NCBI GenBank assembly: GCA_030148915.1 | Contig: JASBSN010000066.1 | Span: 1 to 64,000, forward strand | Direction of reading: 5' to 3' | DNA from: Thiogranum sp. | Lineage (GTDB): Bacteria; Pseudomonadota; Gammaproteobacteria; DSM-19610 | Length of the DNA: 64,000 nt | In this document: piece after piece, positions 1-64,000 of the stretch | Layout: each line of letters starts with the position of its first letter | How positions within the stretch are numbered: position 1 is the stretch's first letter | The notes under the pieces: model-generated | The model's input: the letters and a program-made list of their open reading frames with translations, nothing else | Told to the model about the DNA's origin: nothing | The model's database searches: none | Program-made: the position numbers and the translations under genes

Positions 1-1343
1 GCGACACCGGCAGCCAGCAGCAGCACCGCGGCGACGAACCAGCCGGCGACACGGTCGGCCAGACGCGCCACCGCGGGCTTTTCGCTCTGTGCCCGATCGA
101 GCAGGCGCACGATAGCCGAGAGCACCGTCCCCTCGCCCACCGCCTCCACTACCATCACCAGCGGACTCTCATTGTTGACTGTGCCACCGGTCAGCGCATC
201 GCCCGGCGCCCGCAGCTGCGGCAGACTCTCACCGGTCAGCAACGATTCGTCCACGGAGCTGTGACCTTCGATCACCCGCCCATCGGCCGGCACACTTTCA
301 CCCGGTCGCACCAGTACCCGGTCGCCCGGGACGAGATCGGCCACCGGTACCCGCTGTTCGCCCTCATCCCCCAGGCGCGCCGCGGTGGCCGGCAACAGCT
401 TGACCAATTCCTCGGCGGCCTGGCCAGCGCGGTGACGGGCGCCCATTTCCAGAAAACGGCCGGCCAGCAGGAAGAAGGTAAACATGGTCACGGAGTCAAA
501 ATAAATCTCGCCGCTTCCGCTCACCGTACTCCAGGCGCTGGCGAGGAACGCGCCGCCTATGGCCAGCGCCACCGGCACATCCATACCCAGCTGACGGCGG
601 CGCAGATCGCGCCAGGCGCTAAGGAAAAAGGTTTTCGCCGAATACATCACCACCGGCAACGTCAACAGCAAACTTACCCAGCGGAGGAAATTGCGCAGTG
701 GCGTCTCCATGCCCGTGGCAGCGCCGGCGTACAAGGCCACGGCGAGCATCATCACCTGCACCATACCGAGGCCGGCGACCGCCAGACGGCGCAGGGCGGC
801 CTTGCGCTCGTCGCGGTAGAGTTGTTCCTGTCTGCCGGGATCGAAGGGATGGGCGTGATAACCGATAGCGCTGATCGCCTCGAGGACTTCGCTGAGTCGT
901 ATCCGCCGGTTATCCCAGCGCAACCGGGCACGGTGAGTGGAATAATTGATCGAGAACGCCAGCACCCCGGGCAGGGCGAGCACATGGCGCTCGTTCAGCC
1001 AGACACAGGCCGCGCAGACGATCCCCTCGAGAATCAGCGAGGCTTCCCGACTGTCGCCCGGCTGCCTGTCGACGAACGATTGCTGCAAATCCTCGCGGTC
1101 GTACAATGCCAGTTCATCGAGCTCCCCCGCGGTACTCCCCTGGGCCTGAGGCGAGGCAACCGTTCGGTATTGGTAGAACTCCGTCAGCCCCCCGTCGACA
1201 ATAGCCTGCGCCACCGCCTGACAACCGCGACAACACATGGGGCGACTCTCGGCGCCGATCTCGACGTTAAAGGCAGCGCCCGGCGGCACGGGCAGGCCGC
1301 AGTGGAAGCAGGCGCGGGAGGGGGCACTGTCAGTCGAAGGCAT
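1..1343 (-). CDS. ccoI: Copper-translocating P-type ATPase CcoI/FixI, partial
   Basis: An inner-membrane P1B ATPase that supplies copper for assembly of the cbb3 oxidase. The visible 447 codons start at the ATG at 1341-1343. They show an N-terminal cysteine-rich segment (CFHCG, then MCCRGC), a heavy-metal-associated domain with the motif CAAC around residue 110, the first membrane helices, and the actuator-domain signature TGES. The CPC membrane motif and the DKTGT phosphorylation site lie beyond the left edge, so the gene is cut by the window and is not shown to be broken. It follows ccoH by 51 bases as the last visible gene of ccoNOQPGHI, the usual order in proteobacteria. Confidence 0.95.
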
Positions 1344-1394
1344 CTGTATAAGACCCGCAGGAAGTGATGCGTCTAACGCGCGCCATGGCACGCG

Positions 1395-2219
1395 CTAAGG
1401 GGCTTTGGCGCTGACAGAAGTAGAGGCCCGCAGTTCATGTAATTGGCCACCGCGCTTAACGGTAAGCAGCAAATCCCACATCCCCGGCTGCGGCAAGGTC
1501 AGCACCGCCTGATACAGACCGGGCTGGATTTCCTGCATCGCAAAGACCGTGTCTTTACGACTGTCGGAGGGGCGCAGAAACACACCGCCCACCTGCGCGA
1601 ATCGCACCGGGGCGTCATCGGCTTCCAGCACCCGCAACTGGAACACCGCCGGCTCTCCCTCGACCGGCTTTTTCAGCCAGCCTTTATCGAGCTTCCAGCC
1701 GCGCTCCTGCTGGCGCTTGACCTGCGCGAGATAAGCGTTGTACTGGTCTTCCTTTTTCTGAAAATTATTCGCCACGGTACCGGGAAACACCGACTGAACG
1801 TGGTCGTTGGCCACGGTGGGCGGCAACAGCACCCGGGCGAACGGCGCGGGCAAACCCTGCGTTGAGATGCTCACCAGCACGCCGTCCAGGGCAAAAAGGG
1901 CAAGAAAAAACACCACAATCACCGTCGGCGCCCAGTGAAACCAGCGGCGTTTAGCGGTCCGCTCCGCGCGTCGCTCCTCGTAATTTGAGCTGATGATGGC
2001 GAGCAGGTAGGCGCTCACCGCGAGCACGGCGATATACATCGCCAGCACATCCGCACCGGGCCAGTTGATCAGGCTGTAGAGCACCACCGCGCAGAGCGAG
2101 ACCAGGCCCACCAGCAGCGCTACCTGCTTGCCACTAAGCGGAGAGAGCGCGTACAAAGCCAGAAATACCAGCACTTCGGTCAACGCGCCGAGCGGCAGGG
2201 CTAGCAGTGATTGCAGCAT
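1395..2219 (-). CDS. ccoH: FixH/CcoH-family cbb3 oxidase assembly protein
   Basis: A 274-residue membrane protein. The N-terminal 110 residues contain about three to four hydrophobic segments. A further membrane anchor is followed by a periplasmic domain ending in a FixH-like beta-rich region (around residues 195-270, with QPGMWDLLLTVKRGG near the end). FixH/CcoH proteins are needed for stable cbb3 oxidase. This one is longer than the usual roughly 160 residues because of the extra N-terminal membrane segments. Its ATG overlaps the TGA of ccoG (ATGA), so translation is probably coupled. The assignment rests on position and the C-terminal domain. Confidence 0.85.
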   Translation of the reverse strand: MLQSLLALPLGALTEVLVFLALYALSPLSGKQVALLVGLVSLCAVVLYSLINWPGADVLAMYIAVLAVSAYLLAIISSNYEERRAERTAKRRWFHWAPTVIVVFFLALFALDGVLVSISTQGLPAPFARVLLPPTVANDHVQSVFPGTVANNFQKKEDQYNAYLAQVKRQQERGWKLDKGWLKKPVEGEPAVFQLRVLEADDAPVRFAQVGGVFLRPSDSRKDTVFAMQEIQPGLYQAVLTLPQPGMWDLLLTVKRGGQLHELRASTSVSAKAP

Positions 2220-3640
2220 CAGTAGTCGGCTCCCGGCAGATAGAAGGTCGCCGGCGCACTGAGCATGCCCAGGTCAGTCCGCCGCTGGGGGACGATGTTG
2301 AAAGCGAAGCTGCGCGAACCCTTAAGATCCTGGCTCGAACCCCAACGCACGCGGGCCAGTACCCGCAATGAGCGTTGCGCCGGCAACTCCAGGGACGCCA
2401 ACTTGCCGACATCGAGTTGCGCACCGGCCAGGCCACGCATCATGATGACCAGATCAACCGGTTGATCGGTCTTGTTCTCCATGTGCAGTTCATAGCTGTT
2501 TTGTATGCGTCCGTCGGACAGGCGCACAAACAGCGGCTGGCGCAATTGCACCACGCTGAGTTCGAGGGGTGCCTGATTGCCGACACTCCAGGCGAGCGCC
2601 GAGGCTGCCACCAGTAACACCAGCCCATAGCCGATGGTGCGCGGTTTCCAGATCCGGCTGGGTTGGCCGGCGGCCTGTTTTTCGGAAGTGTAGCGCACCA
2701 GGCCCCGCCCCCAGCCCAGCGAACCCATAATGGTATCGCAGGCATCGATGCACAGGGCACAGCTGATGCACTGCACCTGCAGACCGTTGCGGATATCAAT
2801 GCCCGTCGGGCAGACCTGGACGCAATAGCCACAGTCGATACAGTCGCCAATTCCCTGTTGCTGACGCTCCTCGTGCGTTTTGAAAGAGCGCGCTACGCGG
2901 TGTCGGCCGCTGCGACCTTCGCCGCGGGCGGCATCATAGGCGACAATGCGTGTGTCGGCGTCGAACATCACCGCCTGGAAGCGCGCATAAGGGCACATAT
3001 AGGTGCACACTTGTTCGCGCGCCAATCCCGCCATGACATAGGTAGTAGCGGTCAGGAACAGCACCGTGGCATAGGCGGCGAATGGCGCCTTGCCGGTAAA
3101 CCATTCGACGATCAGGCGCGGCGCATCTTCCCAATAGAGGGTGAACGTCAAACCGGTCAGAAAGGCCGCCAATAGCCACAGCAGGTGGGTGGTGCCCTTG
3201 CGCAGCAGTTTGCCGACACTGCGCGGCGCTTTGTCCAGACGGATGCGCGCGACGCGATCGCCCTGCACCAGGCGCTCTATCAGCATGTACAGATCAGTCC
3301 ACAGGGTCTGGAAACAGAAGTAGCCGCAGAAGACGCGCCCGGCGATGCCGGTGACAAAAAACAGCAGCAGCGCCGCGATCATCAACAGCCCGGCCAGCCA
3401 GAACAGATCCTGGGCGTGCACTACCAGACCGAAGAGATAGAACTTGCGTGCCGAGATATCGAACAACACCGCCTGATCGGGCCCGACGTTGCGCTCCCAA
3501 CGCAGCCACGGCAGGAGAAAATAGACACTGTAGGCGAGGCCGAGAATGCCCCATTTCAGGTTGCGAAAATGCCCCTTTACCGAGCGGGTATAAATCGGAA
3601 TCCGGGCCTGGTAGAGCGGTTGCTCCACGGCATCACTCAT
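2219..3640 (-). CDS. ccoG: Cytochrome c oxidase accessory protein CcoG (RdxA/FixG)
   Basis: A 473-residue polyferredoxin of the inner membrane, involved in copper handling (Cu(II) reduction) during cbb3 assembly. It has membrane segments in the first 210 residues and two 4Fe-4S motifs: Cys267-xx-Cys270-xx-Cys273-xxx-Cys277-Pro and Cys291-xx-Cys294-xx-Cys297-xxx-Cys301. Further conserved cysteine pairs lie at FCGYFC and VCTYMCP. A last helix near residue 340 is followed by a periplasmic Ig-like domain typical of FixG. It sits 35 bases after ccoP and overlaps ccoH. Confidence 0.97.
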   Translation of the reverse strand: MSDAVEQPLYQARIPIYTRSVKGHFRNLKWGILGLAYSVYFLLPWLRWERNVGPDQAVLFDISARKFYLFGLVVHAQDLFWLAGLLMIAALLLFFVTGIAGRVFCGYFCFQTLWTDLYMLIERLVQGDRVARIRLDKAPRSVGKLLRKGTTHLLWLLAAFLTGLTFTLYWEDAPRLIVEWFTGKAPFAAYATVLFLTATTYVMAGLAREQVCTYMCPYARFQAVMFDADTRIVAYDAARGEGRSGRHRVARSFKTHEERQQQGIGDCIDCGYCVQVCPTGIDIRNGLQVQCISCALCIDACDTIMGSLGWGRGLVRYTSEKQAAGQPSRIWKPRTIGYGLVLLVAASALAWSVGNQAPLELSVVQLRQPLFVRLSDGRIQNSYELHMENKTDQPVDLVIMMRGLAGAQLDVGKLASLELPAQRSLRVLARVRWGSSQDLKGSRSFAFNIVPQRRTDLGMLSAPATFYLPGADY

Positions 3641-3675
3641 TACCGTCGCCTGCGTTCAACGGCACGACAACGACC

Positions 3676-4605
3676 CTATTGCCCGCCACCCAGTTCGTGC
3701 ACATAGACGGTCAGCAGCTTGATCTGATCGGGGCTCAGGCGCTCGGACCAGCGCGGCATCCGGCGCTGCACGCCGTTGCGGATCACCCGCTCGACACGTT
3801 CTTTTTTGCTGGCTGGATCGTCCGTGCCGTTGACATCGGCGATCGTCCAGATCTGGTCGGTGAGGTTGGCCGCACCCTGCGATTTCAAGCCGGTGCCGGC
3901 ATGGGTATGGCAGTAGTAACAACCGCCCTGCTCGGTCTGGAAAATCTTCTCGCCGCGCGCGCTGGCCGTGGCATCGGTCTCTTGGCCCGACAGACTCAGT
4001 ACATAGGAGGCGACATCGCTCAACTGCTGATCGTTGAAGGTATCGCGAAACGCCGGCATAAAGCCGTAGCGGCCCTCGGTGATGGTGGTGCTGACAGCCT
4101 CGATACTGCCGCCCCATAGCCAAGCATCATCGGCGAGGTTGGGAAACAGACCGATGACGCCCTGACCGCCCGCGCCGTGGCAGGCCGCACAGTTGTCGCC
4201 GAACAGGCCTTTGGCCACCGAACGGGTGAAGGCCATCATTTCCGGATCGGCAAGAATTTCAGCATAACCGGCTGCCGAGACCCTGGACATGTATTCCTGG
4301 CTGAGCCTGGCCTCCTTGCCCTCTTTCAAGTCCCGGATCAACAAGGCGCGTGTGTTCCAGTGGGTGGTCTTGACGCTGCCATCGCTGTCGACAAAAGTAA
4401 TATCGTTGAGCACACCCTTGGTGAAGCTGCCGCCGACCGGCCAGGCCGGATACAGCACCCAATAGATTAAGGCGAACACCACCGTGGCATAAAAACCCCA
4501 CAACCACCAGCTCGGCAGAGGATTGTTGAACTCCTGAATATCGCCGTCCCAGGCGTGACCGGTGGTCTGCACGGCACCCGGTGATTTAGCTTTCGCGTCG
4601 CTCAT
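3676..4605 (-). CDS. ccoP: cbb3-type cytochrome c oxidase subunit III (diheme)
   Basis: A 309-residue membrane-anchored diheme c subunit that passes electrons into the cbb3 oxidase. It has an N-terminal cytoplasmic stretch, a membrane helix near residues 32-55, and two cytochrome c domains with heme motifs CAACH (139-143) and CYYCH (229-233). The N-terminal motif around GHAWDGDIQEFNNPLPSWW is typical of CcoP. Its start overlaps the end of ccoQ by 20 bases. Confidence 0.98.
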   Translation of the reverse strand: MSDAKAKSPGAVQTTGHAWDGDIQEFNNPLPSWWLWGFYATVVFALIYWVLYPAWPVGGSFTKGVLNDITFVDSDGSVKTTHWNTRALLIRDLKEGKEARLSQEYMSRVSAAGYAEILADPEMMAFTRSVAKGLFGDNCAACHGAGGQGVIGLFPNLADDAWLWGGSIEAVSTTITEGRYGFMPAFRDTFNDQQLSDVASYVLSLSGQETDATASARGEKIFQTEQGGCYYCHTHAGTGLKSQGAANLTDQIWTIADVNGTDDPASKKERVERVIRNGVQRRMPRWSERLSPDQIKLLTVYVHELGGGQ

Positions 4606-4807
4606 GGTGTTTTTCCTCGCCGTTGTCGGCGTCTAACTCCGGTTCGTCGTCCTGCAGGGGAATGTACTTGTACGATTCAAGCCGCGTAGCGCGTTTTTTC
4701 CCTGTATAGACATAAATCAGGATGCCGCAGAAGGTGAAAAAAAACAGCAGCAGCGCCAGAATCTTGGTGTTCTCAAAACGGCTGAACCACAGCATCCAGT
4801 CCGGCAT
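4586..4807 (-). CDS. ccoQ: cbb3-type oxidase small subunit CcoQ
   Basis: A 73-residue protein with one membrane helix (about residues 13-36) and a charged cytoplasmic tail. That size and position, between ccoO and ccoP, are typical of CcoQ/FixQ, which stabilises the CcoP-CcoNO association. It overlaps ccoP by 20 bases and lies 36 bases after ccoO. Confidence 0.93.
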   Translation of the reverse strand: MPDWMLWFSRFENTKILALLLFFFTFCGILIYVYTGKKRATRLESYKYIPLQDDEPELDADNGEEKHHERRES

Positions 4808-4843
4808 AGCAGCATGTCCCTTCCGTCTTGCGCCAGTCGCTAC

Positions 4844-5581
4844 TCAGCGGAACTCGGCAAAGTAGCCTTCGTCGTAGCGACTGAAATCCACCATGGTGCC
4901 GAGCACTTGCAGATACGCCACCAGCGCATCCATCTCGGTCACCCGCTCGCGCTGACCGTCGTAATCATTAGTCAGTGCCTGCTGCATCAGATTCTCCTCG
5001 GCGTGCAGGATATCGAGTTTGTCGGCGGTGTCGGGCCCGAAAGTCGCAACATTACGGTCATACTCCGCCTGGGTCTGTGAATAGGGCACGCCGGTTTTCT
5101 GCAACGCACGCATCCGCTCCTGCACGTCGGAATAATCCAGATCCGTGCTCTGCAGCCAGGGGTAGTTCGGCATAATTGATTGCGGCACCACGTCGCGTGG
5201 GTTGATCAGATGAGCAACGTGCCAGGCGTTGGAATATTTGCCGCCGACGCGCGCCAGATCCGGCCCGGTGCGTTTCGAACCCCACTGAAAGGGATGGTCG
5301 TACTGCGATTCGGCGGCCAGTGAATAGTGCCCGTAGCGCAGCCACTCATCGCGAAACGGCCGAACCATTTGCGAATGACACAGATAGCAGCCCTCGCGTT
5401 GGTAGATATCGCGCCCGCGCAGCTCCAGTGGCGTATAAGGCCGCACGCCGGTGACTTTTTCCACCGTATCGTTGATATAAAACAAGGGCACGATTTCCAC
5501 CAGCCCGCCGATACTGATCACCACCAGGGTCAGTATGATCAGCAGCCCGGCATTGGTTTCGATGTGTTCGTGTTTAATCAC
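4844..5581 (-). CDS. ccoO: cbb3-type cytochrome c oxidase subunit II (monoheme)
   Basis: A 245-residue membrane-anchored monoheme c subunit. It has one N-terminal helix (about residues 12-35) and the heme motif CYLCH at 65-69 within the conserved context [12 protein letters not shown]. It lies 27 bases downstream of ccoN in the same operon. The length is normal for CcoO/FixO. Confidence 0.98.
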
Positions 5582-5608
5582 TTTGAAAGTCTCCGCATAC
5601 CGGCCGTA

Positions 5609-7063
5609 TCAGGCGTTGGCCATTTTGGCGGCGATTCTGGCTTCGATCTCTGCGCTCTCGATACGCGACTGGCGCACCGTCATGTACATGTTCCAGGCCA
5701 TGATGAGGACACCGGAAATGAAAAAGACGCCGCCAAGCGCACGCACCACGTAGGGTTCGTGAAGGAACGAGACGGTTTCGACGAACGTGTAAGCCAAGTT
5801 ACCGTAGTCGTCGAAACTGCGCAGCATCAAACCCTGGAAAATGCCCGCCACCCACATCGCGGTGATATACAGCAGGATGCCGATGGTCGCCAGCCAGAAG
5901 TGGGCGTAGACCAGGCGCGTGCTGTAAAGGCGCGTGTCGTAAAGGCGCGGCACCATATGATAAAAGGAGCCGAAGGTGATCATAGCCACCCAGCCCAGCG
6001 CCCCGGAGTGCACGTGGCCGATCGTCCAGTCGGTGTAGTGCGACAGAGCGTTGACACTTTTCAGTGACATCAGCGGTCCTTCGAACGTAGCCATACCGTA
6101 AAAGGACAGCGCGGTGATCAGAAACAGCATAATGGGATCGGTACGCAGCTTCTCCCAGGCGCCCGACAGCGTCATGATGCCGTTGATCATGCCGCCCCAC
6201 GAGGGTAGCAGCAGCATGATGGAGAAAGTTGCCGCCAGGGTCGAGGTCCAGTCGGGCAACGCCGTCCAGTGCAGATGGTGCGCGCCCACCCACATATAGA
6301 GAAACGACAGCGCCCAGAAGTGGATGATCGACAGCCGATAGGAGTACACCGGGCGCCCCGCCTGTTTGGGCACAAAGTAGTACATCATGCCGAGGAAGGC
6401 CGCGGTGAGGAAGAAGCCCACGGCATTGTGCCCGTACCACCATTGGGTCATGGCGTCCTGCACCCCGGAGAACAGGCTGTAGGATTTGAGGCTGAACAAG
6501 CCGACCGGGACCGCCAGATTATTGAAAATATGCAAAATCGCCGTAGCCAGGATAAACGCCATGTAGAACCAGTTGGCGACGTAGATGTGCGGCTGCGAGC
6601 GGCGCTTCAGCGTCAGTGCGTAAAGCAGGAAATAGACCACCCAGGTAACCGCGATCAACAGATCGATAGGCCATTCGAATTCGGCGTACTCGCGTGACTG
6701 GGTATAGCCGAACATGTAACTGAGCGCGCCCAGCCCGACCGCCAGCTGCCAGCCCCAAAAGGTGAATGTCGCCATCCAGTCACTGTACAGGCGGGTCTGA
6801 CAGGTACGCTGGACAATATAATAAGAGGTCGCAAACAGCGCGCTGCCGCCAAAGCCGAAAATCACCAACGTGGTGTGTACCGGGCGCAAGCGCCCGAAGG
6901 TAATCTCCGGTATATCGAAATTGAGGAATGGCCAGGCCAGCTCGGAGGCGATATAAATGCCCGCCGCCATGCCTAACAGCCCCCACACCAGGGCCATAAC
7001 CGCAAACTTTCTGATGATATCGTAGTTGTACTGTTGGGTAGTGGCGATCCCGGTTTGTGCCAT
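5609..7063 (-). CDS. ccoN: cbb3-type cytochrome c oxidase catalytic subunit I
   Basis: A 484-residue heme-copper oxidase subunit with about 12 membrane helices. It carries the low-spin and high-spin heme b ligands and CuB ligands of the C-family, with FixN-type segments such as [14 protein letters not shown] and HWTALPDW. It reduces oxygen to water with high affinity in microaerobic conditions. I chose the ATG at 7061-7063 because GAGG sits 8 bases upstream. An in-frame TTG 13 codons earlier has no comparable ribosome site. It is the first gene of ccoNOQPGHI. The 356-base upstream region holds one FNR-type box, but at 7348 it is far from this start. Confidence 0.97.
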
Positions 7064-7420
7064 GATCGGTGCCTCGTTGTGCAGCGGGTGGTTGAGCGTC
7101 AAGCCAGCTTACTTATAAAAACATGAAATTCTAATATACAAGCCTACTCGAGGTAAAGCCCCCGGGGCCCTATCGAGTTTCTCCGCGAATTCACGGAAAT
7201 GCTAAAAAGCTGAGCGCAGAAGCCCAGCCAGCCTTACAAGGTACAAATATAGTGCAGAAATAACGGCCGGTCATGCAGCGCAACTCCACCGGCGCTCAAT
7301 ATACAGCGGCATCTAGTTAAGACAACGTCAAGCCCGGCGCCGTGGTCTTGATACAGGTCAAGGTCGCTCGGCGGGTCTGGCGATAGTATCAATCGTCCGC
7401 CGCCACAGGGCACCGCCAAT
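7064..7420. other. Divergent intergenic region between ccoN and the radical SAM/ubiUV genes
   Basis: No convincing gene lies here. The half nearest ccoN is locally AT-rich (about 7108-7142) and could hold the ccoN promoter, but I cannot fix its -10 and -35. The other end holds the FNR-type box at 7348-7361 and a -10-like element. No terminator-like hairpin with a T run was seen. Confidence 0.6.
7348..7361 (+). promoter_or_regulatory. FNR/Anr-type binding site TTGAT-N4-GTCAA
   Basis: The sequence TTGATACAGGTCAA is a full match to the FNR/Anr dyad. Its centre is 7354.5. A -10-like hexamer TAGTAT at 7384-7389 lies where a class II FNR promoter would put it for plus-strand transcription (site at -41.5, start near 7396, first gene at 7421). 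The matching position on the minus strand has no good -10. The simplest reading is anaerobic activation of the radical SAM-ubiUV genes. An added effect on ccoN, 285 bases away, is possible. Confidence 0.75.
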
Positions 7421-8044
7421 ATGCCCGCAACGCCCATACATCCAAACAAACCGATGCTGACTTACCAGATAGCGGATAAGCTCTACCTGAATATCACCGA
7501 CCGCTGCACTCTGCGCTGCCGGTTTTGCCCAAAATATCGCGAGGGTCCGCGGGTTAGGGAGTTTGATCTCGACCTTGGCGCCCGGCCGGCTGTGGCTGAC
7601 ATGATTGGCGCCATCCCCGACCCGGCCCGCTACCGGGAAGTCGTCTTTTGCGGCTTCGGCGAGCCCACTTTGCGGCTCAAACCCCTGTTGCACATCGCCC
7701 GGCACATCAAGTCCCGGGGCGGCTACGTTCGCCTCAACACCGACGGCCTCGCCAACCGGGTGCATAAACGTAATGTGCTGCCGGAACTGATGAATCACGT
7801 TGACGCGGTCTCTGTGTCGATGAATGCCCACTGCGAGTCCGTGTACAACCGTCACTGCAGACCGACACTGTCCGGTTCTTTTCACGCTGTTCTCGAGTTT
7901 CTGTCACTGGCGCCGCGCTATATCGGCAAGGTGACGGCGACCGCCATCGACGGCCTCGACGGTGTCGATATCGATGCCTGCCGGCGGCTGGCCGGAGAGC
8001 GTGGCGTCAAGTTCAGACGTAGAATTCTGGACGTCGTAGGCTGA
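7421..8044 (+). CDS. TatD-associated-type radical SAM protein
   Basis: A 207-residue radical SAM enzyme with the cluster motif Cys29-xxx-Cys33-xx-Cys36 (context TDRCTLRCRFCPK) and the SAM-binding stretch GFGEPTL. Its short length and sequence style resemble the family usually encoded beside TatD nucleases; no tatD is in the window. The substrate is unknown. It is the first gene after the FNR-type box and ends 9 bases before the next radical SAM gene. ATG 7421 has only a weak upstream CAGGG, and ATG 7454 is an alternative start. Confidence 0.85.
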   Translation: MPATPIHPNKPMLTYQIADKLYLNITDRCTLRCRFCPKYREGPRVREFDLDLGARPAVADMIGAIPDPARYREVVFCGFGEPTLRLKPLLHIARHIKSRGGYVRLNTDGLANRVHKRNVLPELMNHVDAVSVSMNAHCESVYNRHCRPTLSGSFHAVLEFLSLAPRYIGKVTATAIDGLDGVDIDACRRLAGERGVKFRRRILDVVG

Positions 8045-8053
8045 CCCGCTGTC

Positions 8054-8986
8054 ATGATTCTCTCGGACTACGTCCATACCTTTGGCCAGGCTATGTTGAA
8101 GCGCCACGGGCAACGGGTCCACAAAGTTGCGCTGAACGCCCGTTTTACCTGCCCCAATCGCGACGGCAGCAAAGGCCGCGGCGGCTGCACTTTTTGCAAT
8201 AACGTATCTTTCAATCCCAATGCGCGTGATCCCGGCGCGATCGGCGTGCAGATCGAGGCGGGCCGTCGGGTCATACGCAAGCGAACGGGCGCCCGCCGTT
8301 ACGTTGCTTATTTCCAGGCCTACAGCAACACTTACGCCGACTTTGAGCAACTTGCCCGACTCTACGGCCAGGCGCTGGCGGAGCCGGATGTCATTGGCCT
8401 ATCGATCGGCACCCGCCCGGACTGTGTGGCCGATGAGGTACTGGACCTGCTCGCCAGTTATCGTCAGCGCGGGTTTGAAATCTGGCTGGAACTGGGCCTG
8501 CAATCGGCCTTTGACAAGACTCTCGAACGCGTTAATCGCGGCCACGGCTTCGAGGAATACCGCCGCACAACACGTAACGCCCGTTTGCGCGGGTTGCAAG
8601 TCTGCACTCACCTTATCATCGGTTTGCCGGCAGAGGGCCGCTCGCACTGCCAAACCAGCCTGGAGCGGGTGCTCGAACAGGGTGTGGACGGCCTAAAGTT
8701 GCACCCCCTGCACGTTGTCAAGGGCACCGCACTGGCCAATCAGTGGCGGCGCGGTGAATATCGCCCTCTGGCGCTGGACGATTATGTCGATATCGCCGCC
8801 GACCTGATCGAACACACGCCGCCTGAGATTATTTATCATCGTGTCGCCGCGACAGCAGCGTCAAATATACTGCTGGCGCCGGCCTGGTGCGCCCGCAAGT
8901 GGCAAACACTCAACCGCCTGACTGAGGAACTCCATCGGCGTAAAGCAAGCACACCGGATAAACAATGGATCGGCACTACGACATGA
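8054..8986 (+). CDS. YhcC-family radical SAM protein (TIGR01212 type)
   Basis: A 310-residue radical SAM enzyme with the spread cluster motif Cys33-x11-Cys45-xx-Cys48 (FTCPNRDG followed by GGCTFC), which is characteristic of the E. coli YhcC group. Its role is unproven. It overlaps the ubiU start as ATGA (ATG 8983, TGA 8984-8986), so it is probably translated together with ubiU. Placement with ubiUV under an FNR-type box suggests a function in low-oxygen metabolism, which is inference. Confidence 0.92.
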   Translation: MILSDYVHTFGQAMLKRHGQRVHKVALNARFTCPNRDGSKGRGGCTFCNNVSFNPNARDPGAIGVQIEAGRRVIRKRTGARRYVAYFQAYSNTYADFEQLARLYGQALAEPDVIGLSIGTRPDCVADEVLDLLASYRQRGFEIWLELGLQSAFDKTLERVNRGHGFEEYRRTTRNARLRGLQVCTHLIIGLPAEGRSHCQTSLERVLEQGVDGLKLHPLHVVKGTALANQWRRGEYRPLALDDYVDIAADLIEHTPPEIIYHRVAATAASNILLAPAWCARKWQTLNRLTEELHRRKASTPDKQWIGTTT

Positions 8987-10002
8987 CTCAAGAGGCGCCA
9001 ACACTGCCGGAACTGGTCTGCCCGGCAGGCAACCTTTCCGCTCTGAAAGCAGCAGTGGATTACGGCGCGGATGCGGTATATATGGGGTTCAGCGATGCCA
9101 CCAATGCACGCCATTTCGCCGGCCTCAATTTCAACACCGCCCGCGCCAGGGAGGGCATTCGATACGCTCACGAGCGGGGGACGAAGGTTTTCCTCGCGAT
9201 CAATACTTACGCGCAGGCAGCCGACTGCACGCGCTGGCAAATGGCGGTGGATCTCGGCGCCGAACTGGGCGTCGATGCGCTGATCCTGGCCGACATCGGC
9301 GTGCTGGATTATGCCGCCAACCGGTGGCCCGAGCTTCGCCTGCACTTGTCGGTACAGGCCTCGGCCACCAACCCCGAAGCCATTCGCTTCTATTACCGGC
9401 ACTTTGGCATCCGGCGTGTCGTCGTGCCGCGGGTGCTGTCGATCAAGCAGGTCGAACAACTCGCCGCGCAGAGCCCCGTTCCGCTGGAAGTGTTTGGCTT
9501 TGGCAGCCTGTGTGTGATGGTGGAAGGACGCTGCCTGCTGTCCTCCTACGTGACCGGTCAGTCGCCGAATACCTCTGGCGTCTGTTCGCCGGCGTCAGCG
9601 GTAAGCTGGGAGGACACCTCACGCGGAGTGGAATCCCGTCTCAATGGCGTGTTGATAGACCGCTATGGCGGTGGCGAAGCGGCTGGCTACCCAACCCTTT
9701 GCAAGGGTCGTTTCAAGGTCGGCGACAACACCTACTATGCCATTGAGGAGCCCACCAGCCTGAACACGCTGGCGCTGCTTCCTGAGCTGCAAAAAATCGG
9801 CATTGCCGCCATCAAGATAGAGGGTCGCCAGCGCAGTAGCACCTACGTCAAACAGGTAACCCAGGTATGGCGTGCGGCACTCGATGCCTGCAAACAGGAT
9901 CTTCCTCGATATCAAGCCCGCCCGGAATGGTTGCGCGCACTGCAGCAAGTCTCGGAAGGCACACAAACCACCCTTGGCGCGTACCACAGGCCATGGCAAT
10001 GA
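8983..10002 (+). CDS. ubiU: Oxygen-independent ubiquinone hydroxylation protein UbiU (U32 family)
   Basis: A 339-residue protein closely matching E. coli UbiU (YhbU) from the N-terminal ELVCPAGN to the C-terminal EGTQTTLGAYHRPWQ. The four 4Fe-4S ligands fall at Cys177, Cys184, Cys201 and Cys240, each offset by eight from the E. coli cysteines 169, 176, 193 and 232 as I recall them. UbiU and UbiV form a heterodimer that allows ring hydroxylation of ubiquinone without oxygen. The start was set at ATG 8983, which overlaps the previous stop. ATG 8965 is an in-frame alternative adding six residues. Confidence 0.97.
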   Translation: MTQEAPTLPELVCPAGNLSALKAAVDYGADAVYMGFSDATNARHFAGLNFNTARAREGIRYAHERGTKVFLAINTYAQAADCTRWQMAVDLGAELGVDALILADIGVLDYAANRWPELRLHLSVQASATNPEAIRFYYRHFGIRRVVVPRVLSIKQVEQLAAQSPVPLEVFGFGSLCVMVEGRCLLSSYVTGQSPNTSGVCSPASAVSWEDTSRGVESRLNGVLIDRYGGGEAAGYPTLCKGRFKVGDNTYYAIEEPTSLNTLALLPELQKIGIAAIKIEGRQRSSTYVKQVTQVWRAALDACKQDLPRYQARPEWLRALQQVSEGTQTTLGAYHRPWQ

Positions 10003-10108
10003 TGCAGCCAACTGGCGTTGCGGCGAGCACCGCTCCCATATCCGCATTATTATTACCCGCCGCCCGCCTGATGCGCTCGGGCACGGACAATCCACTCCGC
10101 ATCCGACT

Positions 10109-11038
10109 ATGACTGTAAGCACCACTCAACCGCGGCTCTCGCTGGGCCCCGTTCTTTACTACTGGAGTCGACAGGAACTGCTCGACTTCTATAGCCGGAT
10201 CGCAGATACGTCGGTGGATATCGTCTATTTGGGCGAAACGGTGTGCTCCAAGCGTCGCTCTCTGCGCAGCAAGGACTGGCTTGCACTGGCGCAAAAACTG
10301 ACGTGCGCCGGAAAAGAGGTGGTGCTATCTACCCTCAACCTGATTGAGTCGGCTGCAGAGCTGGGCACACTGAAGCGCCTGTGCAGCAATGGCAGATTCG
10401 CAGTCGAGGCCAATGATATCGGTGCCGTTCAGTTATTGTCCGGCAATTTTCCCTTTGTCGCCGGAGCGTCGATCAACATCTATAACGCACGGACATTGCG
10501 GGTACTTGCAGACCAGGGACTCTACCGCTGGGTACCGCCGGTAGAGTTATCGCGAGCCGCATTGGCTGATCTCCAGCGACAACGACCCGATGGAGTCGAA
10601 ACCGAGGTTTTTGTGTATGGCCGGCTGCCCCTAGCCTACTCCGCGCGCTGCTTCACCGCCCGTGCCCGAAATCTACCCAAGGACGACTGTCGCTTCAGTT
10701 GCGCCGACTACCCCGACGGACTGGAGCTAGCGACCAGGGAGCGGGAGAGTTTTCTGGTTCTTAACGGCATACAGACGCAATCTGCCCGGTCGTGCAATCT
10801 GATCGCGGAAGTTGGCAACATGGCCTCACTCGGCGTCGAGGTGCTGCGCATCAGTCCGCAACAACAGCACACCGAGACCATCATAGAGATTTTTCGTCGA
10901 GAGTTATCCAACCGCCCATCAAAGGGGAACGCGGTTAGGGTTGTTGACAAACTGACACCTGCAGGCAGTTGCAACGGCTACTGGTACGGCGTATCAGGCA
11001 TGGACGCCTGCACTATTGCGGAGGCACCGTGGCGCTAG
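10109..11038 (+). CDS. ubiV: Oxygen-independent ubiquinone hydroxylation protein UbiV (U32 family)
   Basis: A 309-residue protein matching E. coli UbiV (YhbV) from SLGPVLYYW to SCNGYW near the C-terminus. The cluster cysteines are Cys46 (GETVCSKRR), Cys181 (SARCFTAR), Cys194 and Cys198, in the same pattern as E. coli 39, 180, 193 and 197. It is the partner of UbiU. The frame is open back to 9872, but homology begins at ATG 10109. The 106 bases after ubiU therefore look non-coding. No strong ribosome site precedes 10109. Its stop overlaps the next gene by 10 bases. Confidence 0.96.
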   Translation: MTVSTTQPRLSLGPVLYYWSRQELLDFYSRIADTSVDIVYLGETVCSKRRSLRSKDWLALAQKLTCAGKEVVLSTLNLIESAAELGTLKRLCSNGRFAVEANDIGAVQLLSGNFPFVAGASINIYNARTLRVLADQGLYRWVPPVELSRAALADLQRQRPDGVETEVFVYGRLPLAYSARCFTARARNLPKDDCRFSCADYPDGLELATRERESFLVLNGIQTQSARSCNLIAEVGNMASLGVEVLRISPQQQHTETIIEIFRRELSNRPSKGNAVRVVDKLTPAGSCNGYWYGVSGMDACTIAEAPWR

Positions 11039-11934
11039 AAGACTGCCGCGATCGGCCAAACCCATTTGACCTCGGCGATCCAGACGCCTATGAGGCGTGG
11101 AAAGAATGCAAATTAACCGCTGCTCCCTTAAGCGCCGAGGAGCTCATTGTAGAGATCCGTGATCCGCGCGAGTTGAGCCAGGCCGAGCGGACAGCGATTC
11201 TGGCGCGCTGCAGTAAATACAATATGGCGATCTACGCAAGCCGCATGTTCGGCGATCCGAACAAACAGATTCCCGCCACCCTTGGGGCCCAGCTCGGATT
11301 ACGTTACCTGGACCGCAATATGGGCGCCGATGATGACGGCATCACCGCGATCCAGGTCGTGAACGACCAATGGCGCGAGCGCTATATTCCCTACACCAAT
11401 CGGCCCATTCACTGGCACACCGATGGTTACTACAACGGTCTCGATCAGCAGATACACGCCCTGCTGCTGCACTGCGTGAGGCCCTCGTCACAAGGCGGCG
11501 AAACGGCCCTGCTCGACCATGAGATCGCCTATATCCGCCTGCGCGATCTGAACCCGGACTACATCCAGGCGTTGATGGCGCCGGATGTCATGACCATCCC
11601 GGCGAACATCGAGCAGCACGCGGAAGTGCGCCCGGCACGCAGCGGTCCGGTTTTTTCGGTGCACCCGGGGAACCGTCTGCATATGCGCTACACGGCGCGC
11701 GAGCACAATATCGAATGGAAGCACGACAGTACCACCGAAGCGGCGCTGAACGCTCTAAATAAGCTACTGAGCTCCGACGACCCGCTCATCTATCGGCTGA
11801 CGCTGGACGCGGGGTGGGGACTGATCTGCAATAACGTCTTGCACAATCGTAGCGGCTTCAATGACGCCATGCACGCCCCGCGCCTGTTGTACCGGTTGCG
11901 CTACTTCGTGCGTGTCGCTGAGAGCAACCACTAG
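11029..11934 (+). CDS. TauD/TfdA-family Fe(II)/2-oxoglutarate dioxygenase
   Basis: A 301-residue protein with the iron-binding motif His130-x-Asp132 (context HWHTDG), a distal His272 (NNVLHNRSGF) and downstream arginines in RLLYRLRYF that could bind 2-oxoglutarate. These enzymes hydroxylate using oxygen; the substrate here is unknown. The GTG at 11029 has GGAGG four bases upstream and overlaps the end of ubiV by 10 bases, so it is probably translated with ubiV. An oxygen-using enzyme coupled to an oxygen-independent hydroxylation pair is unexpected. Confidence 0.87.
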   Translation: MALEDCRDRPNPFDLGDPDAYEAWKECKLTAAPLSAEELIVEIRDPRELSQAERTAILARCSKYNMAIYASRMFGDPNKQIPATLGAQLGLRYLDRNMGADDDGITAIQVVNDQWRERYIPYTNRPIHWHTDGYYNGLDQQIHALLLHCVRPSSQGGETALLDHEIAYIRLRDLNPDYIQALMAPDVMTIPANIEQHAEVRPARSGPVFSVHPGNRLHMRYTAREHNIEWKHDSTTEAALNALNKLLSSDDPLIYRLTLDAGWGLICNNVLHNRSGFNDAMHAPRLLYRLRYFVRVAESNH

Positions 11935-11942
11935 CCGGCACA

Positions 11943-12995
11943 ATGGTGACTAATCGTCTGGTGTTTCGCCGGCTCGCCAGCTGGTACGCGGAAACTCTCT
12001 GGCGCAGGCCCGACGGCGCACTTGCCTGCCATCACGCCGCAGTCGTCAGTGACGGCTTCATTTTTTCCAAAGCACCCGGCGCCATGAGTCACGCCTCGAC
12101 AATAGTCGCGGCCGGCGACCGGCTGGTAGCCGCCTGGTTCAGCGGTTCGCTGGAATCCCGACCCGACGTGGCCATTTTCGTCTCCGTAAACAACGGCCTC
12201 GACTGGTCTGAACCCGTGGAAGCAGCCAATGGCAGGCAGGACAAGGGCCGCCGTTACGCCTGCTGGAACCCGGTCCTGTTTCAACCCGCTTCGGGTCCTC
12301 TCATACTGTTTTATAAAGTTGGACCGAGCCCCAGGACCTGGTGGGGAAGCTATGTCACGTCCACCGATGGGGGCACCAGCTGGACGCCCGCGCGCCGCCT
12401 GCCCGATGACATTCTGGGACCGATAAAAAACAAACCCGTACAACTGGCAAATGGCGATATCCTCTGCCCGTCCAGCGCCGAAGACGACGGCTGGCGAGTA
12501 CACCTGGAACGCAGCACCGATCTGGGTAACTCCTGGAAACGCACCATACCGATCAATGACGGCAAATCGGTCGCAGCTATCCAGCCCAGCATACTCATCC
12601 ACGACGATAGCTCGCTGCAGCTGATTTGCCGCACACGACAACAGCGTATCGCCGAAAGCTGGTCGAGCGACGGGGGTAACAGCTGGACTGAACTGCGACT
12701 CACGTCGCTACCCAATCCCAACTCGGGCACGGATGCAGTAACGCTTGCCGACGGCCGCCACCTTCTGGTCTACAACCCGTCTTCGCGCCGGCGCTCACCG
12801 ATCGTCCTCGCGGTGTCCCGGGACGGCAGGAACTGGCGGGACAGCCTGGTCCTGGCAGAAGGTCCCGGCGAATACTCCTACCCGGCGATCATCCAGGCGG
12901 CGGACGGCCTGGTGCATGTGACTTACAGCTGGAATCTGTCGCGGATACGGCACGTGGTCATCGATCCGGGGAAACTTCCCGGCGCGCAGACCTGA
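11943..12995 (+). CDS. Sialidase-like BNR-repeat protein
   Basis: A 350-residue predicted six-bladed propeller. About five Asp-box-like repeats are visible: SVNNGLDW, STDGGTSW, STDLGNSW, SSDGGNSW and SRDGRNW. It resembles the sialidase/neuraminidase superfamily and lies beside a nonulosonate gene cluster. No clear signal peptide is present, so a cytoplasmic or tailoring role is possible, and hydrolase activity is not shown. It begins 8 bases after the dioxygenase gene, so it may share that transcript although its theme is surface glycan. Confidence 0.8.
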   Translation: MVTNRLVFRRLASWYAETLWRRPDGALACHHAAVVSDGFIFSKAPGAMSHASTIVAAGDRLVAAWFSGSLESRPDVAIFVSVNNGLDWSEPVEAANGRQDKGRRYACWNPVLFQPASGPLILFYKVGPSPRTWWGSYVTSTDGGTSWTPARRLPDDILGPIKNKPVQLANGDILCPSSAEDDGWRVHLERSTDLGNSWKRTIPINDGKSVAAIQPSILIHDDSSLQLICRTRQQRIAESWSSDGGNSWTELRLTSLPNPNSGTDAVTLADGRHLLVYNPSSRRRSPIVLAVSRDGRNWRDSLVLAEGPGEYSYPAIIQAADGLVHVTYSWNLSRIRHVVIDPGKLPGAQT

Positions 12996-13069
12996 AAAAC
13001 GGCCGATCGAACACACCGGCTCAGACATGGCGCCCCCTGCGCCACCCGAGCGGCGGCCCGTCGAGTGTA

Positions 13070-13555
13070 TTACCGGTCCGCCAGGGCCTGCTCGAACAAG
13101 TCGCAAACCTCGCGCACGGCCCCCTGCCCCCCCGGCCGGGTGGTACGGTAGACGGCGTGACGAACGACGTCCTGATGAGCGTCCCGGACAACGATGGGCA
13201 ACCCCACGCTGTCTAGACAGGGCAGATCGTTAATATCGTTACCCACATAGGCCACCTCCGCCAGCGACAGCCCGCGTTCAGCGACCATGGCTTCCAGTAC
13301 CGCGCGTTTGTCACCACAGTTCTGGATACAGCGGATATTCAGCTTTTCCGCCCTGGCGCTTACTACCGGATTCGATTCAGTAGAGATAATCACGCTCTCG
13401 ATGCCAAGGCGCTCAAGTTTCTGCAGCCCGAGCCCGTCGCTGCGGGTACAGCGCACTGCCTCCGAACCATCCTGCAGGACATACACCATATTATCAGTGA
13501 AGACTCCGTCAAAATCGAAAGCGATGAGACGAATGCCGGGGATAATGTCTTTCAT
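13070..13555 (-). CDS. KdsC-type HAD phosphatase
   Basis: A 161-residue HAD phosphatase with motif I DFDGVFTDN (residues about 13-21), motif II Ser/Thr in IISTES, and motif IV GNDINDLPCL. Its size fits the KdsC/KdnB group, which removes the phosphate of ulosonic-acid phosphates such as Kdo-8-P or Kdn-9-P. Its neighbours make a nonulosonate, so it may dephosphorylate the NeuB product; that is inference. It stands alone on the minus strand, convergent with the sialidase-like gene. Confidence 0.85.
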   Translation of the reverse strand: MKDIIPGIRLIAFDFDGVFTDNMVYVLQDGSEAVRCTRSDGLGLQKLERLGIESVIISTESNPVVSARAEKLNIRCIQNCGDKRAVLEAMVAERGLSLAEVAYVGNDINDLPCLDSVGLPIVVRDAHQDVVRHAVYRTTRPGGQGAVREVCDLFEQALADR

Positions 13556-13733
13556 ACGAAGCGCGGCTCAGCAACAACCTTTCTTTCCAGGATAACCAGG
13601 GGGATTCCGTCCAATTCTATACCTGTCATTGCGCCCCTGATTATAACGCTAAGCGCACCGATGAACAGCTACCGCGCAAGATCATCACCGGGTGCTGAGC
13701 GCATCCACGCCTGCTACATAGTATCGTACAGGC

Positions 13734-14681
13734 ATGCGTGGACCATCGACCGTATGCCTGGGATTGCCACTGTATAACCAGACGGACTTTCTGCAACTGG
13801 CTCTGGACTCGCTGCTTGCGCAGTCATACAGAAATTTTGAGCTGATTATAGTCGACGACTCGACTACGGAACGGCCCGGTGAGATCGCCATGCGCTATGC
13901 CCGCGCCGATCAGCGCGTGCGCTATTACCGTAATCGTGCTCGCAAAGGCATGGTCGAGAACTGGAAATGCTGTTTTATGCACGCCGCTCACGCGGACTAC
14001 TTTGCCTGGGTCAGTGACCATGATATCTGGACGCCCGGGTGGCTGACGGCCCTGGTGCGCACGCTGGATGAAAATCCCGCCGTCGTGCTGACTTATCCGA
14101 AGTTCATGCAGATCAACGCCGATGGCTCGCTTTACGCCAGGAAGCGGGTGCGGCCGTTTTCAACCGATGGCCTTGGCAACACCCGGCGCGCCCTGGCCGT
14201 CTGCCACGACGCACGCCACTTCGGCAAGATGGTTTATGGTCTCTACCGCCTCAGCGCCCTGCGCAGCACAGGTGTGTTCAGGCGCGTGCTATTTCCGGAT
14301 GTGATCCTGTTGCTTGAACTATGCCTGCACGGTGATTTCAGACAGGTCGAGGCGGAGCTATGGTACCTGAGACGACTGGCGGATTTCAGTATTGCGCGAC
14401 AAAAGCGCAGCCTTTTTGTCGCCAGACCCTGGTACATCCTGCTGCCGTGGCCACTGGTCAATGCCGCCGTACTGGCGTGGAACACCGCGCTCCGCCCCGC
14501 CGCCGGCGGTGTTCGCATCCGCTGTCTCGGGCTGATGATCGCCGTACTGTATCTCGCGCGCTGGGCGGGAAAATACGGGCAAGGCAGCCGCATCGGCTCG
14601 TATCGTGAGTGGCGAAGGGGTAAAGCGCCGTGGATGAGACAACTGGCCCGGCACGCCCGTGAGCTGAGCACAAAACCCTAG
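13734..14681 (+). CDS. Family 2 glycosyltransferase
   Basis: A 315-residue protein with a GT-A domain: CLGLPLYNQTDFLQLALDS at the N-terminus, VDDST around residue 40, and an SDHD metal-binding motif near residue 100. Hydrophobic segments between about 230 and 280 suggest membrane association. It is probably a sugar transferase of the surface glycan; donor and acceptor are unknown. It is 22 bases upstream of the O-methyltransferase and likely co-transcribed with it. Confidence 0.88.
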   Translation: MRGPSTVCLGLPLYNQTDFLQLALDSLLAQSYRNFELIIVDDSTTERPGEIAMRYARADQRVRYYRNRARKGMVENWKCCFMHAAHADYFAWVSDHDIWTPGWLTALVRTLDENPAVVLTYPKFMQINADGSLYARKRVRPFSTDGLGNTRRALAVCHDARHFGKMVYGLYRLSALRSTGVFRRVLFPDVILLLELCLHGDFRQVEAELWYLRRLADFSIARQKRSLFVARPWYILLPWPLVNAAVLAWNTALRPAAGGVRIRCLGLMIAVLYLARWAGKYGQGSRIGSYREWRRGKAPWMRQLARHARELSTKP

Positions 14682-14703
14682 CAGGACTGAAGAGGACGGC
14701 TGC

Positions 14704-15819
14704 GTGACATTCAGCGAACGGCTTCATGACGGCGCCAAGGCGGCTCGCCACAGCGACGCCTGGTGCAACTACCTGCATGTACGAGAAAAAGTCATACAGA
14801 TGATGGATGAAACACCGTCTCCCGACGATCATCGACCCAGCGATTACTGGACGGAAGAGTTATCCGGCATCGACTATATGTTCGACGCATCGCCCTCCGT
14901 AATCGTAAAACTGCGCCAGCATTGCCACCACCTTACCGGCATCCGCGCCTACGACTACCGCACACACCATTCACATCAGATAGAACGTTTCGCAACAAAA
15001 CTGCACATGCTTCGGCGCCACGATGAAAGGGGCCTGCTTTTACCCGAGGCGCCCGCACTGGGCGGCTTCGGCCACACTGTTGACGGCTCCCTGTATAATC
15101 TCGATACGCTGAAATTCTACGAATGCCTGATCGGCATGGACAAGGCCGGTATACTCGACGCACTCGCTCGAGCTCCGCACGGGAGACGCCTGGTCATGGA
15201 AATCGGTGCCGGCTGGGGCGGTTTCGCCTGGCAGTTCAAGACACACTTCCCCGGCACCACTTACGTAATCGTAGACTTGCCACCCGTACTACTGTTTTCC
15301 GCCGTGTACTTGAAGACACTGTTTCCGCTTGCATCAGTGTTTATTTACGGCGACCAGCCGCTGAAGGAGCTGATGGAAAACCCTGCTGCGTATGATTTTA
15401 TTTTTCTGCCGCATTTCCTCATCCCCGCACTGACTCTGAAGGACATTGACCTAATGATAAATCTGGTGTCGTTTCAGGAGATGACATCCGCACAGGTGGA
15501 GCTTTATGTAAAGTACGCGGCACAATCAAACTGCCGTCATATTTACAGCCTTAACCGCAACCGCTCGCGCCATAACACGCAGCTCGGCAATGTCGCCTCT
15601 ATTATCGGTGATTACTACCACGCACGACAAATCCGCGTCCTCGACATGGCCTATGCGGACCTGCCGAGCGCCGCTGACCGAAACGCGTATTCAGCCTCAC
15701 GCCTAGGCCATTCACTTAAAGGGTTGATAAAGAGGCGGGCAGGAAACGCAGCCGGGCGCACCTATCGGCATATTGCCGGCACCCTGCCCTCAACCGCTCG
15801 ACGTAAAGCGGCGCTTTAG
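14704..15819 (+). CDS. Putative sugar O-methyltransferase
   Basis: A 371-residue protein with the SAM-binding motif MEIGAGWGGFAWQFK (residues about 165-179) and the acidic strand VIVDLPPVLLFS, typical of the putative sugar O-methyltransferase family found in surface polysaccharide clusters. Start GTG 14704 has GAGGA seven bases upstream. The last 30 bases overlap the end of the convergent sulfotransferase gene. Confidence 0.85.
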   Translation: MTFSERLHDGAKAARHSDAWCNYLHVREKVIQMMDETPSPDDHRPSDYWTEELSGIDYMFDASPSVIVKLRQHCHHLTGIRAYDYRTHHSHQIERFATKLHMLRRHDERGLLLPEAPALGGFGHTVDGSLYNLDTLKFYECLIGMDKAGILDALARAPHGRRLVMEIGAGWGGFAWQFKTHFPGTTYVIVDLPPVLLFSAVYLKTLFPLASVFIYGDQPLKELMENPAAYDFIFLPHFLIPALTLKDIDLMINLVSFQEMTSAQVELYVKYAAQSNCRHIYSLNRNRSRHNTQLGNVASIIGDYYHARQIRVLDMAYADLPSAADRNAYSASRLGHSLKGLIKRRAGNAAGRTYRHIAGTLPSTARRKAAL

Positions 15820-16659
15820 ACCACGCAGCACCCTTTCCTTATACCGCAGTACCGCATCCGCGGTGACACGCTTCGGAAGCCTCTGCATATAGTCGGACGA
15901 AAAGCGGCGCTCGATAAGCGGCGCGGGGTCCAGCGCCCAATCATTGATATCGTAACCGGTCAATTCCAGGTACGGCATATAGGCTGTTTTCAGAAGATCG
16001 ATATCTTCGCTGGTAAACCAATGGCGCCAGTCGCCAAAGGATTTCCTGCGCACGACCTTGCTGTAAGGGCGAGGCACCTCGGATTCAGCGCTGACGTCAA
16101 ACCCGAGATAGCTATTCAGGGAGTCAAAATTGCTGTTGATCATATCCTCATAATTGAACACCAACCACTCATCCCCCAACCCCCGAACGAACTCGGACAT
16201 TTCCCGGTAGCATGTTTTCTCGCCGGCGCGCACCGCCTCTCGGGGCACAGGCCACTCTCCGTATCCGGCGTACCGGCATATTTCAGCGAACGGAACAGAC
16301 TCCGGATCCTGTTCCTTGCGCCTGACCAGATCTATATGGGCCCGGTACTGTTCGCCGTGGCCGAAATAACCCCGGTGCCAGCGATACAGCATTTTGCTCA
16401 CCGCCGCATCCCTGGGATCACGCGCCACCCAGATCTTGCGATCATAGCGCTCTTTACGCAAATGCTCCCGATAACGATCGAAATCCTTCCCCTTGCGCGC
16501 GCTGTAAGTATGCTTGTAAACGGCGTTGGCGTAGTTGCCGATATACTTTCCTGGCTTGCCTCCGGAAAACGCGTTACAGCCGGGCAGGCCTGCCGCAACT
16601 TTGTGCAGCAGCGCCGTGGTCCCCGATTTTCCTAGCCCCAATATCAATACCTTCATCAA
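15790..16659 (-). CDS. Sulfotransferase-domain protein
   Basis: A 289-residue protein with a PAPS-binding loop GLGKSGTTALLHK at residues 8-20 and a 3'-phosphate-binding element RDPRDAAVSKM, the two hallmarks of sulfotransferases. It would add sulfate from PAPS to a surface sugar. It is the last gene of the minus-strand nonulosonate operon, 14 bases after a surface-carbohydrate gene, so sulfation of that glycan is the likely role. ATG 16656 is an equally possible start. Confidence 0.88.
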   Translation of the reverse strand: MMKVLILGLGKSGTTALLHKVAAGLPGCNAFSGGKPGKYIGNYANAVYKHTYSARKGKDFDRYREHLRKERYDRKIWVARDPRDAAVSKMLYRWHRGYFGHGEQYRAHIDLVRRKEQDPESVPFAEICRYAGYGEWPVPREAVRAGEKTCYREMSEFVRGLGDEWLVFNYEDMINSNFDSLNSYLGFDVSAESEVPRPYSKVVRRKSFGDWRHWFTSEDIDLLKTAYMPYLELTGYDINDWALDPAPLIERRFSSDYMQRLPKRVTADAVLRYKERVLRGLKRRFTSSG

Positions 16660-16673
16660 TCCACCTCCGGTAA

Positions 16674-18104
16674 TCAGGCGCTGACACGAAATACCTGGTC
16701 AGCGATACGCTCCGCCTTGAGTTCGCCGGCCTCGCTGCCCAGCACCTGCTGGAACCCTACTATCCGTTGACCGAGCTCTTCGAGCGTTATGCCTGGATAG
16801 CGGTGACGGTGAAACGCGGGTGGCGCATGCGATCCCGGGAGATAGCGTTTCGTCCATTTGGCAATGCGCCGCCCGGCGGCCTCCCCAGCACCGGCAAGGC
16901 GAGCGTGCAAGGCGGGTGTCTTCCACCCCGTCCCGACCCCTGCGATGACTTCGAGAACATCCACCATGCGCTCACACGCCAGCGGGCCGGCCTGCGCTGC
17001 AACGTATTGCCGGAAAAGCCGTTCGCTCCTCCGCCCGCTGATCGCGGCTAACTTGCTGTGCACAATTGCGTCGAGCGCCTCCAGTACGCACCCACGATCG
17101 AAGCACTGATGACTCAACTGGTTCGGCAGATGATAGAAACTCCGGTCGATCTCCTCGTTGACACAGGGACGATAACTGACCGCAGGTAGACCCAGGCTAT
17201 AAGCCTCTACCGCGGTGGTACAACCATTGTGCACAAGCGCCTTGGCCGCCATCAGCCAGGGCACGACATTGCCCTCGCTGGTGACTTTTACCCGCCTGCA
17301 CCGCGCCGCCACCTCCCGGTAGGCATCCTGGTTTTCGGTCGGGTGCGGACGCACGATCACAGTACAATCCGAAAACCTTTCGTCGAGCTGGGGGATAATC
17401 GCTTTAAAGTGACCGAAGAGGGCCTGCTTGTGCTTGCGCAGCGCGTGCGCGAACTCCCGGCTCATGCCCCTGGCCGCCTTACCCATGCCGGCCGTATCAC
17501 CCTTTTTCTTCGTCGCATAAAACAAATTCTGATGGGCAAAAAATGCGTTGACATGGTTAAAGTTGGTATTAACGAGAATAAAGCTTCCATACCTTTCGCG
17601 CAGACGTTCGGCGTCTTGTTCGTAAACGGCGCGTATATCAGGGCGCACCAGGTCGCCACGCGGATTGCCGGTTACGTGGATAGGTTTCTCCCGCGGCATT
17701 TGCGGATAACGCCGCCACAGGTTCGCATTGTCCTCGCCCCAGGCGAAAAGATGCGATACGTACTTCAGCGAGGCCGGCGACAGGCGTCGCGAGAAATATA
17801 TGTCGGGCGGCAGATGGACCAGTGCTTCTTCGTCCCAGGAGACAATGCGGTGACCAAGCTTGTGCATGATCCGGAACATGGCCAGGTTTCTCGCCGTAAA
17901 GCTCTTACACAGATAGACACTTCTCGGCAACGAGGCTATCCCCAGATCTATCTTTCGATGTGAGCCAATGATGCAGGTGAAGCCACGCCGTGCGGCGACA
18001 CACGCCAGTAGCAATTTGGGGTCGAGTTCCCGAACCTGGTTTTCCACGGGAATAATCAGCGGTGTTTTTTTTCGCCTCATGGCCTTCAACATGCTTTCAG
18101 GCAT
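16674..18104 (-). CDS. Surface carbohydrate biosynthesis protein, copy 2 (GT-B-like)
   Basis: A 476-residue protein of the surface-carbohydrate biosynthesis family: PVENQVRELDPKLLLACVAA near the N-terminus, a conserved WDEEALVHLPP segment, and a CDP-glycerol-transferase-like C-terminal half with VRPHPTEN and HNGCTTAVEAY. The fold resembles GT-B enzymes such as capsule or Kdo transferases. It is a tandem paralogue of the next upstream gene, by eye about half identical, and overlaps it by 8 bases. The donor may be the CMP-nonulosonate made by this operon, which is inference. Confidence 0.85.
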   Translation of the reverse strand: MPESMLKAMRRKKTPLIIPVENQVRELDPKLLLACVAARRGFTCIIGSHRKIDLGIASLPRSVYLCKSFTARNLAMFRIMHKLGHRIVSWDEEALVHLPPDIYFSRRLSPASLKYVSHLFAWGEDNANLWRRYPQMPREKPIHVTGNPRGDLVRPDIRAVYEQDAERLRERYGSFILVNTNFNHVNAFFAHQNLFYATKKKGDTAGMGKAARGMSREFAHALRKHKQALFGHFKAIIPQLDERFSDCTVIVRPHPTENQDAYREVAARCRRVKVTSEGNVVPWLMAAKALVHNGCTTAVEAYSLGLPAVSYRPCVNEEIDRSFYHLPNQLSHQCFDRGCVLEALDAIVHSKLAAISGRRSERLFRQYVAAQAGPLACERMVDVLEVIAGVGTGWKTPALHARLAGAGEAAGRRIAKWTKRYLPGSHAPPAFHRHRYPGITLEELGQRIVGFQQVLGSEAGELKAERIADQVFRVSA

Positions 18105-19503
18105 TGACCCTGAACATCGTGCCTGACACCCGATCGATGCTCAGCTCTTTGCTGAAGCCGAGTACATGCCCCAGACGCGACACCCTGGCTCGTACCTCCT
18201 CCAGCGCAAGCTCGGGATAGCGGTGTTGCTGATACTCGGGCTTGTTGTGCGAGCCGGGCAGGTGCCCCTTCAACTGTCTCGCCACGCTAAGCCCCTTGGC
18301 GAGCAGCCACCGTTGCATGCGCGGCGCGCCCGAATCGACAGACAGCCGGGCTGAGAGTTTATGCAATGTTTCCAGCACATCGATCATCCGTTCACAGGCC
18401 AGCGGTCCGTCCTGGGCGTCGAGAAACCTGTCAATGAGTTGCTGTCGCTCGGGACCGTCCGCGGCGCCGAGCGCGCCGTCAAGAACGCTTCGTAACGTGG
18501 CGGCGAGCTCCTGGAACCCGAAGCATTGATGGCTGAGCCCGTTAGGCAGCCGATAAAATCCGTTGTCGTACTCATCGCTGACCGCCGACCGGTAACTGAT
18601 CGCCGGAACACCCATCACGTATGCCTCGACCGCCGTGGTACATCCATTGTGTACCAGCGCCCGGGCCGCCATGAGCCACGGCACGACATTGCCCTTGTTG
18701 CAAATCCGCACGCGCCGGCAGCGTGCCGCAATGCTTCGGTAGACTTCATGATTTTCCGTCGGATGGGGGCGAACAACAATGGTGCACTCGGGGAATGTCT
18801 CTTCGAGAGCCGGAATAAGTTCTTTGAAACTGGAAAAGAGCGCATGTTTGTGGTCCCACAATCCCTTGGCATACTCGCGCGTCATCCCCCTCGCGCCACG
18901 ACCGAAACGCGCCTTTCCCCGGGGGGTCTTCGCCGGTCTGAACAGATTAATGTCCGTACCGAACGCGTTGACATGGTTGAAATTGGTATTAACCAGGATA
19001 AAGTCGCCATAGGTCCGGCGTAGCACGGCGGCATCTTTTTCATAATATGCGCGCATTTCTTTGCGCAACATGTCGCCGCGCGGATTGCCGACAGCGTGTA
19101 TCGGTGTATCCCCGGGCAGACCGGGGTACTGACGCCACAACTCAATGTTGTCCTGACCCCAGGCAAACAGGCTGAGCACGTATTTTAGAGCAGATCGGTT
19201 CATCCGGCGCGAAAAATAACTGGACGGAGGTAAATGAACCAGCGCCTCTTCATCCCAGGCGACTATTTTGTGTCCAAAGCGCCGGGCTATACGAAAAAAC
19301 AGCAGGCTGCGTACGGTCATGCTCTTGGAGAGGTAGATGGCATCGGAAAAGGCGTCGATATTGAACTCCATCTCCCTGCGTGAACCGACAATGGAAGAAA
19401 AGCCGCGTTGCGCCGCGACGCAGGCGAGCAGCAGTTTAGGGTCAAGTTCGCGTACCTGATTCTCCACGGGGATCAGCAGTAATGGTGTCTGGCCGCTCGT
19501 CAC
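18097..19503 (-). CDS. Surface carbohydrate biosynthesis protein, copy 1 (GT-B-like)
   Basis: A 468-residue paralogue of the downstream gene with the same landmarks: PVENQVRELDPKLLLACVAA, WDEEALVHLPP, NPRGD, FILVNTNFNHVNAFG, VRPHPTENHEVY and HNGCTTAVEAY. Retention of both copies suggests two related transfer steps. It begins with GTG at 19501-19503, 60 bases after the transketolase gene. Confidence 0.85.
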   Translation of the reverse strand: MTSGQTPLLLIPVENQVRELDPKLLLACVAAQRGFSSIVGSRREMEFNIDAFSDAIYLSKSMTVRSLLFFRIARRFGHKIVAWDEEALVHLPPSSYFSRRMNRSALKYVLSLFAWGQDNIELWRQYPGLPGDTPIHAVGNPRGDMLRKEMRAYYEKDAAVLRRTYGDFILVNTNFNHVNAFGTDINLFRPAKTPRGKARFGRGARGMTREYAKGLWDHKHALFSSFKELIPALEETFPECTIVVRPHPTENHEVYRSIAARCRRVRICNKGNVVPWLMAARALVHNGCTTAVEAYVMGVPAISYRSAVSDEYDNGFYRLPNGLSHQCFGFQELAATLRSVLDGALGAADGPERQQLIDRFLDAQDGPLACERMIDVLETLHKLSARLSVDSGAPRMQRWLLAKGLSVARQLKGHLPGSHNKPEYQQHRYPELALEEVRARVSRLGHVLGFSKELSIDRVSGTMFRVNA

Positions 19504-19563
19504 GAGTGTCTGACCGACGCTCCGCCAGCCGGCTCGGTAGCGTTTTCCCGGGGCACCGCCATC

Positions 19564-21522
19564 TCAGGACGCCGCCTCCAGCGCGCGCTGTTCCCGGCCA
19601 TCCCGGACTCCAATAATACGTTGCATCAGCGCCGCCCCGTTCAAGTTGTGGTAACCGAGCACCTCTCCAGGCGTTCCACAAGCCGGATGACCTTCAACGG
19701 CGAATTTCACCAATCTTCGTCCACGTAGACGAGGCGACTCCATGAAGGCATTTAGCAGCGTATCGCCGAGTCCTCCATACCTGGCGTGATCGTCCAGCAC
19801 GAAGCTCACGGCGCAATCACCTATTGTTGCTTCCAGCCAGCGCGGATCGACGTTGTTCAGCCACGGCATGTTTACCACGCGCAGCGAGATACCGCGCTCA
19901 TTTAGCAGCTCAGCGGCGATCAACGCCTCGTTCAACATGACCGGTCCGTAGCTGAACAGCACGGTGTCCCGCCCTTCGCTCAACACGCTGCCCCTGCCGA
20001 AACTGAATTGATAATCAGCCGCATGCTGAATAGTCCGTGGCGACGGCCCGATTACCAGGCGCAGCATGCAGCTTTGCCGAGCGCCGTTCACGCACCACTC
20101 GAGCGCCCGCTTCGTTTCCACCGCGGTGGCGGGCTCGATGATGACGCAGCCCGGCAACGCGCCAAATAGCGATATGTCGCGCAGGCTCTGATGCGATTTT
20201 CCCGGGCCGGCTGGAATGAGGCCCGCGTAGTGACATACGTAAATGACTTTTGTATGCTCGGTGGCGTTATTGTAAATCTGCTCGTTGGCGCGCGACGCGA
20301 GAAATACGCCAAAAGAATTCACAATCGGCAAGTATCCCTCCAGCGCAAGCCCGCCCGCCGTAGAAACCATATCCTGTTCGGCGATACCACACTCGATGAA
20401 ACGCGCCGGCCAGGCGTCTTCGAACGGACGCAGGCCGCAGTCCGCGGATAAATCCGCGTCCAGAACCACGATGTCGCTTCGTTGGCCTCCCAGCTCCCAC
20501 AGCGCTTCGCCATAGGCAGTCACCACTTTTTCAGCCCGGTCTTTCAGGCGTGCACTTTTCCGCCTGCGCGAGACGACAACCTCCGCGTTTAGCGGCGGCA
20601 ACCCCAAATTAGAAAGTTGTTCGTCGATCCTTGCCGCAATTTCCGCGTACCCCGCTTCGAAGGCGTCGTCCTCAGGCGCACCAGAGTGCCAGGGATAGTA
20701 TCCATTGGCTGCCTGCAGCGCGGCCGGACCTTCCATAAACGACACACCCTTACCCTTGATCGTCTCGGCGATCAGGACTTTAGGCTTATCGGTCAGCTGC
20801 CGGAAATCCGCCAGCGTCCTGTCGAGCGCCGTAAAGTCGTGGCCGTCACAACAGGCCGCGTACCAGCCAAATGCGGTAAACTTTTTCACCAGATCACCCA
20901 GATCGGTGATTTCACTCACCGGTCTGTCCGATTGAATTTTATTCCTATCAACAATGGCGGTGATATTGTTTACCGACTGGTGGGCCGCGGTCTGTAATGA
21001 CTCCCAGATTTGTCCCTCCTGGAGTTCGCCGTCGCCGGTCATTACAAACACCTGTCCGGATGAGCCACGCAGCTGTTTTGCCAGCGCCATGCCCTTTGCC
21101 TTAGAGATACCCATGCCCAGCGAACCGGTATTGCTTTCAATCCCCGGAATACCGACATCCGGATGACCGTCAGTACCGCCGAGGCGCCGCAGATGGATAA
21201 ACAGCTCACGGGGAATAATGCCCAACGAATACAGAACCGCATAATAAGCGGGAGCATCGTGACCCTTGGACGAGAAGTAGATGTCACGATCGGGGTGATC
21301 ACAACCGAGTCGAAGCGTGTTCATGACTCTGTAATAGAGGAAGGTGACAATATCCACGGAACTGAAGCTGGAGCCGAGGTGACCGGATCCAGCCAGCTTC
21401 ACGCTCGTAAGGGTGTTGGCTCGACACATCTCAGCTATCAGGCGCAGTTTATCGCTACTGTTTCCAGCAGCATTGTTCACCCGCCGGAATTCTGTTTGCG
21501 GAATAAGTCTGATCTCTAGCAT
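19564..21522 (-). CDS. Transketolase-like enzyme in the nonulosonate operon
   Basis: A 652-residue enzyme with all transketolase parts: an N-terminal thiamine-diphosphate domain (GDGELQEGQIWESL, then a second part ending IVDRN), a central pyrimidine domain with the catalytic glutamate in ECGIAEQDM, and a C-terminal domain. It would move a two-carbon ketol unit between sugars. It overlaps the end of neuA by 7 bases and is embedded in the operon, so it probably acts on a glycan precursor and not in central metabolism. Full-length fusion is notable because many polysaccharide-locus versions are split into two genes. Confidence 0.9.
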   Translation of the reverse strand: MLEIRLIPQTEFRRVNNAAGNSSDKLRLIAEMCRANTLTSVKLAGSGHLGSSFSSVDIVTFLYYRVMNTLRLGCDHPDRDIYFSSKGHDAPAYYAVLYSLGIIPRELFIHLRRLGGTDGHPDVGIPGIESNTGSLGMGISKAKGMALAKQLRGSSGQVFVMTGDGELQEGQIWESLQTAAHQSVNNITAIVDRNKIQSDRPVSEITDLGDLVKKFTAFGWYAACCDGHDFTALDRTLADFRQLTDKPKVLIAETIKGKGVSFMEGPAALQAANGYYPWHSGAPEDDAFEAGYAEIAARIDEQLSNLGLPPLNAEVVVSRRRKSARLKDRAEKVVTAYGEALWELGGQRSDIVVLDADLSADCGLRPFEDAWPARFIECGIAEQDMVSTAGGLALEGYLPIVNSFGVFLASRANEQIYNNATEHTKVIYVCHYAGLIPAGPGKSHQSLRDISLFGALPGCVIIEPATAVETKRALEWCVNGARQSCMLRLVIGPSPRTIQHAADYQFSFGRGSVLSEGRDTVLFSYGPVMLNEALIAAELLNERGISLRVVNMPWLNNVDPRWLEATIGDCAVSFVLDDHARYGGLGDTLLNAFMESPRLRGRRLVKFAVEGHPACGTPGEVLGYHNLNGAALMQRIIGVRDGREQRALEAAS

Positions 21523-22301
21523 TTTTGCTGGTGCCTCTCTAGGAGATATGGAAAGGGTGTGACGACGGGCAGTTTCGCCCGGCCGTTGCTTGCCAGAGAT
21601 TGCGCAAGGCCCCAGTCGTACTCGCTGTTGATATCGAAACCTTCGTGGCTTTTTGTAAAAAAAGGGGCCAGAACATCTCCAGCGATAGTCGCTTTTTCAA
21701 AAACTACCCGCGTCCAGGCGATCTCCAGACTGGCATTCTGCACATACACCTCAGGCAGCGCCGCATACTGGCTGCTGTGCCAAGGCTGTGAGGACGGCTG
21801 TAACGGCAACACGGGCTGCATACGACGGTCTTTCACCACCCACATTTTCCCCGGGTGCTGTTGACATTTTTCAACCGCACGCAGTGAATCGACACCGTCT
21901 TCGGACAAAAACACAGCCCAGGCGCGCCGGATGGTTTCCGCCAACCGAAACGGGCTGGTCGGACGCAGTATGCTGAAGCAATCGTATTCGCGGCCTGTCC
22001 GCCGGAGCCTGTCAAGGGTATAAGCGACCCACTCGATATCCGCGGACATGTCACCGGCTAGGGCGGTAGGGCGCAGAAAGGGTATTTGTGCACCGTAGTG
22101 TGCTGCGATATCGGCGTACCGCCCGGAGTCCGTCGACACCACAACATCGGTAAAGACGCCGCTGTGCAATGCCGCCGCAATGGAATAGCCGATCAGGGGG
22201 TGCCCGGCCAGAGCCCGAATATTCTTGTCTTTTACCCGCTTTGAACCGGCCCTTGCCGGAATCAGCGCGAGCACTCTGTGGGTTTGTGCTGAAGCGCGCA
22301 T
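21516..22301 (-). CDS. Acylneuraminate cytidylyltransferase family protein (NeuA-like)
   Basis: A 261-residue CMP-sugar synthetase that would activate the nonulosonate with CTP. The nucleotide-binding signature IPARAGSKRVKDKN is at residues 15-28, and LRPTSPFR and SEYDWGLA follow at the expected positions. The ATG directly follows the stop of the aldehyde dehydrogenase gene, and its end overlaps the transketolase start. The exact sugar (Neu5Ac, Kdn, legionaminic-type or another) cannot be told from sequence. Confidence 0.92.
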   Translation of the reverse strand: MRASAQTHRVLALIPARAGSKRVKDKNIRALAGHPLIGYSIAAALHSGVFTDVVVSTDSGRYADIAAHYGAQIPFLRPTALAGDMSADIEWVAYTLDRLRRTGREYDCFSILRPTSPFRLAETIRRAWAVFLSEDGVDSLRAVEKCQQHPGKMWVVKDRRMQPVLPLQPSSQPWHSSQYAALPEVYVQNASLEIAWTRVVFEKATIAGDVLAPFFTKSHEGFDINSEYDWGLAQSLASNGRAKLPVVTPFPYLLERHQQKC

Positions 22302-23774
22302 CTAGACAACTCCCGGATCGATATTAATGTAGATGTTCTTCAGGTTCGAATACACATCCATTGCCTCGGTTCCGGGCTCCCGCCATCCGTTACCGGATTG
22401 CTTGAGCCCTCCAAAGGGCATATGCGGCTCGCTGCCATGGGTGCCGCCGTTGACCACGGCCACACCGGCCTGCACTTTCCGGGCGAACTCGGTGGCGCGG
22501 TGAACGCTGGCGGTGTGAATGCTGGCGGTGAGGCCATACGGCGAGTCGTTGGCCATTTGCAGCGCCTCTGCGAAGTCGGTGGCGCGGTACAAACAGGTGA
22601 TCGGTCCAAACAGTTCCGTGGTGGAGATCTCGTCGTGGGGGCTGACGTTCTCGATGACAGTCGGCGCCATATAAAACCCGCCGGCATGTTTCTCATCGCT
22701 CAGACGCTGGCCACCGGCCGCCACCACTGCGCCCCGCTGCCGAGCACCGTTGATTTGTGCGAGCATATTATTGAGCTGTTTTTCGTTAATTACTGGACCG
22801 AAGTCGTCGTCGCTGCCAGGGCCCACACTTAAAACCCGACTGCGCTCCACAAACCGGTCTCGGAATGCCGCATAGACGGATGCAAATATAATGATGCGAC
22901 TGGCCGCGGCGCAACGCTGACCGGCATTGCTGAATGCGGCAAGCAGCGCCCATTCCAGGGCGCTGTCGAGGTCGGCATCGTCGCACACGACGAGTGGATT
23001 CTTTCCGCCCAACTCCAGCGAGCATCGTGTCAGCCGCTCACCGGCCGCCGCCGCGATTCGCCGCCCCACGGCCGTGGAACCGGTAAAGCTGATAACATCT
23101 ATACGGGGATCGGCCACCAGCGCTGCACCGGCTTCGTCACCACGGCCCTGAACAATATTGAGCACCCCAGCCGGGACACCCGCCGCAGCGGCGATTGTGC
23201 CGAAAAGCCAGGCGCTCGCTGGCGCGTCCTCCGCGGCCTTGAGAACCACGGTGTTACCACAAACCAATGCGGGGAAAACTTTCCACGCGACATTGGCGAT
23301 AGGCGTATTGGCGGCGACGATCAGCCCGGCCACCCCGAGCGGCTGGCGCACGGTCATAGCGTGCTTGTCGGGCACCGCGCTGGTAGTGGTACGGCCGTAG
23401 AGGCGACGTCCCTCACCGGCCATGAACTCGCCCTGAGCGATCGCGGCATCGGTCTCTGCAAGAGCGGCACTTGAAGACATACCGGTCTCGACAGCAACCA
23501 CCGCGGCGATATCGCTCCGGCGTGCGCGCATCAATTGGGCAATGCCGTGCAAGAGCTCACCACGCTGCACGGGGGTGAGCCCGGCCCACGCCGTCTGCGC
23601 GGCGAGCGCGGCCTCAATGGCCTGGCGCACATCCTCTCGCGCGGACCTTGCAACTTCGTATATCCGCTGACCGCTATGCGGGGACAGCTTGTTAAAAGTC
23701 GCAGCGGATAAGGCTTGGCGCTGATCGCCGTTAATCCAGTTAGGGACAACAGGAGGTATGAACTCAGGGAACAT
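22302..23774 (-). CDS. Aldehyde dehydrogenase family protein
   Basis: A 490-residue NAD(P)-dependent aldehyde dehydrogenase with catalytic Cys288 (NAGQRC), general base Glu254 (LELGGKNP) and the cofactor loop FTGSTAVG. ATG 23774 was chosen because it lies 20 bases after the SDR stop; a TTG nine codons upstream is possible. Its place between neuA and the SDR suggests oxidation of a sugar aldehyde or removal of a reactive intermediate in glycan precursor synthesis. The substrate is unknown. Confidence 0.9.
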   Translation of the reverse strand: MFPEFIPPVVPNWINGDQRQALSAATFNKLSPHSGQRIYEVARSAREDVRQAIEAALAAQTAWAGLTPVQRGELLHGIAQLMRARRSDIAAVVAVETGMSSSAALAETDAAIAQGEFMAGEGRRLYGRTTTSAVPDKHAMTVRQPLGVAGLIVAANTPIANVAWKVFPALVCGNTVVLKAAEDAPASAWLFGTIAAAAGVPAGVLNIVQGRGDEAGAALVADPRIDVISFTGSTAVGRRIAAAAGERLTRCSLELGGKNPLVVCDDADLDSALEWALLAAFSNAGQRCAAASRIIIFASVYAAFRDRFVERSRVLSVGPGSDDDFGPVINEKQLNNMLAQINGARQRGAVVAAGGQRLSDEKHAGGFYMAPTVIENVSPHDEISTTELFGPITCLYRATDFAEALQMANDSPYGLTASIHTASVHRATEFARKVQAGVAVVNGGTHGSEPHMPFGGLKQSGNGWREPGTEAMDVYSNLKNIYINIDPGVV

Positions 23775-23794
23775 TCGGGCGGCTCGCGGATTTT

Positions 23795-24607
23795 TTACCA
23801 AGCGGAGAAACCGCCGTCCACCACCAGCTCGGTGCCAGTAACGTAGGATGATGCCGGCGAAGCGAGAAACAGCAGCGGTCCACCAAGCTCCTCGCTGGCG
23901 GCCATCCGCCGCATGGGCACTCGATCGCAGAATTTTCTTCTGAATGCCTCGTCCTGGTCGGCCTGCACGCCACCGGGCGACAGCGCGTTGACCCGTATAC
24001 CGGCGCCCGCCCAGTGCGTGGCCAGATAGCGCGTCAGGCTGACAACCGCCGCCTTGGATGCGGCGTACGCCGGTGGCTTCAGAAAGGGCGGATCACTGCG
24101 AATGTGGTCGTAGAACCTCTTGTCCGGGGAAACACCGGCATACAGCGAACCGATATTGATGATCGAGCCCCGTCCCGCGCTCGCCATCCGGGCACCGAAA
24201 ACCTGACTGGTCAGGAACAGGCCCAGTGTATTCACGTCGAAAATTTCCCGGCACTCGGTGAGCGGAATGTCTTCGAGGCGATAACTCTGCCCACTCGCAC
24301 CGGGCGGACGGTCGATGGCCGCGTTGTTGACCAGAACCGACGGCACCCCCCGGCTTTCGACGCATTCCGCAGCTACAGCTTCAAGCGCCGGACGGTCTCT
24401 GATATCGACTGATTCCAGCTTGAGGCGCGCCTCACCGTAGCGTGTCTGCAACTCAGCGAACTCCATTGGCACCCCAGCACCGGGCAGATCCAGCGCAATA
24501 ACCGAAGCACCGGCGGCGAGCAACACCTCGATCCAAACCGGACCCAACTTGCCTAGCGCTCCGGTGACAATCGCAATCTCGCACTCCAGGCTAAACAATG
24601 CCTTCAA
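23795..24607 (-). CDS. Short-chain dehydrogenase/reductase
   Basis: A 270-residue SDR with the cofactor motif TGALGKLG (residues 15-22), NNAA near 94-97, Ser154 and the catalytic Tyr181-x3-Lys185. It overlaps the end of neuB by 4 bases (ATG at 24605-24607). Similar SDRs accompany neuB in legionaminic-type and other nonulosonate loci, where they probably modify the sugar. Substrate unknown. Confidence 0.9.
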   Translation of the reverse strand: MKALFSLECEIAIVTGALGKLGPVWIEVLLAAGASVIALDLPGAGVPMEFAELQTRYGEARLKLESVDIRDRPALEAVAAECVESRGVPSVLVNNAAIDRPPGASGQSYRLEDIPLTECREIFDVNTLGLFLTSQVFGARMASAGRGSIINIGSLYAGVSPDKRFYDHIRSDPPFLKPPAYAASKAAVVSLTRYLATHWAGAGIRVNALSPGGVQADQDEAFRRKFCDRVPMRRMAASEELGGPLLFLASPASSYVTGTELVVDGGFSAW

Positions 24608-25683
24608 GATACGGCCATCTCACGCCAATGTTCCGCCCCGTTCAATAGCTCAAAGGCGATCGCTTCGTCTTCTGTCATCGCCCGAGAGATGACCCGGCCG
24701 ATAACTTTGTCTAGCTCGTAGGGCGGAAGCCCGTCTCCCGGTGACTTGACGGCAATGTCCTCGAGACGCAAGGTGTGCCCCGCAGGTAAATCACGCGCGA
24801 CGACCAGCTTTTTCCCCATCTTCGTGATCGAGGGAATTTCGCTGTTATAGACTTTTTTGACACCGTCGCCTATCGCAACTTCCAGCCTGCTGAGGTCGCG
24901 CACCAGCTTTCGCAACCCGCCGGGCTCCAGCGAAAAAGCATGGTCAGTGCCTTTCCAGGTATGGTTAAAGGTAAAATGCTTTTCCACGATACGTGCGCCC
25001 AGCATAAACGCGGCTATCGCCATGGCAATGCCATTGTCATGAGAGGACAGACCAATAGTGGCTCTGGGAAAACGCTCGCGGAAGGTAGTAATTACGCGCA
25101 AGTTGAGTTCGCTGAACTGTGCCGGATAGCCCGCGGTGCACTGAAGAATACCCAACTGCTCATTGATCGGCATAATGGCATCATAGGCACGGTTGACGTC
25201 CTCCATCGTACCGCCCCCGGTACTGATTACCATTGGCTTACCGAACTGCGCAATATGTCGAAGCAGGGGAATGTTCTTCAAGTCTCCGGAGGCCACCTTG
25301 AAAGCGGAAACGTCCAGTTTTTGCAAAAAATCGGCACTGGATAAATCAAACGCTGTAGCGAGAACTGTAATGCCAATCTCCCGCCCATAATCCATCAGCT
25401 CGCGATATTCACTCCAGCCGAACTCAAGATACTCCCGGTGCTCACCGTAGGTTCGGCCAAAACTGTTTTCATGATCGTAAAGCCTGTCGTAGCTGGCCCT
25501 GGTAAATAGCTGGCGATTATCACGCTTTTGCAGCTTGACCGCATTGACCCCGCATTCTTTTGCCACGCGCAGCATATCCAAGGCTGTTTCGAGTCTACCC
25601 TGGTGGTTGTGTCCGATTTCCGCAATGGTGTAACAACCGCTGTTGTCATCGATCGCTCTGTTGTCAATTGTCAGTTTTCGCAT
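24604..25683 (-). CDS. NeuB-family nonulosonate (sialic acid-type) synthase
   Basis: A 359-residue enzyme that condenses phosphoenolpyruvate with a six-carbon sugar to give a nine-carbon acid. Landmarks are AEIGHNHQG near the N-terminus, the barrel segments AFKVASGDL and CTAGYPA, the EKHFTF active-site element, and a C-terminal SAF domain (about residues 290-350). Start ATG 25681-25683 has GAGGAG about nine bases upstream; an in-frame start 11 codons earlier lacks one. It is first in an eight-gene operon. No UDP-GlcNAc 2-epimerase (neuC) is present here, so the substrate sugar is open. Confidence 0.93.
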   Translation of the reverse strand: MRKLTIDNRAIDDNSGCYTIAEIGHNHQGRLETALDMLRVAKECGVNAVKLQKRDNRQLFTRASYDRLYDHENSFGRTYGEHREYLEFGWSEYRELMDYGREIGITVLATAFDLSSADFLQKLDVSAFKVASGDLKNIPLLRHIAQFGKPMVISTGGGTMEDVNRAYDAIMPINEQLGILQCTAGYPAQFSELNLRVITTFRERFPRATIGLSSHDNGIAMAIAAFMLGARIVEKHFTFNHTWKGTDHAFSLEPGGLRKLVRDLSRLEVAIGDGVKKVYNSEIPSITKMGKKLVVARDLPAGHTLRLEDIAVKSPGDGLPPYELDKVIGRVISRAMTEDEAIAFELLNGAEHWREMAVS

Positions 25684-25861
25684 ACAGCTTGGCTCCTCGG
25701 CAACTCGGTCGGTCATCTGCTACAGGCAGGCCACTTGACCTGGTGGCGTCGGAGTATACTTTCTTCTCACTTGCCGACTGAATCGTCCCCCCGTGTCTAA
25801 AGACAGGCGTTCGTCTTACATCGTATGCTAAAAAGAGGCAATCAAAACGGGACATCTGGTA

Positions 25862-26812
25862 GTGGGACGAATACTGTTTCGAACAACATTCAAGCACTCG
25901 CCCCGGCTGCGCAGGCTGGCATTGCACGTCGAGGGTGCGATGCTTCATCTGTTTTGGAAACTGATAACACGGATGTCTGCGCATCGCGCCTGCTCGCTCG
26001 GCAGAGCGCTGTCCGGCTGGCTGGGCCCGAAAAGCCATAGACATGCGCAGCTAAAGAAAAACCTTAGGCTTGCTTTTCCGGCGCATTCCGCAGCCGAAAT
26101 CGAGCTGCTGGCGCAAGGGGTCTGGAAAAATCTCGGCGCAGTGATGGCAGAAGCCCCGCACTTGAGTTCAATGACCGTCGGCGGCGCCAATCCATCGGTG
26201 CATGTGAGCATCGACGCCGCGACGCGACCGATACTGGACCAGCGACAACCCGCCGTCTACGTGAGCGCCCACCTCGCCAACTGGGAAATTGCCGCGCTCA
26301 CTATAGCCAGACTCGGTGTACCCCTCAGCGTCGTCTACGGAGCGCAGCGCAACCCTGCTCTCGAAGCGTTGATCCAGGACTGCCGCGGCGTGCTCGGTTG
26401 TCGACTGGTAGAAAAAAGCAGCGCCATGCGCCGGCTCGTCGGCGACATCGGCGAAGGCCGCTCGGTAGGTCTGTTAGTGGATCAGCGCGTGGACAGCGGC
26501 GTATTGGCCCCGTTCTTCGGCATACTTGCGCGGACAACAACCAGCCCCGCCCGGCTGGCGTTGAAACTGGGTTGTCCTCTGGTACCCGTTCAGGTTGAAC
26601 GACTGGGCGACGCCTGCTTCAGGACCGTATTTCACCCGCCGCTGCCGGTGAACCTCAAGGCGAGCGATGCGGAAAACATTCTGCAGCTAACCACTCAGAT
26701 CAACGGGTTGTTCGAAACATGGATCCGCCTTCGACCGGAGCAATGGTTGTGCTTAAAGCGACGCTGGCCGGTCCCTGAATACGCCGCCTCGACGAACAAC
26801 ACAGGAGCGTAA
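25862..26812 (+). CDS. LpxL/HtrB-family acyltransferase
   Basis: A 316-residue inner-membrane acyltransferase of the lipid A late-acyltransferase family. The catalytic His-x4-Glu is in SAHLANWEIAAL, followed by the usual GLLVDQRV and APFFG segments. It would add a fatty acyl chain to lipid A or a related glycolipid. It starts at GTG 25862, 178 bases from the divergent neuB, and is followed after 6 bases by a glycosyltransferase gene. Confidence 0.88.
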   Translation: MGRILFRTTFKHSPRLRRLALHVEGAMLHLFWKLITRMSAHRACSLGRALSGWLGPKSHRHAQLKKNLRLAFPAHSAAEIELLAQGVWKNLGAVMAEAPHLSSMTVGGANPSVHVSIDAATRPILDQRQPAVYVSAHLANWEIAALTIARLGVPLSVVYGAQRNPALEALIQDCRGVLGCRLVEKSSAMRRLVGDIGEGRSVGLLVDQRVDSGVLAPFFGILARTTTSPARLALKLGCPLVPVQVERLGDACFRTVFHPPLPVNLKASDAENILQLTTQINGLFETWIRLRPEQWLCLKRRWPVPEYAASTNNTGA

Positions 26813-26818
26813 CGGGCC

Positions 26819-27808
26819 ATGCGGATAAGCTCGGTTTCCATCGTCAGAAATGAATCGGACATAATCGAGTCATTCATACGCTACAATCTGCAGTTTATTG
26901 ACCATATGTGGGTCATCGATCACAACAGCGCCGATCCCACGCGCGCCATTCTACGGCGGCTTATCAGAGAAGGGCTGCCACTTACACTGTTGCTGGCGTT
27001 CGATTCAGAGCACCGTCAGGCGCAACGGCTGACTGCCCTGGCACGCAAGGCCGCCATTACCGACCGCGCTGATGTCATCATGCCGCTCGACGCTGATGAG
27101 TTCATTCTGGCCAAGGGCGGTCGGGCGGAACTGGAAGCCCGCCTTCACGAAACGGCCAGCAGACCGGTGCTACTACCCTGGACAACTTATGCCCCGACGC
27201 CGGACGACGATGAGCAAGAAGCGGACTGCTTGAGACGCGTGGTGCACAGGTGTCAACCGGACGGTGAAAAAGGCTATTTCAAGGTCGCGGTTCCGGCCCA
27301 CTTGTTCCTCGATACCGCCACATCGCTTGCAGAAGGCAGTCACAGCATAGTTAGAAAAGATGATACCCCCATTGAGCACATTCGCGGCACCGGGCTGGGC
27401 ATAGCGCACTACCCGATTCGTAGCGCCGAGCAGGCGCTTGGAAAGATATTGCTCGGCGAACTCTCTCTGCGCCTGAAAAGCGAACGCAAATCCGGTGAAG
27501 GCCGTCACTGGGCGGATCTGTACGTGCGCACTCGCCATAATCTCTCGCTCAGCAAAACGGATCTACTCGCTATTGCCACCAGCTATGCCCGCAGGGGCCC
27601 ACACTGCGTCGTGCGCGACCCTATTGACCCCATCCCCTATACCGGACTGCGCTACCCGGAGCTGATGGATACCGGCGTCACCCGTCGCATAATTGCATTT
27701 ACAGAACAAGTGATTCAGGCCCGATCGCAGCACAATCGCCTCACCGGGCAGTACGCTTTTACGCCAGAGCATCGTGCCACCGCAAAGCACCTGTCAGGGA
27801 AGTTTTAG
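26819..27808 (+). CDS. Family 2-type glycosyltransferase
   Basis: A 329-residue cytoplasmic protein with a GT-A-like N-terminus: VSIVRNESDIIESFIRYNL, WVIDHNSADPT and a DxD motif in PLDADEF around residue 80. This pattern matches the Glyco_tranf_2_4 group. It probably acts on lipopolysaccharide or the surface glycan. It shares a transcript with the acyltransferase. Its end overlaps the convergent O-antigen ligase gene by 15 bases. Confidence 0.83.
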   Translation: MRISSVSIVRNESDIIESFIRYNLQFIDHMWVIDHNSADPTRAILRRLIREGLPLTLLLAFDSEHRQAQRLTALARKAAITDRADVIMPLDADEFILAKGGRAELEARLHETASRPVLLPWTTYAPTPDDDEQEADCLRRVVHRCQPDGEKGYFKVAVPAHLFLDTATSLAEGSHSIVRKDDTPIEHIRGTGLGIAHYPIRSAEQALGKILLGELSLRLKSERKSGEGRHWADLYVRTRHNLSLSKTDLLAIATSYARRGPHCVVRDPIDPIPYTGLRYPELMDTGVTRRIIAFTEQVIQARSQHNRLTGQYAFTPEHRATAKHLSGKF

Positions 27809-28996
27809 CCGCTCCGCGCGCGGCAAAACCCTTGGCGCCGAGGCGAGTGCAATCGGCAACCAGAAATACAACCACGCCTCGTTGGGCGGACCAAGCAGTC
27901 TATCCGTATCGGCAAGCATACAGACGATACTGTAGACCATCAGCGCGGCAAACACCGGCTCGCCACCCTGACGCCATTTGGCAATGGCGTTGCTGATCGC
28001 TTGTATGAGCAGCAGGATGAGCAACCCCAGGCCGATTATTCCGCCGTCGCGCGCCGCACTCAGGTAACCGCTGTGGGCGTGGACAAATACGTGACCAGCC
28101 ACCGTCACAGTCGTGTCACTACAGTAGCCATGCCCTGTCAGGGGCGCTGTGGAGATTCGCTCGACGGTAGTGCGCCAGATCGCAGCCCGGTATCCTACAC
28201 CCTCGGTAAAACGTTCCAAGAGGCGTGCGCCAAACATGACACTCAATAAGATCAGCGCTAAGGCAAGCGCGAGCGCGGCTGACGACCAGCGCCGGCAGCA
28301 GAATAATATGCCGAGACCGATGACGACTGCCACCACGGCATTCCTGCTCTGCGTCAACAGCACCACCGTACACAGCACACTAAAGACCAGCAGGGAAAAC
28401 ATCCGGCGGGGTACGGATTGCGCTGCCAACAGATGTGCAGCGTTCAGCAGCACCAACGGCCCGTAAGCGAGGCCCACCAGCACCGGATTGTTGAGCTTAC
28501 TGAAAGAGACCAGCCTCGATTGCGGAAACGGGTGGTCGGCATACCAGATAACAATCGAAGCCAGGCCGAACACGGCGGCGCCCACGGAAACCAGTTTCAG
28601 CAGCGTCCAGAGTCCGTCGCCGGATTGGTGTACCAGCAGCATCGATACCGACAGGAATGACGCTGTCAGCAGCCCCTGGCCAGCGGCGGCGGCGATACAC
28701 TGGCGCCCGGCGCCGTCACTCCAGGTTGCGCTTACGGCCATGTAGGCTATAAACGCGAGCGCCAGACGCGGGCCTCGTCGCAGGCATATCCAGCGCAGCG
28801 TCAGGAGCACGAATGGCAGAAACGGCGGCAACACGCCGCCCACATAGAACCAGTATCGCTGGTGGGCTTCGGGGAAAGAAAAAAGCCCGCTTAAAAATAA
28901 CCCGTAACTAACAAACAGTAACCGGATTAATCTGCTCTGCGAGCCTTGCGGATCCGGATCACGCGCCGTCTCCAAGCCCGGCCACCAGGCTCTCAC
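27794..28996 (-). CDS. O-antigen ligase family membrane protein (WaaL/Wzy_C type)
   Basis: A 400-residue protein with about 10-12 membrane helices and a Wzy_C-type periplasmic region (TQSRNA, then GYRAAIWRTTVERISTAPLTGHGYCS and HAHSGYL). It would attach or polymerise surface polysaccharide at the periplasmic face. The GTG start at 28996 is 6 bases after the ubiT stop, so it appears to lie in the luxR-ubiT transcript, an unusual partnership. Confidence 0.87.
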   Translation of the reverse strand: MRAWWPGLETARDPDPQGSQSRLIRLLFVSYGLFLSGLFSFPEAHQRYWFYVGGVLPPFLPFVLLTLRWICLRRGPRLALAFIAYMAVSATWSDGAGRQCIAAAAGQGLLTASFLSVSMLLVHQSGDGLWTLLKLVSVGAAVFGLASIVIWYADHPFPQSRLVSFSKLNNPVLVGLAYGPLVLLNAAHLLAAQSVPRRMFSLLVFSVLCTVVLLTQSRNAVVAVVIGLGILFCCRRWSSAALALALALILLSVMFGARLLERFTEGVGYRAAIWRTTVERISTAPLTGHGYCSDTTVTVAGHVFVHAHSGYLSAARDGGIIGLGLLILLLIQAISNAIAKWRQGGEPVFAALMVYSIVCMLADTDRLLGPPNEAWLYFWLPIALASAPRVLPRAERLKLP

Positions 28997-29002
28997 GACG
29001 AG

Positions 29003-29497
29003 CTAGCCGAACAGGCGTGCGTATACAGGCAGAGCCCTGCGCAATAGAGCAGCGGGAGATCGATAGCGCTGAAGAGATTCCACATCCAGAGCGTCGAGGA
29101 AATTCTTCACCTGCAGCCCAAGCTCGGTATCGCCCCTGACAACCAGCCGCCTCTGGAACACCAGCGTATCCGGATCCTCTTGACGGCCGATCAGCAGCAG
29201 AAAATCGTACAGCGAAGCCTCAATAATTAAACTATCATCGCGGGGCAGCCGATCAGCCACCAGCCGCCTTGCGCGCAACGAAAATCGGTAACTGATCTCG
29301 ATGTCCCGCACCTTGATGACCACGGCGCGGTTGTGCAGAAAGTCCAGCTCTCCATCGTACAATGCAACAGCCAGGGTGTAGTTCAACGCGGTCACCAGCA
29401 AGCGCCCGTGCAGTTCGCCCGGCAACAGGGAAAATGGCTTGGCCAAAAACCAGGGGACGCGCGCCGGGCCGGCCCGACTCGCCGAGGCAGCGGTCAT
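29003..29497 (-). CDS. ubiT: Oxygen-independent ubiquinone biosynthesis protein UbiT (SCP2 domain)
   Basis: A 164-residue SCP2-type lipid-binding protein. The C-terminal half carries the UbiT signature: RQEDPDTLVFQRRLVVRG, then DTELGLQVKNFLDALD, nearly the same as E. coli YhbT. Earlier DGELDFLHNRAVVIKVRDIEI also fits. UbiT assists UbiU and UbiV, probably by holding the lipid intermediate. ATG 29497 was chosen; a TTG seven codons upstream is possible. It is about 18 kb from ubiUV, behind a LuxR-type gene and 6 bases before an O-antigen ligase gene. Confidence 0.93.
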   Translation of the reverse strand: MTAASASRAGPARVPWFLAKPFSLLPGELHGRLLVTALNYTLAVALYDGELDFLHNRAVVIKVRDIEISYRFSLRARRLVADRLPRDDSLIIEASLYDFLLLIGRQEDPDTLVFQRRLVVRGDTELGLQVKNFLDALDVESLQRYRSPAALLRRALPVYARLFG

Positions 29498-29539
29498 CGG
29501 ATTGGCGGATCCCGCCAAACTCCAGACTCGCGCTGTCGG

Positions 29540-30118
29540 CTATGACTCACTGCTGGAGGCCTCGCCGGCGGCACAAAGCGCACGGCCAAACTGCTGCCTG
29601 TTCGCCGGGACGTACTTCGGCTCTTCACCCAGTTCCCGGCATTTTCGATAGGCGTTATTCAGATGGGTGCGCAAGGTGGCCCGTGATATCGAAAGTAGTT
29701 CGCAAATCTGCGGATTGGATTCCCCTCTGACAATGAGAGAAACAATCTCGAACTCACGGTCTGTGAGCCCCTTGTGGCGGTAATAGGCATCCGCCATCCG
29801 GTATTTGTCACTGAGTGGCTGAAGGAACGTAATTATACTCTCGGCGCTGCACAACAGCATGACATCGAAATAGCCGCCGTGAAGGAAGCTGTTACTGTAC
29901 ATTCGGCTGCCCCAGCCTTTCCACTGCTGGCTATCGTCATGGGCGTAGAGTTCCATACATCCTGTGGTACACCGCTTACCCTGCTGTTCCCCGCAGATTT
30001 TGCGACAGCAGTCATTCTGGTATAAAACCCGCTTGTCGGCGGTCTTGGCGCAGACGGCAACACCCGCGGTTACCAGGCATTCTTGCAACACATCATTCAT
30101 AGGTGGGACCGCATCCAT
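29540..30118 (-). CDS. LuxR-type transcriptional regulator with cysteine-rich N-terminal domain
   Basis: A 192-residue protein with a C-terminal LuxR/GerE helix-turn-helix (about residues 117-165: LTDREFEIVSLIVRGESNPQ and on). The N-terminal 110 residues resemble a small PAS-like sensor and contain cysteines at 14, 23, 37, 38, 42, 50, 54 and 90. Cys37, 38, 42, 50 and 54 fall within 18 residues and could bind a metal or Fe-S cluster; that is inference. The gap to ubiT is 42 bases on the same strand, so it may control ubiT in response to oxygen or redox state. ATG 30100 is an alternative start. Confidence 0.85.
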   Translation of the reverse strand: MDAVPPMNDVLQECLVTAGVAVCAKTADKRVLYQNDCCRKICGEQQGKRCTTGCMELYAHDDSQQWKGWGSRMYSNSFLHGGYFDVMLLCSAESIITFLQPLSDKYRMADAYYRHKGLTDREFEIVSLIVRGESNPQICELLSISRATLRTHLNNAYRKCRELGEEPKYVPANRQQFGRALCAAGEASSSES

Positions 30119-30304
30119 AAGCTACCGTTATCACTGCCACCATAGCAAATTCATGCCATGCGACACATCGACACCTGGGGTTGAGGCCGGTGACGTAGCC
30201 ATGATCACATACATCAGCTGAACGCATGCAGTGGCGCTAATTCGATGCGTCTATGCGCGGGCGGCGCTCCCCTGTTATGCCAGGATGTTTCGGTCATCTC
30301 GTCC

Positions 30305-31213
30305 TCAGGCACCGGCAAGCCGCGGCGTCCTATCGATCACTTCCAGAGCATCGTGCCGTACATGGTTCTGCTTCATCTGATCGCAAATCAGCTCCTCGGT
30401 GACAATGCCCTTTTCCAGGCATTCTTTAAGCAGGCCAAAAAAGAAATCTTCCTGATGAGGGTCGGGATGAGGCTGATAGCAACCCAGCAGCGCGTATTCG
30501 CCGAACAGGCGCCGCCGCGCCTGCATTAGCCAACCCAGGGGCGGAAACAGGCGAAATCTTTCCGCCGGACGCCAATCTATGGGTAACCCGGCCTTCCATG
30601 GCTGGGTCCGGCGTCGGGTGTTATGGATCATTTTGGTGTTCTCGTCCAACTTGTCGAAATCATTCCACTCGTTTTCAAACAACCCGATGGTCTCGCGCGC
30701 CTCGTCTTTCAGGCAGATCCAGGGTTGGTAGTCCTGTTCAAAGGTGAACATCCGGTCGAAGGTCTGTTCGACATTCCAGTGCCTCAGCTTTTCGTTGTCG
30801 AGCAACATCACGCTGCTGGCGAGGCAGCGATCGACGGCGCCCTTGGGCCCGGCGCGTCGCCGGCACATGATCGCTTTGCCCTGCATATCCCGGGACAGGA
30901 GTTCCCACACGTCTCCGAGCGCAAAAACGTCAGGGTCGATAACCACGGCACGCCCCTGATAGCCCATGAGTTCCGGCGGCATAAAACGCAATGGCGTGAA
31001 CGATTGCAGATCATTATTAAACCACGGGCGCTTCACGCCATCGCGCAGGTAAAACTGACCCTCGTGTTCGCGGAAAAACGGGTAATCCTGATGCTGAATA
31101 ATGCGCACGCCGAACTTGGTGTTATTTTTCGAATTTCGCCGCAAGGCGTATTCCGCAACCAGCGCACCGACAATCTGTTTGTGATTGGTATGGATAAAAA
31201 CACAATATTCCAT
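30305..31213 (-). CDS. Glycosyltransferase-like protein, copy 2 of tandem pair
   Basis: A 302-residue protein with a family 8-like look: an N-terminal VFIHTNHKQIVGALVAEYAL, and a candidate metal-binding motif in VVIDPDVFALGDVW. I cannot name a defined family. It is by eye about two-thirds identical to the next gene upstream, differing mainly in surface positions. Start ATG 31211-31213 has GGAGGA about ten bases upstream. The likely role is a sugar transfer on a cell-surface or stored glycan. Both copies lie behind the FNR-type box at 32313. Confidence 0.7.
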   Translation of the reverse strand: MEYCVFIHTNHKQIVGALVAEYALRRNSKNNTKFGVRIIQHQDYPFFREHEGQFYLRDGVKRPWFNNDLQSFTPLRFMPPELMGYQGRAVVIDPDVFALGDVWELLSRDMQGKAIMCRRRAGPKGAVDRCLASSVMLLDNEKLRHWNVEQTFDRMFTFEQDYQPWICLKDEARETIGLFENEWNDFDKLDENTKMIHNTRRRTQPWKAGLPIDWRPAERFRLFPPLGWLMQARRRLFGEYALLGCYQPHPDPHQEDFFFGLLKECLEKGIVTEELICDQMKQNHVRHDALEVIDRTPRLAGA

Positions 31214-31292
31214 GGCTGTGCAGTCCTCCGGCAACTGCGCGCGACAGCGCTACTTACCCTGGCATCCGCGGCGCATCGTCAAAGACACACCG

Positions 31293-32201
31293 TCAAGCGG
31301 GCGCGAGGGGCGGCGTCTTGTCCAGAACCTCAAAGGCATCATGACGCACGTGATTCTGGTTCATCTGCTCACGGATCATGGTCTCGCTGAGTTTACCCTG
31401 CTCCAGGCATTCTTTGAGCAAACCGAAGAATAGCCTCTCCTGGTGCGGGTCCGGGTGGGGCCGGTAGTGTCCGAGAAAGGCGTACTCACCGAAGATCTTG
31501 CGCCGGGCTTTCATCACCCAGGCCAGCGGCGGGAAGTAGGGGAATTTCTCCCGTGGCCGGTGATCTATCGGCAAACCGGTCTTCCACGGCTGAGTTTTGC
31601 GCTTGGTGGTATGCAGCATGCGCGTGCTCGCGCTCAACCTGTCGAAGTCGTTCCATTCGTTCTCAAACAGACCGATGCTCTCGGGCGGCTCGGTTTTCAG
31701 GCAAATCCAGTTCATATAGTCCCGTTTGCCTTCGAACATCTCGTTGAAATTCTCCTCGACTCTCCAGTGTTTGAGCTTGGCGTTGTCCAGCAGCATGGCG
31801 CTGCTGGCCAGGCAGCGGTCAAACCTGCCCTTGGTGCCGGTTCGGGGACGACACATGATCGCCTTGCCCAGCATGTCGCGCGAAAGCAGATCCCAGACAT
31901 CCGCGACGGCAAAAATATCGGGATCGATCACCACCGAACGTCCTGCATAGCCCATCAGTTCCGGTGGCAAGAAGCGCAGAGGCGTAAAGGATTGCAGATC
32001 GTTATTCAACCACGGACGACGCATACCGTCCCGTCGGTAGAGCTGGCCCTCGCGGGCGCTAAAAAAGGGATAGTCCTTGAGCTGAATGAAGCGGACGTCG
32101 AATTTGTCGTTATTGCGCGAATAACGGCGTAGCGCATGCTCGGCGACATGAGCGCCAACAATCTGCTTGTGGTTGGTGTGAATAAAGACACAAGGTTTCA
32201 T
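31293..32201 (-). CDS. Glycosyltransferase-like protein, copy 1 of tandem pair
   Basis: A 302-residue paralogue of the downstream gene, with VFIHTNHKQIVGAHVAEHAL, NNDLQSFTPLRFLPPELMGY and VVIDPDIFAVADVWDLLSRD. ATG 32199-32201 has GGGGAG six bases upstream; the frame is open further up but without a better start. The 79-base gap between the two copies and their equal length point to a simple tandem duplication. Transcription probably starts near 32278 behind the FNR-type box. Confidence 0.7.
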   Translation of the reverse strand: MKPCVFIHTNHKQIVGAHVAEHALRRYSRNNDKFDVRFIQLKDYPFFSAREGQLYRRDGMRRPWLNNDLQSFTPLRFLPPELMGYAGRSVVIDPDIFAVADVWDLLSRDMLGKAIMCRPRTGTKGRFDRCLASSAMLLDNAKLKHWRVEENFNEMFEGKRDYMNWICLKTEPPESIGLFENEWNDFDRLSASTRMLHTTKRKTQPWKTGLPIDHRPREKFPYFPPLAWVMKARRKIFGEYAFLGHYRPHPDPHQERLFFGLLKECLEQGKLSETMIREQMNQNHVRHDAFEVLDKTPPLAPA

Positions 32202-32305
32202 ACCCAGCTCCCCGTAGTGACCGGCCAGGGCCGGCACAGCCTGGGCGCACAGCCGGCGCAGCACCCGACCCCTGGAGTTGTGCATTCAAACACACACCCG
32301 GGCGC

Positions 32306-32333
32306 ACTGTATTTGATCCTGGTCAAATACAGT
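32306..32333 (-). promoter_or_regulatory. FNR/Anr-type box inside a long perfect palindrome
   Basis: TTGATCCTGGTCAA (32313-32326) matches the FNR/Anr dyad. It is the centre of a larger inverted repeat: arms of 14 bases (CGCACTGTATTTGA and its complement) flank a six-base loop, spanning about 32303-32336. On the minus strand a -10-like TTGAAT (32284-32289) lies about 30 bases from the box centre, as in a class II FNR promoter, giving a start near 32278 and a leader of about 77 bases to the glycosyltransferase gene at 32201. No T run follows, so a plain terminator for ctaB is less likely, though the hairpin could have that effect. Confidence 0.65.
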
Positions 32334-32407
32334 GCGGGTTAGAGACGGGCGCGGAAATAGCGCCCGGCTCCGGCACGCAGGGTGGCGACCGATGCCGGTC
32401 GGCGAGG

Positions 32408-33316
32408 CTACATAGGAGGGTAAAACAGCAGGTAATGATCGACGAGCAAAAAAGCGAACAACGCCATGAGGTAGACAATTGAATAGCCGAAGGTCTTCAT
32501 CGCCTGCTTGTCGCTGACATCGTGCATCAGAGCCCAGGCGTGATAAAGGAAACCGGCACCGAGCGCCAGTGCGCCGCCCAGGTAAACCAGGCCGCTCATA
32601 CGCGTGGCGTAAGGTAAAATGGTCACCACCACCAGCAGGATGGTGTAAAGCAGCACCTGTAAGCGGGTGAAATCCACACCGTGGGTCACCGGCAGCATGG
32701 GGATGTTCACCTTGGCATATTCGTTGCGCCGGTTTATTGCCAAGGCCCAGAAGTGCGGCGGCGTCCAGACGAAGATGATCAGAAACAGCAGCAGGGCGTT
32801 GGGATCGACGTGCCCGGTTACCGCAGTCCAGCCCAGCACCGGGGGCGCGGCACCCGCCGCTCCGCCGATCACAATGTTTTGCGGCGTGGCGCGTTTCAGG
32901 TAAAGCGTATAAATAACCGCATAGCCGATCAGCGAGACGAAGGTCAGGGCGGCGGTGAGCGTGTTGACGAACTGCACCAGCACCCACATCGCCAGGGCGC
33001 CCAGGACGATAGCGAAGACCAGACAATTGCGCCCGGTCAGGTGGCCGCTGGCCACCGGCCGTGCGGCGGTGCGCGACATACGCGCATCGACATGACGATC
33101 GACGACGTGATTGATGGCCGCCGCCGAGGCTGCGGCCATACCGATACCGAGCGTGCCGAATATCAAGGGTTGCCAGGGCACCATGCCCGGCACGGCGAGA
33201 AACATCCCCACCAGCGCGGTGAACACGATCAGCGCCACCACTTTCAACTTGCACACACCCAGATAGTCACGCCACTGGATTGCGGCGCCTAGCGCCACTG
33301 AATAGCTACCCATCAT
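32408..33316 (-). CDS. ctaB: Protoheme IX farnesyltransferase (heme O synthase)
   Basis: A 302-residue UbiA-superfamily membrane enzyme that converts heme B to heme O. The two aspartate-rich motifs are in [15 protein letters not shown] and [33 protein letters not shown] is also typical of CtaB/CyoE. It ends the minus-strand chain SURF1, SCO-like, ctaB. No ctaA (heme A synthase) lies beside it, although that is its common neighbour. Confidence 0.96.
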
Positions 33317-33369
33317 TTACCACCACGCGCAGTCTGCCGCCCTCGCCGAGGGATCGACGGGGGCGTATT

Positions 33370-33996
33370 TTACCCCAATCCGGAGTATTTTAAGAGCCTT
33401 TCCAGATCCCTGATGATGCCGTGCGGCGCGTCATCCACGGTATAGCTCATCATCAGGTTGCCGAGCGGGTCGACCAGATACAACCGCTGGGCGTCCAGCG
33501 CCACCTGGCCGTCGGTGGCAAAGCTCTGCAGCAACGCTGAGGCCTGCGGCGTCACGATGGCGGTGATCTGTCCCGGGAAGTGCTGCTGCAACGCCTCCAG
33601 GTCGGCACGCTGCACCCCCTGCGTGTCCCAGAGCATCAAGCGCTGCACGCGGTCGATATTCTTGCCCTGGGTGAGGCGAATCTGGCGCATTTTGTACAAT
33701 TGCTCCACGCAGTTCTTTGCGCAGGGACCCCGGTGCAGGTAGACGAAAGTCCACTCACCCTGGAGGATATCCGCGCCTATCGTCTTTCCGCCGGTCGTCT
33801 GCAGGTGAAACGCCGGCAAGGGCCTGACCGGCTTGATCAGCGTGCCGTGATTGCTGCTCGAGACCGGCACCCATTGCGGAAAAACGAAAAACAACAGCCA
33901 TGCTGTGACGACCGGCGCGGCAAACATGGCGAAAACCAGCAGCAAGGAGATTCGGTTGCGCTTCAGTACCGCAGCATCAGGGGCTTTGGTGGTCAT
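33370..33996 (-). CDS. SCO-like thioredoxin-fold membrane protein, cytochrome oxidase locus
   Basis: A 208-residue protein with one N-terminal helix (about residues 15-38) and a periplasmic thioredoxin-like domain. A Cys-x3-Cys pair in GPCAKNCVEQ sits where SCO proteins bind copper, but the proline that usually follows is missing. It is common in aa3 oxidase loci between SURF1 and ctaA/ctaB, and is probably a copper or thiol assembly factor. It overlaps the SURF1 end by 20 bases. Confidence 0.78.
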   Translation of the reverse strand: MTTKAPDAAVLKRNRISLLLVFAMFAAPVVTAWLLFFVFPQWVPVSSSNHGTLIKPVRPLPAFHLQTTGGKTIGADILQGEWTFVYLHRGPCAKNCVEQLYKMRQIRLTQGKNIDRVQRLMLWDTQGVQRADLEALQQHFPGQITAIVTPQASALLQSFATDGQVALDAQRLYLVDPLGNLMMSYTVDDAPHGIIRDLERLLKYSGLG

Positions 33997-34717
33997 ACTT
34001 CTCCCGTTTTTTAATATTCACGGCCAAATAAATAATCATCAGCGTGGTGGCCAGCGCGAACCACTGCACCGCGTAGCCCACATTGCGTTCGGGGCCGAAA
34101 CTCAGGGGGTGCCACTCTCTGATATAGCCGTCCGGCTGAGACGGATCAAGCAGTAACTCCAGTGGCAGCAGACGGTAACCCAGCTCGTGCGACAGACGCC
34201 TCAGGTCCACATGCAACACCCGATACGGCCAGCCCTCGCGCGCAACTTCCTCGCCCAGCGAAAACCCCGCTTGCCCGACATCCTTAATCCGTCCGGTCAC
34301 CGTTCGTGCGGCGTCGCTCACCGGCAGGGACGGCAACCGATCGCGAGTGCCGGGAAGCGGGATCCAACCGCGGTTCACCAGCACGCCGACGTTCGCGTTG
34401 TCCAGCTTCAACGGCGTCAGCACCTCATAACCGACAGCGCCATTGTGGGTGCGGTTATCAAGCAGGAACTGGTGGGCTGCGTCATAACGGCCGCTGACAC
34501 TGGCCGCCTGATAGCTCAAGCCCTTGACAGAACGCAGGCCGGCGTCAAGCTTCAGCAACGCCGTTGCCGAACCGGCATGATACTCGGCGAGCAGGGCGCG
34601 TTTCTGCTCGGCGCGATCGAGCTGCCAGAACCCCAGCGACACCAATATCCCGAACACCACCAGGGTAATAAGCGTCGGCCATCGACCTGGGCTGAATTGC
34701 ACACTGCCAAAGCGCAT
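33977..34717 (-). CDS. SURF1-family cytochrome oxidase assembly protein
   Basis: A 246-residue protein with two terminal membrane helices and a periplasmic loop. Conserved SURF1 segments are GFWQLDRAEQKRALL near the N-terminus, LLDNRTHNGAVGYEVLTPL, VNRGWIPL and NVGYAVQWFALA before the last helix. It helps insert heme into oxidase subunit I. It is divergent from the DUF2909 gene. Confidence 0.94.
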   Translation of the reverse strand: MRFGSVQFSPGRWPTLITLVVFGILVSLGFWQLDRAEQKRALLAEYHAGSATALLKLDAGLRSVKGLSYQAASVSGRYDAAHQFLLDNRTHNGAVGYEVLTPLKLDNANVGVLVNRGWIPLPGTRDRLPSLPVSDAARTVTGRIKDVGQAGFSLGEEVAREGWPYRVLHVDLRRLSHELGYRLLPLELLLDPSQPDGYIREWHPLSFGPERNVGYAVQWFALATTLMIIYLAVNIKKREKYDHQSP

Positions 34718-34863
34718 GCCCGCAGGTTACGCAGCACACCTGACGCCCGCAAGCGAAAATCACTATACCCGCATAAAGGTCACGGGCGTCGCCGCGCCGG
34801 ACTCCTTGGTGCTCACCGGATTACGGCTTTATACTGCCCGCTACTCACAGCGTGGTGCCGTCA

Positions 34864-35097
34864 ATGCTTATCAAAACCCTCATCGTTATTGTCCTCATCG
34901 CAATCCTCGTCAGCCTGGCCACCGGAATGCTTTTTCTGATCAGGGACAAGGGCCGGACCGACCGGACCGCCAAGGCCCTCACAGTGCGCATCGCGTTATC
35001 GGTGGCGCTGTTCGGCCTGCTGATGCTCGGCATCTTCACCGGTTACATCAAGCCGCACGGCATTTACCCGAGCACGCCGGCAGACAGCCGTCCGTAG
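34864..35097 (+). CDS. DUF2909-family twin-helix membrane protein
   Basis: A 77-residue protein with two membrane helices (about residues 2-23 and 40-62) separated by a basic segment RDKGRTDRTAKALTVRIALS. That pattern is the DUF2909 family, which is regularly found in aa3 oxidase clusters of gammaproteobacteria. It is the only plus-strand gene in this stretch. The terminator hairpin at 35106-35130 lies just after it. Confidence 0.85.
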   Translation: MLIKTLIVIVLIAILVSLATGMLFLIRDKGRTDRTAKALTVRIALSVALFGLLMLGIFTGYIKPHGIYPSTPADSRP

Positions 35098-35105
35098 TCG
35101 ACGGC

Positions 35106-35130
35106 AAAAAAAAGCGCCGCGAAGCGGCGC
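35106..35130 (-). terminator. Rho-independent terminator of the cox operon
   Basis: On the minus strand a perfect GC-rich stem, GCGCCGC-TTC-GCGGCGC (35114-35130), is followed by eight T residues (35106-35113), 22 bases after the coxC stop. On the plus strand the same hairpin follows DUF2909 but has no T run after it. Confidence 0.9.
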
Positions 35131-35151
35131 CTGTTCAGTACGGTCGTCGAA

Positions 35152-36015
35152 TTACAAAATATAGACAAAAATAAACAATCCCAGCCAGACCACATCGACG
35201 AAATGCCAGTACCAGGCGACTCCCTCGAAGGCAAAATGATGGTCCGGGGTGAAGTGCCCTTTCAGGCTGCGCAGCATAATCACCGTGAGCATGATAGCGC
35301 CGACAGTGACATGGAAGCCGTGAAAGCCGGTCAACATGAAGAAAGTCGATCCGTAGATACCCGAGCCGAGCGTCAGATTAAGCTCATGGTAGGCATGGGT
35401 GTATTCGGTGATCTGCAAGGCGAGGAAGGTGAAGCCCAGCGCCACGGTTGCCAACAGCCACAGAACCAGCGGCATCCGCTGATTTTTTTTCAGCGCCCAA
35501 TGCGCGAACGTCACCGTCACGCCGGAACTCAACAACAACAGCGTATTGATGGCGGGGATCCCCCAGGCGCCGATGGTCTCAAACTTACCGCCGATATCGC
35601 CCGGCCCGTTGGTCGGCCACATGGCTTCAAAACCGCTCCATAAAAATTCGTTGGTACCTGGATCACCGCCCCCCAGCCACGGCACCGAGTAGATACGGGC
35701 ATAAAACAGGGCGCCGAAGAAAGCGGCGAAAAACATCACCTCGGAGAAAATAAACCAGCCCATACCCCAGCGGAAGGACCTGTCCACCTGGTCGTTATAG
35801 GTGCCCGATTCGCTCTCGCGGATCACCTGCCCGAACCAGCCAAACATCATGAATATGACAATAGCTAGCCCGATCGCCATCATGGTGGTGCCGACACTCA
35901 AACCGTTCAGAAAATTGGCGACCCCCACCAACAGCGTCGTCAGGCCGATAGAACCGACAATGGGCCAGTGTGTCCCATGGGGGACGTAGTAACTGCCGTG
36001 TGCTGCTTCGCTCAT
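35152..36015 (-). CDS. coxC: Cytochrome c oxidase subunit III
   Basis: A 287-residue membrane protein with about seven helices and the usual subunit III segments: a segment beginning SFRWGMGWFIFSEVMFF, TLLLLSSGVTVTFAHWAL, GFHGFHVTVGAIML and a C-terminal AWYWHFVDVVWLGLFIFVY. It is the last gene of the coxB-coxA-small protein-ctaG-coxC operon and is followed by a strong terminator. Confidence 0.97.
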   Translation of the reverse strand: MSEAAHGSYYVPHGTHWPIVGSIGLTTLLVGVANFLNGLSVGTTMMAIGLAIVIFMMFGWFGQVIRESESGTYNDQVDRSFRWGMGWFIFSEVMFFAAFFGALFYARIYSVPWLGGGDPGTNEFLWSGFEAMWPTNGPGDIGGKFETIGAWGIPAINTLLLLSSGVTVTFAHWALKKNQRMPLVLWLLATVALGFTFLALQITEYTHAYHELNLTLGSGIYGSTFFMLTGFHGFHVTVGAIMLTVIMLRSLKGHFTPDHHFAFEGVAWYWHFVDVVWLGLFIFVYIL

Positions 36016-36039
36016 TCCAACATCCTCATCTTTGGTTTT

Positions 36040-36579
36040 CTAGTCCACTACTTTCTGTTTATCAAAAAAGGTGTATGCCAAGGTTACTGTGGAAATATGC
36101 TCCGGCAGATCCTTGTCCACCATGAACACCAGCGGCATCTCGCGTTCTTCTCCGGAGATAAATTTCTGCTCGGTGAAACAAAAACATTCCGTTTTCTTGA
36201 AATGCAGCGCCGCCAAGCCGGGAGAGACACTCGGAATCGCCTGCCCGACCATGGCGTGTGCGCTGCGGTTACGGGCCACAAACGAGGTCTGGCGGACCTG
36301 CCCGGGGTGTACCGTCATACGCGCCACCGACGGGCGGAAATCCCAGGGCATGGACTCATTGACGCTGGCGAGAAACTCGACGGTTACCGTGCGCGAGGTA
36401 TCCGGGCTGATATCCACCGTGCGCTGGGGCGCATTGCGGGGTTTCCCATTCAGGCCGGTCACGTCACAGAGCACGCCGTACAGGGGTACCAGCGCAAATA
36501 CGAACAGCGACATGAGCCCCACAATCAACAGGGTGTGGCGCAAGGTTCGTCGCTTCGCCTCTTGCAGATTCCGGCTCAT
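36040..36579 (-). CDS. ctaG: Cytochrome c oxidase assembly protein CtaG (Cox11 type)
   Basis: A 179-residue protein with one N-terminal helix (about residues 14-37) and a periplasmic Ig-like domain that delivers copper to the CuB site. The copper-binding ECFCF motif (KTECFCFTEQ) and the C-terminal TLAYTFF are visible. It lies 24 bases before coxC and 2 bases after a small membrane protein gene. Confidence 0.96.
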   Translation of the reverse strand: MSRNLQEAKRRTLRHTLLIVGLMSLFVFALVPLYGVLCDVTGLNGKPRNAPQRTVDISPDTSRTVTVEFLASVNESMPWDFRPSVARMTVHPGQVRQTSFVARNRSAHAMVGQAIPSVSPGLAALHFKKTECFCFTEQKFISGEEREMPLVFMVDKDLPEHISTVTLAYTFFDKQKVVD

Positions 36580-36581
36580 GG

Positions 36582-36692
36582 CTAAAACCCGTTCGCGGTT
36601 GCCCAGATAAAACCAAGGTAGACGGCAATCGCCACCAACCCCAGCACGATGGCAAGATTACGTGTTCGTTTTTTTTGCGCCAGCTGATTCAT
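36582..36692 (-). CDS. Small single-helix cytochrome oxidase assembly protein (36 aa)
   Basis: A 36-residue open frame starting at ATG 36690-36692, reading MNQLAQKKRTRNLAIVLGLV and on to a single hydrophobic helix ending WATANGF. It sits between coxA and ctaG, 2 bases from the latter. Small proteins of this form (basic N-terminus plus one helix) occur at the same place in many proteobacterial cox operons and are annotated as oxidase small assembly proteins. No strong ribosome site is visible. It is easily missed because of its size. Confidence 0.75.
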   Translation of the reverse strand: MNQLAQKKRTRNLAIVLGLVAIAVYLGFIWATANGF

Positions 36693-36740
36693 ACATCATT
36701 GCGGGCACCTGAGGTACCCGCCTGTCTCCTGATAGAGCGC

Positions 36741-38315
36741 TTATTTGACGTCCGGCGCAATGGAAAAACTGTGGTACGGCGGCGGCGACGATAGCGTCCA
36801 CTCCAGGCCATACGCGCCTTCCCAGACCTGGTCGGTGGCTTTCTCACCGCCGGCGATGGTCTTGAACACGATGTACACGAACAGCAATTGCGTCAATCCG
36901 AAAGCAAATCCACCGATACTGGAGATTTCGTTGAACCCGGCGAACTGCACCGAGTAGTCCGGGATACGGCGCGGCATACCGGCCAGACCGAGAAAATGCT
37001 GCGGGAAGAACAGCACATTGACGGAAATTGTCGATAACCAGAAGTGCAGCTTACCCAGTTTCTCGTTGTACATGTGCCCGGTCCACTTCGGCAACCAGAA
37101 ATAAGTAGCGCCCATGATAGCGAACACCGCGCCCGTTACCAGCACGTAGTGGAAGTGCGCGACGACAAAATAGGTGTCGTGATACTGGAAGTCCACCGGC
37201 GCCATGGCCAACATCAGGCCGGAGAAGCCGCCGATGGTGAACATGACGACGAAACCGAGGGCAAACAGCATCGGCGTCTCGAAGGTCATGGCCCCGCGCC
37301 ACATGGTGGACACCCAGTTGAACACCTTCACCCCGGTGGGCACGGCGATCAACATGGTGGCGTACATAAAGAACAGCTCCCCGGTCAAGGGCATGCCGAC
37401 AGTGAACATATGGTGCGCCCAGACAATGAACGACAAAAAGGCGATCGAAGCCGTGGCGTAAACCATCGAGCTGTAGCCGAACAGCGGCTTGCGGGAAAAA
37501 GTCGGGATAATCTGCGACACAATACCGAAGGCCGGCAGAATCAGAATGTAGACCTCAGGGTGCCCGAAGAACCAGAAAATGTGCTGATACATGACCGGGT
37601 CACCGCCGCCGGCGGCGTTAAAGAACGAAGTATCGAAAAAGCGATCGGTTAGCAGCATGGTCACCGCGCCGGCCAGCACCGGCATGGTGGCGATCAGCAG
37701 ATAGGCGGTGATCAGCCAGGTCCAGACAAACAACGGCATTTTCATCATCGTCATGCCGGGCGCGCGCATATTGACGATAGTAACAATCACGTTGATCGCG
37801 CCCATGATGGAGGAAATACCCATCAGGTGAACGGCGAAAATCAAAAACGGAAAGGCGTTGCCGGTCTGCATCACCAGCGGCGGGTACATGGTCCAGCCAC
37901 CGGCCGGCGCGCCGCCATCCATGAACAGCGTGCTGAGCAAAATGGTGAAAGCGAACGGCAGAATCCAGAAACTCCAGTTGTTCAGTCGCGGCAGGGCCAT
38001 ATCCGGGGCGCCGATCATCATCGGTATCAGCCAGTTGGCCAGCCCGACAAAAGCCGGCATGACGGCGCCGAAAATCATGATCAGCGCGTGCATGGTGGTC
38101 ATGGAATTAAAGAACTGCGGCTCGACGAACTGCAGGCCCGGCTCGAACAGCTCGGCGCGGATCACCATAGCCATGGCGCCGCCAACCATAAACATCAGCA
38201 GCGACAACAGCAGATACAGGGTGCCGATGTCCTTATGGTTAGTGGTCGTTATCCAGCGCATCAGGCCACGCCGGTGTTCTTCGTGATGAGTGTCGTGCGT
38301 TGTTGCGGTAGTCAT
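36741..38315 (-). CDS. coxA: Cytochrome c oxidase subunit I (aa3/caa3 type)
   Basis: A 524-residue heme-copper oxidase catalytic subunit with 12 helices. It has the CuB/tyrosine motif [16 protein letters not shown], the heme ligand region in VVAHFHYVL and a subunit I N-terminus with [12 protein letters not shown]. It belongs to the A-family: low-affinity, proton-pumping oxygen reduction. It starts 20 bases after coxB. Confidence 0.98.
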
Positions 38316-38335
38316 TAACTTTTCCTCCGCGACCC

Positions 38336-39463
38336 TTATCGGGCTGCCTTTACGTCAGAAGGTTGGACCAGATCGCCGACATTATTACCCCAGGCGTTAC
38401 GCTCGAAGGTAACCACTGCGGCCAGTTCGACATCGCTCAGCTGGTTGGCGAACGCCGCCATCGCGGTTCCGGGCTTGCCGTGCATGACCAGCGCCAGATG
38501 ATCGGCCACCGGCCCGGTGGCAATCGCGCTGCCCTTGAGTGCGGGGAATGCGCCCGAGACACCTTCGCCATTGGCCTGGTGACAGGCCGCACAACTGGTG
38601 TTGTAGACCGTTTCACCGCGCGCGACCAATTCGTCCTTGCTCCAGGTCCGCTGCGCGGCCTGCTTCTCAGCCGAAGCCGTGCCCTTCTGTTCGGCGACCC
38701 ATTGTGCGTAGTCCGCCTCGTTCTTGGCCACCACCACAATCGGCATGAAACCGTGGTCCTTGCCACACAGCTCCGCGCACTGACCGCGATAGGTGCCTTC
38801 TTTGTCGATCTTAAACCACATCTCATTGATATAGCCCGGTATGGCGTCTTTCTTCATGCCCAACTGGGGCACCCACCAGGCATGAATCACATCGTTGGCG
38901 GTGATCAGCAGGCGGACTTTCTTGTTCACCGGAACGACCACCGGCTTATCCACTTCGAGCAGATAGTGTTCGCCTTTTTCAGCCTTGTTGTAGATCTGAT
39001 CCTTGGGCGTGGCCAGGGAGCTGATAAAGCTGATGCCGCTGTCCACATAATCGTAACCCCAGCGCCACTGATAACCGGTCACCTTGATGCTGATATCCGC
39101 ATCACTGGTATCCTCCATGGCTACCAACGCCTTGGTCGCCGGTATAGCCATGCCGACCAGAATCAGGAAGGGCACGACGGTCCAGAGAATCTCCACCGCG
39201 GTGCTTTCGTGAAACTGCGCCGGCTGCACTCCGCGGGATTTGCGATGCCTGACAATCGATATGAACATGGCGCCGAACACCACGACGCCGATACCGATAC
39301 AGACCTCCAGTATCAGCATGTGAAGCGTATGTGCCTCCCTGCTTATAGGCGTCACACCGGTGGTGAGATTCAGGGCATAGTCCGCCGCCGCATTTGTCGC
39401 TCCGAGCAGTGCCGTCATTGCGGCCGCCGCTGTCAGCGTTCGTTTTATTTTATTTACCAACAT
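38336..39463 (-). CDS. coxB: Cytochrome c oxidase subunit II fused to cytochrome c domain
   Basis: A 375-residue secreted and membrane-anchored subunit. It has a signal segment, two helices, a cupredoxin domain with the CuA ligands in [15 protein letters not shown], and a C-terminal cytochrome c domain with the heme motif CAACH. The fused heme makes this a caa3-type oxidase. ATG 39463 has AGGAG 11 bases upstream; TTG 39469, two codons earlier, has the better spacing (5 bases) and cannot be excluded. Confidence 0.97.
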
Positions 39464-40025
39464 TGCCAACGTTTCTCCTTCCAGTACCTGAAAGCTGTTT
39501 TTGTTCGAGGCAGAACCAAGGGGATTGTACGCTATCCGCGAGCTCTTCGCAGGTATGCACCGCCAGGTTCAACTGTTCCGCCAGGTAGCGTTTTTCGTCT
39601 TCGGTAAGACACCGCCCGAGCTCCACGCTGTGTCCGTGAGAACGGATACATAACCGTGACGGATGCCCCTTGATCGGCGCGGCTTCATGGATCACCTGCA
39701 CCCAGGCGCGTTGAAATGACCGTCTCTGCTCCTGCCCGGCATCGCGCGCACGCACATGGACGCGATCGCCGTCGATGGATATTTCCTGCCAGTCGTTGGC
39801 CCGCCGCGCCGCGACATAGAGAGCGGCGCCCAGCGCCAGCATCTCCAGACCGGCGAACGGCAATATCAGCCAGGCTCCCTTCAGGGCAAAGACAATCGCA
39901 ATGCCTAAGGACACCAGCACCATGCCCAGATAGAACCGGACCGCGTCGCGCCAGGATAATGAACAATTGGGCCGGATGAGGAACCGGTGGCTGCAGGCAA
40001 AGCTGTCGAACTGAGTTGCAACCAC
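39450..40025 (-). CDS. DUF2244-family membrane protein
   Basis: A 191-residue protein with two hydrophobic helices near the middle of the N-terminal half (YLGMVLVSLGIAIVFALKG and LPFAGLEMLALGAALYVAA), typical of DUF2244, which often precedes cox operons. GTG 40025 was chosen as start because AGAGG lies seven bases upstream; TTG 40106 opens the same frame. Its end overlaps the coxB start region by 14-20 bases, so it leads the coxBA operon. Function unknown. Confidence 0.8.
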   Translation of the reverse strand: MVATQFDSFACSHRFLIRPNCSLSWRDAVRFYLGMVLVSLGIAIVFALKGAWLILPFAGLEMLALGAALYVAARRANDWQEISIDGDRVHVRARDAGQEQRRSFQRAWVQVIHEAAPIKGHPSRLCIRSHGHSVELGRCLTEDEKRYLAEQLNLAVHTCEELADSVQSPWFCLEQKQLSGTGRRNVGNVGK

Positions 40026-40378
40026 CTGACTACCTCTATAAGACCTAAGCGCATAAGATAAAATCGCAGTCTTAGGCGCTGGCTCGCATGCTACCTCAGT
40101 GGTCAAAAGGGGTGCAAAAAAAATTAAAATTTACAGTCATAAAAATTAACTATATCAGCTGCTTACTTAATCGTTAATTAGTTATATTTGAATATTATTA
40201 ATGTCATCCGAAATGCGTCCGCGTGAGGTTGCACCGTTGCGGCTGCACCCTTGCCTAACCTGCCTGCGATAGTATTCAAGTCAGCATATCGGTGGCCGAA
40301 AGTACCGGTAGTCCGTCACATTATTGCAACTCTGTTTGCTTGCGGCTTGCGCACCAGCCCCGGGCAAGGAGCCGTGCC
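40026..40378. other. AT-rich divergent intergenic region
   Basis: No gene is visible between DUF2244 and the Sel1 protein. The stretch from about 40110 to 40205 is strikingly AT-rich compared with the GC-rich surroundings and contains the cox operon promoter candidate. It could also be a nucleoid-protein or UP-element region. The Sel1 promoter was not identified with confidence. Confidence 0.6.
40149..40177 (-). promoter_or_regulatory. Candidate sigma-70 promoter of the DUF2244-coxBA operon
   Basis: On the minus strand TTAACG (40172-40177) and TATAGT (40149-40154) are separated by exactly 17 bases, inside an AT-rich block. Each hexamer matches the consensus at four or more positions. A start near 40142 would give a leader of about 117 bases to GTG 40025. 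Confidence 0.5.
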
Positions 40379-40858
40379 ATGAATATGCTGCTGAGAATAT
40401 TTATTACTCTCTATGCCGCTCTGTTTGCCGCCGTCGTCTGCGCGGATGCTGAGGCGGTGTTTGTACGCAAGCTCGCCCAGGCGGAGAACGGGAATCTGGA
40501 GGCACAGTACGACGTCGCCTATCGTTACGAAAAAGGCCGTGGCGTCGATGAAGACATGGAACTGGCTTTCCAGTGGTACTCCAAAGCGGCCGAGCAGGGT
40601 CTGGACACCGCCCAATACAAGCTGGGCATCTGTTATCTCTATGGCACCGGCGTCGATGCGGATGCCGAGCAGGCCAGGAACTGGCTGGAGAAAGCCGCGA
40701 ATCAGGGTTACCCGCCGGCACAGTATCACCTGGGCAAATACTACGCCGGCAAGCTGCATGACTACCGACAGGCGCTGGTGTGGCTGGAGAAAGCCCAGGA
40801 CAGCGGTTATGAACCGGCGACGCGTGAAATCTACCGGGTAAAGAAAAAACTCAACTAG
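40379..40858 (+). CDS. Sel1-repeat (TPR-like) exported protein
   Basis: A 159-residue protein with a signal peptide (about residues 1-24, ending AVVCADA) and about three Sel1-type helical repeats, with signatures AQYDVAYRYEKGRGV, AQYKLGICYLYGTGV and AQYHLGKYYAGK. ATG 40379 has GGAG eight bases upstream. Such proteins usually act as protein-interaction scaffolds in the envelope. Its end overlaps the convergent bioD by 8 bases. Confidence 0.87.
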   Translation: MNMLLRIFITLYAALFAAVVCADAEAVFVRKLAQAENGNLEAQYDVAYRYEKGRGVDEDMELAFQWYSKAAEQGLDTAQYKLGICYLYGTGVDADAEQARNWLEKAANQGYPPAQYHLGKYYAGKLHDYRQALVWLEKAQDSGYEPATREIYRVKKKLN

Positions 40859-41528
40859 CGGGCAGCGTGAGCGAGCCACCCCCCAGCGCGGCGCGCTCGG
40901 CGTGCGGCGCGAACGCCAGCTCACCCAGACAGGGCACCGGCAGACGCTCGCGCAAGGCCAGAATATTCTGCTCCAGGGCGTCGCAGTCAGGGTCGAGGCA
41001 ATTGGCGACCCAGCCGCTGAAGGTGACGCCACTGCGCGCTATTGCCGTTGCCGTCAGCAGCGCGTGATTCAGACACCCCAGCCGTATACCGACCACCATG
41101 ATCACCGGCAGGTCGAGCATGCGCGCCACATCGGCCATCGACCGGGATGCGTCGATCGGCACCAGCCAACCGCCAACCCCCTCGACCACCACCCGGTCGG
41201 CGCACCGCGCCAGCCCGCGCAGCGCCTGCGCTATGACCGCGGGCTCGATCATCACGCCACAGGCCTGAGCCGCCAGGTGCGGAGCGATGGGTGGCGCAAA
41301 GGCATACGGATTCACTTGCTCATAGGAGACGGGGAACGAGGCCTGCGCCTGCAGCTGTAAGGCATCATCATTGACCAGACCGGCGGCGCTCGGGCGACAG
41401 CCGCTGGCCACCGGCTTCATGCCGGCCACCGCATGGCCCTGCTGCTGCAAAAGCGCCATCAAGGCCAGGCTGAGGTGGGTCTTGCCGACGCCCGTGTCGG
41501 TGCCGGTGACGAAATAGCCGCGGGTCAT
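40851..41528 (-). CDS. bioD: Dethiobiotin synthetase
   Basis: A 225-residue ATP-dependent carboxylase that closes the ureido ring of dethiobiotin. The P-loop is GTDTGVGKTHLS (residues 9-20), and VEGVGGWLVPI and MKPVASG are typical of BioD. It is the last gene of the bioB-F-H-C-D chain and overlaps bioC by 4 bases. Confidence 0.96.
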   Translation of the reverse strand: MTRGYFVTGTDTGVGKTHLSLALMALLQQQGHAVAGMKPVASGCRPSAAGLVNDDALQLQAQASFPVSYEQVNPYAFAPPIAPHLAAQACGVMIEPAVIAQALRGLARCADRVVVEGVGGWLVPIDASRSMADVARMLDLPVIMVVGIRLGCLNHALLTATAIARSGVTFSGWVANCLDPDCDALEQNILALRERLPVPCLGELAFAPHAERAALGGGSLTLPAS

Positions 41529-42376
41529 GCGCGCCGCGTCCGGTCCAACGGCACGGCCATAGTGGCGCTATCTTCTCCGCGCCAGGCGTGCCCGTTGACA
41601 ATTTCGTAACTCGCCGGCAGCACCCCCGCGCGGCGGAAGTGCTCGTAGGCCTGTAACAGACGTTGCAGCTGCGACTTGCCGGTCAGGCCGCGCGGTCGTC
41701 CGCTGGTCACATTGTGGGCGCCGATCTGCTTGAGCTCGCGCATCAATTGGCGGGCATCGCCATAGGTCAGCGTCAGGCGCTCGCTATCCATAACCGGGTC
41801 GGCAAAGCGCGTTTTCACCAACGCGTCGCCCACATCGTGCATATCCAGAAAGGCGTTGACGTGCGCATAGCCGTCGACCTGAGCCCAGCTAGTGCGCAGC
41901 TCGTGCAGTGTATCCGGCCCAAAACTGGTAAACAGCAATAAGCCGCCGGGACGCAAGACCCGGCGCAGCTCCCGGAATACGGCCTCGATATCCACACACC
42001 ACTGCAACATCAAATTGGAAAAAAGCAAATCAAAACTGCCCGCGGCGAGCGGCAAGCGCTCGGCGTCGGCACACACGCAACGGGGTTTGCGCAACCACCG
42101 GCCACGCTGTTGCGCCCTGAGCAGCATCGGTTGCGCGATGTCCAGCGCGACAACTTCGGCACCGCGGTAGCGCCTCATCAGCGCGGGGATACAACCGCCG
42201 GTACCGCAGCCGAGGTCGAGAATCCGTCGCGGCTCGATTTTCATCAGATCAAGGCGCTGCAGGAGCCGCTCGGCCACCTCACGCTGCAGCACCGCGGCCC
42301 GGTCGTAGCCCGCCGCGGCGCGCTCGAAGCTGCGCTTGGCCAGTTGCTTGTCGGGCAATTGCTCAGACGGATGCAT
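41525..42376 (-). CDS. bioC: Malonyl-ACP O-methyltransferase BioC
   Basis: A 283-residue SAM-dependent methyltransferase that caps malonyl-ACP so it can enter fatty acid synthesis on the way to pimelate. SAM motif I is ILDLGCGTGG (about residue 52), and DLLFSNLMLQWC follows. ATG 42374-42376 gives the usual N-terminus (QLAKRSFERAAAGYDRAAVLQ); the open frame further upstream is within bioH. It overlaps bioH by 14 bases. Confidence 0.95.
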   Translation of the reverse strand: MHPSEQLPDKQLAKRSFERAAAGYDRAAVLQREVAERLLQRLDLMKIEPRRILDLGCGTGGCIPALMRRYRGAEVVALDIAQPMLLRAQQRGRWLRKPRCVCADAERLPLAAGSFDLLFSNLMLQWCVDIEAVFRELRRVLRPGGLLLFTSFGPDTLHELRTSWAQVDGYAHVNAFLDMHDVGDALVKTRFADPVMDSERLTLTYGDARQLMRELKQIGAHNVTSGRPRGLTGKSQLQRLLQAYEHFRRAGVLPASYEIVNGHAWRGEDSATMAVPLDRTRRA

Positions 42377-43139
42377 GGCGCACCTGATCCAGGGGATTGC
42401 CCAACCACTCACGGATATGCGCGGCACAGACTTGCGGATGGGAAAGAAACGGCGCATGACCGGCGCCGGCGATAATCCGGCGACGCCCCGGTACCCGCGC
42501 GGCGGCTGCCGCCGGCACCAGCGTATCGCGCTCGCCGAACAGCCACAACAGCGGCATCGGCAACTCGCCGAGGGCGGCGCGCAAATCGCCTTGCTGCAGC
42601 AGTTGCAATCCGTCGCGCAAAGCCGCCTCGCGGGGCGACGCCCGCGCACTCAACAGGGCACGCAAACGCCGTAGCGACGTCCCGTCACCCTCGGCGCCGC
42701 GCACCTGCAGCGACAGAAAACGCAACAGCGCGCGGCCGACATCCTGATGCAACTGCGCCGCGAACAGGTCGAACACCTCAGCACCGACCGCCCACGGCCA
42801 GTCCGGCGCGTTGACAAAACGGGGGGTGCCGGCCACCAGGACCAAGCCCCGCGCCCGACCCGGGTACAGACGCGCGGCGTTCAATGCCACCAGGGCACCG
42901 AGCGACCAGCCAAGCCACCAGGCCTGTTCCGGCACACTGGCGGCGAGCGCTTCAGACCAGTCGTCCAAGCGCGCGCCGAGACGGTAATCGTTGTCGCCAT
43001 GGCCCGGCAATTCCAGCAGATGGACGCGAAAATCCCGCGCCAGACAGTCGGCCCAGTCGGACCAGACACCGGCGTGCATCCCCCAGCCGGGCAGCATCAC
43101 CAGGTCGGGCCCGGTACCGCGGATCTCATACGCTGACAT
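42363..43139 (-). CDS. bioH: Pimeloyl-ACP methyl ester carboxylesterase BioH
   Basis: A 258-residue alpha/beta hydrolase that removes the methyl group after pimeloyl-ACP is made. The nucleophile elbow is GWSLG (about residues 77-81), the acid is in GERDTLVP, and the histidine in GAGHAPF. It lies between bioF and bioC, overlapping both, so the methylation and demethylation enzymes are made together. Confidence 0.94.
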   Translation of the reverse strand: MSAYEIRGTGPDLVMLPGWGMHAGVWSDWADCLARDFRVHLLELPGHGDNDYRLGARLDDWSEALAASVPEQAWWLGWSLGALVALNAARLYPGRARGLVLVAGTPRFVNAPDWPWAVGAEVFDLFAAQLHQDVGRALLRFLSLQVRGAEGDGTSLRRLRALLSARASPREAALRDGLQLLQQGDLRAALGELPMPLLWLFGERDTLVPAAAAARVPGRRRIIAGAGHAPFLSHPQVCAAHIREWLGNPLDQVRHASV

Positions 43140-44295
43140 GCGCGCACTCCCGGTAACTCTCCGTCAGCGCCTGCAGCAGCCGATCCAGTTGTTCGGGTCG
43201 GTGCGCGGCCGAGAGTGTCAGCCGCAACCGCGCGCCACCCTGCGCCACCGTGGGCGGGCGTATCGCGGTGACCAGCACCCCGCGGCGGCGCAACGCCTCA
43301 CTCAACGCCAGCGCCCTGCCCGCCTCCCCGGCCAGCAACGGCTGGATGGCGGTGTGCGAGGGCATCAGCGGCAGCTCCAGCACGGCGGCCTGGCGGCGAA
43401 AATAGTCGATGTTGCGCGCCAGGGTTTCGCGCAGCTCGTCACCCTCACGCACCAGCGCCAGCGCCGCGCGCGTGGCCCAGGCCAGCGCTGGCGGGGTGGC
43501 CGTTGTATATATAAAGGTACGCGCCAGCTGGATCAGGGTCTCGATCAACGCCTCACTGCCGGCGACAAAGGCGCCAAAGGTACCGAGCGCCTTACCCAGG
43601 GTCGCCATTAATATCAGGTTGTCGCCGCCGGCGCCCAACTGATCGACACACCAGCCCCGCCCCCCGGCGCCCAGCACGCCGAAACCGTGAGCATCGTCGA
43701 CCAGCAGCCAGGCTGCGTGCCGCTGCGCCAACTGCTGGATCTGCGCCACGGGCGCACAATCGCCATCCATACTGAAGACACCATCGCTGGCAATCAACGC
43801 CTGCCCGCTGGCGCTGGCAAGTTTGCGCGCCAGCGCCTCGGTGTCGTTGTGCGCATAGCGCAGCAGTCGGGCCCCGCTCAAGCGGGCGGCATCCAGCAGC
43901 GAGGCGTGATTGAGCCGGTCTTCGATGACCCGATCACCGCGCCCGGTAAGTGCGCTCACCACTCCCAGATTGGCCATATAGCCGGTGGAAAACAACAACG
44001 CCCGAGGGCGACCGACAAACTCCGCCAGATCTTCCTCCAGCGCCTGGTGGGCGTAACTATGACCGGTGATCAGGTGCGCGGCGCCGCTGCCGACTCCGAA
44101 ACGCTCGGCGCCGTCCTTGAACGCCGCAATCACCTGCGGGTGATTAGCCAGCCCCAGGTAGTCGTTGCTGCAAAAAGACAGGTAATCACGCCCGTCGACG
44201 CGGACCATGACACCTTGCGGGCTTTCCAGCGTCTGACGCTTGCGGTACAACTGCTGTTGTTGACGCGCCGTCAGCGCCGCTGCGAGATCCTGCAT
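43126..44295 (-). CDS. bioF: 8-amino-7-oxononanoate synthase
   Basis: A 389-residue PLP-dependent enzyme that joins pimeloyl-ACP and alanine. It shows the NDYLGLANHP N-terminal motif, DDAHGFGVLG and the PLP lysine in ATLGKALGTFGAFV. It starts 6 bases after bioB and overlaps bioH by 14 bases. Confidence 0.97.
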   Translation of the reverse strand: MQDLAAALTARQQQQLYRKRQTLESPQGVMVRVDGRDYLSFCSNDYLGLANHPQVIAAFKDGAERFGVGSGAAHLITGHSYAHQALEEDLAEFVGRPRALLFSTGYMANLGVVSALTGRGDRVIEDRLNHASLLDAARLSGARLLRYAHNDTEALARKLASASGQALIASDGVFSMDGDCAPVAQIQQLAQRHAAWLLVDDAHGFGVLGAGGRGWCVDQLGAGGDNLILMATLGKALGTFGAFVAGSEALIETLIQLARTFIYTTATPPALAWATRAALALVREGDELRETLARNIDYFRRQAAVLELPLMPSHTAIQPLLAGEAGRALALSEALRRRGVLVTAIRPPTVAQGGARLRLTLSAAHRPEQLDRLLQALTESYRECAHVSV

Positions 44296-44301
44296 GCAAG
44301 C

Positions 44302-45285
44302 TCAAACAGCCTTGAGCCCCAGGCGCGCGAACAGCTGGCGGTCGTGATCGACATCGGGATTGGAGGTGGTCAGCAGCTTTTCGCCGTAGAAAATCGAATT
44401 GGCCCCGGCGTGAAAGCACAACGCCTGCAACTCATCGCTCATGGACTCGCGTCCGGCCGACAGGCGCACATGCGACTGCGGCATGAGGACCCTGGCGACC
44501 GCAATAGTGCGTACAAACTCAAACGGGTCGAGCGCGTCCTGAGCGGCCAGCGGCGTGCCCTCGACCCGCACCAGTAGGTTGACCGGAACGCTTTCCGGAT
44601 GGGGCGACTGACAGGCCAATTGCTGCAACAGCGAGGCACGGTCGGCGCGCGCCTCACCCATACCGACAATGCCACCGCAACACACATGGATACCGGCCTC
44701 ACGCACATGGCGCAAGGTGTCCAGGCGATCGTCGTAGGTGCGGGTGCTGATGACCTCACCGTAAAACTCCGGCGAGGTGTCCAGATTGTGGTTGTAATAA
44801 TCCAGCCCCGCGCTTTTCAGCCGCTGCGACTGGCCGGCGTCCAGCATGCCCAGCGTGACGCAGGTTTGCAGGCCTTCGGCGCGCACCCGCTCGACCATTT
44901 CCAGCACCCGATCGAAATTGCGCCCACGCGGGTTGCGCCAGGCCGCGCCCATGCAGAAGCGGCTGGCGCCAGCCTGCTTCGCCTGCCTGGCCGCGGCCAC
45001 CACCGCCTCCACGTCCAGCAGCTTTTCGGCGCTGACTGAGGCCTCGTGATGCACGCTCTGCGGACAATAGCCGCAATCCTCGGGGCAGCCGCCGGTCTTG
45101 ATACTCAGCAGGGTACTGACTTGCACCGCACTCGGGTCGAAGTGCGCCCGATGAACCGACTGAGCGCGATACAACAGGTCGTTAAAGGGCAGCGCGAACA
45201 GCGCGTCTATCTCTTCCAGGCTCCAGTCGAAGCGTAAGCCGGTGGCCGACGGCACCGGGGAACGGGTTTCAGGCGCTGCTTGCAT
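44302..45285 (-). CDS. bioB: Biotin synthase
   Basis: A 327-residue radical SAM enzyme that inserts sulfur into dethiobiotin. The cluster motif Cys-x3-Cys-x2-Cys is in [12 protein letters not shown]. The family's NHNLDT, CGGI and AGRESM segments are present. Its ATG has GAGGA six bases upstream and overlaps the end of an upstream membrane protein gene by 17 bases. No bioA is in the window. Confidence 0.97.
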
Positions 45286-45694
45286 CGGAATCCTCTACGG
45301 GTAATGGCACATCGTCCCAGCGCTCATGCCGGATACGGATCAAATCGTATAATGACCAGGGCACCAGAATGGCCGCGCCCAGCCCCCAGGCGGCCAGGTA
45401 ATATTGCATACCACCCCCGGGTATAAAGGTGGCTGCGGCGACAAAAATACCGGCAACCCCATAGAAACGGTAAGCGGCATGCTGGGTGTAATAACCGACG
45501 CGCGGATTGGGGTGATGCCGGTTCAGCGCGTACACCAGCATGGAAATCCCGAGCCACAACATGCCCAACGGAATGGGCAGCAGTATCGCCAGGATATTGC
45601 CGTAATTGAACATCGCCGCGGCCGAACGCGCCTTGCGCCCCGGCAGGTTATGTACACCGCTGCCTACAGCCTCGGAAAATTCTGAGTCGGACAT
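45269..45694 (-). CDS. Small membrane protein leading the biotin operon
   Basis: A 141-residue protein with about four hydrophobic segments (near residues 29-55, 72-92 and 97-118) and an acidic C-terminus. I do not recognise the family. ATG 45694 was chosen; a TTG three codons earlier is less likely. It overlaps bioB by 17 bases and is the first gene behind the candidate BirA-controlled promoter, so it should be regulated with biotin synthesis. A role in biotin or precursor handling is inference. Confidence 0.75.
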
Positions 45695-45728
45695 TAACTT
45701 CAATCGGTTACACTGTGGCTTGAACTAA

Positions 45729-45757
45729 ACTATGCGGCGCGGAAAAGCCGCTGTCAA
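45729..45757 (-). promoter_or_regulatory. Candidate sigma-70 promoter of the biotin operon
   Basis: On the minus strand a perfect -35 TTGACA (45752-45757) and a -10-like CATAGT (45729-45734) are separated by 17 bases. Transcription would start near 45722, about 28 bases before ATG 45694. The -35 hexamer lies within the left half of the BirA-type operator. Confidence 0.65.
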
Positions 45758-45785
45758 CCAAGGAAGGTTGCCAATGGTTTACAAG
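45751..45785. promoter_or_regulatory. BirA-type biotin operator
   Basis: The site reads CTGTCAACC, 16 bases, then GGTTTACAAG. The right half is the same as the E. coli bio operator half-site, and the left matches TTGTAAACC at 7 of 9 positions with the same 16-base spacing as I recall it. It covers the -35 of the minus-strand bio promoter, so biotinoyl-AMP-bound BirA would block it. On the plus strand it also covers the ribosome site and start codon of comF. Confidence 0.78.
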
Positions 45786-46481
45786 TGTATAGATTATATA
45801 CAACGCGTCCTGTTCCCGTCACGCTGTCGTCTTTGCCTGGCGCCCGGCGAGGAAAATACCGCCTTATGCGCGGCCTGCCGGGAAGATCTGCCGTGGCTGA
45901 GCCACGCTTGCGCGCGCTGCGCCCAGCTCCTGCCTCCCCAAGCCACGCATGGCGTGTGCCCGGTCTGTGCCACCCGACCGCCGCCGCTGGATCGTTGCCG
46001 CGCCCTGTTCAGCTATCAGCCGCCGATCGACCGATGGATCCACGCCCTGAAATTCGGCCACGACCTGGCACTTGCCCGCTTGTTCGGCCAGTTACTCCTG
46101 GAGCGGACACCGAAGGCGACAGACGGCGCCAGCCATCTGCTGGCGGTGCCGCTGCACCCGCGCCGATTGCGCCAGCGCGGTTTTAATCAAGCGTTCGAGA
46201 TCTGCCGCCCACTGCTCAGGAGCGGCTGGCCGGCCAGCCGCTGCGGCTGCTATCGCCGACGCCACACCGCCGCGCAGTCGGGCCTGCCGGCCGGCCAGCG
46301 TCACGGCAACCTGTGTGGTGCCTTTGCCCTACGCGATAAACTGGAAGGCGAGCGGATTGTGCTGATCGATGACGTCATGACCACCGGCGCCACGCTGAAC
46401 GAACTGGCGCGCACGCTTAAAGCAGCAGGTGCTGCGCGGGTCGAAGCGTATGTGATCGCCCGCGCACTGAAGCTCGCCTAG
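45774..46481 (+). CDS. comF: ComF-family phosphoribosyltransferase-like protein
   Basis: A 235-residue protein with an N-terminal double zinc finger (CRLC with CAAC; CARC with CPVC), a middle segment LKFGHDLALARLF, and a C-terminal PRPP-binding loop VLIDDVMTTGATLNE. ComF proteins assist DNA uptake and recombination. ATG 45774 has AAGGAAGG about seven bases upstream; ATG 45732 is an in-frame alternative. The start codon lies inside the BirA-type operator. Confidence 0.9.
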   Translation: MVYKCIDYIQRVLFPSRCRLCLAPGEENTALCAACREDLPWLSHACARCAQLLPPQATHGVCPVCATRPPPLDRCRALFSYQPPIDRWIHALKFGHDLALARLFGQLLLERTPKATDGASHLLAVPLHPRRLRQRGFNQAFEICRPLLRSGWPASRCGCYRRRHTAAQSGLPAGQRHGNLCGAFALRDKLEGERIVLIDDVMTTGATLNELARTLKAAGAARVEAYVIARALKLA

Positions 46482-46527
46482 GGAGACGCTGATTGACTCT
46501 ACCTCGGCCATTTCGGCGGACGAGCAC

Positions 46528-46597
46528 CGTCATTCCGGCGCAGGCCGGAATCCATGCCGATCAAAACCCTGGATGCCGGAACAAGTCCGGCATGACG
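46528..46597. repeat. REP-like imperfect inverted repeat, copy A
   Basis: A 70-base imperfect hairpin. The left arm runs CGTCATTCCGGCGCAGGCC and ends GGAATCCA. The right arm starts TGGATGCCGG and ends TCCGGCATGACG. It has the CGTCATNCCGG ends of common dispersed repeats in gammaproteobacteria. It lies in the 141-base convergent gap between comF and a Tat-exported protein gene, where it could also act as an mRNA-end hairpin. A relative is at 52432-52500. Confidence 0.8.
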
Positions 46598-46622
46598 AAT
46601 CAACCAGCTTCCCCAGCTGACT

Positions 46623-48242
46623 TCATACCAGCGGTTCGAATACCACCAGATTGTCGATCGACGCCGTATTGCCAAGCCCGTGCCACGGCCCTGGGAACAA
46701 GCCCTCGAACCCAGCCCTGTTACCGTTCAGTGCCATGTAGTTCAACAACACCGTGTTGACCAGCAGGTTGACGTTGTTGGCCGCCGGCGAGCCGGCCGTA
46801 TCCACAGAACCGTCGGCGCGAAACCAGCCGATCTGCTGGCGCTGCGCCGGGGTGGTCATCCCGTCACTGATAATCCTCGGCGGGGTACCCGGGTTGTAGA
46901 CCAGGAAGAAGGCCGAAGCGGTGGACGAGTTGTCGCCGGTCCAGACGCCTTTGCCGCGCCCATCGGGCGAATTGTCGAGGGTACCGTTGGAGGCCACCGA
47001 ACCGTCGCTGAACACATAGATCATCAACGGTTGATTGCGAATCGCGGCATACGCCAGGCAGGCGCCGATACACCGCCCGGCACGTAAATCGCGCAACTCG
47101 CCGGTGGCACGGTCGCCGGTGTGGTAGTCGTAGCCGCCCATAGCGACGGTGCCGGCACCGGCGTGACGGTCGACGACCATTTTCATCACCGAGGCGGTTT
47201 TCTGGAATTCGCCACGGTCGCTGCCGGTGAATTCCGCCGCGGTGAAAATACCGGCCGCGCCGACGATATCTGTATCGTTGGCCGGATCGACGTCCACGCC
47301 GGCAAAGCGATCGGCGATATCGGCGGCATTGAGGTAACCACAGCGCACCAGATCCTTGACCACCAGGTCGGCGCCGTTATTGACCAGTGCGTCCAGCCCG
47401 GTGTTGACGTTAAACAGTTTCTTGTCGCTGATGCGCGCAATGGATTCCATCACCGGCACCACATCATCCGGCCCCAGAATGGCGGTCAGATTGCCGGTAT
47501 CGACCATACCGGTAACATCGCTCGGCCGGTCGACTTTGGTCGGGCGGATTTGCGCATCGATGAGCATGCTCGGCGCCATCGAGTTACCACCGGAATCCGA
47601 GTTGCGCGAGCCGATCAGCGTCACCACGTCGCCCATGCCGCCGGCGCGGGCGATACCGTACATGGGGTTGTGCGGATTGTTGCCGGTATCGTTATCCGAG
47701 CGCGCCGGAATCACCGCGCCGTTGACATTGCCGAGCGCGGCTCCGGCTTTCTCCAGAATGCCGCGCAGCATGGCGCTGTCGGAATGGAACGCCAGACCGA
47801 GGGCGGTGTCGGTGAAATCACCGTTGCTGGTCGCGGTAGGCGTGGTTTCGACGAGGCCGGGTATCTGGTCCCCGGGCAGACCGAGTTTACTGTAGCCGGC
47901 GGTACTCAGGGTATCGAGCTGGCTGTTTCGGCCCACCAGCACGTTGGAACCGGCGAAGTTCGCACCACCGGCAAGATCGAAACAGATAAAGGGAATTTTG
48001 CCGGGCCCTGCCCCACCGCCGATCCCGCAACCGATGTTGGCCGCCAGTGTGGTCAGATCGCTGGAGAGCGCCGCATAGGCCGCGCCGGGGCTGGAAAAGA
48101 GGCTGAATATCGATGAACCCATCAGCATCCCCGCCCCCGAGACGAAGCCCTGGCGCAGGAAATCGCGTCGGCTGACCGGCCGCGGATGGTCGGAATGTAA
48201 CAAGGGCGCGTTGGGGTGCAGCGCTTTTTTATCACCTTTCAT
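46623..48242 (-). CDS. Tat-exported protein of unknown function (DUF1501-like)
   Basis: A 539-residue protein with a twin-arginine signal (SRRDFLRQGF at about 24-33, hydrophobic stretch to AAYA near 57). The mature part recalls DUF1501-type sulfatase-like proteins (FICFDLAGGANFAGSN, later MIYVFSDGSVASNG, PDGRGKGVWTGDN), but I cannot name a reaction. Tat export suggests it folds or gains a cofactor before export. Start ATG 48242 has AGGAG eight bases upstream. It follows the di-heme LamG gene by 11 bases. Confidence 0.78.
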   Translation of the reverse strand: MKGDKKALHPNAPLLHSDHPRPVSRRDFLRQGFVSGAGMLMGSSIFSLFSSPGAAYAALSSDLTTLAANIGCGIGGGAGPGKIPFICFDLAGGANFAGSNVLVGRNSQLDTLSTAGYSKLGLPGDQIPGLVETTPTATSNGDFTDTALGLAFHSDSAMLRGILEKAGAALGNVNGAVIPARSDNDTGNNPHNPMYGIARAGGMGDVVTLIGSRNSDSGGNSMAPSMLIDAQIRPTKVDRPSDVTGMVDTGNLTAILGPDDVVPVMESIARISDKKLFNVNTGLDALVNNGADLVVKDLVRCGYLNAADIADRFAGVDVDPANDTDIVGAAGIFTAAEFTGSDRGEFQKTASVMKMVVDRHAGAGTVAMGGYDYHTGDRATGELRDLRAGRCIGACLAYAAIRNQPLMIYVFSDGSVASNGTLDNSPDGRGKGVWTGDNSSTASAFFLVYNPGTPPRIISDGMTTPAQRQQIGWFRADGSVDTAGSPAANNVNLLVNTVLLNYMALNGNRAGFEGLFPGPWHGLGNTASIDNLVVFEPLV

Positions 48243-48253
48243 TGCCATTTCTC

Positions 48254-50842
48254 CTATTGCACCAGCAAGGCCGCGCTGCCCAGCACCGAGCCGCACATAC
48301 CTTTGAGAACCGACCGGGTGCGCGACGCATCACAGGCCCCGCAGGCAGCCCCGGTGGTCATGCGATGGAACAGGCTACCGGTGTTCACCTCGGCGCCACC
48401 GTTGTCGTAGCCGATCAGCTCGATTTTGATCTGTTCGCGCGTTGGCGCATCGCTCAGCGCCGCGCCGAGGCCGGGCAGTCCGGCCAATTGATCATAGAGT
48501 GCCGTCACCACCTGGTTTTTGGCCGTGGAATCGCCGCTGCCGAAAGCACTGGCCACGGTCGAATCAAAAGCGCTGAAACCCGAGGGTGCGAAAAACGCGC
48601 TGCGCACGGTCGGGTTCTCGACCAAGGCATCGCAGTACGACAACGCCAACTGGGTAATGGACATCTGCTGTGCCGCCAGGAAGCCCTGAATCGTCTCGAC
48701 CGCCGGCAGCGCCTGGCGCAGGGTCAGAAAGGCCGCCTGCACCGCACCCGGATCGACACCGGTGGCCGCGGCCATGGCGGCGTTGATTTCATCGAAGGTG
48801 CGCAGACCGATCTGCGACACCACGCCCGGATCGGGCAACGGCACCGGCGTGGTAGCGGAGCTGTCCACGACGACATTGGCAGCCGAACCCAGCGTCTCGA
48901 AGGTCAGATAGAACTCGTCGGCATTACCGGCGTTGGGACCGTTTTCCAGCGCAATCACCGTGCCGATATCGGCCAGCAACTGCCCGCTCTCGGCCGTGTA
49001 GGCACCGGCGCTGACGTTCGCATCGAGGTTGGCATAGGCCTGGCCGACATCGGCCAGCCGGCTGTTTATGCCGATGCGCATCCCCTTGATGGGAATACCC
49101 GCGGGGGCGAAGCCCGCATCCAGATTGATGAACGTCGGCTTACTGAACAGATAGCTGTAACTGTCGAACTGCTCCACCTGAAACATGATGTAGCTATTGG
49201 CCGGTACCCCGCCGATGCCGCCCACGCCGAACAGCAGGAAAAATTTCTCGCCCACGCCAGCGGCAAAATTCTGCTGAATCTGCGCCAGCGTCAGCGCCCG
49301 GTTATGCACCGCCACCAGGCGGATCACCCCCTGCCACAGGCGATCGTTGGAGACTTCATTGCCGAGCACCAGGGCGAAGCTGTCGTCCCAGTCGTTCAAG
49401 TTGCCGGGCATGCTGGTGTCAATATCGCCGGTGTACATACCGTTGACGTAGATGCGTCGCCCGTTGACCGGATCATAGGTCAGCACCACGTGCTGCAAGG
49501 TGGCCTGCAGCCGCTCGTCGGCGTCGGCGCTCGACAGGGCCGGCTCGCCATTGGCGTCCGTAGTGCTCGAGCGCTGCAGAAAATCGTAGTTGTATTGTGT
49601 CTGCCCGAGGGTGAAGTTTCGCGCGCTGGTGCTGGCCGAATAGCTGACAATCCGCGCCGGCCCTTCCTGCACCACATTGGCCGGCACCACCCACGCCTCG
49701 ATACTGTATTCGCCGGTAGCTTTGATCAGATCGTTGAGCTTCTTGCTGTTGGCGGTCGAGCCCTGCGCCTTGCCGTCATTAATACGGATGCCGTAACCAC
49801 CCACCCAGTCGACGTCTCCGCTGAGCGTCAGGTTGAGCTCGGGCTGTACACCACTGAGATCGAGCACGGTGTTGCCGCTTCCGGTGCGAAACTCATACAG
49901 CGCGATGACATCCTGCTCATAGCGGTTACCGCCGGCGGCCGTCACTCCGTCCTGCAGGGTCAGCGCGTTGCTGAACACCGTCGGCGCCTGCACCAGATTG
50001 GGTGTGATGCCCGCGGACAACGCCGCGATGGCATTTTCCATCGCTGTGGCGTCGCTGGCGCAGTCGCTCCAGCAGTTATGGAATTCGTCACGCAGGCGCA
50101 CCACCAGACGCGATAACGCCGGATCGTTCAGGTTGATCTTCGGCTGCGCGGCGGTGTAGGCATCGGCGAGCACACTGCTGGCGAAAAACGGCGCCTGCGG
50201 CGTAGGCGAGGTGTCGACGTGACAACCCGCGCAATTGGCGGTGAGCAACGGCCAGACATTGCTGGCGAAGCTGGTGTCGTTGACGTCCGCCGCGAAGGTC
50301 TTGGTCGAACCCGGTGTTTTGGCCACCGGCGCCACCAACTGAATCTGACGACCGCCCGAAGCGCTGCCGGCGGCCCAGTTTTCCACATAGGAGGTGATCG
50401 CCGTGGCGCAGGCCGCGGCGTTCGACAACCAGCAGTTGTGACCGGCCGCCACCTTGGTGACCAGACGTGAGTTCGCCGGGCTGTCCAGATCGACCAACGG
50501 ATTGGCTTGCGCATACGCCAGGTTGATATCGTCCCCGCGCACAAACTGCGGCGATTGACCGCCCTCGACATGACAGGCGCCGCAGCGCCCGGTGTCGCGC
50601 AGATTCTCCCAGATGTAGGTCTGAAAAGCGCGTATATCATCAGTCTGTGCGTTGGGCCCGTTGTAGCTCGAGGAACCGACGCTGCCGGTGGTGGTGGTGA
50701 GCGGGTTGGTCTCGGTCGAAGCGCCGCCGCCGCAACTTTGCAGGAGTGTCACCGCCGAGAGCAGCGCCAGAGTGCGCACCAGCGCCCGCCGGGCAACGCG
50801 GTGAGTGGAGAAAAGAAAGCGTCCGTCTATCGTCGTCATCAC
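48254..50842 (-). CDS. Di-heme c-type lipoprotein with LamG domain
   Basis: An 862-residue lipoprotein: signal peptide with lipobox LLQSC (Cys37), heme motifs CGACH (87-91) and CAGCH (204-208), then a LamG/concanavalin-like domain (about 310-520, with FRTGSGNTVLDLSG and YVNGMYTG), and a helical C-terminal part. The two heme segments are duplicated modules, each followed by a stretch of the form NPLVDLDSPANSRLV then HNCWxxxA. It is probably an envelope electron-transfer or substrate-binding protein; partner and substrate are unknown. It lies between the mono-heme protein and the Tat protein in one operon. Confidence 0.8.
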   Translation of the reverse strand: MMTTIDGRFLFSTHRVARRALVRTLALLSAVTLLQSCGGGASTETNPLTTTTGSVGSSSYNGPNAQTDDIRAFQTYIWENLRDTGRCGACHVEGGQSPQFVRGDDINLAYAQANPLVDLDSPANSRLVTKVAAGHNCWLSNAAACATAITSYVENWAAGSASGGRQIQLVAPVAKTPGSTKTFAADVNDTSFASNVWPLLTANCAGCHVDTSPTPQAPFFASSVLADAYTAAQPKINLNDPALSRLVVRLRDEFHNCWSDCASDATAMENAIAALSAGITPNLVQAPTVFSNALTLQDGVTAAGGNRYEQDVIALYEFRTGSGNTVLDLSGVQPELNLTLSGDVDWVGGYGIRINDGKAQGSTANSKKLNDLIKATGEYSIEAWVVPANVVQEGPARIVSYSASTSARNFTLGQTQYNYDFLQRSSTTDANGEPALSSADADERLQATLQHVVLTYDPVNGRRIYVNGMYTGDIDTSMPGNLNDWDDSFALVLGNEVSNDRLWQGVIRLVAVHNRALTLAQIQQNFAAGVGEKFFLLFGVGGIGGVPANSYIMFQVEQFDSYSYLFSKPTFINLDAGFAPAGIPIKGMRIGINSRLADVGQAYANLDANVSAGAYTAESGQLLADIGTVIALENGPNAGNADEFYLTFETLGSAANVVVDSSATTPVPLPDPGVVSQIGLRTFDEINAAMAAATGVDPGAVQAAFLTLRQALPAVETIQGFLAAQQMSITQLALSYCDALVENPTVRSAFFAPSGFSAFDSTVASAFGSGDSTAKNQVVTALYDQLAGLPGLGAALSDAPTREQIKIELIGYDNGGAEVNTGSLFHRMTTGAACGACDASRTRSVLKGMCGSVLGSAALLVQ

Positions 50843-50864
50843 TCTATCACTCCGCTCTCACTGC

Positions 50865-52097
50865 TCAGTTTCCCTTGCAGGCGTCGGCCGCATTGGCGAA
50901 CAGATCTTTCATCTTATAAGTGGTCGCGAAATTGCTCGCCGCCAGCAGCGCCGTCAGATCGCTCTCCGAAGGCTCGGCGAGACACACGGCGCGATAAACC
51001 TTAATACCCTGACAACGGGCAAAGGCCGCACTGCCGGCCAGTTCGCGGCCGAGGCTTTTGGCGCCGTTGCGCTGCGCCGCCGGAATCTCGCTGCCCCAAC
51101 CGAGATTGGCATTGCGGCCGCTGCGCCAATAGTTGTCCCAATGGTCGTCGGCAGTGACATAACCGTCGCGGAAGTTGTCAGCGTTGATCAGATACTTGGG
51201 CTGTACCACGCCAGGGGTGTACTCCAGCCGGCCACTGCTTTGGTTGTATTCGTAATAGGCATAAGCCTGCGCCATGGGATCCATGCCGGCGTGGCAGCCG
51301 ACACAGCTGTTGAGGAATATGCGGCTGTCGCCGCCCGGGCTGCGGCTGACGTCCTGGCGGATACGATCCGGTGGCCGGGTATTATCCTTCAAAGGCTCGA
51401 GATCGGTACACAAGTGATTGATCAGGGTGAAGCGGAACATGGCGCGGTTGGTGCCGGCGACAAAGAACGCCTCGGCGGCCGCGCGCGATGTCACCACGCC
51501 GGCGGTCGCGCTGGCCGGAATACCGTTCAGCGTCGACTGGGCGTTGCTCTGCAGCACCGCCGGATCGCTGAGGTCATAGTGCAGATCTTCCAGGTCCTGA
51601 TAGTGATCATTGTTGGCCGGGGAATACGCCGCCACTCCGGCGAGCCCCCCTGCACCGGCGTAGAGGATGTCCGCCGAGAGCAGTTCGTTGAACGGCACAT
51701 CGTCACGAATCATGCCGATGACCGTGGCGCTGTAATCATTCAGCGGCACGAAAGTCGACTGCTCTTCGTTGGTCCAGGGAGAGGCGAAGTTTTTCAGCGT
51801 GACGGTATAGAAGTTGACCGCCCGCGGGTTTTGCAGCGGGTCAATCGTCAACTGTGCAGCGGCCACGCCGCTGCCGCCGTTGGCGATTATCGACTGTTCC
51901 AGCGCGTCGAGCACCGCTTCGGACGGCGGCACACCGGTCAACCGGTCGTGAATGCGCTTGGCCTGTCGCCGTTCGGTGTCACCGGCCAGCGCAGTGGTGG
52001 CCAGGACAGCCGCCAGCAAACCGGCAACACACACCCCCAGTCCCCTGCCTAAGCGGTACCCCAAAGCCCTGCGATAGCTCGTTCCCGTCGTCATCAT
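50865..52097 (-). CDS. Exported mono-heme c-type protein
   Basis: A 410-residue protein with a signal peptide (residues about 12-39, ending TTALA) and one heme motif CVGCH (265-269) followed by AGMDPMAQAYAYYEYN. The segment RFTLINHLCTDLEPL before the heme recalls the C-terminal halves of DUF1592/DUF1588 proteins paired with DUF1501 partners in other phyla; that resemblance is by eye only. It is the first gene of the three-gene minus-strand operon, 22 bases before the LamG gene. ATG 52097 or 52094 both follow AGAGGCG. Confidence 0.75.
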   Translation of the reverse strand: MMTTGTSYRRALGYRLGRGLGVCVAGLLAAVLATTALAGDTERRQAKRIHDRLTGVPPSEAVLDALEQSIIANGGSGVAAAQLTIDPLQNPRAVNFYTVTLKNFASPWTNEEQSTFVPLNDYSATVIGMIRDDVPFNELLSADILYAGAGGLAGVAAYSPANNDHYQDLEDLHYDLSDPAVLQSNAQSTLNGIPASATAGVVTSRAAAEAFFVAGTNRAMFRFTLINHLCTDLEPLKDNTRPPDRIRQDVSRSPGGDSRIFLNSCVGCHAGMDPMAQAYAYYEYNQSSGRLEYTPGVVQPKYLINADNFRDGYVTADDHWDNYWRSGRNANLGWGSEIPAAQRNGAKSLGRELAGSAAFARCQGIKVYRAVCLAEPSESDLTALLAASNFATTYKMKDLFANAADACKGN

Positions 52098-52277
52098 GGG
52101 ACGCCTCTTGATCTGATGTTTTGCCCGTTCCCGGCCGGTTGCAATATCCGGTCCAGGCGCTCGCAACGGGGGTCGATTGCGACCATAGGCCGGCCCGGCT
52201 GCCGATACCGTGAACCGGTGCGCAAAATATCGGCGTGATGCTATGTACTTGAAGGCTTTCCGCTGGCGCCGACGATT

Positions 52278-52297
52278 TCTGCGACCCGGGTCGCAGA
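52278..52297. promoter_or_regulatory. Perfect 20-bp palindrome, candidate operator
   Basis: TCTGCGACCCGGGTCGCAGA is fully self-complementary. It ends 19 bases before a TATAGT -10-like element, so it overlaps or abuts the expected -35 of a promoter reading into the HzsA-related gene. A weaker related dyad (GGTCG, four bases, CGACC) lies near 52170. The regulator is unknown. Confidence 0.55.
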
Positions 52298-52410
52298 TCA
52301 GCCGCTAAGGGCTGCCTATAGTCAGCGCCGTCCAGACCGCCGGTTTACCGTCAGAGGCGCGAACAAACGTCTGGGATCGGCGACAGAATCGCGAGTTGAG
52401 GCGCTATACA

Positions 52411-52528
52411 TTAAGGGACCTCTGATCAATTCGTCATACCGGCGCAGGCCGGTATCCAAGCTATTGAAACCACTGGATTCCGGCATACGCCAGAATGACG
52501 AAAAAGGAATTGATCAGAGGTTCCTTAA
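52411..52528. mobile_element. MITE-like element with 22-bp terminal inverted repeats
   Basis: A 118-base non-coding element. Its ends are 22-base inverted repeats beginning TTAAGG and ending CTCTGATCAATTC, matching at 21 of 22 positions. Inside lies a second REP-like inverted repeat (52432-52500). No transposase is encoded. A target duplication beyond the palindromic TTAA ends is not clear. Confidence 0.75.
52432..52500. repeat. REP-like imperfect inverted repeat, copy B
   Basis: A 69-base relative of the repeat at 46528: the left arm is CGTCATACCGGCGCAGGCC followed by GGTATCCA, and the right arm is TGGATTCCGG ending CAGAATGACG. It forms the core of the MITE-like element, whereas copy A lacks the outer TTAAGG ends. 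Confidence 0.8.
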
Positions 52529-52633
52529 GGCGTGGCCAGCGTTGCTACGCGACAAAACCCCGGCGGGCCCGATCTTTGCTTGTGCCTTTGTCTCGCCAGA
52601 GGATTAACGGTATGAATCGGTTGCGCTATTAAT

Positions 52634-55351
52634 ATGTCATTAAGAATCCGAGCTTTTTCTGTAGGCAGGGACATCCACGTGTCGCTGTGGGCGCTGATGC
52701 GGTCAACTACTATCGGATTCTGTTGCTTGTTTGTGGCCGCCTGTGGCGGCAGCGGTGGAGGGGGCAGCGGCGGCCTGGATCCGCTGGTGGCCGATTTCGG
52801 CATCGCTTATGTACGCCAACCGGTACCCGAGACCGACACCGAGAACCTTCACAACCCGATGACCTTCCATCCGGGCGGCGACCTGATCTTTCGCGATCTG
52901 GCCTCCCCCGGTGCCCGTGAGCGCAACCTCACCGCCGGGGTCACCGGCGGCATGGGCGATGTGCGCGATGTGGAAGTCTCTTATGACGGCGGCAAATTAC
53001 TGTTCGCCCTGCGCCTGCCTGACATCGAGGGCGCGGCGCCCGCAGACCAGCCGACCTGGAACCTGTGGGAATATGAAATCGCCACCGATACGCTGCGACG
53101 GCTCATCGATTCGGACATCATCGCCGAAGACGGCCAGGATATTGCACCGCACTACCTGCCTGACGGTCGGATTATTTTCTCCTCGACGCGGCAACGCACG
53201 GCCAAAGCCCTGCTCACCGACGAAGGTAAACCGCAATTCTCAGCCCTGGATGAGAATGAAAACGTACCGGCCTTTGTGCTGCACGTGCTGGACGCGCGCA
53301 ATCGGCCGGTGCAGACCAGCGATATCCAGCAGGTGTCGTTCAACCAGAGCCACGATCTCGACCCGCTGGTGCTGTCAGACGGCAGCGTTGTGTTCTCACG
53401 CTGGGATAATATGGGCAGCCGCAACGGCATCAACCTTTATAAAATGTATCCGGACGGCACCAACCTGCGTCTGCTTTACGGCGCCCACAGTCACGCCACC
53501 GGCAGCAACGGCGCGAAGATAGAATTCACCGATGCCAGGGAAACCGCCGATGGGCGGATAATGGCCCTGGTGAAGCAATCGACCGGCAGTTTCCAGGGTG
53601 GTGATATCATCGCCATCGACACCGCCGACTATGTCGACAACAGGCAGCCCACGGCGCGCAATACCGGCATACTGAGCGGACCGGCGCAGCTATCGGCGAG
53701 TTTCGGTGAGGTCAGCACCGATGGCACGCACTCGCCGGGGGGGCGCTTTAACAGTTTTTATCCGCTGGCCGATGGCACCGGGCGTATTCTGATTACCTGG
53801 AGCCAGTGCCGCCTGCTGAGCAACAACCGTATCGTACCCTGTACCCCTGAGCTGATCGCGGACCCGAATGCCGTCGAAGCACCGCCGCTGTACAGCGTGT
53901 ACTTGTATGACCCGGCGACGCAGACTCAGCTGCCGATTTTCACACCGCAGGAAGGCACGCTCTACAGAGACGTGGTGGCGGCGCAGCCCACAGCCCTGCC
54001 GCCGATTCACTTCGACCAGCAGGGTCCGGTGACCGCCGGCTTTGATTTCGATCCGTCGCTGGCCGACCAGCAGGTGGGGATACTCAATATCCGCAGCGTA
54101 TACGATTTTGACGGCGCCTTCCGGGCGCTTGGCAGTGGCAAGCCGGGCGTGGCGGCGCTGGCCGATCCACAAGCGACGCTCGCCGACGAACGCCCGGCGC
54201 GCTTCCTGCGCATCGTCAAGGCAGTCGGTATTCCCGACGCCGACCTGGTCAATGTGATCGGGGCCGATTATGGACGCAGCCGCCAGCAGTTGATGCGTGA
54301 AATCATCGGCTACGCGCCGATCGAACCCGACGGTTCGGTGCGCGTCAAAGTTCCGGCCAATATTCCTTTTGCCATCAGCGTGCTCAACAAAGACGGCAAG
54401 CGCATCACCAGCCGTCACCAGAACTGGTTGCAGCTGCGTCCCGGCGAAGTAATGAACTGCGCCGGCTGCCATGCCGCCAATACCGGCACCTCTCACGGGC
54501 GGGTTGACGCTTTTCCCGCCCTGTATAGCGGCGCCCCGTTCGACGGTTACGTGTTCCCCAATACCGAGACCTTCTTCGCCAACACCGGCGAGTCGATGGC
54601 CGAAGCGCGCAGTCGCATCGACCCCACCGCCCTTACGTTGAGCGTGGATGTACACTACGCCGATGTATGGACCGATGAAACCGCCGCCGGGCGCGCCAAG
54701 GACACCGCGTTTGATTATAATTATGCCGACCTCGACCCGGCGCTGAGCGCGCCGGTGAGTAACGCCTGTCAGAGCAGTTGGACGCCGTTGTGCCGCACTG
54801 TCATCAATTATGAAACGCATATTCATCCTCTCTGGAACCTGCCGCGCGGGACCGCAGGCGCGGACACCTGTACCGCCTGTCACACCGACACCGACGCCAT
54901 GACCAACCCCGTGGTGCCGGCCGGCCAGCTCGATCTGAGCGACGGTATCTCCGACCAGAACGCCAATCACCTCAAGTCCTACCGCGAGCTGCTGTTCAGC
55001 GACAACGAGCAGATCATCGATCCGGGCTCCGGCCTGCTCGTCGATCGTCTGGTCCAGGACACCGACGCGGCCGGCAATCTTCTATTCCAGACCGACACCG
55101 ACGGCAACCTGATCCTCGATGGTCTGGGTAATCCGATACCGGTCATGGTAGCGGTCCGGGTCACCCCGAGCATGCGCGTTGCCGGCGCCATCGCCAGCCG
55201 CCGCTTCTTCGATCTGTTCAGCGACGCCGCCGATCCGCGCAACGCCGTGACCAATCATGTCGGTTTTCTGAGTAGCGAAGAAATCAAGCTGCTGTCGGAA
55301 TGGCTGGACATCGGCGGCCAGTACTACAACAATCCTTTCGACACCCCCTGA
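52634..55351 (+). CDS. HzsA-related di-heme c-type lipoprotein
   Basis: A 905-residue protein with a lipobox FVAAC (Cys37), a beta-propeller-like region of WD40/TolB style (residues about 60-400, repeats such as LPDGRIIFSSTR and LSDGSVVFSRWDN), and heme motifs CAGCH (609-613) and CTACH (746-750). The layout resembles the hydrazine synthase alpha subunit family, but there are no other hydrazine synthase genes, so a hydrazine role is not implied. The start is uncertain: ATG 52697, 21 codons in, would also give a lipoprotein signal. Confidence 0.82.
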   Translation: MSLRIRAFSVGRDIHVSLWALMRSTTIGFCCLFVAACGGSGGGGSGGLDPLVADFGIAYVRQPVPETDTENLHNPMTFHPGGDLIFRDLASPGARERNLTAGVTGGMGDVRDVEVSYDGGKLLFALRLPDIEGAAPADQPTWNLWEYEIATDTLRRLIDSDIIAEDGQDIAPHYLPDGRIIFSSTRQRTAKALLTDEGKPQFSALDENENVPAFVLHVLDARNRPVQTSDIQQVSFNQSHDLDPLVLSDGSVVFSRWDNMGSRNGINLYKMYPDGTNLRLLYGAHSHATGSNGAKIEFTDARETADGRIMALVKQSTGSFQGGDIIAIDTADYVDNRQPTARNTGILSGPAQLSASFGEVSTDGTHSPGGRFNSFYPLADGTGRILITWSQCRLLSNNRIVPCTPELIADPNAVEAPPLYSVYLYDPATQTQLPIFTPQEGTLYRDVVAAQPTALPPIHFDQQGPVTAGFDFDPSLADQQVGILNIRSVYDFDGAFRALGSGKPGVAALADPQATLADERPARFLRIVKAVGIPDADLVNVIGADYGRSRQQLMREIIGYAPIEPDGSVRVKVPANIPFAISVLNKDGKRITSRHQNWLQLRPGEVMNCAGCHAANTGTSHGRVDAFPALYSGAPFDGYVFPNTETFFANTGESMAEARSRIDPTALTLSVDVHYADVWTDETAAGRAKDTAFDYNYADLDPALSAPVSNACQSSWTPLCRTVINYETHIHPLWNLPRGTAGADTCTACHTDTDAMTNPVVPAGQLDLSDGISDQNANHLKSYRELLFSDNEQIIDPGSGLLVDRLVQDTDAAGNLLFQTDTDGNLILDGLGNPIPVMVAVRVTPSMRVAGAIASRRFFDLFSDAADPRNAVTNHVGFLSSEEIKLLSEWLDIGGQYYNNPFDTP

Positions 55352-55403
55352 GCACGCGGATAAAAATGGACTTGACCTCAGCAGCAAAAGGATTCCAAAG
55401 CCG

Positions 55404-56186
55404 GTGAACAGACTGACCCGCGGCTGCGGCCGGCTCATCGCCGTACTGGCCTGTCTCCTGTGCACTCAGCAGGCCGCCCGCGCGGATCTGTTTGGCGGTT
55501 TGTTCGCCGCCAGTAAACCGCTTCATGTCGAGGTGGCCGATCCCTATATCGAGCTGCACACCGGCGCCGGTCGCGGTTACCCGGTGTTTCACGTCGAGGA
55601 ACGCGGCGCCTGGATCGAGATACTCAAGCGCAAGACAGACTGGTTCAAGGTGCGTACCGCACGCGGCAAACAGGGCTGGGTGGCCCGCGCCCAACTGGAG
55701 CGTACACTGACACCGCTTGGTACACCGATGCAGATCGCCGAGGCCACGCAAAAGCAATTCGCCTTTCACCGCTGGGAGGCCGGCGCCATCGGCGGTGATT
55801 TCGAAGGCGCCGATGTGATGTCCATTTACGGCGGATTTTCGTTGACGCCCAAGTTTTCCCTGGAGCTGTCCTGGTCGAAGATATTCGCGCGCTTTTCCTC
55901 GGGCGAAATGGCCGACGCCAGTCTCAACATCCACCCCTTTCCGGAATGGCGCTTTTCACCGTTTTTCGCCCTCGGCACCGGCGTGATAAATTCCAACCCC
56001 GACACCACACTGGTACAGGAGTCCGATCGCACCGATCAGTTGGCTCACGTCGGCCTTGGTCTGCGGGTCTATCTCACGCGACGCTTCATTTTCCGCGTCC
56101 AATACAAGAACTATGTGATATTTCAGAGTACGGACGACAATCAGGAGATCAACGAATGGAAAGCAGGATTTGCCGTATTTTTCTGA
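55404..56186 (+). CDS. SH3-domain protein with outer-membrane beta-barrel-like C-terminus
   Basis: A 260-residue exported protein. A signal peptide (residues 1-28) is followed by a bacterial SH3 domain (about 38-98: YIELHTGAGRGYPVF, then WFKVRTARGKQGWVAR) and a beta-rich C-terminal region ending in phenylalanine (AVFF), as in outer-membrane barrels. It starts with GTG 55404. It overlaps the next barrel gene by 31 bases. The SH3 part may bind peptidoglycan or a partner. Confidence 0.82.
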   Translation: MNRLTRGCGRLIAVLACLLCTQQAARADLFGGLFAASKPLHVEVADPYIELHTGAGRGYPVFHVEERGAWIEILKRKTDWFKVRTARGKQGWVARAQLERTLTPLGTPMQIAEATQKQFAFHRWEAGAIGGDFEGADVMSIYGGFSLTPKFSLELSWSKIFARFSSGEMADASLNIHPFPEWRFSPFFALGTGVINSNPDTTLVQESDRTDQLAHVGLGLRVYLTRRFIFRVQYKNYVIFQSTDDNQEINEWKAGFAVFF

Positions 56187-56806
56187 GTTGCTGCCTGTGG
56201 CCGGCGCTGGCACCACTGGCCCTACCGCTGAGCGCCGATGCCGCAGACCCCGAACAGGTGGTCCGGCCAGAGATACAACGGCGTGACATAAATCAGGCCG
56301 ATATCGACACCGAGGACTTCGAAATCGGCGGCTTTTTCGGCGTCATGAACGTCGAGGACTTCGGCACCAACCCGGTGTATGGCCTGCGCCTGAGCTACCA
56401 TGTGACGGAAAATCTGTTCACCGAGGCGGCTTACGGGCATACCAACACCAGCGAAACCAGCTTCGAGCGGCTCAGCGGCTCGGCGCAACTGTTGAGCGGC
56501 GATGATCGCAAACTGGACTACCTCAACCTGTCGCTCGGCTACAACCTGCTGCCCGGCGAGGCGTTTTTCGGCACCCGATACGCCTTCACATCCGACTTCT
56601 ACCTGATCGCCGGAGCCGGGGGCACGCGCTTCGCCGGCGAGGACAATTTCACCTGGAACTTCGGCTTCGGCTACAAGCTGCTGCTCAACGACTGGCTGGC
56701 GCTGCGCATCGATGCCCGTGACCATATCTTCAGTCTCGATCTGTTGGGAGACTCTCAGACCAACCACAATCTGGAGTTCACCGGCGGCGTCTCGTTGTTT
56801 TTCTGA
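56156..56806 (+). CDS. Outer-membrane beta-barrel protein
   Basis: A 216-residue exported protein: a signal peptide (about residues 1-29), then alternating beta strands of a small barrel ending in SLFF. ATG 56156 has AGGAG eight bases upstream and lies inside the end of the SH3-domain gene, so the two are translationally linked. The barrel parts of the two are similar in style (both adjust to a FFALG/GAGG-type loop), which suggests related folds. Function unknown. Confidence 0.8.
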   Translation: MESRICRIFLSCCLWPALAPLALPLSADAADPEQVVRPEIQRRDINQADIDTEDFEIGGFFGVMNVEDFGTNPVYGLRLSYHVTENLFTEAAYGHTNTSETSFERLSGSAQLLSGDDRKLDYLNLSLGYNLLPGEAFFGTRYAFTSDFYLIAGAGGTRFAGEDNFTWNFGFGYKLLLNDWLALRIDARDHIFSLDLLGDSQTNHNLEFTGGVSLFF

Positions 56807-56917
56807 ACTGTGAACCGGTTCGCGTATTCACGCCTGCCCCTTGCCGACAACCCGCAGGCCATACTGAGCCCCTCTCCCCGGGGCTGCGGCAGAACAGACT
56901 TACAGGAGACAACTACG

Positions 56918-57424
56918 ATGAAACTTGCCCATATCACCCCCCGGCTTTACCTGCTCGGTCTGTTGGTGTTTATCATCAGTATCGCGGCGACAGCCGACAT
57001 CACGCCGGGCGTGGCACCGGATTTCGCGTTGAAAAGCGCCAGTGGTGAAAACCTGCGCCTGAGCGAACACCGCGGCGAAGTCGTGATGATTAATTTTTGG
57101 GCCTCATGGTGCGGGCCTTGCCGCGAGGAAATGCCGCTACTGGAGGAGCTCTACCACCAGTATCAGCCGATGGGATTCACCGTCCTGGGTGTAAACGTCG
57201 AGGAAGATTCCAGCAAGGCGCGACAAATGCTGCAAGACATCCCGGTGAATTTTCCGGTACTCTTCGACAACAAGAGCACCGTCAGCAAGCTGTATGACGT
57301 AGTGGCCATGCCGAGCACCGTACTGGTGGATCGCGACGGCAATGTCCGCTACCTGCACCGCGGCTATAAACCGGGGTACGAAGAGACCTACCAGCAACAG
57401 GTGCGCGCACTGATCAGGGAATGA
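56918..57424 (+). CDS. TlpA/ResA-type thioredoxin-fold protein
   Basis: A 168-residue exported thiol-disulfide protein with an N-terminal helix (residues about 9-27) and the active site Trp64-Cys-Gly-Pro-Cys68 in INFWASWCGPCREEMP. ATG 56918 has AGGAG eight bases upstream. In the envelope it could keep heme-binding cysteines reduced for c-type cytochrome assembly, in line with the many CxxCH proteins nearby. It overlaps the next gene by 4 bases. Confidence 0.93.
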   Translation: MKLAHITPRLYLLGLLVFIISIAATADITPGVAPDFALKSASGENLRLSEHRGEVVMINFWASWCGPCREEMPLLEELYHQYQPMGFTVLGVNVEEDSSKARQMLQDIPVNFPVLFDNKSTVSKLYDVVAMPSTVLVDRDGNVRYLHRGYKPGYEETYQQQVRALIRE

Positions 57425-57654
57425 ATGTGAAACTCGCCAGCCAACTAGTATTGCCACTGCTCCTGCTGCTGCTCGGCGGCTGCAGCGGCGTCGAGCCCTG
57501 GGTCAAACCGTACCAGCGGGCCCATCTCGCCGACCCGATCATGAGCTTCAGCCGCGATCCGGTCTCCGACAGTTTTCACAGCCATGTCTACCAGGTCAGG
57601 GAAGGCGCCCGCGGAGCGGAAGGCGGACATGGGGGCGGCTGTGGGTGTAACTAA
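57421..57654 (+). CDS. DUF4266-family small lipoprotein
   Basis: A 77-residue lipoprotein with lipobox LGGC (Cys21), the conserved VKPYQRAHLADPIM segment and a glycine/cysteine-rich end GGGCGCN. These are the marks of DUF4266, which regularly travels with DUF3570, TlpA and ApbE. It overlaps tlpA by 4 bases and DUF3570 by 26 bases. Confidence 0.88.
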   Translation: MNVKLASQLVLPLLLLLLGGCSGVEPWVKPYQRAHLADPIMSFSRDPVSDSFHSHVYQVREGARGAEGGHGGGCGCN

Positions 57655-58828
57655 ACATTTAAACCTTAGTCGATCTATCGGACTCAGCTTCGCATTCCTA
57701 CTGTCTGCACCCCTTGCATTGCTGCTGAGCACACGACCGCTGGATGCCGGCGTTCTTGCCGAAGATCGCGCCGACGCGCTCTACCACTCCTATGATGGCG
57801 GCGGGGTGGAAGTGACCGGCCCGTCTATCCTGGTGCGTAAGGGGGACAATAAAAATTTTTCCGGCACGCTCAATTACTATGTTGACAGTATTTCCAGCGC
57901 CTCGGTGGATGTCATCACCCAGGGCAGCCCCTACAGCGAGCAACGCACTCAGTGGTCGGGCAGTGTCGACTACCTGCACGCTGACACCACCATGACCGCC
58001 GGCTACACCTACAGCAACGAAAGTGATTACCAGGCCAACACCTATGATTTCAGCATCAGCCAGAGTATGTTCGGCGAACTGACCACCGTAACACTCGGCT
58101 ATTCACGCGGCTTTGATGATATCTCCAGCAACGTCGACGCCAGCATCAACGAAAGCGCCGACCACCAGAACTACCACGCCTCGCTGTCACAGATACTGAC
58201 AAAAAATCTGCTGCTGAGCCTGAACTACGACGTAATCACCGACGAGGGATTTTTGCGCAACCCCTATCGGAAGGTTTATGTCCTGGACGACTTCAACGAC
58301 CCCAATAGCCTGGCCAATTTCAATACCGCCGAAATCTATCCCAACACCCGCACCAGCAACGCGGTGTCGGCAAACTTTCTTTACTATCTACCCTATCGTG
58401 CCGCGTTGAAATTCGGTTACCGGTATTATGTTGACGACTGGAACATCACCGCCCACAGCGTGGACCTCCGCTACACTCACCCCCTCAGCAATCGTTGGCT
58501 GGTCGACGTTGGCGCCCGCTACTACCAGCAAACGCACGCGGATTTTTACGCCGACGTGTTCGATCGCCCCGATCAGCAGAACTTCATGGCGCGCGACAAA
58601 GAGCTGAGCGAATTCAAGGATTACACCCTGGGTTTCGGCCTAACCTACAGCCTGCTGAAAAAATCCTATGGCTTTATAGACAAAGCCACTGTCAATTTCC
58701 GCTACGACCACGTCTGGTTCAAATATGACGACTTCTCCGATGTCAGAGCCGGCGGTCCGCCGTCGCAGGCGCCGCTGTATGAGTTCGATGCCGACCTCAT
58801 GCAGCTTTTCGCCTCTATCTGGTACTGA
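57629..58828 (+). CDS. DUF3570-family outer-membrane beta-barrel protein
   Basis: A 399-residue exported protein: signal peptide (about residues 10-40), a DALYHSYDGGGVEVTGPSIL lead segment and many alternating beta strands ending in IWY, fitting an outer-membrane barrel of the DUF3570 family. ATG 57629 has GGAAGG about five bases upstream. It ends 14 bases before apbE. Function unknown; neighbours suggest envelope redox chemistry. Confidence 0.87.
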   Translation: MGAAVGVTKHLNLSRSIGLSFAFLLSAPLALLLSTRPLDAGVLAEDRADALYHSYDGGGVEVTGPSILVRKGDNKNFSGTLNYYVDSISSASVDVITQGSPYSEQRTQWSGSVDYLHADTTMTAGYTYSNESDYQANTYDFSISQSMFGELTTVTLGYSRGFDDISSNVDASINESADHQNYHASLSQILTKNLLLSLNYDVITDEGFLRNPYRKVYVLDDFNDPNSLANFNTAEIYPNTRTSNAVSANFLYYLPYRAALKFGYRYYVDDWNITAHSVDLRYTHPLSNRWLVDVGARYYQQTHADFYADVFDRPDQQNFMARDKELSEFKDYTLGFGLTYSLLKKSYGFIDKATVNFRYDHVWFKYDDFSDVRAGGPPSQAPLYEFDADLMQLFASIWY

Positions 58829-58842
58829 GGGAAGCCACGGCC

Positions 58843-59865
58843 GTGTCTGGCGCGACACTGTTTCCCGCCCTGGCGCTGCTGTTGACCACCTGCATCGCCC
58901 ATGCCGGCTGGTTGCACAAGGACGCCGACATCATGGGCACCCGTATCAGCGTCGAACTGTTCCACGACGATCCGGCCGTGGCCCGTCGGGGCGTCGACGC
59001 GGTGTTCGAAGAAATGCATCGCATCGACCGCGACATGAGCCCCTGGATCGCTACCAGCGAGCTGTCAAGGCTGAATCGCGAAGCCGCACAGCATCCCGTG
59101 GCGGTCAGCGATGAACTTTTCGAGCTGATCCGTACCTCCGTGCACTATTCGCGGTTGACCCACGGGGCCTTCGACATCACCTTTGCCAGTGTCGGTTTTC
59201 TCTACGATTATCGAAAAGGCGTACACCCCGACGAGCCGGAACGTCGGGCGGCGACCGAGCTGATCAACTATCGCAATCTGGTCCTGCAAGCGCAGGGGCA
59301 TACCATCGCTTACAGCAAGCCCGGTGTACGCATCGACCTGGGCGGTATCGCCAAGGGCTACGCGGTCGATCGCAGTATCCGCCTGCTGCAGGCGCTTGGC
59401 ATCCATCAGGCGCTGGTGACAGCGGGCGGTGACAGCCGTATGATCGGCGAGCGCTGGAAGGGTCGACCCTGGAATATCGGCGTGCGCGATCCGCGCGACG
59501 AGCACAAACTGGTCGCCGTCATCCCGCTGGAAAATGTCGCCGTGTCGACCTCCGGCGATTATGAGCGGTTTTTCGAAGAAGACGGCATTCGCTACCACCA
59601 TATCATCAACCCCGCCTCGGGTGACTCAGCACGCGGAATGCACAGCGCCACGCTGATCGGCCCGGACGCCACCACTACCGATGCGCTGTCGACCAGCGTT
59701 TTCGTACTCGGCGTCGAGCGCGGCCTGGCGCTGGTCAACAGCCTGCCGAATATCGACGCGATCCTGGTCGATGCGCAGGGTCATCTGCATTACTCCGAAG
59801 GCCTGCTGGCGGCGGATCGCGGCGAGGACATCGTCAAAACTCCGGCGACTCCCGCTGCGCGGTGA
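58843..59865 (+). CDS. apbE: FAD:protein FMN transferase (ApbE family)
   Basis: A 340-residue exported enzyme (signal ends AHA near residue 21) that attaches FMN to threonine or serine of envelope proteins. Landmarks are MGTRISVELF, DITFASVGFLYDY, IDLGGIAKGYAVDRS, AGGDSRMIG and the C-terminal TTTDALSTSVFVLG. It starts with GTG 58843. No standard target motif (Asp-x-x-Ser/Thr-Gly-Ala-Thr/Ser) was found in the visible neighbours, so its substrate is not settled. Confidence 0.94.
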   Translation: MSGATLFPALALLLTTCIAHAGWLHKDADIMGTRISVELFHDDPAVARRGVDAVFEEMHRIDRDMSPWIATSELSRLNREAAQHPVAVSDELFELIRTSVHYSRLTHGAFDITFASVGFLYDYRKGVHPDEPERRAATELINYRNLVLQAQGHTIAYSKPGVRIDLGGIAKGYAVDRSIRLLQALGIHQALVTAGGDSRMIGERWKGRPWNIGVRDPRDEHKLVAVIPLENVAVSTSGDYERFFEEDGIRYHHIINPASGDSARGMHSATLIGPDATTTDALSTSVFVLGVERGLALVNSLPNIDAILVDAQGHLHYSEGLLAADRGEDIVKTPATPAAR

Positions 59866-60174
59866 GCCGGAAGCGGCGGTATTTCCGTCGCGAAACCTCT
59901 CACGCCGCAACCGTCTGTCGCCAAATCACCACGCTTTACCCGGACGATTCGCCGCAAATGCCGCCGTTCAGCGGCCACCACCGGATTTCCGCTGCGTGGC
60001 ACAGAGATTGCCTTGGTTGTGGATGAAAAGGCCCGACGGCACGCCGTCGCGCGGGCGTGTATACCGATTTGTGAGCCGCCTCACGCTTTGGCTGTGAAAG
60101 GCGTTCGGGTATCGCACCGCCTCTGCCGATGATACTAGAACGTGCTGTCACCACCCGTCGCCGCAGGAGAGCGT
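59866..60174. other. Intergenic region after apbE
   Basis: About 309 bases without a supported gene. It contains one short perfect hairpin (CGACGGC-AC-GCCGTCG, 60034-60049) with no T run. No convincing promoter hexamers were identified. It may separate the apbE group from the TPR group. Confidence 0.5.
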
Positions 60175-60702
60175 ATGCGCAGCTTATACACAGGATTGCT
60201 GGTTGGACTGCTGATCTGGCCGCTGCTGCCCGCGGCAGCCGAACCGGCCAGCGACCCGGACGCCGGCATTCAGGAAAATGTACAGACCCTCAAGCAACAG
60301 GTATTGGAGCTCAACCGGGACCTGTTCATGCTCGAGGAGGAATTGTTGTTCCCCTCCAACACTCAGGTTTCGGTGTTCGTTTCCATGGACGTCGGTAAAT
60401 TCTTTCAGCTCGATTCGGTTCAACTTAAGATCGATGGCAAGGAAGTGGCGGATTATCTCTACACGCCACGTGAAATCGATGCCCTGATCCGCGGCGGCGT
60501 GCAACGCCTGCATATCGGCAATCTGCGCAACGGCGAACACGAACTGGTGGCGTTTTTCACCGGCAAGGGCCCGAAGGGGCGCGACTATCGCCGGGGCGCC
60601 ACCACGACCATCAGCAAAGGACTTGGTCCCAAGTATGTCGAGCTGAAGATCGTCGACCGGAGCAGTAACTACCAGCCCGAATTCGCCGTCAAGGAGTGGT
60701 AA
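60175..60702 (+). CDS. Exported coiled-coil protein of unknown function
   Basis: A 175-residue protein with a signal peptide (residues 1-22), a coiled-coil segment (about 33-58, VQTLKQQVLELNRDLFMLEE) and a beta-rich domain. ATG 60175 has AGGAG five bases upstream. Its stop overlaps the start of the next TPR gene (TAATG). It contains DYRRGATT at 137-144, close to but not matching the ApbE target motif. I do not recognise a named family. Confidence 0.75.
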   Translation: MRSLYTGLLVGLLIWPLLPAAAEPASDPDAGIQENVQTLKQQVLELNRDLFMLEEELLFPSNTQVSVFVSMDVGKFFQLDSVQLKIDGKEVADYLYTPREIDALIRGGVQRLHIGNLRNGEHELVAFFTGKGPKGRDYRRGATTTISKGLGPKYVELKIVDRSSNYQPEFAVKEW

Positions 60703-62558
60703 TGGCACCGCGCAGACTGCTGGTCTTTGCACTATGGCTGGCGGCCGTCGCCGTCGCTGGCACTGCCGCAGCGGGAAAGCCGCGACAGGTGCTGGATCTC
60801 GACTATGGCGAAGTGCTGTTCCATTTCTACCAGGAAGACTATTTCACCGCCATCACGCATCTGATGGCGGCTCAGCAGCACAATCGTCTGCCCCATCATC
60901 GCCAGGACGCTGAAATGCTGATGGGGGGTCTGCAACTGTCTTACGGCATGCTCGATCTGGCACAGGCCCGGTTCCATCGCCTGCTGGACGCCGATCCCGA
61001 CAGCGAGCTGCACGAGCGCGTCTGGTATTACCTGACCAAAATCAACTATCAGCGCGGCCACTACCGCAAAGCCTACGCCACCCTGCAAGAGACCGGCGCC
61101 CCTGAGGACAAAGCATTGAGCGCTGAACTGGCGCTACTGGGGGCCAATATCAACATGGCCCTCGGCAATGACCGCGCGGCGGCCGACTCATTGAAAACGG
61201 TGCGCGCCCCGGAAGGCTGGAAAGAATATCTACACATCAACCGTGGCATCGCTCTGCTACGCGCCGGCGACATCGAACAAGGCCGGCAGCTGTTGGACGC
61301 GCTGGGCCAACAACCGGCCGCCAGCGAAGAACTGCGCGCCTTGCGCGACCGGGCCAATCTGGGGCTGGGCTATCAGCTGCTGCGCAATGGAGATAGCACC
61401 GCGGCGCGCCAATACCTCAACCGCGTCCGCCTGCAAGGGCCGTTTGTACAAGCCGCGCTGCTGGGTGCGGGCTGGGCGGATGCCGAAGGGGGTGACTTCC
61501 AGCAGGCGCTGACGCCCTGGATGGCGTTGCTGAAAATCAGCGGTCACCAGCCGGCGGCGCAGGAAGCGCGGTTGGCCGTGCCCTATGCACTGGCGCAAAT
61601 GGGCGACGGCAAACGGGCCGTGGCGTTCTACGAGCAGGCGCTCAGTTACTACGACAGTGAGCAGCAGCAAGTCGAGGCGGCCATCGAAAGCGCGCGCAGC
61701 GGCACCCTGATCGCGCTGCTGAGCCAGGCCGATACCGGCATATCCGGTGGCTGGCTGCATGAGAACCCGACTCTGGAAGGGGTACCGTCCGGCCGTTACC
61801 TGGTGGACGTTCTCTCCGGTAACAACTTCCAGGAGTCGTTGAAGGACTACCGGGACCTAGGCTATCTGTCCGACGCCTTGGGCAACTGGCTGGACAAGAC
61901 CGCGCTTTATCACGACATGGTCGACGCCCGCCGATTGGCCTATCAACAACGCGCGCCGAAAATTCGCGCACGCCTGGAAAAGCACGAGACGGCCCTGTTG
62001 CAACAGCGCTGGCAACACTATCAGGCGCAGATCGCCGCCGCGCGCGCACCGAGCGCGCCTATCAAACTCGCCAACACCGCCGAAAAACATCAATGGCGAC
62101 GCCTGCAGAACCTGCAGCGCCGATTGGCGACCCTGCCCGACGAACCGCGCTACCAGCGGCTGCGCGAAAGAGCCGAGTGGCTGCGCGGCGTGTTGTCCTG
62201 GCGGCTGCAGTCCGATTATCAGGCGCGCTGGTGGGAGAGCCACAAACAATTGCGCGGGATCGAACCACTGTTGCATGAGGCCGCCGCGCGACACGCCAAC
62301 ATCGTCAAGGCGTTGCACAGCGCAAAGGCCGGATTCGACGGCTACGACCGGCGCATCGAAGCATTACGCGGGCGCATCCTCGCGCTGTTGCCGCGTATAG
62401 AAGCGGCCCGCGGCGCTTCCGGCCAGCACCTGCAACGGCTGGCCCTCGGCGAACTGGAAACCCGCAAGCAGCGCCTGAGCAGCTATCGCAGCCAGGCACG
62501 GTTCGCGCTGGCGCGCAGCTATGACCAGTTGGCGCGCAACCCACAAGTGCTGCCGTGA
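60702..62558 (+). CDS. Exported TPR-repeat protein
   Basis: A 618-residue protein with a signal peptide (about residues 1-24) and a long helical body of TPR-like repeats (about 30-310), then a charged, coiled-coil-rich half (about 390-600). ATG 60702 has AAGGAG five bases upstream; GTG 60696 is the alternative. It is probably a periplasmic scaffold. It overlaps the next gene as GTGA. Confidence 0.82.
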   Translation: MAPRRLLVFALWLAAVAVAGTAAAGKPRQVLDLDYGEVLFHFYQEDYFTAITHLMAAQQHNRLPHHRQDAEMLMGGLQLSYGMLDLAQARFHRLLDADPDSELHERVWYYLTKINYQRGHYRKAYATLQETGAPEDKALSAELALLGANINMALGNDRAAADSLKTVRAPEGWKEYLHINRGIALLRAGDIEQGRQLLDALGQQPAASEELRALRDRANLGLGYQLLRNGDSTAARQYLNRVRLQGPFVQAALLGAGWADAEGGDFQQALTPWMALLKISGHQPAAQEARLAVPYALAQMGDGKRAVAFYEQALSYYDSEQQQVEAAIESARSGTLIALLSQADTGISGGWLHENPTLEGVPSGRYLVDVLSGNNFQESLKDYRDLGYLSDALGNWLDKTALYHDMVDARRLAYQQRAPKIRARLEKHETALLQQRWQHYQAQIAAARAPSAPIKLANTAEKHQWRRLQNLQRRLATLPDEPRYQRLRERAEWLRGVLSWRLQSDYQARWWESHKQLRGIEPLLHEAAARHANIVKALHSAKAGFDGYDRRIEALRGRILALLPRIEAARGASGQHLQRLALGELETRKQRLSSYRSQARFALARSYDQLARNPQVLP

Positions 62559-64000
62559 GAGCGCACTTAGTCACCTTCTGCCTCGCCCTGGAGCTGACTG
62601 GCTGCGGATCGGTCAGCGGCCTGGGCGATTACAACCAGCAAACGGTGGGCTCTTTGTACGCAACGCCATTACCGCCCGCGCAACCCAGCACCGTGGCCAA
62701 AAACCGTCTCACCGCCATCCGCCACTACCAGGCGTTTCTCGAAGAGTCTCCGGACAGCGGGTTTGTACCGGAAGCCCTGCGGCGTCTCGCCGACTTGAAC
62801 CTGGAGATCGAGCAAGAGGCCCTGGCCGAGGGCCAGCCGCCGCCGGGGTCCTCGCGCGCCGCACAGTTGTATGCTGAGCTGCTCGAGCGCTTTCCCGATA
62901 CACCCCACAGCGACACCGCACTCTACCAACTGGCGCGGGCCCGCGAGCAAAGCGGTGACACCGCACCGGCGATGGCGGCGTTGACCCGATTTACCAGCCA
63001 ATATCGCGACAGCGACAGGTATGACGAGGCCCAGTTCCGCCGCGGCGAATACCTGTTTGTGCGCCGTGACTACGCCCAGGCCGAAGCGGCCTACCAGGCG
63101 GTCATCGCGCAAGGGCCCGGCTCCGAGTTCCACCAGCAGGCCTTGTACAAAATCGGCTGGGCGCGCTTCAAGCAAAACCACTATCGCGCTGCCCTGGATG
63201 CCTTTACACAACTTCTGGACCAGACCATCGGCGACCAGGACGGCGCCGAGCTATCCGGGTCACTGAGCCGCAGCGAGCGCGAGCGCATCGACGACACCTT
63301 GCGCGCCGTGAGCCTGAGCTTTTCCTATCTCGGTGAAGCCACCGGCGTGCGCGAGTACTACGCGCGCCAAGGCGCACGCACTTATGAACCGCTGGTGTAT
63401 GCCCGTCTGGCGGCGCTGCACTTGGCCAAAGAGCGGTTTACAGATGCCGCCGAAACCTACGCTCTGTTTGCCGCCACCCACCCGCAGCACCGCGAAGCGC
63501 CGCTGTTCCAGTCGCGCGTCATCGATGTCTATAAACAGGCCGGCTTCAGCGACCGGGTGCTGGAAGAAAAACAGGCGTTCATCGAGCGTTATCAACCCGC
63601 AGCGGCCTACTGGCAGCAGCATGATCCGGCCCAATCGCCCGAAATACTGGCCCAGGTACAGCGGCATCTGCGCGATGTCGCCCGACACTTCCACGCCCTG
63701 GCCCAGGCGCAGAACAAGGCGCGCGCTTACGCCCAGGCGGGCCACTGGTATCAGCTGTACCTGCGGGCGTTTGCGCACACTGAGCAAGCGCCCTATATGA
63801 ACTTCCTTTACGCCGAACTACTGAGCGGCGCCGGACAACACGGCCTGGCCGCGGCGCAGTACGAGCGCACCGCCTATGAATACGGCAATCACACGCGGGC
63901 GGGGGAAGCCGGATATGCCGCGTTATTGGCCTATGCCAAGCACGAGAACGACCTGCAGGGCGCCGCCAAAGCGCAGTGGCACCGCGCCGGTATCGCCAGC
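62555..64000 (+). CDS. TPR-repeat lipoprotein, partial
   Basis: The first 482 codons of a lipoprotein that runs off the right edge. It starts at GTG 62555, overlapping the previous stop. A short signal ends at lipobox LTGC (Cys17). The body is a chain of TPR-like helical repeats (for example YAELLERFPDTPHSDTALYQ and FRRGEYLFVRRDYAQAEAAY). It forms a pair with the preceding TPR protein and likely belongs to one envelope complex with it. Confidence 0.85.
   Translation, partial: MRAHLVTFCLALELTGCGSVSGLGDYNQQTVGSLYATPLPPAQPSTVAKNRLTAIRHYQAFLEESPDSGFVPEALRRLADLNLEIEQEALAEGQPPPGSSRAAQLYAELLERFPDTPHSDTALYQLARAREQSGDTAPAMAALTRFTSQYRDSDRYDEAQFRRGEYLFVRRDYAQAEAAYQAVIAQGPGSEFHQQALYKIGWARFKQNHYRAALDAFTQLLDQTIGDQDGAELSGSLSRSERERIDDTLRAVSLSFSYLGEATGVREYYARQGARTYEPLVYARLAALHLAKERFTDAAETYALFAATHPQHREAPLFQSRVIDVYKQAGFSDRVLEEKQAFIERYQPAAAYWQQHDPAQSPEILAQVQRHLRDVARHFHALAQAQNKARAYAQAGHWYQLYLRAFAHTEQAPYMNFLYAELLSGAGQHGLAAAQYERTAYEYGNHTRAGEAGYAALLAYAKHENDLQGAAKAQWHRAGIAS

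Follow-up and report, generated by a model that had tools for sequence, protein, structure and literature searches.

The window, a 64,000-nt stretch of DNA, contains the gene of a small LuxR-type regulator next to ubiT, and the cysteines crowded into the N-terminal half of the protein raise the question of what this regulator senses. In the first-pass annotation, the cysteines were proposed to form a possible Fe-S or metal sensor in a small PAS-like domain. The gene and its domains are as follows:

29540–30118, minus strand: PAS-HTH (LuxR/GerE-type) one-component regulator of 192 aa, from the ORF and its translation, the GerE score, homologues and the AlphaFold2 model.
29813–30067, minus strand: PAS sensor domain, residues about 18–102, from predicted strands and helices, with PAS chains among the structure matches.
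29633–29761, minus strand: HTH, residues 120–162, from the GerE profile match and the AlphaFold2 model.

Inspection of the C-terminal half revealed a GerE HTH (PF00196) scoring 37.9 bits against the curated cut-off of 23.5. Because the profile was aligned over only positions 3–44 of 57, the usual fourth GerE helix seems to be absent. The model exhibited three HTH helices up to residue 162 and none thereafter, with confidence dropping past residue 170; in place of the fourth helix the homologues share a conserved tail with the consensus GExPEFIPANR. For the N-terminal half of the window protein no Pfam family, PAS included, was found, and PAS_8 was weakly matched by three of 14 homologous sensor domains (best E of 0.01). 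The AlphaFold2 model, built on 22 homologues and with a mean pLDDT of 87.3, placed sensor strands at residues 21–26, 30–34, 70–79, 82–90 and 94–101 and helices at 36–42 and 54–59, with a linker helix (103–114) joining PAS and HTH. This predicted strand-helix order is that of PAS domains and supports a PAS fold of the sensor half. In the whole-chain Foldseek ranking, VqmA and the light sensor EL222 came out on top; the best match was VqmA 7dwm (E of 5.4e-5), followed by the further VqmA chains 6ide and 6ugl, at 14–16% identity. The VIA structure aligner returned PAS domains throughout, the best ones with Z of 8–9.5 and rmsd of 2.3–4.5 over 77–108 residues, led by 3olo (Z 9.5, rmsd 3.6, 96 residues). 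VqmA was absent from the phmmer matches of the regulator at E up to 1, and a sensor-only search against solved structures gave no meaningful match. The description of the sensor as a small PAS-like domain was thus borne out by structure prediction.

All eight cysteines named in the first-pass annotation (C14, C23, C37, C38, C42, C50, C54 and C90) were present in the translation, and the codons of C37–C54, at about 29957–30010, fall inside the interval 29930–30020 that it had marked. Their density had been called unusual, which agreed with the statistics: against a Cys background of 1.6% over the window ORFs, five in 18 residues gave a binomial P of 7.6e-6 at a fixed place, and a denser cluster was found in only one other window ORF, which overlaps a neighbouring gene and has a start that looks misframed. 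Since shuffling of the regulator's own 11 cysteines reproduced such a cluster in 5.5% of cases, conservation is stronger evidence than density. The cysteines that are conserved in the 22 homologues are:

29957–30007, minus strand: motif C38-X3-C42-X7-C50-X3-C54, with C42, C50 and C54 in 22/22 and C38 in 21/22.
30050–30052, minus strand: C23, in the predicted first PAS strand of the AlphaFold2 model, invariant (22/22).
29849–29851, minus strand: C90, at the end of a predicted strand of the same model, in 20/22.

The motif CX3CX7CX3C and C23 make up the conserved cysteine set of the sensor. Within the genus and family (13 sequences), C23, C38, C42, C50, C54, C90 and the HTH residue C139 were invariant. 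The 22-sequence alignment extends to MAGs of Thiotrichaceae, Pseudomonadales and Rhodospirillaceae; here C139 was kept in 20 sequences, and the core cysteines were still kept in homologues down to about 40–65% identity to the window copy. C14 and C37 were poorly kept (2/22 and 1/22), and a Cys at position 45 was found in 7/22. The homologue alignment suggested as a check therefore spoke for C23, C38, C42, C50 and C54, less strictly for C90, and against C14 and C37. In the most distant homologue (L036), position 38 is Ser and an extra Cys occurs at 47, so that the motif still has four cysteines; the exchange may suit a four-ligand site, or may be a coincidence in a single sequence. A Fisher test of invariant columns, cysteine against others, gave a P of 0.037, a modest value because few columns were compared.

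The surroundings of the gene, whose neighbours were named partly from their translations, include the following:

29003–29518, minus strand: ubiT, starting 21 nt after the regulator and in the same direction (NF047962, E of 2e-36, 125 bits against a cut-off of 46.9).
8965–11038, plus strand: ubiU (8965–10002) and ubiV (to 11038), with PF01136 matches at G000:C31:9247-9999 and 10373-10897.
30305–32285, minus strand: two GT8-like genes upstream of the regulator, from a weak GT8 match and a conserved DPD motif.

Upstream of the regulator, the window carries these two GT8-like genes and ctaB, and cbb3 oxidase genes (named from translations) were found at its start. Many relatives have the regulator near ubiT/ubiUV or aa3-oxidase/ctaB genes; ctaB/SCO/SURF1-like genes lie upstream of it in many of them and are co-directional in several further loci. 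The gene is thus supported, by its genomic context, as a likely member of a low-oxygen respiratory neighbourhood. It was observed that ubiT was adjacent to or within about 6 kb of the regulator in G000, G004, G009, G015, G016, G017 and G766. One contig carries both genes in G004, G009, G015 and G016, ubiT follows directly after the regulator in G017, and ubiUVT adjoins it convergently in L034/L066. Such a placement, 21 nt apart in the window and near in six other genomes, would agree with a regulator dedicated to local ubiT control; but the regulator occurs without ubiT in the complete G008 and in G763 and G765, and other genes stand between the two in most loci, and we consider a dedicated role very improbable. 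The complete one-contig genome G008 had no UbiT over the cut-off and no ubiUV, and the Thiotrichaceae genomes G763 and G765 had no UbiT; on account of these three genomes the idea of an exclusive ubiT regulator was dropped. It had also been stated that ubiT is needed only without oxygen, which was inexact: in E. coli, UbiT matters also around the return to air, its loss greatly delaying the anaerobic-to-aerobic shift and the onset of aerobic ubiquinone synthesis also requiring it (PMC10470549).

Several smaller features of these loci were observed. A block of surface-polysaccharide-type genes (window 11943–28996) separates ubiUV from ubiT, whereas in G009 some 3 kb hold all of ubiU, ubiV and ubiT. 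A gene for a small radical-SAM-like protein (NITDRCTLRCxFCPKY) is found at window 7421–8044, close to ubiU, and at L063 9080–9682 and L018 2522–3223; G008, which has no ubiUVT, keeps this gene beside the regulator. The Rhodospirillaceae homologue in L036 (1218–8388) lies upstream of response regulator, cytochrome c peroxidase-like, Rieske-like and molybdopterin-enzyme-like genes, which is another redox setting.

Because conserved sensor cysteines occur together with genes for respiration at low or no oxygen, redox state is probably what the regulator senses, by way of a metal or iron-sulfur centre. The strongest candidate for the cofactor is an Fe-S cluster, since four cysteines in two CX3C pairs, within a PAS domain and in a respiratory setting, resemble NreB. 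This staphylococcal oxygen sensor kinase, which controls low-oxygen respiration, also has four PAS cysteines, and these bind [4Fe-4S] (PMC4601167). Four conserved cysteines within a PAS domain, as in NreB, were found in the regulator; a histidine kinase output of the NreB type was not, its output being the HTH. NreB is a histidine kinase that needs the response regulator NreC, whereas the regulator of the window combines PAS and HTH in a single protein and its cluster is putative. The spacing CX3CX7CX3C was not matched to any known Fe-S regulator, and the literature search found no Fe-S LuxR-type PAS regulator in the papers covered. Heme was considered as the cofactor and dropped, with the evidence being neutral. 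FG214 is likewise a redox-responsive PAS fused to an HTH, but it holds heme b via His/Met, has no Cys motif reported and carries the HTH ahead of the PAS (PMC13060918).

The cysteine conservation would fit Zn or disulfide use equally well. A structural Zn on the four cysteines could hold a shortened PAS loop, leaving the PAS pocket to sense some other small ligand; CX3C pairs suit Zn equally, and the polar or aromatic non-Cys invariants of the sensor (D61, Q65, W66, W69, Y74 and Q100) could line such a pocket. A four-ligand Zn site, however, leaves the conservation of C23 and C90 unexplained, and the respiratory setting suggests redox instead, which makes this alternative quite unlikely. Somewhat unlikely, too, is a thiol switch in which disulfides, or persulfides from sulfide or sulfane sulfur, alter DNA binding without a metal. 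The top structural match, the Vibrio quorum-sensing regulator VqmA, has a PAS sensor followed by a LuxR-type HTH, and its activity depends on cysteines, through a C48-C63 disulfide and a C134-C134 bond that tune it (PMC7387800). VqmA differs from the regulator, to which it is about 15% identical, in that it binds DPO and uses disulfides. The related genomes bear genus names of sulfur oxidisers, e.g. Thiogranum, in which sensing of sulfane sulfur would be useful; but a non-exhaustive look at the compared loci revealed no sulfur-oxidation gene as a conserved neighbour, and four to five conserved cysteines, with pairs three residues apart, exceed what a two-cysteine switch needs.

Upstream control was approached by a scan for the FNR-type consensus TTGATNNNNATCAA within 200 bp upstream of the regulator, with at most one mismatch. 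Eight of 21 loci had such a site; five sites are perfect, and most lie at −110 to −115. With an expected rate of 1.5% per locus, taken from elsewhere in the same loci, the binomial P was about 4e-10, a value that is too optimistic, since some of the loci, L021 and L022, are closely related. In the upstream alignment, a conserved GATTT and a TTG-TA element come after the FNR-type site. In G004 (L028), the regulator, a GT8-like gene and ubiT all point in one direction, with a perfect site ahead of them. Within the window, the 186 nt that immediately precede the regulator contain no FNR-type site, the nearest being upstream of the GT8-like genes, and a simple sigma-70 promoter scan near the regulator found none. 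The two sites of the window are:

7348–7361, no strand assigned: FNR-type site TTGATACAGGTCAA, with ccoN on one side and the radical-SAM/ubiUV genes on the other, one mismatch to TTGATNNNNATCAA.
32313–32326, no strand assigned: FNR-type site that is part of a longer inverted repeat and precedes the GT8-like/regulator/ubiT run, one mismatch.

The latter may be part of a hairpin. Five CRP/FNR-family proteins are encoded in the genome, one of which (L068) has CX2CX5C as in FNR, and the putative sites could be used by any FNR/DNR-type protein. Since this FNR-like gene exists, the idea that the regulator replaces FNR was dropped. FNR shares with the regulator the link to low-oxygen control and ubiTUV; it differs in its CRP-family fold and is its likely upstream controller, no relative. 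The sites agree with the published broad FNR control of ubiTUV, which is known in E. coli (PMC10470549) and predicted across Pseudomonadota (PMC11707229). Tandem GT8-like copies (window 30305–32285, L022, L025, L029 and L035), with a FIHTNHKQ start and an invariant DPD, adjoin the regulator in at least 13 loci, and several have perfect or near-perfect FNR-type sites upstream. The repeated TTTATYCAYACCAA was rejected as a site, as it appears to encode the FIHTNHKQ stretch of these genes.

The reading to which we give a probability of about 0.5 is that of a one-component factor under FNR-type control that, with its PAS domain, senses redox state or a gas at a second tier, most likely via an Fe-S cluster. 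The HTH, the cysteine conservation, the neighbourhood and the FNR-type sites are read from the DNA and protein sequences and the PAS fold from structure prediction; what the protein binds, what it responds to, which genes it controls and whether it activates or represses them are inferred. In the proposed mechanism, the regulator would be a cytoplasmic one-component transcription factor whose gene an FNR/DNR-type activator turns on as oxygen falls; with expression at low oxygen set in this way, it would therefore be a second-tier sensor. C38, C42, C50 and C54 of the PAS domain and the invariant C23 would together hold a centre that responds to redox state or a gas, with an Fe-S cluster as the likeliest kind, by which a second cue (redox state, NO or returning oxygen) would be read. 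A change in this centre would pass through the linker helix (103–114) to the LuxR/GerE-type HTH, and the controlled respiratory programme may include ubiUVT, terminal oxidases and the neighbouring GT8-like genes. The fully specified version, a LuxR/GerE one-component factor with a PAS Fe-S cluster bound via CX3CX7CX3C that provides, beneath FNR, a further oxygen/NO/redox checkpoint in the switch between respiratory modes, is more tentative and falls a little short of even odds.

The Fe-S transcription factors known to date fall mostly into the CRP/FNR, Rrf2, Wbl or MerR-like groups. If the proposal is true, the regulator would be a compact redox switch, a one-protein Fe-S PAS-HTH that unites the Fe-S transcription factor with the Fe-S PAS sensor, the latter acting in NreB through a separate response regulator, and sulfur-oxidising bacteria would have a second layer of sensing, beneath FNR, around oxygen-independent ubiquinone synthesis. 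If the site holds only Zn or forms only disulfides, the result would be smaller, an undescribed PAS-HTH family.

The regulator represents a PAS-HTH family, undescribed so far, that has a conserved Cys motif and is probably under FNR-type control. When genome contigs were searched, a single-sequence query gave no match and an alignment query recovered homologues. Matches were obtained in 14 genomes among the relatives, the window's own counted, with an HTH remnant only in G001. Full-length copies occur in most genomes of the genus, and the near relatives that carry homologues include MAGs of Thiogranum, Thiohalobacter and Sedimenticola. Searches of a sample of 369 class and 398 phylum genomes with full-length and sensor-only profiles added no members; as nothing appeared outside the genus in these samples, the family is rare and patchy. 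No match was found in viral contigs, and plasmid matches mostly covered the HTH half. The HTH-only remnant of G001 lies beside ccoN (L015/L064, about 8462–9100) and is apparently a decayed copy.
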